35,249 bases of DNA from NCBI GenBank assembly GCA_947478745.1, contig CANJXE010000008.1:1-35249 (forward strand). The letters are read 5' to 3'. The DNA is from Actinomycetota bacterium. Its GTDB lineage: Bacteria > Actinomycetota > Thermoleophilia > Gaiellales > F1-60-MAGs149. The notes under the pieces were generated by a model. It saw only the letters and a program-made list of their open reading frames with translations. It ran no database searches and was not told where the DNA came from. This document shows positions 1 to 35,249 of the stretch, one piece after another (within the stretch, counting starts at the first letter, position 1; each line of letters starts with the position of its first letter). The position numbers were made by a program, and so were the translations under genes.

Positions 1-723
1 CTCGTTCGTCGACACGGCTCGCTCGACGCGGCGATCGCCGCGGGCGAGGAGGCCGAGCGGCTGCTCGAGGTGTCCCGTGGCGGTGCTGGCGGCCTCGACG
101 AGGTGCGCGCGGCCGAGGTGGCGGCACAGGCTGCCGCGGCGACCGCGGCAGCAGCGCTGACGAAGGCCCGCGCCACGCTCGGGCCGAAGCTCGCCGCTGC
201 CGTCCAGGGCCATCTGGCCGACCTCGGCATGGCCGACGCCACGGTTGTGATCGAGCTGGCCGAGCGCGAGCTGGGCGCCGCAGGTGCCGACGAGGTGCGC
301 GTCCTGCTGGCGCCGAACCCGGGCCTCAAGCCCGCGCCGATCGCCGACGCGGCATCGGGTGGGGAGCTCTCGCGCGTCGCGCTGGCGCTCCGTGTCGCCG
401 CCCACGATCGCGATGCCGTGCCCACGCTCGTGTTCGACGAGGTCGACGCGGGCGTCGGCGGGGCGACGGCAGTGGCGGTGGGGCAGAAGCTCCTCGAGCT
501 CGCCGGCTCCACGCAGGTGATCGTGATCACCCACCTCGCACAGATCGCAGCGCTCGCCGATCGCCACTACCGTGTGCTGAAGGTGGCAGGCGACCCGACG
601 GAGACGACGATCGAATTGCTCGACGACGCGGGCGTCGACGCGGAGCTGGCGCGCATGCTGGGCGGCGACGCCTCGGCGGCCGAGGCGCTGGAGCTGGCGC
701 GCAGGCTGCGGGCCCGCTCCTGA
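1..723 (+). CDS. recN: DNA repair protein RecN, 3' part
   Basis: This is the C-terminal 240 codons of RecN, the SMC-like ATPase that acts at double-strand breaks in recombinational repair; the 5' end lies left of the window and the frame is open from base 1. The visible part starts in the end of the coiled coil (rich in Ala, Glu and Arg) and continues into the C-terminal ATPase lobe. It shows the ABC signature SGGELSRVALALR, a Walker B segment LVFDEVDAGVGG and the switch/H-loop region VITHLAQIAALADRHY, all typical of RecN. The stop TGA overlaps the ATG of the next gene (TGATG), so the two are probably translationally coupled. Confidence 0.95.
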   Translation, partial: LVRRHGSLDAAIAAGEEAERLLEVSRGGAGGLDEVRAAEVAAQAAAATAAAALTKARATLGPKLAAAVQGHLADLGMADATVVIELAERELGAAGADEVRVLLAPNPGLKPAPIADAASGGELSRVALALRVAAHDRDAVPTLVFDEVDAGVGGATAVAVGQKLLELAGSTQVIVITHLAQIAALADRHYRVLKVAGDPTETTIELLDDAGVDAELARMLGGDASAAEALELARRLRARS

Positions 724-1391
724 TGCGCGTCGTCGACCTCACCCAGCCGCTCTCGCCCGCCACGACGCCGTGGCCCGGGGATGACGCGCTGGCGGTGGTC
801 GAGCTGGCCGCGGTCGAGCGCGACGGGTTCTACGCGCGCCGCCTCGACCTGCACGAGCACACCGGCACGCACTTCGACGCCCCCGCGCACTTCGTCGCCG
901 GCGGCGCGACCGTCGACGAGATCGCCGCAGGGCGGCTCGTGGCCGCGGTCCGCATCGTCGATGTCTCCGGACAGGCCTCGGAGGACCCCGACTACGCCGT
1001 CACGGCCGACGACATCCGCGCGATGGAGCGCAAGCACGGCGAGCTCGTTCCCGGCGAGGTGCTGCTGGCACTGACCGGCTGGGACATGCACCTCGACGAT
1101 CCGGCCCGCTACGTGGGCAACCTGCGCTTCCCGGGCTTCGGCGCGGACGCCGCCGATCTGGCCGTCGAGCGCGAGCTCGTCGGCATCGGCATCGACACGC
1201 TCTCGGTCGATCGCGGCTGCGATGAGGAGTACCCCGTGCACCACCGCACGCTGCCCGCCGGGCTCTGGCATCTCGAGGGCCTCGTCGGCCTCGATCTGAT
1301 CCCGGCGGTGGGCGCGATGCTGGTCGTGGGCGTGCCGCTCGTGGTCGGCGCCTCGGGGTTCCCGGCGCGCGTGCTCGCCCTCGTTCCGTGA
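723..1391 (+). CDS. Cyclase family protein (kynurenine formamidase-like metal hydrolase)
   Basis: A 222-residue protein of the cyclase/KynB family, metal-dependent hydrolases acting on amides or lactones such as N-formylkynurenine. The metal-binding signature HTGTHFDAPAH is present at residues 46-56 (His46, His50, Asp52, His56), and the N-terminus MRVVDLTQPLSP is typical of the family. Length fits a single-domain member. The ATG overlaps the recN stop by one base. No kynurenine-pathway gene lies nearby, so the substrate is unknown; an isatin hydrolase-type or polyketide cyclase-type activity would fit equally well. Confidence 0.85.
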   Translation: MRVVDLTQPLSPATTPWPGDDALAVVELAAVERDGFYARRLDLHEHTGTHFDAPAHFVAGGATVDEIAAGRLVAAVRIVDVSGQASEDPDYAVTADDIRAMERKHGELVPGEVLLALTGWDMHLDDPARYVGNLRFPGFGADAADLAVERELVGIGIDTLSVDRGCDEEYPVHHRTLPAGLWHLEGLVGLDLIPAVGAMLVVGVPLVVGASGFPARVLALVP

Positions 1392-3119
<1,728 letters not shown>

Positions 3120-3121
3120 CC

Positions 3122-4228
3122 GTGGAGACCGCACTCGACCTGTTCCTCGCGCTCGCGCGGCTGCCGACGCCGCCGGGGCACGAGCGCGCCGCGATCGACC
3201 TGGTTCGGGAGGTGCTGGCGTCGTTCGGCGTCGAGTCGGTCGAGGACGATGCGGGGCCGAGGATCGCTGGCGACGCGGGCAACCTCTACGCGCGCATTCC
3301 GGCGACCGCGGCGGGCACGCCGCTCTTCTTCAACGCGCACGTCGACACGGTGCCGATGACGGCCCCGATCGAGCCGGCGATCGAGGGCGAGTACGTCGTC
3401 AACCGCCAGCCGACGATCCTCGGGGCCGACAACAAGGCGACGGTCGCCGGCATGATCGACGGCATTCGCCGCGTCGTGCGCGAGGGCATCCCGCACGCGG
3501 GCATCGAGCTCGTGATCACGGTGCAGGAGGAGATCGGCCTGATCGGCGCCAAGGCGTTCGACACGGGCTGCCTCGCGGCGCGCGTCGGCTACGTCTACGA
3601 CGTGGACGGCGATCCGGGCGCGATGACGATGCGCGCACCGAGCCAGATCACGCTGGACCTCACGTTCCGCGGCAAGGCGGCCCACGCCGGGATGGACCCG
3701 GAGAAGGGCCGCAACGCGATCCACGCCGCTGCGATCGCGCTCTCCCGCCTGTCGATGGGACGCGTCGCGCCCGGTGCCTCGCGCAGCGTCGGCGTCATCC
3801 AGGGCGGTACGCAGCGCAACGTCGTTCCGGATCTCTGCACCGTGCAGATGGAGGTTCGCAGCCTCGATGACGCACAGGTCGTCGTGCTCGCACAGGAGAT
3901 CGTCGACGCCGCCAACGGGGCGGCGGCCGAGACGGGCTGCTCCGTCGAGATCGTGCAGACGCGCGAGTACACCGCATACTCCTTCACCGACGCGGACGAG
4001 GTGGTGCGGATCGCGCGCGCCGGGCTCACCGCCGCCGGCTGCGCCCCGCGGGAGATCGAGACCGGTGGCGGTGCCGACGCGCACCTGTTCAACGAGCGCG
4101 GTCTGGAGTGTCTCAACCTGTCGAGCGGCATGGAGGCCATCCACACGCCCGACGAGCGGATCAAGGTCCAGCACGTCGAGGACCTCTCGCGGATCACCGT
4201 CGAGCTGATCCGCGCCGCCGTCGCCTGA
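3122..4228 (+). CDS. M20 family zinc peptidase (peptidase T-like)
   Basis: A 368-residue M20 metallopeptidase resembling the PepT-like group of tripeptidases and deacylases. The di-zinc ligands and catalytic residues can be placed: His73 and Asp75 in NAHVDTVPM, Asp103 in LGADNKAT, the Glu136-Glu137 pair in TVQEEIGL, Asp160 in VYDVDG, and the late His in GMEAIHTPDE. The dimerisation (lid) domain sits between, around residues 170-290. The GTG at 3122 is chosen because it follows the pyrG stop by two bases and gives the normal family N-terminus; the frame remains open upstream, but that part is only a shadow of pyrG. It is probably cotranscribed with pyrG. The natural substrate is unknown. Confidence 0.88.
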   Translation: METALDLFLALARLPTPPGHERAAIDLVREVLASFGVESVEDDAGPRIAGDAGNLYARIPATAAGTPLFFNAHVDTVPMTAPIEPAIEGEYVVNRQPTILGADNKATVAGMIDGIRRVVREGIPHAGIELVITVQEEIGLIGAKAFDTGCLAARVGYVYDVDGDPGAMTMRAPSQITLDLTFRGKAAHAGMDPEKGRNAIHAAAIALSRLSMGRVAPGASRSVGVIQGGTQRNVVPDLCTVQMEVRSLDDAQVVVLAQEIVDAANGAAAETGCSVEIVQTREYTAYSFTDADEVVRIARAGLTAAGCAPREIETGGGADAHLFNERGLECLNLSSGMEAIHTPDERIKVQHVEDLSRITVELIRAAVA

Positions 4229-4319
4229 CCATCCTGTGGGACGGGGCGCTCGCTCCGGTGCTCCCGGGCGGTAGCATCCTCCTGTTCACGGAAGTTCGAA
4301 TTCCCCTGGAGGTACCGGC

Positions 4320-5450
4320 ATGCGCGTTGGAGTCGTCAAGGAGATCAAGAAGGACGAGTACCGCGTCGCGCTGACGCCGGCCGGAGCCCGCGAGCTCGTC
4401 GGGCGCGGCCATGACGTCGTCGTCGAGACGACTGCGGGCATGGGCAGCTCCTTCTCCGACGAGGCCTACGTCGCCGCCGGCGCCACCATCGCCTCCTGCG
4501 AGGACACCTGGGCGGCCTGCGACATGATCATGAAGGTCAAGGAGCCGCTGGAGCCCGAGTACGCGCGCATCCGCGCCGGCCAGATCCTCTTCACCTACCT
4601 GCACCTCGCCCCGGACGAGGCGCTGACGAAGGCGCTGATCGCCACGGGCGCCACGTGCATCGCGTACGAGACCGTCGAGACCGAGGATCGCCGCCTGCCC
4701 CTGCTGGCCCCGATGAGCGAGGTCGCCGGCCGTCTGGCACCGCAGATGGGCGCGCACTGCCTCGAGAAGCCCAAGGGCGGCCGCGGCATCCTGCTCGCCG
4801 GCCTGCCGGGCGTTGCGCCGGCGAAGGTCGTCGTCCTCGGTGGCGGCATCGTCGGCTACAACGCGGCGCTGATCGCCGTCGGCATGCAGGCCGACGTGTG
4901 GGTGCTGGAGCGCTCCGTCGATCGCATGCGCGAGCTCGAGAACATGATGGACGGCCGCATCACGCTGGAGATCTCCAATCAGCTGATGGTCGAGGAGGCG
5001 ATTGCGAACGCCGACATGGTGATCGGCGCCGTCCTCGTCGCGGGCGCCCGCGCCCCCCGTCTCGTCACGAAGGACATGCTCAGCGGCATGAAGGAGGGCT
5101 CCGTCCTCGTCGACGTCGCGATCGACCAGGGCGGCTGCTTCGAGACCTCGAAGCCGACCACCCACTCGGACCCGACCTACGTCGTCGACGGCGTCGTGCA
5201 CTACTGCGTGGCGAACATGCCGGGCGCGGTGCCGATCACGTCCACGCGCGGGCTCACCAACGTGACGCTGCCGTACGCCGAGTTGCTCGCGGACAGGGGA
5301 CTCGAGGACGCGATGCGCTTCTCCAAGCCGCTGGCCCGCGGCGTCAACGTCATGGCCGGCAACATCACGAACAAGCCGGTTGCCGAGAGCCACGGCATGC
5401 CCTACGTGCACCTCAGCGATCTCATCGACGGCGTCGACCCGACGATCTAG
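4320..5450 (+). CDS. ald: Alanine dehydrogenase
   Basis: NAD-dependent L-alanine dehydrogenase interconverts alanine with pyruvate plus ammonia. The 376-residue protein begins [20 protein letters not shown], the usual family start. Active-site residues Lys74 (KVKEP) and His95 (TYLHLA) match the catalytic Lys/His of characterised alanine dehydrogenases. The NAD-binding Rossmann motif is [14 protein letters not shown], and the C-terminal [12 protein letters not shown] is diagnostic. GGAGG at 4308-4312 precedes the ATG by seven bases, and TAGCAT at 4272-4277 is a possible -10 hexamer. The gene is followed by a GC-rich hairpin before xerD. Confidence 0.96.
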
Positions 5451-5459
5451 GGCGATCAG

Positions 5460-5501
5460 GTTCGCTTCAGGGTCTCCCCCCCGCGGGGCGGGGGAGCGAA
5501 C
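5460..5501 (+). terminator. GC-rich hairpin between ald and xerD
   Basis: Outer arms GTTCGC (5460-5465) and GCGAAC (5496-5501) enclose a C-run/G-run inner stem (about 5474-5480 with 5490-5496). No U-tract follows, so termination is a guess. It ends only nine bases before the xerD ATG, which has no Shine-Dalgarno sequence, so it could instead be a 5' leader structure affecting xerD translation. Confidence 0.4.
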
Positions 5502-5510
5502 TTCCCCGTT

Positions 5511-6401
5511 ATGCAGGATCCCCGGATCACGGACTTCCTCACGTCGCTGCAGCTCGAGCGCGACGCCTCGCCGCACACCATCACGGCGTACCGCACCGAC
5601 CTCGCCGACCTCCAGGCCTTTCTGACGGCCGGGGGGCTCGATCTGGACGCCGTCACGGGACAGGATCTCGAGCCGTTCGCGCTCGAGCTGCGGGAGCGGG
5701 GACTCGCGCCCGCCACGGTGCGCCGCCGCCTCGCCGCCGCCCGCTCGCTGCTGCGCCACCGCACGCGCGAGGGCGCGCGCACCGCGGGCGTCCGCGACGT
5801 GCCGCTGCCCAAGGCGCCGCAGGCACCGCCGCACGCCCTCTCGTCGGAGCAGGCGATCCTGCTCGTCGAGCACCCCGACGCCACGCCGTTGGGCCTGCGC
5901 GATCGCGCGGTGCTCGAGCTTCTATACGGCGCGGGCCTGCGCGTGTCGGAGCTCTGCGGCCTGCGTCCCGGCGATCTCGACGCCGAGCTCGGGCTGGTGC
6001 GCGTGCTCGGCAAGGGCGGGCGCGAGCGCGTCGTGCCGTGCGGCGGGCAGGCCGTCCGCGCCGTCGAGCGCTACCTCGCCCGCGGCCGCACGCACCTCGG
6101 CACGCGGCAGGATCCCGATGCGCTGCTCATCAACAGCCGTGGCGGTCGCCTGACGCGCCGCGGCGTCTTCCTGATCGTCCGCCGCCACGCCGAGCCGCTC
6201 CAGCTGCCGGACTGGGTGGGGCCGCACGCGCTCCGCCACGCCTTCGCCACGCACCTCGTCGAGGGCGGGTGCGACCTGCGGACGGTCCAGGAGCTGCTCG
6301 GGCACCAGCGCATCGCGACGACGGCGATCTACACGCACGTCGCGGGCACGCATCTGCGCGAGACGTTCCTGTCCGCGCACCCGCGTGCTCGGGCCGCATA
6401 G
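5511..6401 (+). CDS. xerD: Tyrosine recombinase XerD-type
   Basis: A 296-residue site-specific tyrosine recombinase, the right length and architecture for XerD/XerC, which resolve chromosome dimers at dif together with FtsK. Residues 1-90 form the SAM-like DNA-binding domain (phage_int_SAM_1) and 105-296 the catalytic domain. All catalytic residues can be seen: Arg144 (GAGLRVSEL), Lys168 ([10 protein letters not shown]), His239 and Arg242 ([11 protein letters not shown]), His265 (LLGHQRI) and Tyr274 (TAIYTH). The position downstream of pyrG and ald suggests a chromosomal housekeeping Xer protein rather than an element integrase. No dif-like site was recognised nearby. There is no clear Shine-Dalgarno sequence before the ATG. 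Confidence 0.9.
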
Positions 6402-6482
6402 GCGCGCTCTCCGCGCAGGTGCTCTTCAGAGCCGGTCGGGAGCGTGCGCCCGGCGCGACGCGGAGGCGGGCACGATTGCCGC

Positions 6483-6743
6483 ATGGAACGCCAGCTCGCC
6501 GATCATGCGCTGCAGCGCCTTCGCGAGCGCGGTCTTCCGGTCGAGGCGGTCACCCCCGTGCTGCAGGAGCCGGAACGGATCGACACGCAGAATCCCGGCT
6601 CATGGAACGAGCGCTACCGCTGCTTCCGGCGGTTGGGAGCGCTCCTCGTCGTGGTCGTCTGGCACTGGGACGACGACGTGCAGGTCGTGATCACCGTGAT
6701 GGTCTCACCCGCACCGCGAGGCAGGAGAAAACGGCGCCTATGA
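6483..6743 (+). CDS. DUF4258 domain protein (possible toxin-like partner)
   Basis: An 86-residue basic protein with the DUF4258 pattern: an N-terminal helix [17 protein letters not shown], a middle segment, then strands RYRCFRRLG and [23 protein letters not shown]4258 proteins have a small alpha/beta fold often compared with RelE/BrnT-type proteins, but activity is not established for most. The ATG at 6483 is preferred over upstream ATGs because the family N-terminus begins here. Its stop overlaps the start of the DUF2283 gene (ATGA), a pairing seen widely in bacteria that suggests a two-gene module. Confidence 0.72.
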
Positions 6744-7012
6744 AGTACGATCGAACCATGACGATCAGCGCGTACACGGTCCCCGAAGGGGGAATCCTGA
6801 TGATCAACGTCTCGGAGCGAACCTGGGATCACATGGACGTGATCGGCGATCACGCGGTTGCCGTGGATCTCGATGCCGATCGCAACGTGATCGGCATCGA
6901 AGTGCTGGATCAGGATCAGTTCGACCTCGATGCCGTCGCCGCCGAGTACGGGATCGCGGACCTCGTGCCCGAGATCCGCGCGGCGATCGCCGTCGCCAAG
7001 CCCGGCCCGTAG
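6740..7012 (+). CDS. DUF2283 domain protein
   Basis: A 90-residue acidic protein matching DUF2283. It starts [12 protein letters not shown], has the core [19 protein letters not shown] in which a strand-turn-strand carries the aspartates, and ends in a short helix. The ATG overlaps the DUF4258 stop by four bases, and AGGAG at 6723-6727 could serve as ribosome binding site. An acidic small protein following a basic one is the usual look of an antitoxin/toxin or effector/partner pair, but no function has been shown for this family, so this is inference from context. The stop lies 24 bases before mutM. Confidence 0.72.
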
Positions 7013-7023
7013 AGGCTCCCGGC

Positions 7024-7029
7024 TAGGCT
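7024..7029 (+). promoter_or_regulatory. -10 hexamer for leaderless mutM
   Basis: TAGGCT ends seven bases before the mutM ATG, which has no separate Shine-Dalgarno sequence. The spacing puts the transcription start at or next to the A of the ATG, as in leaderless actinobacterial genes. No -35 consensus is evident. Confidence 0.45.
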
Positions 7030-7036
7030 GGGGGTC

Positions 7037-7906
7037 ATGCCCGAGCTGCCCGAGGTCGAGACCGTCCGCCGTCGGCTGCTGCCGCACGTCGAGGGGCGGA
7101 CGATCCGCGGGGTCGAGGTGCGCGACGCCCGGCTGGTCGGTCGCGACGATCCGCGGCGCGTCGAAGGGCGCCTGGCCGGCCGGACGATCCGCACGCTCGA
7201 TCGGCGCGGCAAGTACCTGCTCCTGCGTCTCGACGCCGACGAGACGCTGATCTCGCACCTGCGCATGACCGGCAACTGGCTCGTGCCGACCGGGGACGAG
7301 CCGCCGCACACCCGCGCGGTGATCACGCTCGCCGACGGCACCGCGGTCGTCTACGCCGATGCGCGCCGCTTTGGGACCTGGGATCTGCTCGCCGACGCCG
7401 ATGCCGCCGCATACCTCGCCGCGCGGCTCGGGCCCGAGCCGATCGACGCCGACTTCGACGGCGCGGTGCTGCAGGCCGCCTTCCGGGGCCGGCAGGCGCC
7501 CGTCAAGGCGCTCCTGCTCGACCAGCGCCTCGTCGCGGGCATCGGCAACATCTACGCCGACGAGGCGCTCAACGCCGCCTGCATCCATCCGGCGCGGCCC
7601 GCCGGCCGGCTGACGCGCCCGCAGTGCGACCGATTGGCCGCAGCGGTTCGGGAGGCGCTCGAGGAGGGCATCCGCTCGCAGGGCTCGTCGATCCGTGACT
7701 TCCGCTCGCCCGACGGCGGCTACGGCTCGATGCAGGAGCGCTTCCGCGTCTACGGGCGCGACGGCGAGCCGTGCCTGGCGTGCGGCACGGAGATCATCAA
7801 GACCCGCTGCGCCGGGCGGGGCACGCACCTGTGCCCGGTCTGCCAGCCCAAGCCGCGCCAAAGCCGGGGAATGCGGCGCCCCCTATCCACGTTGGAGCAG
7901 ATGTGA
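7037..7906 (+). CDS. mutM: Formamidopyrimidine-DNA glycosylase
   Basis: Fpg/MutM removes 8-oxoguanine and formamidopyrimidines from DNA by a glycosylase/AP-lyase reaction. The 289-residue protein starts MPELPEVETVRR, exposing the catalytic N-terminal proline and Glu after Met removal. It has the conserved lysine in RRGKYLLLRL near residue 60, the helix-two-turn-helix region around GIGNIYADEALN, and a C-terminal zinc finger C-x2-C-x16-C-x2-C (CLAC...CPVC). The C-terminal tail after the finger is slightly extended. Its TGA overlaps the GTG of the glutaredoxin gene. Together with recN and recO it makes this a repair-rich stretch. Confidence 0.96.
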   Translation: MPELPEVETVRRRLLPHVEGRTIRGVEVRDARLVGRDDPRRVEGRLAGRTIRTLDRRGKYLLLRLDADETLISHLRMTGNWLVPTGDEPPHTRAVITLADGTAVVYADARRFGTWDLLADADAAAYLAARLGPEPIDADFDGAVLQAAFRGRQAPVKALLLDQRLVAGIGNIYADEALNAACIHPARPAGRLTRPQCDRLAAAVREALEEGIRSQGSSIRDFRSPDGGYGSMQERFRVYGRDGEPCLACGTEIIKTRCAGRGTHLCPVCQPKPRQSRGMRRPLSTLEQM

Positions 7907-8157
7907 AAAAGGTCGAGTTCTATTCCGCTGATTGGTGCCCCTTCTGCCTGCGCGCGAAGGCGCTGCTCGACTCCCGCGGGATCGAGTACGAGGAGGTCAA
8001 CGTCGATCGCGTCCCCGGCTTCCGCGAGAAGCTCGTGGAGATGACGGGGCGCATGACGATCCCGCAGATCATCATCGACGGCAATCCCGTCGGCGGGTAC
8101 GACGACCTCGCAGCGCTGGACCGCGCCGGCGAGCTGCTCCCGCTCGTCCAGGACTGA
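7903..8157 (+). CDS. Glutaredoxin (GrxC-like)
   Basis: An 84-residue glutaredoxin with the redox-active WCPFC motif at residues 11-15, the cis-proline segment MTIPQIIIDG, and the GGYDDL glutathione-binding turn, so it is a classical dithiol glutaredoxin. The start is the GTG at 7903, which overlaps the mutM stop (GTGA) and is preceded by a GGAG sequence at 7893-7896. Many actinobacteria use mycothiol rather than glutathione, so the reducing partner could be a mycoredoxin-type system; the sequence does not decide this. recO follows after eight bases. Confidence 0.9.
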   Translation: MKKVEFYSADWCPFCLRAKALLDSRGIEYEEVNVDRVPGFREKLVEMTGRMTIPQIIIDGNPVGGYDDLAALDRAGELLPLVQD

Positions 8158-8165
8158 CCCGCGCG

Positions 8166-8897
8166 GTGGCGACCGCCTACGCGGCCGAGGCGATCGTGCT
8201 GCGCAGCTTCCGCACGGGCGAGGCTGACCGCGTGGTGCACCTGCTGACGCCCGCTGGGCGCGTCAACGTGATCGCCAAGGGCGCGCGCAAGACGACGGCC
8301 AAGATGGGCGCACGGCTCGAGCCGATGACGCGCATCGAGGCGATGATCCAGCCGGGCAAGAGCGACCTCTCGACGATCACCGGCGCGCACGTGCAGTGGA
8401 CGGGCGACGACCTGCGGCGCGATCCGATCCGCGTGCTGGCCGCGACCGCCGGCATCGAGGCGGTCGTGCGGCTGTTCCCCGAGCCCGAGGCCGATCGTCG
8501 GCTGTTCGACGGCCTGGCGCGCTACCTCGTCGCGATGACGGAGCCGCTCGGCGATGACGTTCGCGTCGGTGCCGACGTGCTGACGCTCGCCTTCGTCCTC
8601 AAGCTGCTGGCGCTGGCGGGCTGGCGACCCGAGGTCGCCGCCTGCGTCGGGTGCGGCGGAACGGTCGAGGTCTTCGACGCGGCGGCCGGCTGCGCGTACT
8701 GCAGCGCCTGCGGCAGCGGGATCCCGCTGGATCAGACCTCGGCCGACGCGGTAGGTCGGCTGATCGGCGAGCCGCTCGGGGCGCTGCTCGAGCTGCCGCC
8801 TGCGCAGCGCGCCGCGATCGTGCGCGTGTGCCGCGCGATGGCGGAGGAGCATGGCGGCGTGCGTCTGGCCCTGCTGGGGCTGACCGCTACGGGATGA
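8166..8897 (+). CDS. recO: DNA repair protein RecO
   Basis: RecO loads RecA on SSB-coated DNA with RecR/RecF. The 243-residue protein shows the N-terminal OB-fold start EAIVLRSFRTGEADRVVHLL, the segment GRVNVIAKGARKTTAKMGA, a helical middle region and a C-terminal zinc-binding motif with paired cysteines (CVGCGG, then CAYCSAC). The GTG at 8166 gives the normal family N-terminus and lies eight bases after the glutaredoxin stop. The 3' end overlaps the convergent dehydrogenase gene by 11 bases. Confidence 0.93.
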   Translation: MATAYAAEAIVLRSFRTGEADRVVHLLTPAGRVNVIAKGARKTTAKMGARLEPMTRIEAMIQPGKSDLSTITGAHVQWTGDDLRRDPIRVLAATAGIEAVVRLFPEPEADRRLFDGLARYLVAMTEPLGDDVRVGADVLTLAFVLKLLALAGWRPEVAACVGCGGTVEVFDAAAGCAYCSACGSGIPLDQTSADAVGRLIGEPLGALLELPPAQRAAIVRVCRAMAEEHGGVRLALLGLTATG

Positions 8898-9984
8898 TCG
8901 TCGAGAGCCGGCCCTTCTGGCCGATCAGCCAGAGCTCGCCGACGCCGTCCTGGCCGATCGCCGCCAGCGTCGGGACCTTCAGCCCCGTATCGACGAGCTT
9001 CGGCTCCTTGCGGAGGATCGAGAAGATGCGCCCGCTGCAGGCGTCGCCGAAGACGTAGAGGTTGCGCAGCTTGCGCACGGTCTTGCCGCGGTAGAGCGCG
9101 CCGGCGATGGGCGCGCACCCGTAAGCCTTGCCGTAGGTGGTGACCGGCGGCACGAGCGTGCCGGGGGTCGGCTGCGGCTTGTACTTCGAGGTGCCGTCGA
9201 ACGCGCTCCAGCCGAAGTTCGGCAGCGGCGGGGCGGGGTTGGCGACCCAATCGACCTCCTGGTTGTCGCCCTGGCTGGAGTCCACGAGCCAGAGGCTCCC
9301 GGTGCGCTGGTCGAACGAGAAGTGCGGATTGCGCAGACCCATCGCCCAGACGGTCGCGTTGCCGGCGGTGCCATCTGCGAAGGGATTCGACGAGGGCACC
9401 GCATAGGGCGCGCCGGCGTTGACGTCGATGCGCAGCACCTTGCCGAGCAGCGTCTCGGCGTTCTGCGCACGATTGCCGGGGTCGCCGCCCGCGCCACCGT
9501 CGCCCATGCCGATGTAGAGGAAGCCGTCGGGGCCGAAGGCGAGCTGGCCGCCGTTGTGGTTGGCGTAGGGCTGGCGCACCGACAGGAGCGTGGTCGCGGA
9601 GCCCTTCAGGAAGTGGTCGTAGCGGCCCTTGCGGAAGCGCACCACCTGCGTGTCGCCCGCCGCGTCCGTGTACGCGACGAAGACGAAGCCGTTGTCCTTG
9701 TAGGCGGGGCTGTAGGCCAGGCCGAGCAGGCCCCGCTCGCCACCCTGCTGGCCGACGCGGTCGGTCAGGTCGGCGAGCTTGCGCACCTTGCCCTTGACGA
9801 CGGAGACGATCAGCCCGTTGCGCTGGGCGATGACGGGATTGAGGTTGCCCGGTCGGAAGGCGATCACCGTGGGGCCCTTGATCCCGGTCGAGATCGTCGA
9901 TAGCGATAGCGCCCCGGCGGCTGGAGCCAGCGCAGCTGCCGCGGTGAGGGCGACGAGCAGGGCGATCGGGGTGCGGATCCGCAT
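8887..9984 (-). CDS. Secreted PQQ-dependent sugar dehydrogenase-like beta-propeller
   Basis: A 365-residue protein of the glucose/sorbosone dehydrogenase family, a six-bladed propeller that uses PQQ in characterised soluble glucose dehydrogenases. Residues 1-25 are a Sec signal peptide ([20 protein letters not shown]...) without a lipobox. Family motifs follow: [12 protein letters not shown] near residue 82, His143 in [20 protein letters not shown] (the position of the catalytic His of soluble glucose dehydrogenase), and [10 protein letters not shown]. Whether the PQQ and calcium sites are intact cannot be judged by eye; many relatives have no proven substrate. It is divergent from glyQ and convergent with recO. 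A TACCCT hexamer six bases before the ATG suggests a leaderless promoter. Confidence 0.85.
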
Positions 9985-9990
9985 CGACTC

Positions 9991-9996
9991 AGGGTA
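9991..9996 (-). promoter_or_regulatory. -10 hexamer for leaderless sugar dehydrogenase-like gene
   Basis: Read on the minus strand, TACCCT is followed by six bases and then the ATG at 9984. There is no Shine-Dalgarno sequence. It fits the TANNNT pattern seen before mutM, glyQ, the GntR gene, recX and the AsnC-like gene. Confidence 0.35.
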
Positions 9997-10035
9997 TCCC
10001 GGCTTCCGGCGGAGCGTCCGCGGTACGGGAATGGG

Positions 10036-10041
10036 TAGCCT
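10036..10041 (+). promoter_or_regulatory. -10 hexamer supporting the glyQ GTG start
   Basis: TAGCCT lies seven bases before GTG 10049. An in-frame ATG at 10031 would start upstream of this hexamer, so a transcript from this promoter could only use the GTG. The hexamer therefore decides the start choice. Confidence 0.45.
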
Positions 10042-10048
10042 TCCTGTC

Positions 10049-10915
10049 GTGCCGACCGAACCCGCACCGAAGACGTTTCAGGATCTGATCCTGCGCCTGC
10101 AGGCCTTCTGGGCCGCGGAGGGCTGCGCGATCGTGCAGCCGTACCACACGGAGGTGGGCGCGGGCACGATGAATCCGGCCACGATCCTGCGCTGCCTCGG
10201 TCCCGAGCCGTGGTCCACGGCGTACGTCGAGCCGAGCATTCGCCCGACCGACGGCCGCTACGCGGAGAACCCGTACCGGCTCCAGCACTACTACCAGTTC
10301 CAGGTGCTGATCAAGCCCTCGCCCGACGACGTGCAGGAGGCCTACCTGCGCTCGCTGGCCGCGATCGGCGTCGAGGCCCTGGCGCACGACATCCGCTTCG
10401 TCGAGGACAACTGGGAGGCGCCGACGCTGGGCGCGTGGGGGACGGGCTGGGAGGTCTGGCTCGACGGCATGGAGGTCACGCAGTTCACGTACTTCCAGCA
10501 GGCCGGCGGCATCGACTGCGATCCCATCTCCGTGGAGCTGACGTACGGCCTCGAGCGCATCGCCATGTACCTGCAGGGCGTCGATTCCTGCTGGGATCTG
10601 CAGTGGGCGCCCGGCATCACCTACGCCGACGTGCACGCCCGCGGCGAGCGCGAGTGGAGCGCCTACAACTTCGAGGTCGCCGACGTGGCGGGCCTGGTGC
10701 GCGCCTTCGACCATCACGAGGCCGAGTGCGGCCGCTGCCTCGCGGCGGCGCTGCCGGTGCCGGCCTACGACCAGGTCCTCAAGTGCTCGCACGCCTTCAA
10801 CCTGCTCGACGCGCGCGGTGCGATCTCCGTGACGGAGCGCGTCGCCTACATCGGCCGCGTCCGAGCGCTGGCCCGCGCCGTCTCGCACGCCTACCTCGGC
10901 CTGGAGATCGCATGA
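10049..10915 (+). CDS. glyQ: Glycyl-tRNA synthetase alpha subunit
   Basis: The catalytic class II subunit of the heterotetrameric (alpha2beta2) glycyl-tRNA synthetase. The protein has 288 residues and is nearly colinear with the family: [41 protein letters not shown], the [17 protein letters not shown] motif, [14 protein letters not shown], and the class II motif 3 segment [15 protein letters not shown]. The GTG at 10049 is preferred over ATG 10031 because of the TAGCCT hexamer between them. The TGA overlaps the glyS ATG by four bases, so alpha and beta are coupled. Well-known actinobacteria such as Streptomyces and Mycobacterium use the unrelated single-chain enzyme. Confidence 0.95.
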
Positions 10916-12972
10916 CCGCCTCGCTGCTGATCGAGCTCGGCTGCGAGGAGCTGCCCGCCAACGCCTGCCGCGTCGCCGAGCGCGAGGCCGGCAATGCGCT
11001 GCAGAAGCTGCTGAGCGATCGACGCCTGGCCCCGACCTCGGTCGAGGTCTTCGTGACGCCGCGGCGCATCGCCGTCGTCGCCGAGGGCGTGCCCGCCGAG
11101 GCACCCGCCGAGACGTTCACGCACAACGGCCCGCCCGAGAAGGCGGCCCGGGACGAGAGCGGCGCCTGGACCAAGGCGGCCGAGGGCTTCGCCCGCAAGC
11201 ACGGGATGACGCCCGACCAGCTCGAGCTCCGTGACGGTCTGCTGACCGCGACCGTGACGTCCCCGGCCGAGCCGCTCGCCGCACATGCCCAGGCCCTGGT
11301 CGATGGCCTGATCGAGGGCCTGCAGATGCCGAAGAACATGCGTTGGGGGACCGGCACGCTGCGCTTCGCCCGTCCGATCCGGACGCTCATCGTGATGCAC
11401 GGCAGCACCGTGCTGCCGGCCGAGGTGCAGGGCGTTCAGAGCGGCCGCAGCACCCGCGGCCACCGCCTGCTGAAGCCCGCCTTCGACGTCGTCAGCGCCG
11501 ATGACTACGCCGTCGACCTCGGCGGTGCGGGCGTCGGCGCGCGCACGTCGGATCGCCGCGAGGTGATCGAGGCGCTGCTCTCGACGCAGGCGAAGTCGCA
11601 CGACGCCCAGTGGGAGGATCCGGGCAAGGTCCTCAACGAGGTCGTCTACCTGGTCGAGTGGCCGCGCGTGATCGACGGCGCCATTGGCGAGCGGCACCTC
11701 GCCCTGCCCGAGCGCGTGCTGATCACCGCGATGCAGTCGCATCAGCGCTACTTCCCGCTCCGTGGCGCCACTGGCACGCTGCGGCCCGCCTTCCTGACGG
11801 TCGTCAACTCGCACCCCGACGCCGATGCCACGGTGCGCGCCGGCAACGAGCGTGTGCTCGCCGGCCGGCTCGACGACGCCGTCTTCTCGCTCGAGAAGGA
11901 CCGCGCCCGCGGCATCGAGGCGATGGCTGAGGAGCTCGACCGCATCACCTTCCACCAGCGCCTCGGCACGCTGGCCGATCGCACCGCGCGCATGATGGGC
12001 CTCGTCGAGATCGTGGCCGACGCTGCCGGCATCGGCGGCGACGTCCGGGCCCACGCGGTCGAGGCGGCCCGGCTGGCCAAGGCCGACCTCGCCTCCACGA
12101 TGGTGGGCGAGTTCGCCGAGCTGCAGGGCGAGACGGGCATGGAGTACGCCCGTGCCGCCGGCAAGCCCGAGGCCGTCGCGATCGCGATCCGCGAGCAGTA
12201 CCAGCCCGACGGCGCCGGGCGTCCCGTCCCGGAGACCGTTCCGGGTGCGCTCGTGGCCCTGGCCGACCGCTTCGATCAGCTGGTCGGCGTCGTCGCCATC
12301 GGCGAGCGCCCGACCGGCTCGCGCGATCCCTACGCCCTCCGTCGTGCCGCAGCCGGCATCGTCGAGATTCAGGCGCGCTACGGCCTGCCGCTCGATCTGG
12401 CGCGCCTCGTCGCACAGGCGCATGCGCTGCTGGTCGGGCAGAGCGCCGACCTCGAGCTCGATCTCGATGCCACGCAGGAGATCGTCGTGCCCTTCATCCT
12501 CGATCGCGTGGACCAGTCCCTCGGCGACGCCGGGGTGCCCGTCGACGTCCAGCGCGCGGCTCGCGGCGCGGGCAGCGTCGATCCGGCGCGCCATGCTGCG
12601 ATCGCCCATGCCCTGCACGCAGCGGCCGACGCGCCGGAGCTGGCCGCCGTGCACGCCGCCGTCACGCGCTGCAGCCGCATCGCCGCGAAGGAGCAGGCGG
12701 CCGAGGCGCTTGACCGTGCGCTGCTGCAGGAGCCGGCCGAGCTGGCGCTCGCCGACGCCATCGCCGCGACCGCCCCGCGCGTCGTCGCCGAGCAGGACCC
12801 CGCCGCCGCGCTGCGCGTCGCCGCCGAGCTGGCACCCGCCGTGGATGCGCTGTTCGACGACGTGATGGTGCTCGCCGAGGATCCGCAGGTGCGGGCCAAC
12901 CGCGTGCGCCTGCTGCGCGAGGCGCTGGCGGCGTTCGCGCCGGTCGGCGACCTGACCCAGCTGCAGCGATGA
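10912..12972 (+). CDS. glyS: Glycyl-tRNA synthetase beta subunit
   Basis: The tRNA-binding beta subunit that completes the alpha2beta2 glycyl-tRNA synthetase. At 686 residues it has normal length. It starts [17 protein letters not shown], has the typical [41 protein letters not shown] and [17 protein letters not shown] segments, and ends in an alpha-helical anticodon-binding domain with FFDDVMV-like [21 protein letters not shown]. The ATG overlaps the glyQ stop (ATGA) and the TGA overlaps the next start (ATGA), so three genes are tightly coupled. Confidence 0.96.
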
Positions 12973-13814
12973 GCGACACCACCGTCGAGATCCACATCAT
13001 CTCGGACTCCACGGGCGACACCGCGTCGCGCGTGGCCCGTGCCGTGCAGGCCCAGTTCTCGACGTCGCCGGTCAGCATCGTCCGGCATCCGCGCGTGACC
13101 ACCGGCACCGGGCTCGCGACCGTCTTCGCCAAGCTCAGCGGTCAGGCGCGCGTGGCCGTCTTCTTCACGCTGATCGATCGCGATCTGCGCCGGCAGGCGA
13201 CGGAGCTCTGCGAGCGCCACGGCCTGCCGTCGTGCGATCTGCTGGGCGCGCCGCTCGAGGCGCTGCAGCATGCCTCCGGCGACGAGGCCGAGCTCGTGCC
13301 GGGGCGTCCGGTCGCGCTCGAGATCGACTACTTCAAGCGCGTCGCCGCGATGGAGTTCGCCGTCAAGCACGACGATGGGCTGTCGGGCGAGGGGCTGGAG
13401 GAGGCCGATATCGTCGTCGTGGGCGTGTCGCGCACGGGCAAGACGCCGCTCTCGATGTACCTCGGCTACCTCGGCTACAAGACGGCCAACACGCCCTTGG
13501 TGCCCGGCGTCGAGCCGCCCGCGCAGCTCTTCCGCATTGATCGCTCCAAGATCGTCGGCCTGACGATCGACCCCGAGCGCCTCCAGCGCATCCGCGGACG
13601 CCGCCTGCGCGCCATGGGCGGCCGGGCCCGCAACAACTACGCCGACCTCGCCAAGATCCTCGAGGAGCTCGACGATTGCACGAGCGTGTTCCGCAAGCTC
13701 GGCTGTCCGGTGATCGACGTTTCGAACCTCGCGGTCGAAGAATCGGCCCTGCGGGTCATAAACTTGGTGGAAGAGCGTTCCCGCGCAGAAGGAGACGGCG
13801 ATGGCCTTTCATGA
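12969..13814 (+). CDS. Pyruvate, phosphate dikinase regulatory protein (kinase/phosphorylase)
   Basis: A 281-residue member of the PPDK/PEP synthase regulatory protein family (formerly DUF299). Such enzymes both inactivate PPDK or PEP synthase by ADP-dependent phosphorylation of a threonine and reactivate it by phosphorolysis. The family start IHIISDSTGDTASRVARAV is clear, and the P-loop GVSRTGKTPLSMYLG lies near residue 155. The C-terminus keeps RARNNYADLAKILEEL and CPVIDVSNLAVEE. The ATG overlaps the glyS stop by four bases. The target dikinase is not in the window. The 3' end overlaps pdxH by 14 bases. Confidence 0.93.
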   Translation: MSDTTVEIHIISDSTGDTASRVARAVQAQFSTSPVSIVRHPRVTTGTGLATVFAKLSGQARVAVFFTLIDRDLRRQATELCERHGLPSCDLLGAPLEALQHASGDEAELVPGRPVALEIDYFKRVAAMEFAVKHDDGLSGEGLEEADIVVVGVSRTGKTPLSMYLGYLGYKTANTPLVPGVEPPAQLFRIDRSKIVGLTIDPERLQRIRGRRLRAMGGRARNNYADLAKILEELDDCTSVFRKLGCPVIDVSNLAVEESALRVINLVEERSRAEGDGDGLS

Positions 13815-14442
13815 GATGCGAGTTACGTACCGCAATGGCGAGCTGGTCGAGAAGGTTGCCGGCGAGAATCCCCTCGAGCTGTTCCTGGCATGGATCGGCA
13901 CCGCCCGCGGCTCGGGCGCGATCCTCGAGCCCAACGCGATGACGCTGGCCACCGTGGACGATGCCGGCAACCCGGTCGCGCGCTTGGTGCTGCTGAAGGA
14001 GCTCGCCGACGACGGCGCCTTCGTCTTCTACACCAATCGCCATGGGCGCAAGGGCCGCGATCTGGCCGCCACGCCGCGCGCGGCGCTCGTCTTCTGGTGG
14101 GAGCCGCTCGAGCGCCAGGTGCGGATCGAGGGCGACGTCACGTTCACCTCCGACGAGGACACGGCCGCCTACTTCGCCACGCGACCGCGCGAGAGCCGGA
14201 TCGGCGCCTGGGCCTCGCAGCAGAGCGAGCCGATCGCCGACCGCGCCGCCTTGGAGCGCCAGTTCGCCGAGGCCGACGCCGCCCATCCCGGCGAGGACAT
14301 CCCCGTGCCGCCCTGGTGGGGCGGCTATCGCATCGTCCCCGACGCGATGGAGTTCTGGCAGGGCCGCACCGGTCGCATGCACGATCGGCTGCGCTACGAG
14401 CGCGACGGTGCGCGCTGGGAGCGCTCGCGCCTGCAGCCGTAG
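13801..14442 (+). CDS. pdxH: Pyridoxamine 5'-phosphate oxidase
   Basis: FMN-dependent PNP/PMP oxidase makes pyridoxal 5'-phosphate. The 213-residue protein has the full family pattern: NAMTLATVDDAGNPVARLVLLKE (FMN-binding strand region), FYTNRHGRKGRDLAATPRAAL, WWEPLERQVRIEG, the RPRESRIGAWASQQS segment, and the C-terminal WWGGYRIVPDAMEFWQG with a final Arg/Pro end (ERSRLQP). AAGGAG at 13789-13794 sits inside the end of the preceding gene, and the ORFs overlap by 14 bases, so translation is probably coupled. Confidence 0.94.
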   Translation: MAFHEMRVTYRNGELVEKVAGENPLELFLAWIGTARGSGAILEPNAMTLATVDDAGNPVARLVLLKELADDGAFVFYTNRHGRKGRDLAATPRAALVFWWEPLERQVRIEGDVTFTSDEDTAAYFATRPRESRIGAWASQQSEPIADRAALERQFAEADAAHPGEDIPVPPWWGGYRIVPDAMEFWQGRTGRMHDRLRYERDGARWERSRLQP

Positions 14443-14452
14443 CGGCGCGCGG

Positions 14453-14458
14453 TAGCCT
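14453..14458 (+). promoter_or_regulatory. -10 hexamer for leaderless GntR gene
   Basis: TAGCCT ends six bases before ATG 14465, with no Shine-Dalgarno sequence between. It suggests that the regulator has its own promoter separate from the glyQ-pdxH operon, which ends at 14442. Confidence 0.45.
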
Positions 14459-14464
14459 CTGCCC

Positions 14465-15097
14465 ATGCCGAAGTCCCGCGTCGTCGTGCCCAGCATGGTC
14501 GAGCAGACCTGCGACATCCTGCGCGAGCGGATCCGCACCGGCGAGCTGCCGCCCGGTACGCGCCTGCGCCAGGAGGTCCTCGCCGACGAGCTCGGCATCT
14601 CCCGTACGCCGCTGCGCGAGGCCATGCGCCTGCTCGCCGCCGACGGCCTGATCGAGCTCGAGCCCAATCGCGGTGCCATCGTCACGGCGCTCAGTCGAGA
14701 GTCGCAGGTGCGCTTCTGGGAGGCCCGGCTGGCGCTGGAGCCCGCCGCCGCGCGCCTTGGGGCCACCGCCCGCGACGCCGCCGCGTTGCAGGCCATGCGC
14801 GCCGCGATCGCCGACCAGCGGGCAGGCGGTGGCGACCACGGCTTCGCGGCCAACCGCGCCTTCCACCTCGCGCTGGTGCACTCGGCGGGCAATCCGCACC
14901 TCGACCGCTTCGCCGAGTCGCTCTGGGTGCAGAGCGTCGGCACCACGATCTACGACTCCCAGACCCGCGATGGCGCCGTGGCGGTCGGCTATGCCGATGC
15001 GCACGAGGCCATCCTCCGGGCGATCGAGAGCGGCGATGCCGAGGTGGCCGAGCGCCTCACGCGCGAGCACATCCTGTCGTCGCCCGTCCCGGACTAG
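14465..15097 (+). CDS. GntR family regulator, FadR/FCD subfamily
   Basis: A 210-residue repressor-type regulator. Residues 12-75 form the winged helix-turn-helix, with recognition region LADELGISRTPLREAMRLLA and wing GLIELEPNRGAIV. Residues 82-205 form an all-helical FCD ligand domain. Of the usual FCD metal ligands, His134 (FHLALVHSAGN), His180 and His202 can be seen, while the first ligand Asp appears as Asn130. FCD regulators commonly bind small carboxylates and control catabolic genes. It is the only DNA-binding regulator in the window and is thus a candidate for the shared operators at 23649 and 30923. That link is inference, and the gene lies several kilobases from both sites. Confidence 0.9.
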   Translation: MPKSRVVVPSMVEQTCDILRERIRTGELPPGTRLRQEVLADELGISRTPLREAMRLLAADGLIELEPNRGAIVTALSRESQVRFWEARLALEPAAARLGATARDAAALQAMRAAIADQRAGGGDHGFAANRAFHLALVHSAGNPHLDRFAESLWVQSVGTTIYDSQTRDGAVAVGYADAHEAILRAIESGDAEVAERLTREHILSSPVPD

Positions 15098-15205
15098 CGA
15101 CGGGTTCCGGCAGTGCGCCGCGCGCGCATCGCGGCCTGACAGGCGTTGCGTTCAGGGCTCTTGCGGCGGGTGGGATCAGGGTGCGAACGGTCGGATGGAT
15201 TGCGC

Positions 15206-15211
15206 TAGAAT
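15206..15211 (+). promoter_or_regulatory. Possible -10 hexamer for the beta-helix gene pair
   Basis: TAGAAT lies 38 bases before ATG 15250, in the 152-base gap after the GntR gene. AGGAG at 15236-15240 is a good ribosome binding site for that ATG, which supports it over the upstream in-frame GTG at 15181. No -35 consensus was seen. Confidence 0.35.
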
Positions 15212-15249
15212 TTCTCGCGCCGCGTCCCCGTCGCCAGGAGTTGCCCGGA

Positions 15250-16518
15250 ATGCACCGTCGATCCCCCGAGCGCCGTGTCGGCCTTCGGCTCCTCCTGCTG
15301 ACCGCGCTCGCGATCGGCGCCCTGCTCGCCCCGGCGGCGGCCAACGCGCAGGCGACCCGCACGTGGATCTCCGGCGTCGGCGACGACGTCAATCCGTGCT
15401 CGCGCACCGCGCCCTGCAAGACGCTCGCGGGTGCGATCAGCAAGACCGCAGCCGGCGGCGAGATCAACGCGATCGACAGCGGCGGCTTCGGCGCCGTCAC
15501 AATCACCAAGTCGATCACGATCGATCTCTCCCCGCAGCTCGGCGGCGTCCTCGTCACCGGGACCAACGGCATCAGCGTCAATGCGGGCGCTGACGCCGAC
15601 GTCATCCTGCGCGGCATCAACTTCGTCGCGGTGCCACCGAGCACCCCTCAGCTCAGCGGCGTGCGCATCCTGTCTGCCCGTACCGTCCGCATCGAGAACA
15701 GCTCGTTCTCCGGATTCGGCTCGACGACGCCGTCGAACAAGGCAGCGAGCATCAGCGTGACACCCACGGCTGCCAACACCAGCGTCGTCGTCGACAACGT
15801 CGATATTCGCGTCGGCGTGCTGAATGGCATCGGCATCCTCGTCGATCCCGCGGCGACGTTCACGGCGACTGTCACGGTGCGCAACAGCACCATCCTCGGC
15901 TACTTCACGACCCCGGTGGGCACGCCGGCGACCTCTACGGGCACGACGGGCCTGCAGGTCGGGCTTGGTGGCACCGCGTGGCTCGTCAACTCGACGGTCT
16001 TCGGCAACTGCTTGGGACTGGTCACGACCGACCTCGACAACGTCGCCGACCACGGTGTGATCAACGCGTACACCAACTCGCAGGTCGTGGGCAACTGGAG
16101 CGACGGCACCCCGACGTCGATCATCGGGCAGCCTGATCCGCAGGGCCCGACCGGTGCCATCGGGGCGGGTGGCACCGCCGGCACCACTGGCGCCACCGGG
16201 GCGACCGGAACCTCGGGCACCTCGACGGCGCGCATCGTCGTCGAGTCCGTCAATCCCGCTCTCAAGGCCCGTGCCGGAGCCCGCGTCCGCTTCGCCTACG
16301 TCTCGACGGCCGCCGGCAGGAGCACGCTCACGGTCCGCAGCGGCAAGACCACCATCGCGACCATCACCGGCCGGGCGAAGATCGGCCACAACGCGCTGCG
16401 CTGGAACGGCAGGGTGCAGGGCAAGGCTGCCAAGCCGGGGACGTACCGCCTGGTACTCAAGGTGGCCGGCCCCGATGGGCGCGTGGCCACCACCAGCTCC
16501 GATCTGGTCCTGCGGTAG
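15250..16518 (+). CDS. Secreted right-handed beta-helix protein with collagen-like linker
   Basis: A 422-residue secreted protein. Residues 1-34 are a signal peptide ending in AAANAQA. The mature head RTWISGVGDDVNPCSRTAPC and the following GGEINAIDSGGFGAVTITKSI are the hallmark of a widespread family of parallel beta-helix proteins with a pectate-lyase-like fold. Strand-turn repeats run to about residue 295. Residues 299-325 are Gly-X-Y repeats rich in GAT/GTS triplets, a bacterial collagen-like linker. The C-terminal 90 residues (TLTVRSGKTTIATITG, LRWNGRVQGKAAKPGTYRL) look like a FlgD/Ig-type beta-sandwich. Function is unknown; a cell-surface adhesin or envelope protein is plausible. A paralogue follows after six bases. 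Confidence 0.8.
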   Translation: MHRRSPERRVGLRLLLLTALAIGALLAPAAANAQATRTWISGVGDDVNPCSRTAPCKTLAGAISKTAAGGEINAIDSGGFGAVTITKSITIDLSPQLGGVLVTGTNGISVNAGADADVILRGINFVAVPPSTPQLSGVRILSARTVRIENSSFSGFGSTTPSNKAASISVTPTAANTSVVVDNVDIRVGVLNGIGILVDPAATFTATVTVRNSTILGYFTTPVGTPATSTGTTGLQVGLGGTAWLVNSTVFGNCLGLVTTDLDNVADHGVINAYTNSQVVGNWSDGTPTSIIGQPDPQGPTGAIGAGGTAGTTGATGATGTSGTSTARIVVESVNPALKARAGARVRFAYVSTAAGRSTLTVRSGKTTIATITGRAKIGHNALRWNGRVQGKAAKPGTYRLVLKVAGPDGRVATTSSDLVLR

Positions 16519-16524
16519 CCGACC

Positions 16525-18138
16525 GTGCGCCGCTGCCGCTCTGCGGTGATCCGCTTCGCCGCCATGGCCTGCTGCCTGCTGGCCGTCGCTGCCGTGGCGG
16601 GGTCCGCTCGCGCCGATGACGAGCCGGCCGACGCCCGCACCTGGGTGTCGGGCGTGGGCGACGATTCCAACCCGTGCACGCGCACTGCGCCGTGCCTCAC
16701 GCTGGACAGGGCGCTCGCGGTGACGCCGGCCGGGGGCGAGGTCGATGCGCTCGATCAGGGCAGCTACGGCACGGCCGTGGTTGACAAGGCGGTCACCATC
16801 GACCTCTCGCCGCAGGTCGGCGGCATCGACAACGGCGTCGTCGACGGCATCACCGTCGATGCGGGGGCCGGAGACGACGTGGTCCTGCGGTCGCTGACCA
16901 TCAACGGCGCGACGCCGCGAACGTGCGCGCAGGCCGGGGCGACGGGCATCGTCGTCCGCAATGCCCGCACCGTCTCCATCGAGCACGTCACCATCGCCGG
17001 ACAGGCAGTCGCCGACATCGCAGTGGCGCCGACGGCATCGAACCCCCTCGTCACCCTCAACGGCGTCGCGCTGCGCAACGGCTGTGGGACCGGGCTGGCG
17101 GTCGACCCCGCCGCAGGCCATACGGCAACCGTGATGGTCCGCAACGGCGTCATCAGCGGCGGCGCCGTCGGCGTGCACGCCGGCTCCGGCGGTCTGGTGA
17201 TCCTCAACGGCTCGACGGTCACCGGCAACGCGCTCGGTCTGGACCCGGTCGGCACGGGCCGCATCGAGGCCTACATCAACGCGCAGATCTACGGCAATGC
17301 GAACGACGGCATCCTGTCGGCCTACATCGGGTGGGCGGAGCCCGGCGCAACGGGGGCCACGGGCGCCGCTGGGGCGAAGGGCGCCACGGGCGCGGCCGGC
17401 ACGTCCTATGTCGACGAGACGTTCCCGCTTGACGTCACCGTGCCCACCACCATCCGCGCCACGCCTAGCGGCACGGGCACCACGATTTCCTTTCGCTGCG
17501 AGGCCGCGGCGAGCGCCACGCGGCTGACGGCCTGCGTCGTCAGCGTCTTCGCCAGCCGCGCATCGATCCATGCCGCCCAGCGCCTGCACGGCCGCTCGGC
17601 GCACCAGGTCCTGATCGGCACGGCCACCGCCACGAGTGCGGGCACCCGTGCCATCGCGGTCGTCGTCCGGCTCAACGCGGTCGGCCGGCAGGCGCTCCGG
17701 GACCTGCCCGAACTGCCGATCGAGGTCGCGCTGCGGGCGACGGACACCACGGGGGCGGTGGCCTCGTCGACGGCGACCTCGACGATCCGTCCGCGCACGA
17801 GCGTGATCATCCCATCCGACGGCATCTTCGCGAGTGACAGCTGGCACCCGGATGCGGCTGGACTCGCCTTCATCGGTCGCGTGCGCCAGTCGCTGGGCAC
17901 CACGCCGGTGAAGCGCCTCACCTGCACGGGGTACACCGACAGCACCGGCCTGCCCGAGGACAACCTCTGGCTCGGGCGCATGCGCGCCCAAACCGTCTGC
18001 GATGCGCTCGTCGCCGACGGCCTGCGCGTCACGACGGTCGTCATCGCCAGCCAGGGCGAGAGCAATCCCCGCGCCACGAACGACACGGCAGCCGGACGGG
18101 CCCTCAACCGCCGTATCGCGCTGTCCCTGACCTACTGA
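16525..18138 (+). CDS. Secreted beta-helix protein with collagen-like linker and OmpA-type domain
   Basis: A 537-residue paralogue of the preceding protein starting at GTG 16525. A signal peptide (to about residue 32, ending SARA) is followed by the same head, RTWVSGVGDDSNPCTRTAPC, and beta-helix repeats to about residue 265. A Gly-X-Y stretch follows at 273-295 (GATGATGAAGAKGATGAAG). A middle beta-rich region (about 300-430) precedes a C-terminal OmpA-like peptidoglycan-binding domain with GYTDSTG near residue 469, RAQTVCDAL, and GRALNRRIALSL at the end. The OmpA domain would dock the protein to peptidoglycan by binding diaminopimelate. The pair probably arose by duplication followed by swapping of the C-terminal domain. 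Its stop codon lies inside a hairpin shared with the convergent aldehyde dehydrogenase. Confidence 0.82.
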   Translation: MRRCRSAVIRFAAMACCLLAVAAVAGSARADDEPADARTWVSGVGDDSNPCTRTAPCLTLDRALAVTPAGGEVDALDQGSYGTAVVDKAVTIDLSPQVGGIDNGVVDGITVDAGAGDDVVLRSLTINGATPRTCAQAGATGIVVRNARTVSIEHVTIAGQAVADIAVAPTASNPLVTLNGVALRNGCGTGLAVDPAAGHTATVMVRNGVISGGAVGVHAGSGGLVILNGSTVTGNALGLDPVGTGRIEAYINAQIYGNANDGILSAYIGWAEPGATGATGAAGAKGATGAAGTSYVDETFPLDVTVPTTIRATPSGTGTTISFRCEAAASATRLTACVVSVFASRASIHAAQRLHGRSAHQVLIGTATATSAGTRAIAVVVRLNAVGRQALRDLPELPIEVALRATDTTGAVASSTATSTIRPRTSVIIPSDGIFASDSWHPDAAGLAFIGRVRQSLGTTPVKRLTCTGYTDSTGLPEDNLWLGRMRAQTVCDALVADGLRVTTVVIASQGESNPRATNDTAAGRALNRRIALSLTY

Positions 18139-18163
18139 CCGAACGGGCCAGTTTCGTCGGTCA
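18136..18163. terminator. Hairpin spanning both convergent stop codons
   Basis: The arms TGACCGA (18136-18142) and TCGGTCA (18157-18163) are perfect inverted repeats. The TGA of the OmpA-type gene begins the left arm and the minus-strand TGA of the aldehyde dehydrogenase begins the right arm. GAAC/GTTTC could extend the stem with a bulge. A bidirectional terminator fits the convergent arrangement, although no U-run is present. Confidence 0.5.
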
Positions 18164-19618
18164 GCTGACGGTGCCGTCGAGGATCTGCAGCGTCTTGAGG
18201 TCGGAGTAGAAGTCGAGCGCGTAGTCGCCGCCCTCGCGGCCGATGCCGCTGATGCCGGCCCCGCCGAAGGGCGCGGTCAGGTCGCGGACCAGGAAGCAGT
18301 TGACCCAGAGCGTGCCGGCGCGCACGGCGCGGCCGACGCGCTCGGCGCGCTTGGCGTTGCTCGTGAAGAGGATGCCGGACAGGCCGTACTCGGTCGAGTT
18401 GGCGAGCTCGATGGCCTCCGCTTCGGACGCGAACGTCTGCAGCGTCAGCACGGGGCCGAAGATCTCCTGCTGGACGACCTCGCTGTTGTTCGAGCGCGGG
18501 CGGATCAGCGTCTGCTCGTACCAGTTGCCGCCGATCTCCGGCTGCTTGCCGCCGCGCACGATCTCGTCGCCGTTGCGTCGCGCGCGGTCGACGAAGCCGG
18601 CCACGCGGGCCAGATGGTCGGGGTGGATCAGCGGGCTGATCGTGGTCGCGTCGTCGTGCGGGTCGCCGAGCACCTGGGCATCGACGTTGGCGTGGAAGCG
18701 CACGAGGAAGTCATCGACGATCGACTCGTCGATCAGCAGGCGCGTGCCCGACAGGCAGACCTGGCCGGCATCGTCGTACTGCAGGGCGGCCTTGGCTGCC
18801 GCGGCGTCGAGGTCGGCGTCCGCGAAGACGATGAAGGGGTTCTTGCCGCCGAGCTCGGCGGTGAACGGGACGATGTTGTCCGCTCCGGCGCGGCCGATGA
18901 GGCGCGCGGTCTCGGGCGAGCCGGTGAAGCTCAGGCGGCGCACGCGACGATCCGTCGTCAGTGCCGCGCCGACCTCCTCGCCGATGCCCTGCACGAGGTT
19001 GAAGACGCCGGGCGGGAAGCCCGCCTTGTCGACGAGGTCGAAGAGCAGCGAGCACGACAGCGGCGACCACTCAGCGGGCTTCAGCACGACGGTGCAGCCG
19101 GCCGCGAGCGCAGGCGCGCACTTCCACGTCGAGAGCATGAAGGGCGCGTTCCAGGGGGTGATCACGACGGCCGGGCCGCTCGGGTTGCGCACGACGCGGT
19201 TGGTCGTGCCGTTCGACTCCCAGACGCGCTCCTCGTAGGCGCAGGAGAGGTCGGCATAGGCACGGAAGTTGCGGGCGCCGCGGCCGATCACACGCGCCTT
19301 CAGCGAGCGCTCCAGCATCGCCATGTCCCAGCACTCGACCTCGGCGATGTGGTCCACGTTCGCGTCGATCAGGTCGGCCAGCCGGCGCAGGTACGGCGCG
19401 CGGCCGTGCGGGCCGAGGGCGGCCCAGGCGGGGAAGGCGCGTAGGGCGGCGCTCATCGCCGCGTTGGCGGTGGCGGCGTCGCCACGGCAGACCTCGGCCA
19501 GCAGCGACCCGTCGATCGGGGAGCGGTCCTTGAACGTCGTCGGGCTGCTCACACGGGCGCCGTCGATGTAGTGCTCCGGCGAGACGGTGTGGCCGTGGAC
19601 CTCGACGCGCGTGCTCAC
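18161..19618 (-). CDS. Aldehyde dehydrogenase (HpaE/betaine aldehyde dehydrogenase-like)
   Basis: A 485-residue NAD(P)-dependent aldehyde dehydrogenase, the last gene of a five-gene minus-strand operon. Catalytic residues are Asn157 (TPWNAPF), Glu255 (AELGGKNP) and Cys288 (GQVCLSGTR); the nucleotide-binding FTGSPETA is at 231-238. The overall look is that of the group containing 5-carboxymethyl-2-hydroxymuconate semialdehyde dehydrogenase, which fits the extradiol dioxygenase in the same operon. The GTG at 19618 is chosen because it overlaps the upstream stop (GTGA) and gives the expected family length; longer readings run into the neighbour. The exact aldehyde is unknown. Confidence 0.88.
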   Translation of the reverse strand: MSTRVEVHGHTVSPEHYIDGARVSSPTTFKDRSPIDGSLLAEVCRGDAATANAAMSAALRAFPAWAALGPHGRAPYLRRLADLIDANVDHIAEVECWDMAMLERSLKARVIGRGARNFRAYADLSCAYEERVWESNGTTNRVVRNPSGPAVVITPWNAPFMLSTWKCAPALAAGCTVVLKPAEWSPLSCSLLFDLVDKAGFPPGVFNLVQGIGEEVGAALTTDRRVRRLSFTGSPETARLIGRAGADNIVPFTAELGGKNPFIVFADADLDAAAAKAALQYDDAGQVCLSGTRLLIDESIVDDFLVRFHANVDAQVLGDPHDDATTISPLIHPDHLARVAGFVDRARRNGDEIVRGGKQPEIGGNWYEQTLIRPRSNNSEVVQQEIFGPVLTLQTFASEAEAIELANSTEYGLSGILFTSNAKRAERVGRAVRAGTLWVNCFLVRDLTAPFGGAGISGIGREGGDYALDFYSDLKTLQILDGTVS

Positions 19619-20424
19619 TGGCCGCTCCGCAGATCCGTGATCGTCTCCAGATCGTCGACGGAGTAGGCGAAGGTGAAGCGGTAGCCCTTGCCGACCCGCA
19701 CCGGGGCGAGGGCGATGTGCTCCTCGTTGGGGGCGTCGCCGAAGGTCAGCGTCGCAGCGCCCTCCCAGATCGCGGAGATCGAGCGGTCGAACGACTTGGC
19801 GCGCACGAGCTCGTCTACGGCGGGCGTGTCGTGCGTGCCCTCTGCGAGGCGCGGGAAGTGGCGGCGGTTGACGAGCGGCGGTGCGTTGTGCTCGGGCCCC
19901 GTCGTGCTCTCGCCCGTCAGCTTCACCGTCGCCTCGAGCAGGCGGCGATCGTTGGCGGCCATCGTGCCGCCGAACGTCGAGCCGGCGGCCACGGCGGGAT
20001 CGGCGAGCGTGCCGAGGCCGAACGTGCGCGTCATCCAGATCGAGCCGAGCTTCTTCGGGAAGCCCTGGATCCAGCCGCGCACGAGGGCGAAGTCGCGATC
20101 GACCCAGATGTACGGGCACGTCGTGACGTGCTCGTCGCCGAGCATGCCGTTGACGACGATGAACGCCTCCTTGTACTGGCTGCGTGCGGGATCGACCAGC
20201 TCGTTCTGGTCGGTCGTGCAGGACTGCCAGTCGGCGAAGATCACCGCGGCGCGGCCGGGGTCGTCCGCGTAGGGCTCGACGCCGGGCGGCAGTACGGCGG
20301 CGACGGCGGCCGGGTCGGCCCAGTAGTCCACGACGACGAAGTCGCCGACGTAGTGCCACGGCGGCGGCGGCACGAGGCTCGCGCGGCCGGTGGGGGATAG
20401 GGGGAGGCTGTAGCCCTTGCTCAT
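19615..20424 (-). CDS. Acetoacetate decarboxylase family protein
   Basis: A 269-residue protein of the acetoacetate decarboxylase (ADC) superfamily. The Schiff-base lysine region is preserved in RGWIQGFPKKLGSIW, as is the earlier PPGVEPYADDPGRAAVIFADWQS-type strand region around residues 50-75. Family members include true acetoacetate decarboxylases and also aldolase-dehydratase or hydro-lyase enzymes acting on pyruvate-derived compounds. In this ring-cleavage operon the latter role on a 2-oxo intermediate is attractive, but that is inference. The start ATG 20424 is preceded by GGAG. It lies 16 bases after the glutamine-synthetase-like gene and overlaps the aldehyde dehydrogenase start by four bases. 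Confidence 0.8.
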   Translation of the reverse strand: MSKGYSLPLSPTGRASLVPPPPWHYVGDFVVVDYWADPAAVAAVLPPGVEPYADDPGRAAVIFADWQSCTTDQNELVDPARSQYKEAFIVVNGMLGDEHVTTCPYIWVDRDFALVRGWIQGFPKKLGSIWMTRTFGLGTLADPAVAAGSTFGGTMAANDRRLLEATVKLTGESTTGPEHNAPPLVNRRHFPRLAEGTHDTPAVDELVRAKSFDRSISAIWEGAATLTFGDAPNEEHIALAPVRVGKGYRFTFAYSVDDLETITDLRSGQ

Positions 20425-20440
20425 GTGATCTCCTGGCGAC

Positions 20441-21745
20441 TCAGACGTGGTCGGCGTACTCGGTCCATTCCCATTCGGTGACGACGCGCGCGAAGCGGTG
20501 CAGCTCGCGCCGCTTGACGTCGACGACGGTGCGCACCATCCGCTCGCCGAGCGCACCGGCGATGATCGGGTCGGCCTCGAGCGCGTCGAGCGCTGTGCCG
20601 AGATCGGCGGGCAGCGCGACGGGCTCGCCGGGCACGAGCCCGCGCTCGATGCCGTCGCGGCCGGCGGCGAGCGCGGCGGCCACCAGCAGGTACGGGTTGG
20701 CGGAGGCGTCGCCGATGCGCAGCTCCACGCGCGTCGCGGCGCCGTTCTGGGGCGGTACGCGCAGGTACGCGGTGCGATCGTCGCCGCCCATGTCCGCCTG
20801 CAGCGGGGCGAGGCCGATGTTGGCGTTGGCGAGCCGCTTGAAGGAGTTGATCGTCGGGCAGGCAATCGCGGTCAGGGCCGGGGCGTGCTCGATCAGCCCC
20901 GCGGCGAAGGCGAGGCCGAGCTCGGACAGGCCGCCGCTCGGCGTTGCGAAGGCGTTGGCGGCGCCGGCCCACAGCGAGAGGTGGACGTGATGGCTCGAGC
21001 CCTCGGCATCGGCGAAGGGCTTGCCCATGAAGTTGGCGCGCAGGCCGTGGCGTCCCGCCGTCTCGCGCACGACCTCCTCGAACAGGAATGCGCGGTCGGT
21101 CGCGTCGAGGACCTCGCCGTGGCTCAGGTTCATCTCGAACTGGCCGGGCGAGACCTCGCGGTGCGCTGCGGTGACGCCGAGGCCCATCGCGACGCACGCA
21201 TCCTGCATGGCGCGCAGCACGCCGTCGGGGTCGGCGCGATAGCCGGAGGTGTAGGCGAGGCCCACGCCGGGCGAGTAGCGCCCGACGGACGGTCCGGCGC
21301 CGGGCTCGAGCAGGTAGAACTCGGGCTCTGAGGCGGAGACGGCGCGGTAGCCGAGGGTGTGGAGCTTCGCGATCTCAGCCTTCAGCAGCGATCGCGCGCA
21401 GAGGCCGGACGGCGCGTGATCGGGCTCGACGACGTCGGCCAGGAGCCACGCGGTGTGCGCGTCCCAGGGGACCGGTCGCGCCGTCGTCGCATCGGGGATC
21501 GCGTGCGTGTCGGGCAGGCCGCTGCCGCCGGGGTGCGGCGCGTCCATCAGCGGCTCGCCGTCGAGCCCCTCGACGAGGCTCGCCTCGCAGTAGCCGATGC
21601 CGCCCGCGAGGTCCGGCAGGGAGGACAGGGGGAAGTCCTTGCTGCGCGCCCGGCCGTGCGGATCCGCATGGATCACGCGCACGCGCGAGACGCCCTGCGC
21701 GGCGAGCGTGTCGCGCAGGGTGGTGAGGACGGCGTCGTCGGACAT
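20441..21745 (-). CDS. Glutamine synthetase-like gamma-glutamyl-amide ligase
   Basis: A 434-residue member of the glutamine synthetase superfamily. Metal and substrate motifs are intact: Glu140 and Glu142 (SEPEFYLL), Glu197 and Glu204 (REVSPGQFEMNL), His253 (GSSHHVHLSL), NSFKRL, the DRTAYLRVP phosphate region, and Glu341/Arg343 (RVELRIGD). The tyrosine adenylylation site loop of housekeeping GlnA is not evident, and the N-terminal domain is short. The closest functional models are PuuA, IpuC and anilide-forming enzymes, which gamma-glutamylate an amine to start its breakdown. Its place in a catabolic operon argues against ammonia assimilation. It starts three bases after the dioxygenase stop. 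Substrate unknown. Confidence 0.82.
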   Translation of the reverse strand: MSDDAVLTTLRDTLAAQGVSRVRVIHADPHGRARSKDFPLSSLPDLAGGIGYCEASLVEGLDGEPLMDAPHPGGSGLPDTHAIPDATTARPVPWDAHTAWLLADVVEPDHAPSGLCARSLLKAEIAKLHTLGYRAVSASEPEFYLLEPGAGPSVGRYSPGVGLAYTSGYRADPDGVLRAMQDACVAMGLGVTAAHREVSPGQFEMNLSHGEVLDATDRAFLFEEVVRETAGRHGLRANFMGKPFADAEGSSHHVHLSLWAGAANAFATPSGGLSELGLAFAAGLIEHAPALTAIACPTINSFKRLANANIGLAPLQADMGGDDRTAYLRVPPQNGAATRVELRIGDASANPYLLVAAALAAGRDGIERGLVPGEPVALPADLGTALDALEADPIIAGALGERMVRTVVDVKRRELHRFARVVTEWEWTEYADHV

Positions 21746-21748
21746 GGT

Positions 21749-22681
21749 CTAGCCGGCGAGCGGCGGGAGCGGCGTGCCCTGCGCCTCGAGCTGGTGGCGC
21801 TCGGAGTGCACGGCCGCATCGTCGAAGCGGAAGTACGAGCGCGGCGGCAGGATGCCCCAGGTGTTCGAGCCCCAGGCGTCGTCGGCCCACTCGCGCGGCG
21901 TGTGCGGCATCCGCAGGATCTCCATGTCGCAGTAGAGCTCGACGAAGAGGTTCTCCTCGGGGATGCGCACGTAGGCGCAGAGGTTGCGCGCCAGGTTGTG
22001 ATGCACCGGTCCCCAGCCGAGCCAGCGGCCATGGCGGCCGAGGTGGTCGAGGAACACCCGCAGCTGGCCCCAGTCGACGATGTCGAAGGCGATGTGGTGG
22101 AAGTGCGTCGGCCCCTTGCCGACGATCGCCATCTGGTGATGCTCGGGGTGCACGTGGAACCAGATGCCGGCCTCGCCGAGCTTGTCGGACACCTGCATGC
22201 CCATCACGTCCGTGTAGAACGCGGTCGTCTCGGCGATGTTCGGCGCGAGGATGTTCACGTGACCGAGGCGGCGCGGGTGCATGCCGAACGGCGGCTCGTT
22301 GCGGCGACCGGCGTCCGGCCAGAGCTCGATCGCCGTGCGCTCGCGGTGCGCGAGCAGCTGCAGGCCTTGGCCCGAGGAGTCGACAAACCGCAGCGAGCCG
22401 TCGGGCTCGCGCGAGTAGCTCACGTTGCACGCATCGAGGTGCCTGGCGGCATCGTCGAGCGAGCAGTCGGCGGCGAGCTCCCACGCGCTGTGATCATGGT
22501 CGGGCTCGGCGTCCTGCACGAGCTCGAGGCAGTAGTCCTCCGAGTCGGCGCGCAGCAGCGAGCGGCCGGGCTCGCGGGCGACGACCTCGAGCCCGAATTG
22601 CACCGACCAGCGCGCGGTCGCCTCGTCGATGTCCAGCACGCGCAGGCACGCGTGATGCAGGTCATGGAGTCGGATGCTCAT
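21749..22681 (-). CDS. VOC-family extradiol ring-cleavage dioxygenase
   Basis: A 310-residue type I extradiol dioxygenase with two vicinal-oxygen-chelate modules, roughly residues 5-112 and 135-255. The Fe/Mn ligands can be assigned in the second module: His141 (RRLGHVNILAPN), His195 or His196 (HFHHIAFDI) and Glu248 (NLFVELYCD). Spacing and the C-terminal tail (WGILPPRSYF) recall homoprotocatechuate 2,3-dioxygenases and related catechol dioxygenases. It probably opens a catechol-like ring next to a hydroxyl group. It lies one base after the FAH-family gene and three bases before the glutamine-synthetase-like gene, so it is the second gene of the operon. Confidence 0.85.
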   Translation of the reverse strand: MSIRLHDLHHACLRVLDIDEATARWSVQFGLEVVAREPGRSLLRADSEDYCLELVQDAEPDHDHSAWELAADCSLDDAARHLDACNVSYSREPDGSLRFVDSSGQGLQLLAHRERTAIELWPDAGRRNEPPFGMHPRRLGHVNILAPNIAETTAFYTDVMGMQVSDKLGEAGIWFHVHPEHHQMAIVGKGPTHFHHIAFDIVDWGQLRVFLDHLGRHGRWLGWGPVHHNLARNLCAYVRIPEENLFVELYCDMEILRMPHTPREWADDAWGSNTWGILPPRSYFRFDDAAVHSERHQLEAQGTPLPPLAG

Positions 22682-22682
22682 G

Positions 22683-23540
22683 TCATACCTCCCCGGCGGC
22701 GACGCGCCGCTCGGCTTCGTCCTCGGGAATCGCGAGCGCCACGTGCAGCGTGTTCGCGGAGGTCTCGGGCTGATCGCCCGGGCCGCTCAGATCCACATCC
22801 CAATCCACGACGGTGTTGCGCAGTGCGGGAAAACCCGCGATCTCGACCTCGACGACGTCGCCGACGTCCATCGGGCGCGAGTTGGCGGGCGTGCCGGTCA
22901 GCACGACGTCGCCCGGCACCAGCGTGATCACGCGGCACAGGTCGGCGAGCTGGTACCGGTAGTCCCAGATCAGGTCGTCCTGGTCGCCGCGCTGGACCAC
23001 CTCGCCGTTGATGCGCGTGGTCAGCGTGAAGCCCTCGTCGGGCGTCCACTGGTCGGCGGTCACCATCGCCGGGCCGATCGGCAGGAAGCCGTCCTGGCCC
23101 TTGACGCGCAGCATCGAGCCGCGGTCGGCGTGGCGGAAGTCGTGGAGGCCGACGTCGTTGGCGGGGGCGAAGCCGGCGACGTACTCGTGCACGTGCCCGG
23201 GCTTGACGCCCTTCATCTCGCGGCCGATCACGACGGCGATCTCGCCCTCGTAGTTGAGGAAGCGCGTGCCGTGCGGACGGCGCAGCTCGCCGAGGTGGCC
23301 GTTGAGCGTGGTCGGCGGCTTCATGAAGTACGACGGCTCGGGCGGCGTCTTGGCCTGGTACTCGGTCAGGCGCGACTGGTACGTCAGGTGCACGGCCATG
23401 ATCTTGCTCGGCTCGACCGGGGCGAGCCAGTGGGCGCCCTCGGATGCGAGCTCGGTGCCGCTGTCGAGGCGGATGACGCCGTCGTCCTTGAGCTCGCCCC
23501 ACTGGGGCTCGCCGGCGTGGAGGATGCGGACGCGCAGCAT
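22683..23540 (-). CDS. Fumarylacetoacetate hydrolase family protein
   Basis: A 285-residue FAH-family enzyme, a single-domain member of the group that includes HpaG-type isomerase/decarboxylases and acylpyruvate hydrolases. The metal ligands are Glu98 and Glu100 (NYEGEIAVVIG) and Asp129 (ANDVGLHDF), with Lys147 in the VKGQDGFLPIGP loop. The C-terminal VVLTGTPANSRPMDVGDVVEVEI is typical. Such enzymes act on the products of extradiol cleavage, which fits the next gene. It is first in the operon. The ATG at 23540 overlaps the stop of a 14-codon upstream ORF, and its promoter region carries the operator at 23649-23663. Confidence 0.87.
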   Translation of the reverse strand: MLRVRILHAGEPQWGELKDDGVIRLDSGTELASEGAHWLAPVEPSKIMAVHLTYQSRLTEYQAKTPPEPSYFMKPPTTLNGHLGELRRPHGTRFLNYEGEIAVVIGREMKGVKPGHVHEYVAGFAPANDVGLHDFRHADRGSMLRVKGQDGFLPIGPAMVTADQWTPDEGFTLTTRINGEVVQRGDQDDLIWDYRYQLADLCRVITLVPGDVVLTGTPANSRPMDVGDVVEVEIAGFPALRNTVVDWDVDLSGPGDQPETSANTLHVALAIPEDEAERRVAAGEV

Positions 23541-23584
23541 CAGTTCGCCTCGTCCGTCGTGGTCGCCCTGCGTGTGCGGTTCAT
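23540..23584 (-). CDS. 14-codon upstream ORF coupled to the FAH-family gene
   Basis: On the minus strand an ATG at 23584, five bases after a strong GGGAGGGG ribosome binding site, opens a short frame encoding MNRTRRATTTDEAN. Its TGA overlaps the ATG of the FAH-family gene (TGATG). The FAH ATG has only a weak Shine-Dalgarno sequence of its own (GAGGCG), so ribosomes ending this mini-ORF could reinitiate there. The peptide has no recognised attenuator pattern (no codon run). It could still be chance. Confidence 0.35.
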   Translation of the reverse strand: MNRTRRATTTDEAN

Positions 23585-23648
23585 CTGCCCCTCCCGGCGG
23601 GGATCCTAGGTGCAATGCGTCGGGAGCAGTGAGCGACCCGCCGAATTC

Positions 23649-23663
23649 TGGATATTGTATCCA
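23649..23663. promoter_or_regulatory. Operator upstream of the FAH operon, shared with hpaB-like promoter
   Basis: TGGATA-TTG-TATCCA is a perfect inverted repeat between the divergent permease and FAH-family genes. Read on the minus strand the wider site is CAGATTGGATAC followed by AATATCCA, identical in 12 consecutive bases plus ATCCA to the site at 30922. The minus-strand TACAAT inside it could be the -10 of the FAH operon. A GntR/FCD-type repressor would suit the size and symmetry. The rest of the 248-base gap shows no other clear element. Confidence 0.65.
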
Positions 23664-23788
23664 ATCTGACGCGTGAAGGGAACCCCTTCCGCCATGATGC
23701 CTGCACGCTGGTAGCCGAGGAGATCGCGGGAGTTCCGCGAACGTGCTGCCAGCATCACGCCCGGAGGGGCTGACCAAGGGAGAGCACT

Positions 23789-25228
23789 ATGGGCGCGCAA
23801 GCGCAGGGGGGCGAGAAGCTCGGTAAGGGCAATCTCAGCCTGCTCGATGTCATCGCGCAGTCGATCGGGTTCATCGGACCCGTATTCGCGGCTGCGTTCT
23901 TCATTCCGACGATCGTCGGCGCGTCGCTGAACGGCAAGGGTGCCGGACTCGCGAGTCCCGTGTCGATCATCATCGCCATGGTCGGGATGTGCGCGGTGGC
24001 GTGGATCATCTCGCGCTTCGCCCGTCGCATCCATGCCGCGGGCTCGCTGTACGACTACGTCACCGAGGCCTTCGGCGAGCGCATCGGCTTCGTCGGCGGC
24101 TGGGTCTACTACGGCGGCGTGATCGCCCTGACGCTGGCCATCGGCCTGGCGTTCGGCGGGTTCCTGCACGACACGCTGTTCTTCAACCACGACATCGACA
24201 TCGCGTGGTACTGGCTGTCGATCGCCTTCTGGGTTGCAGCTGCACTGATGATGCTGCGCGGCGTGGCCATCTCCACGCGCGTGCAGCTCGTGCTCGGCCT
24301 CGGCTCGTTCCTGATCATCCTCGTCTTCTCGATCTGGGTGATCTTCAAGGTCGGTGGTGACGGCGGCCTCAGCACCGCGCCGTTCAATCCCAGCTCGTCC
24401 GACCAGGGCTGGAACGGCATCTTCTTCGGAATTCTCTACGCCGTGATCATGTTCATCGGCTTCGAGAGCTCGGCGAACCTCGCCGAGGAGAGCACCAACC
24501 CGCGCAAGCACCTGCCGCTGGCGATCTTCGGCTCGTGCATCGCCGTCGGCGTGTTCTACGTGATCGTCACGTACGCCCAGGCGGTCGGCTTCGGCCTCTC
24601 CGTGCAGGCGTGGCTCGAGGCGTTCCCGCCGCTCTACGCGCTGGCGGCCGACCCGAACTACGGCAGCACCGGCTTCGGCGAGCTGATCCAGTGGCTCGTC
24701 GTGATCGACATCGCCGCCGTCGGCCTCGGCACGGCAACCGGCTCGAGCCGCGGCATCTTCGCCCTGGCACGTGACGGCCGCCTGCCCGCGGTCCTCGCGA
24801 AGATGCACCCCAAGTACAAGACGCCGTACGTGGCGTCGACGTTCCTGGCCATCGTCTCGATCGTCCTGATCGCGATCGTCGCCTGGACGAACGGCCTGAT
24901 GAGCGTGGGCGAGATGGACCCGGGCCAGTGGTTCCCGATGTTCAACTGGCTCGCGACCTTCGGCGGCTTCATGATGGTCGCCGTCTACATCGCGATCTGC
25001 GTGGCGGCCTTCAAGGGCATGCCGGGCGAGTCGAGCGGCCTGCTCGCACTGGCCGGCATTGTCGGCGGTCTCGTCTCGATCGGTGCGATCTACGGCGTGA
25101 TCGTCCAGTACGCCGACATCCCGGCCTACAACCGCGTGTGGTGGATCGCGGTCCTGTGGCTCGTCGGCGGCGTCATCGTCATGGTGATCCTCAACCAGAT
25201 GGGCCGTCTGCGCAACCGGACGGTCTAG
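23789..25228 (+). CDS. APC family amino acid/amine permease
   Basis: A 479-residue integral membrane transporter of the amino acid-polyamine-organocation superfamily with about 12 hydrophobic segments. The first helix has the unwound substrate-binding stretch IAQSIGFIGPVFAAAFF, and helix 6 carries GFESSANLAEESTNPRKHLP, the best-known signature of this superfamily. AAGGGAGAG before ATG 23789 is the ribosome binding site. It is divergent from the ring-cleavage operon and shares its regulatory gap, so it probably imports the pathway substrate, perhaps an amino acid, amine or other nitrogenous aromatic. A strong terminator follows. Confidence 0.9.
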   Translation: MGAQAQGGEKLGKGNLSLLDVIAQSIGFIGPVFAAAFFIPTIVGASLNGKGAGLASPVSIIIAMVGMCAVAWIISRFARRIHAAGSLYDYVTEAFGERIGFVGGWVYYGGVIALTLAIGLAFGGFLHDTLFFNHDIDIAWYWLSIAFWVAAALMMLRGVAISTRVQLVLGLGSFLIILVFSIWVIFKVGGDGGLSTAPFNPSSSDQGWNGIFFGILYAVIMFIGFESSANLAEESTNPRKHLPLAIFGSCIAVGVFYVIVTYAQAVGFGLSVQAWLEAFPPLYALAADPNYGSTGFGELIQWLVVIDIAAVGLGTATGSSRGIFALARDGRLPAVLAKMHPKYKTPYVASTFLAIVSIVLIAIVAWTNGLMSVGEMDPGQWFPMFNWLATFGGFMMVAVYIAICVAAFKGMPGESSGLLALAGIVGGLVSIGAIYGVIVQYADIPAYNRVWWIAVLWLVGGVIVMVILNQMGRLRNRTV

Positions 25229-25240
25229 CGCGTCGTGTGC

Positions 25241-25274
25241 AGAGGGGTCCGGGGCTTCGGCTCCGGGCCCCTCT
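25241..25274 (+). terminator. Intrinsic-type terminator after the permease
   Basis: A 15-bp stem (25241-25255 with 25260-25274, two G-U pairs) closes a UUCG tetraloop and begins 12 bases after the permease stop. The stem is AGAGGGG plus CCGGGGC on the left side. The following sequence TCGCATTT is only weakly U-rich, as is common in high-GC bacteria. Confidence 0.75.
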
Positions 25275-25337
25275 TCGCATTTCCGGGGCGTGAGGGTGGC
25301 GGTACGCTTCGGTGATTCACGCGTTGGGAGGCGTTCG

Positions 25338-26537
25338 ATGGCAGTGCAGGCAGACCCCAGAATCGACCCGGAGCGTCGCGCGCGGCTGCTCGCCATCGTC
25401 GACGAGCTCGGCCCCGCCTTCCGCGAGCGCGCGCCCAAGTACGACCGTGAGGCGTCCTTCCCATTCGAGAACTTCGACGACCTCTACGACGCCGGCTTCT
25501 ACGGCCTTTGCATCCCGACCCGCTACGGCGGTCTCGGCGCGAGCTTCAACGACTACATGCACATCGGCGCGGCGATTGGCGCGTACTGCCCGATGACCGC
25601 GCTGACGTTCAACATGCACACGCAGACGGTCCTCTGGACCGGCGTCGCCGCCGACGACCTCGACATGAGCGACGAGCACCGCGCCGCACACGAGGCGCTG
25701 CGCACCGAGCTCTACCGGCGCATCATCGAGGAGAAGGCGCTGCAGTCGCAGCCGCTGAGCGAGGGCATCGCCCAGGGCGCCACGCGCGGCTTCGCGACGA
25801 CGGCGGAGAAGGTCGACGGCGGCTACCGGGTCAACGGTCGCAAGATCTTCGCCTCGCTGGCCGGCGCGGCCACCGACTACAACATCACGTGCGTCGAGAC
25901 GAGCGAGGACGAGATCCTCTTCCTCGCGATCGCGGCCGATGACCCGGGCGTCGAGATCGTCGGCGACTGGGATCCGCTCGGCATGCGCGGCACCGTCTCG
26001 CGGACGCTGCTCTTCAAGGATGCCTTCGCCCCCGACGAGGCCGTGCTGCTGCCGCCGGGCATCTACAACCAGCTCGCCGAGCGCTGGCCGTACGTCTACA
26101 TGACGCTGACGCCCGCCTACATGGGGCTGTCGAAGGCCGTCATCGATTTCGTGCGCGGCTACATGTCGTCGCAGGCGCCTCCCGGCATCACCTCGCGGCG
26201 TGACGTTCCGCAGAAGCAGCAGGGCTGGGCGGAGCTTCAGATCATGTACGAGCGCAGCCGCGCCCTGTTCGACAAGGTCGTCGACGAGGCGCGCGTCGAC
26301 CCGACGCCCGACATGGTGGCGCGCGCGCTGGCCGCGAGCTTCACGACCATGGAGACGGCGCCCGAGCTTGCCTCGCTCGCGATCCGCACCTGCGGCGGCA
26401 TGTCGCTGCTCAAGGAGCTGCGGCTCGAGCAGATGTACCGCGACGCCCGCTGCGGCAGCACGATGCTGCCGTGGAGCGCGGAGATCTGCCTGCACCGCCT
26501 CGGCCGACACGGGATCTTCCCCGATGACGCCGAGTAG
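25338..26537 (+). CDS. Acyl-CoA dehydrogenase-like flavoprotein
   Basis: A 399-residue flavoprotein of the acyl-CoA dehydrogenase superfamily. It has the N-terminal helical domain, a middle beta domain (GGYRVNGRKIFASLAGAATDYN; DPLGMRGTVSRTLLF) and a C-terminal helical domain ending YRDARCGSTMLPWSAEICLHRLG. The superfamily includes both fatty-acid enzymes and flavin-dependent monooxygenases of the HsaA/DszC type. No thioesterase, CoA ligase or enoyl-CoA hydratase is nearby, so a hydroxylase role in the ring-degradation pathway is possible. GGGAGG at 25326-25331 supports the ATG. It overlaps the alpha/beta hydrolase gene by 14 bases. A TACGCT hexamer at 25303-25308 is a weak -10 candidate. Confidence 0.83.
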   Translation: MAVQADPRIDPERRARLLAIVDELGPAFRERAPKYDREASFPFENFDDLYDAGFYGLCIPTRYGGLGASFNDYMHIGAAIGAYCPMTALTFNMHTQTVLWTGVAADDLDMSDEHRAAHEALRTELYRRIIEEKALQSQPLSEGIAQGATRGFATTAEKVDGGYRVNGRKIFASLAGAATDYNITCVETSEDEILFLAIAADDPGVEIVGDWDPLGMRGTVSRTLLFKDAFAPDEAVLLPPGIYNQLAERWPYVYMTLTPAYMGLSKAVIDFVRGYMSSQAPPGITSRRDVPQKQQGWAELQIMYERSRALFDKVVDEARVDPTPDMVARALAASFTTMETAPELASLAIRTCGGMSLLKELRLEQMYRDARCGSTMLPWSAEICLHRLGRHGIFPDDAE

Positions 26538-27327
26538 CCTGCTGCGCGACGTCGACGAGTTGCCGATCGCCTGGCGCGAGGCGGGGGAGGGCGCGACCGT
26601 CCTGTTCCTGCACGGGCTCGGCATGACCCGCACGGGCTGGGATGCGCAGCTGCTCGCGCTCGCCGACGGCTACCGCTGCGTGGCGTGGGACCTGCCGGGC
26701 TACGGCGCGTCCCTGCCGCTCCCCGACTTCTCGCTCGAGGCCGCGGCGGACGCCGCAGCGATGCTGATCGACCGCCTCGGCGGCAGCGCGCACGTCGTCG
26801 GCCTGTCGATGGGCGGCATGGTCGCGCTGCACCTCGCGCTGCGCCACCCCGAGTGCGTGCGCTCGCTGTCGCTGGTCGATACCAGCCCGGCCTTCGGCAT
26901 GGACGGCACCGACCCCGAGGCGTGGCGGGCGGCGCGGCTGGCACCGCTCGAGGCGGGGGCCGAGGTGGCGGACTTCGCCGAGCCCGTCCTGCGCGGCGTG
27001 ATGGCGCCCGATCCCGATCCGCGCGCGGTCGAGGCCGCGGTGCAGTCGATGCTGCGCGTACCGATCAGCGGCCTGATGCAGACCATCGCCGCGCTGCCCG
27101 CCCACGACGTGCGCGCGCGGCTCGGCGCGATCACCGCCCCGACGCTCGTCGTGGTCGGCGAGCTGGATGAGGAGACGCCGCCGGCCTACGCCGAGGCGCT
27201 CGCCAGCGGGATTCCCGGTGCGCGCCTCGAGGTCATCCCCGGCGCCGGGCACCTGACGCCGTTCGAGGCGCCCGCCGCGCTCAGCCGGCTCCTGCGCGAC
27301 CATGTGGACATGGTGGAGGCCGTCTGA
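26524..27327 (+). CDS. Alpha/beta hydrolase
   Basis: A 267-residue alpha/beta-hydrolase-fold enzyme. The oxyanion segment is FLHGLGMTRTGW, the nucleophile elbow GLSMGGM carries the Ser, the acid is probably Asp in VVGELDEETPP, and the His lies in GAGHLTPFE. In general form it resembles 3-oxoadipate enol-lactonase-type hydrolases. It starts inside the end of the flavoprotein gene, and its TGA overlaps the ATG of the NicX-like gene. In nicotinate degradation the NicX product is deformylased by NicD, also an alpha/beta hydrolase of similar size, so a NicD-like role is a reasonable context-based guess. Confidence 0.85.
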   Translation: MTPSSLLRDVDELPIAWREAGEGATVLFLHGLGMTRTGWDAQLLALADGYRCVAWDLPGYGASLPLPDFSLEAAADAAAMLIDRLGGSAHVVGLSMGGMVALHLALRHPECVRSLSLVDTSPAFGMDGTDPEAWRAARLAPLEAGAEVADFAEPVLRGVMAPDPDPRAVEAAVQSMLRVPISGLMQTIAALPAHDVRARLGAITAPTLVVVGELDEETPPAYAEALASGIPGARLEVIPGAGHLTPFEAPAALSRLLRDHVDMVEAV

Positions 27328-28352
27328 TGGAGCACCGCACGCTCGATGTCTTCCGCCGCGCGCTCGTCGCCAGCGGCCTGACCGCCGGCGAGGTCGTCGC
27401 CGTGCTGAGCGAGTCGACGAGCCGCACTGCGCTCGTCGATGCTGCACGGCTCGCGGCCGAGGATCTCGGCGGTCGCGTCGTCGACGTGCGCATGCCGACT
27501 CCAGCAAACCCCGGCCCCGTCGCGATCCGCTCGACCGGCTCGAGCATCGCGCTGCAGGGCAACCCCGCCGCCGTCGCCGCGCTCTGCGCCGCCGATCTCG
27601 TGCTCGACTGCACGGTCGAGGGCCTGCTCCACGCGCCCGAGCTGCCGACCATCCTCAGCGCGGGCGCCCGCGTCCTGATGATCCCGAGCGAGGATCCCGA
27701 GGCCTTCGAGCGCTGGGCGCCCGACGCTGGGCAGCTCAAGGCCCGCGTCCTGGCCGGGCTCGAGCGGCTGCGCGCCGCCACCGAGATGCGCGTCACGTCG
27801 TCGGCGGGCACCGATCTCAAGGTCCGTCTGACCGGCGCATTCACGGCCGGCTCGTGGGGCGCCACAGACGGTCCCGGCACGGTCGCGCACTGGCCCGGCG
27901 GCCTCGTGGTCGCGTTCCCCGCCGCCAACTCCGTCGATGGCACGCTGGTGCTGGCCCCCGGCGACGTCAACCTCACCTTCAAGCAGTACCTCCGCGATCC
28001 CGTGCGGCTGACGATCGAGGGCGACCGCATCGTCGACATCGACGGCCGCAACGTTGACGCCGACCTGCTGCGCTCGTACCTCGCCGCCTTCGACGAGGAG
28101 GAGGCCTACTCGGTCAGCCACGTCGGCTGGGGCATGAACCCGGCCGCCCGCTGGGACGCGCTGATGATGATGGACAAGCGCGAGACCAACGGCATCGAGC
28201 TGCGTGCCTTCGAGGGCAACTTCCTCTTCTCGACCGGCGCCAACGAGAACGCCGGCCGCTTCACGCGCGGCCACTTCGACTTCCCGATGCGCCGCTGCAC
28301 CGTCATGCTCGACGGCGAGACGGTCGTCAACGCCGGCCGCGTCGTCGAGTAG
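27327..28352 (+). CDS. 2,5-dihydroxypyridine 5,6-dioxygenase (NicX)-like protein of the M29 aminopeptidase fold
   Basis: A 341-residue protein that automatic annotation may call a leucyl aminopeptidase. From memory of the Pseudomonas putida NicX sequence, its second half is closely alignable: GTLVLAPGD, the SHVGWGMNPAARW segment, RAFEGNFLFSTGANE and HFDFPMRRC. The NicX iron ligands (His265, His318, Asp320) correspond to His265, His316 and Asp318 here. NicX opens the 2,5-dihydroxypyridine ring to N-formylmaleamate. Conservation of the three ligands argues for an iron dioxygenase rather than a peptidase, which would need other metal ligands; the exact ring substrate is uncertain. It is the third gene of a coupled set and ends before a hairpin repeat. 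Confidence 0.75.
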   Translation: MEHRTLDVFRRALVASGLTAGEVVAVLSESTSRTALVDAARLAAEDLGGRVVDVRMPTPANPGPVAIRSTGSSIALQGNPAAVAALCAADLVLDCTVEGLLHAPELPTILSAGARVLMIPSEDPEAFERWAPDAGQLKARVLAGLERLRAATEMRVTSSAGTDLKVRLTGAFTAGSWGATDGPGTVAHWPGGLVVAFPAANSVDGTLVLAPGDVNLTFKQYLRDPVRLTIEGDRIVDIDGRNVDADLLRSYLAAFDEEEAYSVSHVGWGMNPAARWDALMMMDKRETNGIELRAFEGNFLFSTGANENAGRFTRGHFDFPMRRCTVMLDGETVVNAGRVVE

Positions 28353-28370
28353 CTGTTCCGCCCAGGAGTC

Positions 28371-28449
28371 CGTTCGTGAAACAACGGGGCCAGACCCCTC
28401 CGTTTCACGAACGTTGAAACGGAGGGGTCTGGCCCCGTTGTTTCACGAG
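28371..28449. repeat. Paired REP-like hairpins forming a 34-bp perfect inverted repeat
   Basis: Arms 28374-28407 and 28415-28448 are perfect reverse complements of 34 bases around a 7-base loop. Each arm is itself a small palindromic unit built on GGGGCCAGACCCC: the left unit has 12-base arms CGTTCGTGAAAC (28371-28382) and GTTTCACGAACG (28402-28413). The layout is like two head-to-head REP units. It lies between convergent genes and could stop transcription from both sides. The right end supplies the last serine codon and the TGA of recX (28443-28448). Confidence 0.85.
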
Positions 28450-29222
28450 GAGCGCAGCGCCTGCAGGAGCGCCTGCGTTTGGGTCGGGGTGGCGCCGTGG
28501 CGCGTTAGCCAGGCGTGGGCGCGGCGCCGCGCGCCGGCGTCGGTGCCCGCGGTCGGGTAGCGCCGTCGCACCTGCCGCTCCAGATCGTCGGGGTCGGCCG
28601 GGGCGCGCGTGCGCTCGGCTTCGCCGGCGAACTCCGTCGCGAGCCGACCGGCGATCTGCGCGCTGAAGCCCCGTCGGGCCAGATACCCGTAGGCGCGCGT
28701 GCGGCTGGCCGCCGTGCTCGGCCGGGCCTCGAGCAGGCGCCGGGCCTCGGCCTCCTCGTCGAAGTCCGCGTAGATCTCGTCGATCGCCTCGGCGATGTCG
28801 GCGTCGGCGAAGCCCTGCCGTCGCAGCCGCTGGCGCGTCGAGTAGGCGGCGTGCCCCGACTCGGCCAGGCGCCGCCCGCGCGTGGCGGCAAGCGCGCGGT
28901 CGTTGAGCGCGCCGATCTCGGCGCAGCGCTCCAGCGTCGGCCCGATCACCGTCTCGGGGAACCCCTTGCGCACCAGTCGGTCGCGCAGCTGCCCGCGCGA
29001 GGCCATGCGGAAGTCGAGCGACCGGATCGCGAACGACAGCGCCGCCGTCTCCTCCTTGCTGCGCTCGAGCTCCTGCTGGCGACGCTCGCTCAGCTCCAGC
29101 CCGACGTGCAGGTCCTCGTCGGCCACGAGCGCCACCGGCAGCGTCGCCCAGTACGTCCCGTCGAGGTGGACCTTCACGGTCGGCTTGCCATTCACGGCCG
29201 CCAGTCGTGTGATCTCCGCCAT
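28443..29222 (-). CDS. recX: Regulatory protein RecX
   Basis: RecX inhibits RecA filament growth. The 259-residue protein is longer than typical RecX because of an N-terminal extension (MAEITRLAAVNGKPTVKVHLDG). It is built from three-helix repeats, such as ALSFAIRSLDFRMASRGQLRDRL, TRQRLRRQGFADADIAEAID, and SRTRAYGYLARRGFSAQ. No recA is adjacent, unlike the common recA-recX order. The final codon and stop are supplied by the hairpin repeat, so the native C-terminus may have been changed. TAGAGT six bases before the ATG suggests a leaderless promoter. Confidence 0.88.
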   Translation of the reverse strand: MAEITRLAAVNGKPTVKVHLDGTYWATLPVALVADEDLHVGLELSERRQQELERSKEETAALSFAIRSLDFRMASRGQLRDRLVRKGFPETVIGPTLERCAEIGALNDRALAATRGRRLAESGHAAYSTRQRLRRQGFADADIAEAIDEIYADFDEEAEARRLLEARPSTAASRTRAYGYLARRGFSAQIAGRLATEFAGEAERTRAPADPDDLERQVRRRYPTAGTDAGARRRAHAWLTRHGATPTQTQALLQALRSS

Positions 29223-29228
29223 GCGTCG

Positions 29229-29234
29229 ACTCTA
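29229..29234 (-). promoter_or_regulatory. -10 hexamer for leaderless recX
   Basis: On the minus strand TAGAGT is followed by six bases and the recX ATG at 29222, with no Shine-Dalgarno sequence. The tandem palindromes at 29242-29338 lie just upstream and would overlap its -35 region. Confidence 0.4.
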
Positions 29235-29241
29235 GTCGTTC

Positions 29242-29338
29242 TGGACCCGGGTCCAAACGTGCACGATTTCGGTCAATTTGGACCCGGGTCCAAACGTGCA
29301 CGATTTCGGTCAATGTGGACCCGGGTCCAGATTGACCG
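29242..29338. repeat. 37-bp tandem repeat with palindromic TGGACCCGGGTCCA cores
   Basis: Two 37-base units (29242-29278 and 29279-29315) differ only in their last base, and a third core begins at 29316. Each core TGGACCCGGGTCCA (29242-29255, 29279-29292, 29316-29329) is a perfect 14-base palindrome. The third is embedded in a 32-base near-perfect palindrome, 29307-29338, flanked by CGGTCAAT and ATTGACCG. It fills much of the 158-base gap between the AsnC-like stop and recX. Confidence 0.9.
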
Positions 29339-29380
29339 CAAAGCGACCGCTGCGGTGCCGGACCGGCTACGGGCGTGTGC

Positions 29381-29659
29381 CTAGCTGTCGCCGATCTCGA
29401 ACATGGCGTCGAGATCGTGGCGCGAATACGCGCGGAAGGCGGGCAGCGTCTCGGTGCGGACGATGCCGTCGATGGCCAGCAGGCCCGAGGTGACGAGGTC
29501 GGCCATCGCCTCGTTCGTCGGCACGCGGACGATGGCGACGAGGTCGTAGCGGCCGGCGACCGAGTGGACCTCGGCGACGCCGTCGGTGGAGGCGAGCCGA
29601 TCGGCCACCTCGCCGAGGCGGCCGCGCTCGACGTCGATCAGGACGAATGCGGTGACCAT
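29381..29659 (-). CDS. Stand-alone Lrp/AsnC ligand-binding (RAM) domain protein
   Basis: A 92-residue protein consisting only of the Lrp/AsnC effector-binding domain: MVTAFVLIDVERGRLG, VAEVHSVAGRYDLVAIVRV and the late strand region TLPAFRAYSRHDLD. No helix-turn-helix precedes it; the frame upstream is not protein-like. Such proteins form beta-sandwich dimers or octamers that bind amino acids and may modulate full-length Lrp regulators. A TAGAAT hexamer seven bases before the ATG overlaps the stop of the upstream amidase, so it may have its own leaderless transcript while also being read through from the amidase gene. Confidence 0.85.
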   Translation of the reverse strand: MVTAFVLIDVERGRLGEVADRLASTDGVAEVHSVAGRYDLVAIVRVPTNEAMADLVTSGLLAIDGIVRTETLPAFRAYSRHDLDAMFEIGDS

Positions 29660-29666
29660 GCTGGGG

Positions 29667-29672
29667 ATTCTA
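29667..29672 (-). promoter_or_regulatory. -10 hexamer for leaderless AsnC-like gene
   Basis: On the minus strand TAGAAT lies seven bases before ATG 29659. Its first three bases are also the TAG stop of the amidase gene. No Shine-Dalgarno sequence is present. Confidence 0.4.
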
Positions 29673-30857
29673 GCCCTCGCCCCACAGCTCGGCCTTGGCG
29701 ATCTCCCACGCCTCGCCGGGATCGCCCGGCATGGCGGGGATGTAGCGCGCGCCCTCGTGCGGGGTGAAGGGCGGCGTCCACGAGCCACGCTGCTGCAGGC
29801 GCTTGATGTTGCCGCGGTAGATCTCGTCCACCTCGGCGTGCGACGCCGGCTCGTTCTCCAGCCACAGGTTCTTGGGATGGATCGGCTCGTCGTACATGTC
29901 CTTGAAGAGCTCGGTCCGCAGATCCTTCATCCAGTTGGAGTTGAGGTTCATCGCGCGGAAGTTGCGCAGCGCCTCGATGTCGATGATGCCGGCGCAGAAG
30001 CTGTTCATGCCGCTCTGCGAGAGGCCAAGCACCTGGCCCTGGAAGTCGACGACGTGGCCGTTGCCGCCGCCGATGTCGTAGGGCTGCTCCATCTTCGGGT
30101 GCACGTAGACCGGGCCGACGTTCGGGCACACCATGTACAGCGAGTTGAAGTGCGCGTGGGCGCGGTTCTGCAGGAGCCACGTGCCGCCGGGGTCGGGGCC
30201 GTTCTGCGTCATCGGCACGGCCTCGCTTGGCCGGTAGACGACCTCGGCACCGTTGAAGGCCAGCGCGCGGATCGCCTCGGGGTACTCGCCGTCGGAGCAG
30301 CAGATCGTGCCGACGTTGCCGATGTCCTTGGTCTTCAGCACGGGGTAGAACGCGTCGAGCCCGTCGCCGAACACCTCGATCCAGCGGTCGTGGACGTCGT
30401 GCGGAGTGGTGGAGCGCTCACGGCACCAGAGGTGGTTCTTGGCCGCCTTGTGGACGATGCGCCCGTTGGGGCCGATCACGAACAGCATGTTGAAGAAGCG
30501 GTCGTCCATCACCTCGGGCAGGCGCGCCTTGCACTGGACCACGATGTACGTGCCGTACTGCTTGGCGAGCTTGCCGAGCCGCTGCGTCTCCGGGCCGGGC
30601 AGGTCGATGAACAGGTCGCGCGCGGCGGTGGTGTGGGGGATGTCGAAGATCTCGTCGGTGAAGCCGGTCAGCGCCCCCTCGGCGAGGGCGATCAGCTTGA
30701 CGGGCATGTTGATGCCGATGATCGAGACCGCGGCGTGGATCGCGTCCTCGATGACGTCGAGGTTGCGCGCGATCTCGCTGCGCTTCGAGATGCCCCGAAC
30801 GACCGTCGAGAGCCCCACTGCCATGTAGGGCGCTACGGGCCCTGTCTGCTTCGCCAT
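29670..30857 (-). CDS. Nitrilase-superfamily amidase (AmiE/AmiF-like)
   Basis: A 395-residue carbon-nitrogen hydrolase. The catalytic Glu-Lys-Cys triad can be placed by comparison with aliphatic amidase AmiE: Glu60 (LAEGALTG), Lys140 (IVHKAAKNHLWC) and Cys187 (CCSDGEYPE). The segment WLLQNRAHAHFNSLYMV also follows the amidase/formamidase pattern rather than that of true nitrilases. The C-terminal 80 residues extend beyond the usual domain. AGGAGG lies just before ATG 30857. It is divergent from the HpaB-like monooxygenase and shares its 107-base control region, so it probably hydrolyses a pathway amide (hydroxyphenylacetamide, maleamate or formamide are candidates). Substrate not determined. 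Confidence 0.83.
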   Translation of the reverse strand: MAKQTGPVAPYMAVGLSTVVRGISKRSEIARNLDVIEDAIHAAVSIIGINMPVKLIALAEGALTGFTDEIFDIPHTTAARDLFIDLPGPETQRLGKLAKQYGTYIVVQCKARLPEVMDDRFFNMLFVIGPNGRIVHKAAKNHLWCRERSTTPHDVHDRWIEVFGDGLDAFYPVLKTKDIGNVGTICCSDGEYPEAIRALAFNGAEVVYRPSEAVPMTQNGPDPGGTWLLQNRAHAHFNSLYMVCPNVGPVYVHPKMEQPYDIGGGNGHVVDFQGQVLGLSQSGMNSFCAGIIDIEALRNFRAMNLNSNWMKDLRTELFKDMYDEPIHPKNLWLENEPASHAEVDEIYRGNIKRLQQRGSWTPPFTPHEGARYIPAMPGDPGEAWEIAKAELWGEG

Positions 30858-30905
30858 GCGTTCCTCCTGAGGCTGCAAGCGTACGGCACGTACGGGGTTG
30901 TCTCC

Positions 30906-30934
30906 TTGACACCGTCCGACGCAGATTGGATACT
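30906..30934 (+). promoter_or_regulatory. Sigma70-type promoter of the HpaB-like gene
   Basis: A perfect -35 TTGACA (30906-30911) is separated by exactly 17 bases from GATACT (30929-30934). Transcription would start near 30941, leaving a leader of about 24 bases that carries GGAGG (30950-30954) before ATG 30965. The -10 lies inside the operator palindrome. Confidence 0.75.
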
Positions 30935-30945
30935 GGATCCAATCT
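30923..30945. promoter_or_regulatory. Operator over the -10 region of the HpaB-like gene
   Basis: AGATTGGAT, five bases, ATCCAATCT is a perfect 9-base inverted repeat that covers the -10 hexamer and likely start point. With the preceding C it matches the minus-strand sequence upstream of the FAH operon as CAGATTGGATACNNNATCCA, in the same orientation relative to the gene served. A bound repressor would block RNA polymerase. Confidence 0.72.
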
Positions 30946-30964
30946 CTCTGGAGGATCCTTTCCG

Positions 30965-32431
30965 ATGGCTGCAACCGAGACCAGTTCCAACGTGGCGGCG
31001 CGCACCGGCGCGCAGTTCCTCGAGGGCCTGCGCAACGACCGCGATCGCGAGATCTGGATCGGCGGCGAGTGCGTCACCAACCCGCTCGACCACGAGCTGC
31101 TGCGCCCGGGTGCCGAGGCCGTCGCGCGCGTCTACGACACGCAGCACGAGCACGCCGAGGTCTGCCTCGCGCCGAATCCCGACGACGGCAAGCTGGTCAA
31201 CCGCACGCACCTGATCCCCCGCAGCCGCGAGGATCTGATGAAGCGTCGCGCCTCGATGGAGATCATCGCGGCGGCGACGGGCGGGATGATGGGCCGCGTC
31301 CCCGACTACCTCAACGTCACGTTCGCCTGCTTCTCCGGGGCCTCCGAGGTGTGGGCGCGACGCGGCAACGAGCGCGGCGCCGAGAACATCGTCAACTACC
31401 AGCGGCTGATGCGCGATCTGGATCTCTCGACGACGCACGCGATCATGAATCCGGTCGCCGACCGCTCGAAGTCCGAGACCGAGCAGCTCGGCGGCGAGAT
31501 CGCGCTGCACAAGGTGGGCGAGTCGAGCGAGGGCATCATCGTGCGCGGCGCGCGCATGCTGGCCACGCTGGCGCCGTTCTCCGACGAGATCTCGATCTAT
31601 CCGGGCTCCGACCTGAAGCCGGGCGACGAGGCCTACGCGCTGGCCTTCGCGATCCCGATGAGCACGCCGGGCCTGCGCTTCATCTGCCGCGACTCGTTCT
31701 CGAAGCCGAAGAGCACGTTCGACTACCCGCTCAGCGCGCGCTTCGACGAGATGGACGCGGTCGTCATCTTCGACGACGTCCTCGTGCCCCACGATCGCGT
31801 GTTCCTGGACGGCGACATCGTCGGCTACTCCGAGGTCATCACCGACTCGGGCTGGCGCGGCCACATCATGCACCAGGCCTTCACGCGGGCCTACGTCAAG
31901 CTGATGTTCGCGTTCGGGCTCGGCCACGCCATGGCGCAGACGACCGGCGTCGTGCGCTTCGATCACATCCAGGAGAAGCTCGGCCAGATCTGGAACATGA
32001 CGGAGCTGACGCGCTCGGCGCTGGTCGCCGCAGAGGCCGACTCGTACCTCGACGATCACGGCGTCTGGTACCCCAACGACCGCCCGCTGATGGCGCTGCG
32101 CGGCGAGATGCCGAAGTGGCTGCCCCGCACCCACGAGCTGCTCCAGCTGATCGGTGGCGGCTCGTTCATGGCGACGCCCTCGGAGGCCGACTTCAACTCG
32201 GCGATCCGCGGCGACATCGAGAAGTACTTCCAGTCGGCCGGTGGCGACGCCGAGCATCGTGTGCGCCTGTTCCGCCTGGCCTGGGACTTCATCGGCTCCG
32301 ACCTCGGCGGCCGCAGCGAGCTGTACGAGCGCTTCTACCTGTCGGACTCGTGGCGGATGACGCAGCTGGCCTACCGGACGGCGGACACGACGTTCGCCGA
32401 GTCGCTGGTCGATCAGTTCATGCACGACTAA
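30965..32431 (+). CDS. 4-hydroxyphenylacetate 3-hydroxylase (HpaB) family flavin monooxygenase
   Basis: A 488-residue member of the HpaB family, the oxygenase component of two-component flavin-dependent phenol ortho-hydroxylases. The start region RTGAQFLEGLRNDREIWIGG (without one duplicated Arg-Asp step) is the family hallmark; the middle has FSGASEVWARRGNERGAENI and the C-terminal helical domain includes HQAFTRAYVKLMFAFGLGHA and IGGGSFMATPSEADF. It would make the catechol that the VOC dioxygenase opens. No flavin reductase (HpaC) is in the window, so reduced flavin must come from elsewhere. The real start is ATG 30965 with GGAGG before it. Relatives hydroxylate chlorophenols, tyrosine derivatives or other phenols, so the substrate is open. 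Confidence 0.88.
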   Translation: MAATETSSNVAARTGAQFLEGLRNDRDREIWIGGECVTNPLDHELLRPGAEAVARVYDTQHEHAEVCLAPNPDDGKLVNRTHLIPRSREDLMKRRASMEIIAAATGGMMGRVPDYLNVTFACFSGASEVWARRGNERGAENIVNYQRLMRDLDLSTTHAIMNPVADRSKSETEQLGGEIALHKVGESSEGIIVRGARMLATLAPFSDEISIYPGSDLKPGDEAYALAFAIPMSTPGLRFICRDSFSKPKSTFDYPLSARFDEMDAVVIFDDVLVPHDRVFLDGDIVGYSEVITDSGWRGHIMHQAFTRAYVKLMFAFGLGHAMAQTTGVVRFDHIQEKLGQIWNMTELTRSALVAAEADSYLDDHGVWYPNDRPLMALRGEMPKWLPRTHELLQLIGGGSFMATPSEADFNSAIRGDIEKYFQSAGGDAEHRVRLFRLAWDFIGSDLGGRSELYERFYLSDSWRMTQLAYRTADTTFAESLVDQFMHD

Positions 32432-32455
32432 TCGGAATTATCCGAATGTTCGGAT
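32432..32455. other. Overlapping palindromes directly after the HpaB-like stop
   Basis: TCGGA-ATTA-TCCGA (32432-32445) and ATCCGAA-TG-TTCGGAT (32440-32455) share the middle arm TCCGA, so only one hairpin can form at a time. The region is unusually AT-rich for this DNA. It may be a terminator for the HpaB-like gene or an operator for the gene to the right. No U-tract follows. Confidence 0.5.
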
Positions 32456-32585
32456 TCAATACATAGGTAAGTAGTCCTGTTGCGCAGGGCGTCGTCCGCG
32501 ATCGCCCTCGCATCTCGACCCCCGACGAGGAGGATGCATTCGCCGCCGACTGCGTGTAATCCTGCTGGCGCCCGATTCGGGATGC

Positions 32586-32637
32586 AATAATCAGGTTCCC
32601 GCCTCGCATCGTGCGACGCATGGTGTTTCGTCTGGAG
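32586..32637 (+). promoter_or_regulatory. Possible promoter and ribosome binding site of the glycine-rich protein gene
   Basis: AATAAT at 32586-32591, within TGCAATAAT (extended -10 form), is the most promoter-like hexamer in the 212-base gap after the HpaB-like gene. GGAG at 32634-32637 lies six bases before ATG 32644. No clear -35 was seen. Confidence 0.4.
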
Positions 32638-32643
32638 CCGTCC

Positions 32644-35249
32644 ATGACCGTCGCCCGCAAGTCGCACTCGCTGTCCCGCTCGTTGGCGGCCACGACGCTC
32701 GTGGGCGCGGCGCTGTTCGCCGGTCCGGCCGCTGTCGCGCAGGCACAGTCCGTCGAGGGTGCGCGGGAGGGCTATCCGACGCGCGCGTCCATGCGATCCG
32801 CTGTGGTGCCCGTGGCGCTGCCCGACCTGCAGACGCTCTCCTCGGCGGACGCAGCCTGCGTTGCGGACGCGGAGTACATGGCGCGCCACCTGATGTGGTC
32901 GATCGACAATCCGCGGATCAGCCAGACGACGGTTTCGCGGGTGATCCTGCGGATCAAGCGCGCCTCGGCGCCCTGCAACGACCTGCTGTTCCGCAACGGC
33001 ACGAGGGCGTATCCGGACGCCGGCATCCTCGGCGGCAATGGCTTCAGCTACGCGGCGCGGACGTGCCCGGGCACGACGCAGTGCAACGGCGGCAACGGCG
33101 GCCTCCTGCGCGGCTCCGGCGGCGACGGCCTCAACGGCGGCAGGGGCGGTAACGCAGGCTGGTACAGCGGCCATGCCGGCGACGGCGGTAATGCCGTGGC
33201 GGCGGGCACGGCGGGCGGCAGCGGCGGTCGCGCCGGGCGCTACGGCACCGGTGGCGATGGCGGTACCGGCACGGGCGGCGGCAAGGGCGGCAACGGCGGC
33301 ACGGGTGGACTGCTGCGCGGCGATGGCGGTGCCGGCGGCAACGGCGGCGACGCCGCGCAGGCCGGACAGACCGGCGGTGCCGGCGGCAGCGGCGGTCGAG
33401 TGGCGACGCGCGCGACGGGCGGCGTCGGCGGCAAGGGCGGTAACGGCGGCGCAGGTGCGGCTGGTTCCGCAACGGCGGTTGCCGGCCTCGGCGGTCGCGG
33501 TGGCATCGGCGGTGTCGGCTGGAGCAGCGGCGGTGCCGGCGGCAGCGGCGGCCACGGCGGCGCCGGCGTCGCGGGCGCAACCCCGGCTGCGCAGACGGGT
33601 GGTAACGGCAACGAAGGCACGGCTGGCGGCGCCGGAGGCGCGGGCGCCACGGGTGGCGCCGCGCTCGGACGTAACGGACGGGGCGGTGCAGCTGGCAACG
33701 GCGGCGTTGGCGGTGTCGGCGGTGCCGGCAGCGACGGCGCGAACGGCCAGCTCGTGCTTCTCGACTCCTTCGGCGTGAGCAGCGTCCGCGTTGGCGCGGG
33801 CGGCCATGGCGGCAACGGCGCAGCGGGCGGTGCCGGAGGCACTGCTGGTGTGGCCGGAACCGGCAAGCTGCCGGGCCGCAGCGGCACCGGCGGCGCCGGC
33901 GGTGCCGCCGGTGCGCCGGGCAATGGCGGCAACGGTGCCACCGGCAGTGCCGGTGGCAATGGCGGCAATCCCGGCACGCCGGGTGTCGGCGGGCCTGCAG
34001 GCGACCTTCGCGGTTCGGCGGGCGCCGCGGGCGTCGCTGTTGCCTCGGGCGGCAACGGCGGCAACGGCGGTGACGCCCTGTTCGGTGTGGGTGGCGGAGC
34101 CGGTGGCAATGGCGGCGCTGGTGTTGCTGGCAATGGTGGCAACGGTGGCAACGGCGGCTTCGGCGTCTACACCCTGCTCGGCGTGGATGGCGGCGCCGGC
34201 GGCAACGCCGGCGCCGTGGGCAACGGCGGCAACGGCGGAACAGGCGGCAGCGGCGTGGCGGGCATTGACGGGGCTGCGGGCGTGGACGGAGTTGCGGGAG
34301 GCGACGGCACCAACGGCGCCGACGGCGGCGCCGGCAGCAGTGGCGGCAACGGTGGCGCCGGGGGCCTCGGCGGCTCGATCGCCGGCAACGGCGGCAAGGG
34401 CGGAGCAGCGGGCATCGGCGCGCCGGGTGGCAATGGCGGCGCCGGTGGCGCCGGTGGGGCAGGTACTGCTGCGGCGCAAGCTGGCGGCGATGGCGGCAAT
34501 GGCGGCGCTGCTGGCGCAGCAGGACTCGCCGGCCGTCCCGGCGCTGGCGGAGCGGCGCCGGGCATCGGCACGCGCGGCAGCGACGGCGCCGACGCCCCGG
34601 CTGGCCAGTCGGGCAACGGCGGTGCCGGCGGCAGCGGCGGCAGCGGCTACGACGATCCGCTCGGCGTTGGAACGGCCGGCGGCAACGGCGGCGCGGGTGG
34701 CAGTTCCCCCGACGGTATCGCGGGCAGTGGCGGCAACGGCGGTGACGGCGGCCTCGGTGGCAATGGCAGCGACGGAACGCTGGTCATCCCTGACGGCACC
34801 GACGGTGAAGCGGGCGGTCTTGGCGGCAACGGCGGCAGAGGCGGCTCGGCTACCGCCGGTGGCACCGACGGCAACGGCGGCAACGGCGGCAACGCCGGCC
34901 TCGGCGGCAACGGCGGCAACGGCGCGGACGGCTCGGCAGGCGTATCCGGAGGCGACGGCGGCACCGGTGCCGCCGGTGCGCTGGCTGGTGCTGGCGGTGT
35001 GGCGGGTGGAGCTTCAGGGAGCGCCGGTGTCAATGGTGTCGATGGGGCCGGCGGCACTGGCGGCACTGGCGGCAACGGCGGAGACGGGACCGCGGGCGCC
35101 AACGGCGTACTGCCGGGCGCCGGTGGCGCAAATGGCGTCGGCGGCGGCGACGGCGGTGCCGGAGGCGCTGGCGGAGCCGGTGCGGCAGGCGCAGCGAGCG
35201 GCGCTGACGGCAATGGCGGTAACGCCGGTGCCGGTGGAGACGGTGGAGC
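32644..35249 (+). CDS. PE_PGRS-like glycine-rich repeat protein with Sec signal peptide, 5' part
   Basis: An open frame of 868 codons that runs off the window. Residues 1-35 are a Sec signal peptide ([20 protein letters not shown]..., cleavage likely after AQA). Residues 36-145 form a non-repetitive domain with several cysteines ([37 protein letters not shown]). Then come more than 700 residues of GGNGG/GGAGG/GGDGG repeats with occasional breaks such as GGLLRG and [10 protein letters not shown]. This is the composition and rhythm of mycobacterial PGRS domains, with likely polyglycine-II or calcium-binding roll structure, but there is no PE domain. The cysteine-bearing head suggests an extracellular folded cap. 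Function unknown; a surface or matrix protein is likely. Antisense proline-rich frames here are shadows. Confidence 0.85.

Follow-up and report, generated by a model that had tools for sequence, protein, structure and literature searches.

Among the closest known counterparts of the switch considered here is Atu1419, a VanR-group FCD-GntR repressor of hydroxycinnamate degradation in Agrobacterium fabrum (PMC7797058). Its operators are 10-bp palindromes, ATGTATACAT, that lie over -10 boxes, with several serving one aromatic pathway; the effector is reported to be methylene-tetrahydrofolate, and the tetramer can loop two operators (PMC7797058). The operator of VanR itself, ATTGGATCCAAT, is the VanO of synthetic biology (PMC7970624). 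A survey of the FadR subfamily (Suvorova et al. 2015) found a common consensus, TKGT/ACMA, whose GT and AC are 2-3 nt apart. It also reported additional boxes at 7-12 nt from the centre of the palindrome, and divergons in which a single site near the middle serves both operons (PMC4494728).

The window analysed here is the whole 35,249-nt stretch of DNA, taken from a freshwater actinobacterial genome. Judging from sequence comparison, two copies of a control site in it very likely allow a VanR-type GntR repressor encoded nearby to govern a set of genes for aromatic-ring degradation. Like Atu1419, the window has an FCD-GntR protein with conserved recognition-helix residues and, at one site (site 2), an operator over a -10, and its core TTGGATACAA matches the Atu1419 operator at 7/10 positions. 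Unlike Atu1419, to which identity is about 30%, the window sites add a half-site 7 bp on, and the enzymes are those of extradiol meta-cleavage. The short palindromic operator trait (10-12 bp) is also seen against VanO, with 11/12 positions matching at both window sites, although VanO is a single 12-bp palindrome whereas the third half-site in the window gives a 19-bp inverted repeat; the comparison with VanR is one of operators. Site 1 fits both FadR-subfamily features, the extra box and the mid-gap divergon position, but the window operator is unlike the consensus in that one half reads TTGGA. In the window cores, TTGGATACAA and TTGGATCCAG, one or both halves are without the GT/AC step of a GT-N2-3-AC palindrome, and the 19-bp repeat does not fit this spacing unless it is read as a 12-bp core with an extra half-site. 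The switch is of an ordinary kind, yet this one appears undescribed; no paper that treats the regulon came up in the literature searched.

An hpa-like cluster and the gene of its proposed regulator

The genes concerned are the following.
14465..15097, plus strand: FCD-domain GntR regulator (VanR-like), proposed binder of both operators
18161..19591, minus strand: HpaE-like aldehyde dehydrogenase (ALDH), start approximate
19615..20440, minus strand: acetoacetate-decarboxylase-family (ADC) gene, start approximate
20441..21745, minus strand: glutamine-synthetase-like (gamma-glutamyl ligase) gene, patchy in sister clusters
21749..22681, minus strand: VOC-family extradiol ring-cleavage dioxygenase
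22683..23543, minus strand: FAH-family (HpaG-like) isomerase/decarboxylase, first gene of the ring-cleavage operon
23789..25228, plus strand: amino-acid/amine permease (APC family), divergent from FAH
25290..26537, plus strand: acyl-CoA-dehydrogenase/HsaA-like flavoprotein, permease operon
26500..27327, plus strand: alpha/beta hydrolase, permease operon, start approximate
27327..28352, plus strand: M29-like metallohydrolase, permease operon, weak Pfam match, 70-91% identity in the genus
29381..29662, minus strand: ligand-binding (RAM) domain of Lrp/AsnC type, standing alone with no HTH, downstream of the amidase
29670..30857, minus strand: carbon-nitrogen hydrolase (amidase), divergent from HpaB
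30965..32431, plus strand: HpaB-like flavin monooxygenase

This set resembles homoprotocatechuate (hpa) meta-cleavage sets, in which HpaB-, HpaD/C23O-, HpaE- and HpaG-like genes also stand together, but it adds GS-like, ADC-family, amidase and RAM genes and a GntR-FCD regulator. The cluster is hpa-like, and its enzymes fall below all curated NCBIfam equivalog cut-offs for the hpa profiles (HpaB-1, 405.6 vs 480.2; HpaE, 497.4 vs 638.4; HpaG-C, 186.4 vs 276.4; HpaD, 83.1 vs 321.4). An N-terminal extension of the ALDH reading frame was considered as a fused domain and rejected, as it is an out-of-frame reading of the ADC-family gene.

The regulator carries an N-terminal winged HTH (PF00392, 64.5 bits, above the cut-off) and a C-terminal FCD domain (PF07729, 83.7 bits), whose putative metal-ligand histidines H134, H180 and H202 are invariant in 18 homologues. 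Its recognition helix, SRTP[LV]REA, is invariant among homologues, with R47 and T48 inside SRTP, and the motif includes the invariant residue aligned to Arg45 of Atu1419, which contacts a key G from the recognition helix (PMC7797058). Among the fold matches listed, Atu1419 (VanR) comes first by E-value and McbR/YncC has the highest TM-score. The criterion for the VanR group is six rather than seven C-terminal helices; the model (pLDDT 85) has seven C-terminal segments, two of which (H144-156 and H158-168) are one residue apart and possibly form one kinked helix.

Anatomy of the two sites

Five features make up the sites.
23647..23665, minus strand: operator 1, 19 bp, ATTGGATACAATATCCAGA, near the middle of the gap from which FAH (start 23543) and the permease (start 23789) diverge
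23654..23665, minus strand: 12-bp core of operator 1, ATTGGATACAAT; in other families and in Rubrobacteraceae, matches of >=10/12 to it lie upstream of GntR/FAH
30906..30934, plus strand: promoter TTGACA-N17-GATACT, overlapped by operator 2; CTTGAC is invariant in the genus alignment of the site 2 gap
30925..30943, plus strand: operator 2, 19 bp, ATTGGATACTGGATCCAAT, in the gap from which the amidase (start 30857) and the HpaB-like gene (start 30965) diverge
30932..30943, minus strand: 12-bp VanR-type core of operator 2, ATTGGATCCAGT, which agrees with the VanR operator ATTGGATCCAAT at 11/12 positions

An earlier note on this DNA had reported the same word before the FAH operon and before the HpaB-like gene, and CAGATTGGATACNNNATCCA indeed occurs exactly twice in the window, at 23649-23668 on the minus strand (site 1) and at 30922-30941 on the plus strand (site 2), 7 kb apart and in both cases between divergently transcribed units. 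The note had judged coincidence unlikely, with which the counts agree: the two exact sites stand against 0.02 expected by chance, about 9e-6 exact copies are expected from base composition, and at <=3 mismatches the only extra match in the window is the opposite strand of site 2. No further site was found at <=2 mismatches in the genome itself (1.65 Mb, 87.65% complete), which was scanned by pattern searches. A TGGAT-N5-ATCCA match common to this genome (C24) and a sister genome (G003, C16) reads as a tRNA anticodon arm (TGT anticodon) and not as an operator.

The anatomy given in the note also holds. Site 2 is a perfect 9-bp inverted repeat, AGATTGGAT-ACTGG-ATCCAATCT, that overlaps the -10 of TTGACA-N17-GATACT, the sole promoter-like site found there. 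Site 1 reads TGGATA-CAA-TATCCA on the minus strand, with 6-bp arms and TACAAT within; no -35 partner was found for this hexamer, and the centre of the site is about 113-133 bp from both gene starts. The word as described was real and shared, but only part of it can be called the conserved signal, because its leading CAG and the outermost arm bases differ between species; the perfect 9-base repeat of site 2 is not itself conserved. With core words TTGGATACA and TGGATCCAA at the two sites, the operator is better read as a 12-bp VanR-type core with an inverted half-site 7 bp on. The 19-bp repeat as sole recognition unit is weakened, since P450 sites and other Thermoleophilia keep the 12-bp core alone.

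Conservation of the sites and their linkage to the proposed regulator

When conservation in relatives was looked for, site 1 was found in 11/11 genus genomes having the permease/FAH gap assembled and site 2 in 8/8 genus genomes having HpaB. In genus alignments both sites are the main invariant blocks within diverged spacers, and conservation extends equally to the inverted half-site on the downstream side of the -10. Scatter over unrelated loci was looked for as well, and the motif proved essentially confined to one genus among 151 relatives. The grouping of monooxygenase, ring-cleavage operon, permease and amidase into one regulon, as the note had proposed, gains support from the retention of both sites at the same gene boundaries.

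The note had named the FCD-GntR protein at 14465 as a possible partner and as the only DNA-binding regulator in the window. The window genes that were scanned gave no second one; the free-standing AsnC/Lrp domain at 29381 is rejected as the regulator because it is without an HTH. Comparative genomics strongly supports the partnership. A GntR orthologue (69-82% identity) lies next to the cluster or no more than a few kb from it wherever one genus contig spans both, and G009 is without the regulator orthologue, the dioxygenase and the sites, all together. Other Thermoleophilia have a GntR homologue in or near the homologous cluster, and in Rubrobacteraceae the homologue and the FAH operon are transcribed divergently, the gap they share holding the same operator. 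When 397 phylum genomes were scanned blind, 12 matches came from outside the window's family (G000/G013); of these, 9 fell exactly in the GntR-homologue/FAH gap and one further match lay beside another FCD-GntR; the reversed-pattern control gave one match. Two matches (L183 and L184), in or at the edge of coding sequence, were taken as chance. Across 38 other loci, the window-derived 12-mer core, counted at >=10/12, gave 16 matches within 16.3 kb of sequence upstream of GntR/FAH, against 4 within the other 616 kb, an enrichment that 0/200 shuffled cores reached. A recognisable operator upstream of FAH is absent in several other Thermoleophilia clusters.

The regulator of both sites is, on this linkage, very probably the FCD-GntR at 14465. 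The 19-bp inverted repeat is also like operators of other HTH families, and the sites could belong to one regulator encoded elsewhere (e.g. of TetR, MarR or IclR type) while the GntR neighbour controls something else. PNPOx and a PPDK-regulator-like gene do stand in one operon with the GntR gene in the genus, and no GntR orthologue was found in G004 and G011, two genomes that have sites, possibly because these drafts are incomplete. We consider such a regulator very unlikely, given the operator between GntR homologue and FAH in 9 Rubrobacteraceae-type genomes, the core enrichment across the class and the lack of a second DNA-binding regulator among the window genes scanned.

Promoter overlap bears on a different reading. 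Rubrobacteraceae sites also overlap -10-like hexamers with TTGACA 17 bp upstream, as at site 2, and the shared sequence could be a promoter element, conserved as the -10 region that a particular sigma factor uses, and no repressor operator. This is highly improbable: the half-site beyond the -10 is just as conserved, site 1 is without a -35, no other promoter in the genome has the motif at <=2 mismatches, and in distant taxa it is tied to GntR genes.

Predicted control of the regulon

We propose with high confidence that both sites are operators of the FCD-domain (VanR-like) GntR at 14465-15097, which would repress four units until an inducer binds. Without inducer, a GntR dimer (or tetramer) would occupy each site, covering the -10 of the HpaB promoter at site 2 and sitting near the middle of the FAH/permease gap at site 1. 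The units repressed would be FAH-VOC-GS-ADC-ALDH, permease-flavoprotein-hydrolase-M29, HpaB and amidase-RAM, and the repressor would come off the DNA once a small aromatic-pathway metabolite is bound in its presumably metal-containing FCD pocket. What the sequence itself shows is that the sites are conserved, that regulator and operator are linked and that site 2 overlaps a promoter; that the protein binds, that it represses rather than activates, that it acts on both sides of each gap, and what its inducer is, we infer. The same GntR might instead activate, or work in both directions, at site 1 and repress only at site 2, as the missing -35 and the distance of site 1 from both starts could suggest; this is unlikely, since the VanR-group relative Atu1419 is a repressor (PMC7797058) and TACAAT, within the core of site 1, could plausibly be a -10. 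It is similarly doubtful that a three-half-site composite operator recruits a higher-order VanR-type oligomer, with a tetramer looping sites 1 and 2 over 7 kb so that monooxygenase and ring-cleavage operons are switched as one unit, and that this operator persisted across two actinobacterial classes while genes rearranged.

A regulator, an operator and target genes can now be predicted for a meta-cleavage cluster that is widespread in Thermoleophilia and Rubrobacteria, where few characterised regulators are known. The sequence tag TGGATACANTATCCA is specific enough for mainly GntR/FAH gaps to come back when about 400 phylum genomes are scanned blind with it. The GntR is also a candidate biosensor regulator whose inducer is directly testable. 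HpaB is inside the FAH-VOC operon in several related clusters, and in the window's genus it is seen 7 kb away, outside that operon, with its own operator copy. No operator was found upstream of the GntR gene itself in the two genus genomes checked, and autoregulation therefore seems lost in the genus. In sister genomes a P450 locus carries sites, the 12-mer in G003 and G011 being identical to the VanR operator ATTGGATCCAAT, which adds this locus to the predicted regulon of the sister species. Another contig of G003 (C9) has two matches that form an identical pair, TGGATGCCGGATCCA, 50 bp apart and away from cluster genes.

Two copies of one site in divergent gaps

The earlier note proposed that a single operator lies in two divergent gaps, and the word CAGATTGGATACNNNATCCA is indeed found in exact form at both. 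The sites and their proposed regulator are:

23649-23668 (-): site 1, roughly midway along the gap that separates the FAH-family isomerase/decarboxylase gene (FAH, start 23543) from its divergent neighbour, a permease (start 23789)
30922-30941 (+): site 2, in the gap that separates an amidase gene (start 30857) from its divergent neighbour, an HpaB-like monooxygenase (HpaB, start 30965)
14465-15097 (+): FCD-domain regulator (GntR)

Allowing up to three mismatches adds a single match in the window, site 2 read on its opposite strand; shuffled sequence would give 0.02 matches. The proposed anatomy was also correct: site 2 is a perfect 9-bp inverted repeat over the -10 of a TTGACA-N17-GATACT promoter, and site 1 has 6-bp inverted-repeat arms with a TACAAT hexamer, for which a search found no partnering -35.

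The left operon runs FAH, extradiol dioxygenase (VOC), glutamine-synthetase (GS)-like, acetoacetate-decarboxylase (ADC)-family and HpaE-like aldehyde dehydrogenase (ALDH); in the permease operon, genes for a flavoprotein, an alpha/beta hydrolase and an M29-like protein join that of the permease. As a set, the enzymes look like those of the homoprotocatechuate route, yet every score falls below its equivalog cut-off. Of the genes scanned in the window, GntR alone is a DNA-binding regulator; the AsnC-type protein at 29381 consists of just a ligand-binding domain.

Conservation and the 12-bp core

When the motif was scanned for, as the earlier note suggested, no further CAGATTGGATACNNNATCCA site at up to two mismatches was found in the genome itself (1.65 Mb, 129 contigs, 87.65% complete), of which the window makes up the entire contig C8, and matches in relatives lie nearly all within the genus: ATTGGATN5ATCCAAT, at up to one mismatch, matches 10 of 13 genus genomes vs 1 of 138 other relatives searched. 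Both sites, on whose conservation the proposal hung, are kept, site 1 in 11/11 genus genomes with the gap assembled and site 2 in 8/8 with HpaB. Most operator positions are invariant although the aligned spacers have diverged; at site 2 the TTGAC -35 does not vary either, nor does part of the ribosome-binding site. G009 is without all three: dioxygenase, GntR orthologue and sites. L136 (CAMAWJ010000013.1), a public MAG titled Bifidobacterium breve, is apparently the same contig (24155 bp) as C13 of genome G006, and its label looks wrong.

The 12-mer ATTGGATACAAT from site 1, at 10 or more of 12 positions, was searched for in 38 out-of-genus loci (L145, a short genus contig in the same set, gave no match). 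It has 16 matches in 16.3 kb upstream of GntR or FAH vs 4 in 616 kb elsewhere; with strands counted separately, 18 matches fall inside these regions, the maximum among 200 shuffled cores being 6. The Fisher value of 1.6e-22 overstates certainty, since loci within a lineage do not count as independent; even so, matches span Solirubrobacter, Conexibacter, other Solirubrobacterales and Rubrobacter-type genomes, and this enrichment marks a VanR-like 12-bp core as the conserved unit. The observation of the two sites is confirmed and its interpretation supported, but the word first described gives way as the signal to this core plus a half-site. Genus and Rubrobacteraceae operators add an inverted half-site 7 bp beyond the core, resembling the pattern described for GntR sites generally by Suvorova et al. 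(PMC4494728).

The regulator and its linkage to the cluster

Orthologues of GntR, at 69-82% identity, sit next to the cluster at its ALDH end in G002, G003, G005, G007 and G010; in G000, G001 and G012 the distance is a few kb. Other Thermoleophilia have homologues (36-57% identity) within or close to clusters of the FAH-VOC-HpaB-ADC-ALDH kind. At five Rubrobacter-type loci the homologue is divergent from FAH, with AATGGATACATTATCCATT-type sites in the shared gap, each paired with a weaker second copy some 43-53 bp off. Blind scans with TGGATACANTATCCA gave matches confined to the genus and G013 (another genus, same family) in 399 class genomes and, in 397 phylum genomes, to G000, G013 and 12 others, of which 9 lie in a GntR/FAH gap, 1 beside another FCD-GntR and 2 within coding sequence or at its edge; a reversed control pattern matched twice and once, respectively. 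At L187 (G460 C6, 1499-1517) the motif lies near another FCD-GntR (33% identity), upstream of a sodium/solute-symporter-looking gene, possibly a separate regulon.

Among the matches listed for the GntR structure model (pLDDT 85), Atu1419, a VanR-group member of Agrobacterium fabrum, is best by E-value and McbR by TM-score. All 18 homologues compared keep the recognition helix SRTP[LV]REA, in which one residue aligns with Atu1419 Arg45, as well as His134/180/202. Atu1419 represses hydroxycinnamate genes via ATGTATACAT sites over -10 boxes, and is tetrameric and able to loop DNA (PMC7797058); the window core matches ATGTATACAT at 7/10 positions.

GntR, earlier a possible but unproven partner, can now be named with high confidence as the putative partner of both operators, given the homologues divergent from FAH and the phylum matches in GntR/FAH gaps. 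It would bind both sites and block RNA polymerase until released by a pathway metabolite, each single site serving both sides of its gap. In several related clusters HpaB lies inside the FAH-VOC operon, and in the window it stands 7 kb apart and carries an operator copy of its own, which supports the proposal of one pathway and one regulon. The switch is ordinary in kind and well supported, and the regulon has apparently not been described before.

A P450-linked site and neighbouring genes

Sister genomes carry the motif between divergent P450 genes of a permease/GS/P450 cluster. A version of this site was found in 10 genomes, its second half-site weak in several and its invariant part TTGGATCCA; in G003 and G011 it is identical to ATTGGATCCAAT, the VanR operator as published (PMC7970624). 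In G013 the motif precedes a gene that by sequence looks like a P450; the window's own genome lacks a close homologue of the sister P450. L026 (G008 C60) and L027 (G006 C9) hold three P450s, a GS-like ligase, an APC permease, hydrolases and an alcohol dehydrogenase with the same operator.

The GS-like gamma-glutamyl-ligase gene (20441-21745, -) has a counterpart in sister clusters of G002 and G011; none was detected between dioxygenase and ADC in G004, G005, G010 and G008. The stand-alone Lrp/AsnC ligand-binding (RAM) protein (29381-29662, -), without HTH, is kept beside the amidase across the genus. A RecX-like gene (28443-29222, -) separates M29 and RAM in the window and G003; these adjoin directly in G005, G006, G010 and G012, indicating insertion or loss. 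Between GntR and ALDH the window has two secreted-looking genes (15181-18138, +), one of them with matches to OmpA and beta-helix; G003, G005 and G010 do not have them there. A very long Gly/Asn-rich GGNGG-repeat protein (32611-35247, +) with a secretion-signal-like N-terminus runs off the contig end and resembles PE_PGRS-type repeats; G012 has a weak N-terminal match in the same position beside HpaB.

Follow-up and report, generated by a model that had tools for sequence, protein, structure and literature searches.

The gene at positions 27327-28352 (+) of the window, as we call the whole analysed stretch of 35,249 nucleotides, encodes, judging by its sequence, a full-length homologue of the 2,5-dihydroxypyridine (DHP) dioxygenase NicX. 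We favour, tentatively and with somewhat less than even confidence, the interpretation that this protein belongs to a distinct NicX-fold subfamily whose substrate would not be DHP and which would act in a three-enzyme upper pathway towards anthranilate. Its putative partners, an acyl-CoA dehydrogenase (ACAD)-fold flavoprotein and an alpha/beta hydrolase (ABH), are encoded directly upstream, as seen in the following list of features.

18161..19576, - strand: aldehyde dehydrogenase (ALDH), HpaE-like (TIGR02299 497 bits, cut-off 638), the 3' part of a long ORF (18161-20359)
19615..20865, - strand: acetoacetate-decarboxylase-like (MppR-like) protein (TIGR04460 225 bits; 40% to the L012 ADC-family protein), homology limited to roughly the last 260 residues
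20441..21745, - strand: glutamine-synthetase (GS)-family protein (nearest solved structure, glutamate-methylamine ligase)
21749..22681, - strand: VOC-type extradiol dioxygenase, catechol 2,3-dioxygenase/HpaD-like (TIGR03211 E 6e-27 and TIGR02295 E 2e-23, both under cut-off)
22683..23777, - strand: FAA-hydrolase family protein, HpaG-like (Pfam E 3e-53; HpaG-C 186 bits), true start probably inside the ORF
23789..25228, + strand: APC-family amino-acid/amine permease, upstream of the module (Pfam AA_permease_2 E 2.9e-32), conserved in the genus (synteny in L002, L003, and L090-L094)
25338..26537, + strand: ACAD-fold flavoprotein, 399 aa (Pfam Acyl-CoA_dh_N/M/1; best PDB match 5gj7, E 3.4e-43)
26524..27327, + strand: ABH, 267 aa (Pfam Abhydrolase_6 E 1.7e-28)
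27327..28352, + strand: predicted ring-cleaving dioxygenase, NicX-like with non-heme Fe(II), in a subfamily of its own, 341 aa (homology, iron ligands, clade, model)
29670..30974, - strand: carbon-nitrogen (nitrilase-family) hydrolase, conserved in the genus (Pfam CN_hydrolase E 1.4e-26), true start probably inside the ORF
30926..32431, + strand: HpaB-type flavin hydroxylase, conserved in the genus (Pfam HpaB_N E 1.5e-89; PDB 2yyg E 2.2e-98; TIGR02309 405.6 bits, cut-off 480)

The NicX-like, ABH, and ACAD-like ORFs are real, overlapping genes. A preliminary description of this DNA had reported the 341-residue ORF and its coupling to both neighbors, and all of this was found: the ABH stop and the NicX-like start overlap in TGATG (27325-27329), and the ABH gene begins at 26524, before the 3' end of the ACAD-like gene has been reached at 26537. 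The TGATG overlap is kept in two related loci (L002 and L003), and a third has ATGA (L004). Between the NicX-like gene and its 91%-identical relative in L002, differences fall at the three codon positions in the proportion 28/16/127, the concentration at third positions that purifying selection would be expected to leave. In agreement with the same description, no homologue of nicC, nicE, or nicF was detected in the window; a flavin reductase was likewise not detected there. Elsewhere in the genome, two isochorismatase-family genes are present, with 31% and 40% identity to NicF in a tblastn comparison.

A sequence search of the PDB (phmmer) returned one convincing match, NicX of Pseudomonas putida (7CN3; E 3.7e-61). 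The homology to NicX had been noticed before but placed in the second half of the protein; it extends over the whole length, from residues 7-340 of the query to 10-342 of the 7CN3 chain. An AlphaFold2 model built with 34 aligned relatives reached a mean pLDDT of 93.4, and its top Foldseek match was again 7CN3 (TM 0.93, E 1e-40), versus TM 0.59-0.68 for M29 peptidases (AmpT, 0.68). A true M29 metallo-aminopeptidase would account for a weak Pfam M29 match and for the "peptidase M29" annotation carried by the orthologues in L062 and L063. However, that match scores 20.6 bits, under the curated cut-off of 27, and the sequence search, the fold comparison, and a complete set of NicX iron ligands led us to reject this reading, which we consider extremely improbable. 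Given the full-length 7CN3 match, the sub-cut-off M29 score, and the TM of 0.93, the main structural guess of the preliminary description, NicX family rather than M29 peptidase, was right.

In NicX, the iron ligands are His265, Ser302, His318, and Asp320; Glu177 hydrogen bonds N1 and O1 of DHP, with His189 likewise at the N1/O1 site; Leu104/His105 are gating residues; and the enzyme is described as strictly DHP-specific (PMC7910607). All four ligands have counterparts in the window protein, H265, S302, H316, and D318, the serine adding to the H...HxD set recognized earlier. The ligands are kept in 59 of 60 close relatives, and the equivalents of His105 and His189, substrate contacts in NicX, are present in the window protein and in all 60. 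Glu177, however, corresponds to Ser176 in the window protein and to S, V, N, or T in each of the 60 relatives, whereas NicX proteins encoded beside nicCDEF have Glu (Gln in L097); a divergent Embleya copy (L065) has Gln. This difference between the subfamily and nic-cluster NicX argues against DHP as the substrate, and the loss of Glu177 would fit a substrate without a 2-pyridone group. The NicX-like enzyme thus probably opens a ring other than DHP.

In a tree of 50 NicX-like and NicX proteins, the subfamily forms a clade of 39 rows (support 100/100) apart from nic-cluster NicX; three deeper rows on long branches (L065, L077, and L095) are of uncertain placement. Partners of the nicC/D/E/F type lie beside L064, L066, and L067 and partly beside L068 and L096-L098. 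An ordinary DHP dioxygenase in a nicotinate- or hydroxypyridine-type pathway would share the full-length homology, the iron site, and the two histidines with the window protein. We nevertheless regard it as very unlikely, because Glu177 is lost subfamily-wide, the clade is separate, the window lacks detectable nicC/E/F, the partner hydrolase is not NicD-like, and true NicX with nicCDEF-type neighbors exists in other members of the window organism's order (L096 and L097). The earlier leaning toward pyridine or nicotinate breakdown is therefore unlikely, also in view of the anthranilate/tryptophan-type neighborhood described below, while the suggestion of a new substrate gains support from the replaced Glu177 and the separate clade. 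Among sampled genomes, the subfamily is present in 59 of 350 Burkholderiaceae and 26 of 385 alphaproteobacteria. We found no characterised or assayed member in the open literature, which was the scope of the search.

The NicX-like, ABH, and ACAD-like genes occur together, in varying order, in most of the retrieved loci from Actinomycetota and Alpha-, Beta-, and Gammaproteobacteria, many of which are metagenome-assembled genomes (MAGs); in L047, L054, L087, L172, and L176, the NicX-like gene stands alone or one partner is missing. In Proteobacteria, the module is joined by a flavin reductase, which accompanies the ACAD-like gene in many loci, a MarR regulator, and a CoA ligase; the minimal module of Actinomycetota is often without the ligase. 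For the ligase, feruloyl/acyl-CoA synthetases are better matches than anthranilate-CoA ligase, and its nearest solved structures are unspecific. No description of the module was found in the literature on homarine, on indole-3-acetate (iac/iad), or on M29-containing degradation clusters, and this widespread three-gene breakdown module seems to be undescribed.

The ACAD-like orthologues share an invariant YRD[AS]R..G..MLP motif and are weakly similar to the indole monooxygenase XiaF (E 5e-7). At the position that corresponds, by our placement of the MCAD motif, to the catalytic Glu in the C-terminal domain of acyl-CoA dehydrogenases (MCAD Glu376), the window protein has Leu, as do 105 of 106 orthologues (one has a gap), a finding that concerns the MCAD-type position, IVD-type acyl-CoA dehydrogenases having an alternative catalytic Glu site. 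From Leu at this position and the nearby flavin reductase, we infer a two-component flavin monooxygenase as the natural reading, of which the ACAD-fold protein is probably the oxygenase component. In the ABH, Ser95 and His243 are invariant (108/108), and the protein is probably a deformylase/amidase or a C-C hydrolase. The preliminary description had seen in it and its neighbor a NicX/NicD pair; at 21.8% identity to Azospirillum NicD (E 2e-5), the ABH is ruled out as a NicD orthologue, so that the pair holds as an analogy only.

We then considered the genes surrounding the module. The kynurenine operon (TDO-KynU-KynB) directly adjoins it in 16 of the 16 Burkholderiaceae loci that were fetched (L178-L193), divergent from MarR-flavin reductase and NicX-ABH-ACAD-CoA ligase. 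Since several of these are Cupriavidus loci, the adjacencies are not 16 independent events, and within one family they may reflect inherited synteny. A gene of the anthraniloyl-CoA monooxygenase type (ACMR; PRK08255, which also covers salicylyl-CoA 5-hydroxylase) lies near the module in L017, L045, L050, L170, L171, L175, and L194, in some loci together with an SDR and an enoyl-CoA hydratase. Cross-tabulated by hand, and with Fisher tests that ignore phylogeny, ACMR occurs in 59/59 module genomes versus 119/291 others in Burkholderiaceae (2e-20) and in 16/22 versus 45/330 in Alphaproteobacteria (4e-9). Kynureninase was above cut-off in 34 of 48 mixed module genomes. Neither kynureninase nor ACMR had a match in the window genome or in its congener G399; therefore, the anthranilate link comes from Proteobacteria and is an extrapolation for the window organism, whose lower pathway would have to be of the HpaB/VOC type.

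The lower pathways beside the module vary by lineage: ACMR in some; gentisate 1,2-dioxygenase with an FAA hydrolase in Aminobacter (L062) and a Paracoccaceae MAG (L057); and HpaB/VOC/FAA/ALDH. In the window genus, the flanks comprise the HpaB, VOC dioxygenase, FAA hydrolase, HpaE-like ALDH, MppR-like, nitrilase-family, and APC permease genes. Such variation around a fixed upper trio suggests a common aromatic intermediate as the product of the trio, and the evidence from Proteobacteria suggests anthranilate as the best fit there. It is possible, though rather doubtful, that the NicX-fold dioxygenase acts on another hydroxylated aromatic with no relation to anthranilate, for example an amine-derived ring, and that shared synteny accounts for the links to anthranilate. 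This reading would agree with the HpaB/VOC/FAA genes of the window genus, with the window genome having no kynureninase or ACMR match, and with the presence, both in L062/L063 and in the window, of genes for a GS-family protein and an APC permease next to the module. Against it stand the ACMR association in two classes and the kynurenine adjacency in all 16 Burkholderiaceae loci, and the window and L062 versions of the GS and the permease share just 26-28% identity. The GS-family and nitrilase genes were also rejected as fixed members of the module, since their copies in the window and in L062 share just 26-29% identity and no GS counterpart was detected in the same-genus loci.

The adjoining kynurenine operon and the ligase in the same operon also allow the module to be read as degrading anthranilate itself. 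The ligase would form anthraniloyl-CoA, the ACAD-fold protein would hydroxylate C5, the NicX-like enzyme would cleave 5-hydroxyanthranilate(-CoA) next to its hydroxyl, and the ABH would finish the sequence. A carboxyl or thioester where DHP has N1 would explain the loss of Glu177 and the small residue at position 177, and 5-hydroxyanthraniloyl-CoA has been reported as an ACMR product under NADH limitation (PMC3534580). We consider this route unlikely: in Proteobacteria, the module nearly always co-occurs with ACMR, a complete alternative for anthraniloyl-CoA that would make it redundant and whose near constancy weakens the proposal; the ligase is often missing from the actinomycetotal minimal module; and the gentisate dioxygenase of L062 and L057 would be a second cleavage of a one-ring substrate.

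For the upper pathway towards anthranilate, we infer the following activities, step order, substrate, and product. Together with a flavin reductase, the ACAD-fold protein would hydroxylate an N-heteroaromatic; the NicX-like mononuclear non-heme Fe(II) enzyme would then split the C(OH)-C(H) bond beside the ring nitrogen, as NicX does, to yield a carboxylate plus an N-formyl group; and the ABH would take off the formyl group. The product in most hosts would most likely be anthranilate or a derivative, in which case the substrate would be a benzo-fused N-heterocycle. The simplest candidate is unsubstituted indole, passing via indoxyl to N-formylanthranilate, and a 4-quinolone is another. This specific version, in which the NicX-fold enzyme (such as an indoxyl or 3-hydroxyquinolone 2,3-dioxygenase) and the ABH would convert a benzo-fused N-heterocycle through an N-formyl aromatic acid to anthranilate, is put forward with lower confidence, as one plausible possibility.

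A sister subfamily with an intact iron site and a replaced Glu would show that the NicX dioxygenase fold handles another ring; if the ring opened is indeed benzo-fused, the reaction would be new for this fold, and anthranilate would be reached by a new upper pathway. The subfamily would also supply a set of genes with which a ring-cleavage pathway connected to tryptophan/indole-type aromatics could be tested; at present, these genes are concealed by the annotations "peptidase M29" or "leucyl aminopeptidase."

Among known systems, the DHP 5,6-dioxygenase NicX of P. putida KT2440 (7CN3, 7CNT, and 7CUP), which converts DHP to N-formylmaleamate, has in common with the window protein the fold, the full-length alignment, the four iron ligands, His105, and His189, at about 38-41% identity. 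The window protein differs in the replaced Glu177, in its operon partners, in a two-residue insertion before the LLH motif (TVEGLLH), and in having AHWPG where NicX has DHWPS. NicD, although not orthologous to the ABH, is likewise an alpha/beta hydrolase with a Ser-His dyad encoded beside a NicX-type gene. For 4-hydroxypyridine, KpiA/B/C of Arthrobacter IN13 combine a flavin monooxygenase, an atypical dioxygenase, and an alpha/beta hydrolase in one cluster; it was rejected as the equivalent of the module, the dioxygenase KpiC having another, amidohydrolase fold. In the quinaldine pathway of Arthrobacter Rue61a, the ring is cleaved by a dioxygenase of the alpha/beta fold that needs no cofactor, instead of an iron enzyme with the NicX fold. 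The logic is the same as in the proposed pathway, an N-heterocycle upper pathway leading to anthranilate, followed by CoA activation through an anthraniloyl-CoA ligase and ACMR (PMC3534580). Finally, the indole iif/ind cluster of Acinetobacter and Cupriavidus differs in that IifA is a cofactor-independent oxygenase, IifB is an SDR, and a NicX-like gene is not described there, but it resembles the proposed module in its two-component flavin oxygenase and in anthranilate as the end product (PMC6221969).

The genes on either side of the NicX-like gene (27327-28352, forward strand), which is related to 2,5-dihydroxypyridine dioxygenase, and the repeats downstream of it are as follows.

18161-23777 and 30926-32431, genes for HpaE-like ALDH, MppR-like (acetoacetate-decarboxylase-like) protein, VOC (extradiol) dioxygenase, FAA-hydrolase family protein and HpaB flavin hydroxylase
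28374-28448, perfect inverted repeat (34 nt, loop of 7 nt) in the gap that separates the NicX-like gene from a recX-like gene converging on it
29235-29345, three 37-nt units in tandem, all containing the palindrome TGGACCCGGGTCCA and lying upstream of that recX-like gene

The flanking genes look like a meta-cleavage pathway; their scores do not reach the cut-offs of the Hpa equivalog models. A glutamine-synthetase-family gene (20441-21745) separates the genes for the MppR-like protein and the VOC dioxygenase; the nearest solved structure to its product is glutamate-methylamine ligase, and no counterpart of the gene was detected in the same-genus loci.

The core of the inverted repeat was present, among 197 fetched loci, only in those of the window genome, and the element is possibly a bidirectional terminator or a small mobile repeat. 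The count for the palindrome-bearing tandem units was reached by none of 100 shuffles.

NicX-family genes were labeled "leucyl aminopeptidase" or "peptidase M29" in three comparison loci, even within complete nic (nicotinate-breakdown) clusters.

L066, 6980-8002
L068, 6980-8011
L062 (Aminobacter), 8986-10038

Also in L062, the gene at 14686-15864, annotated "LysR substrate-binding," shares 31% identity with the L045 flavin reductase, suggesting a possible misannotation or gene fusion. Finally, the genome G321 (loci L096 and L077), from the order to which the window genome also belongs, has two such genes roughly 15 kb apart: a NicX of the nic type, and a more divergent NicX-like gene with Ala at the position of Ser302, the fourth iron ligand of NicX.
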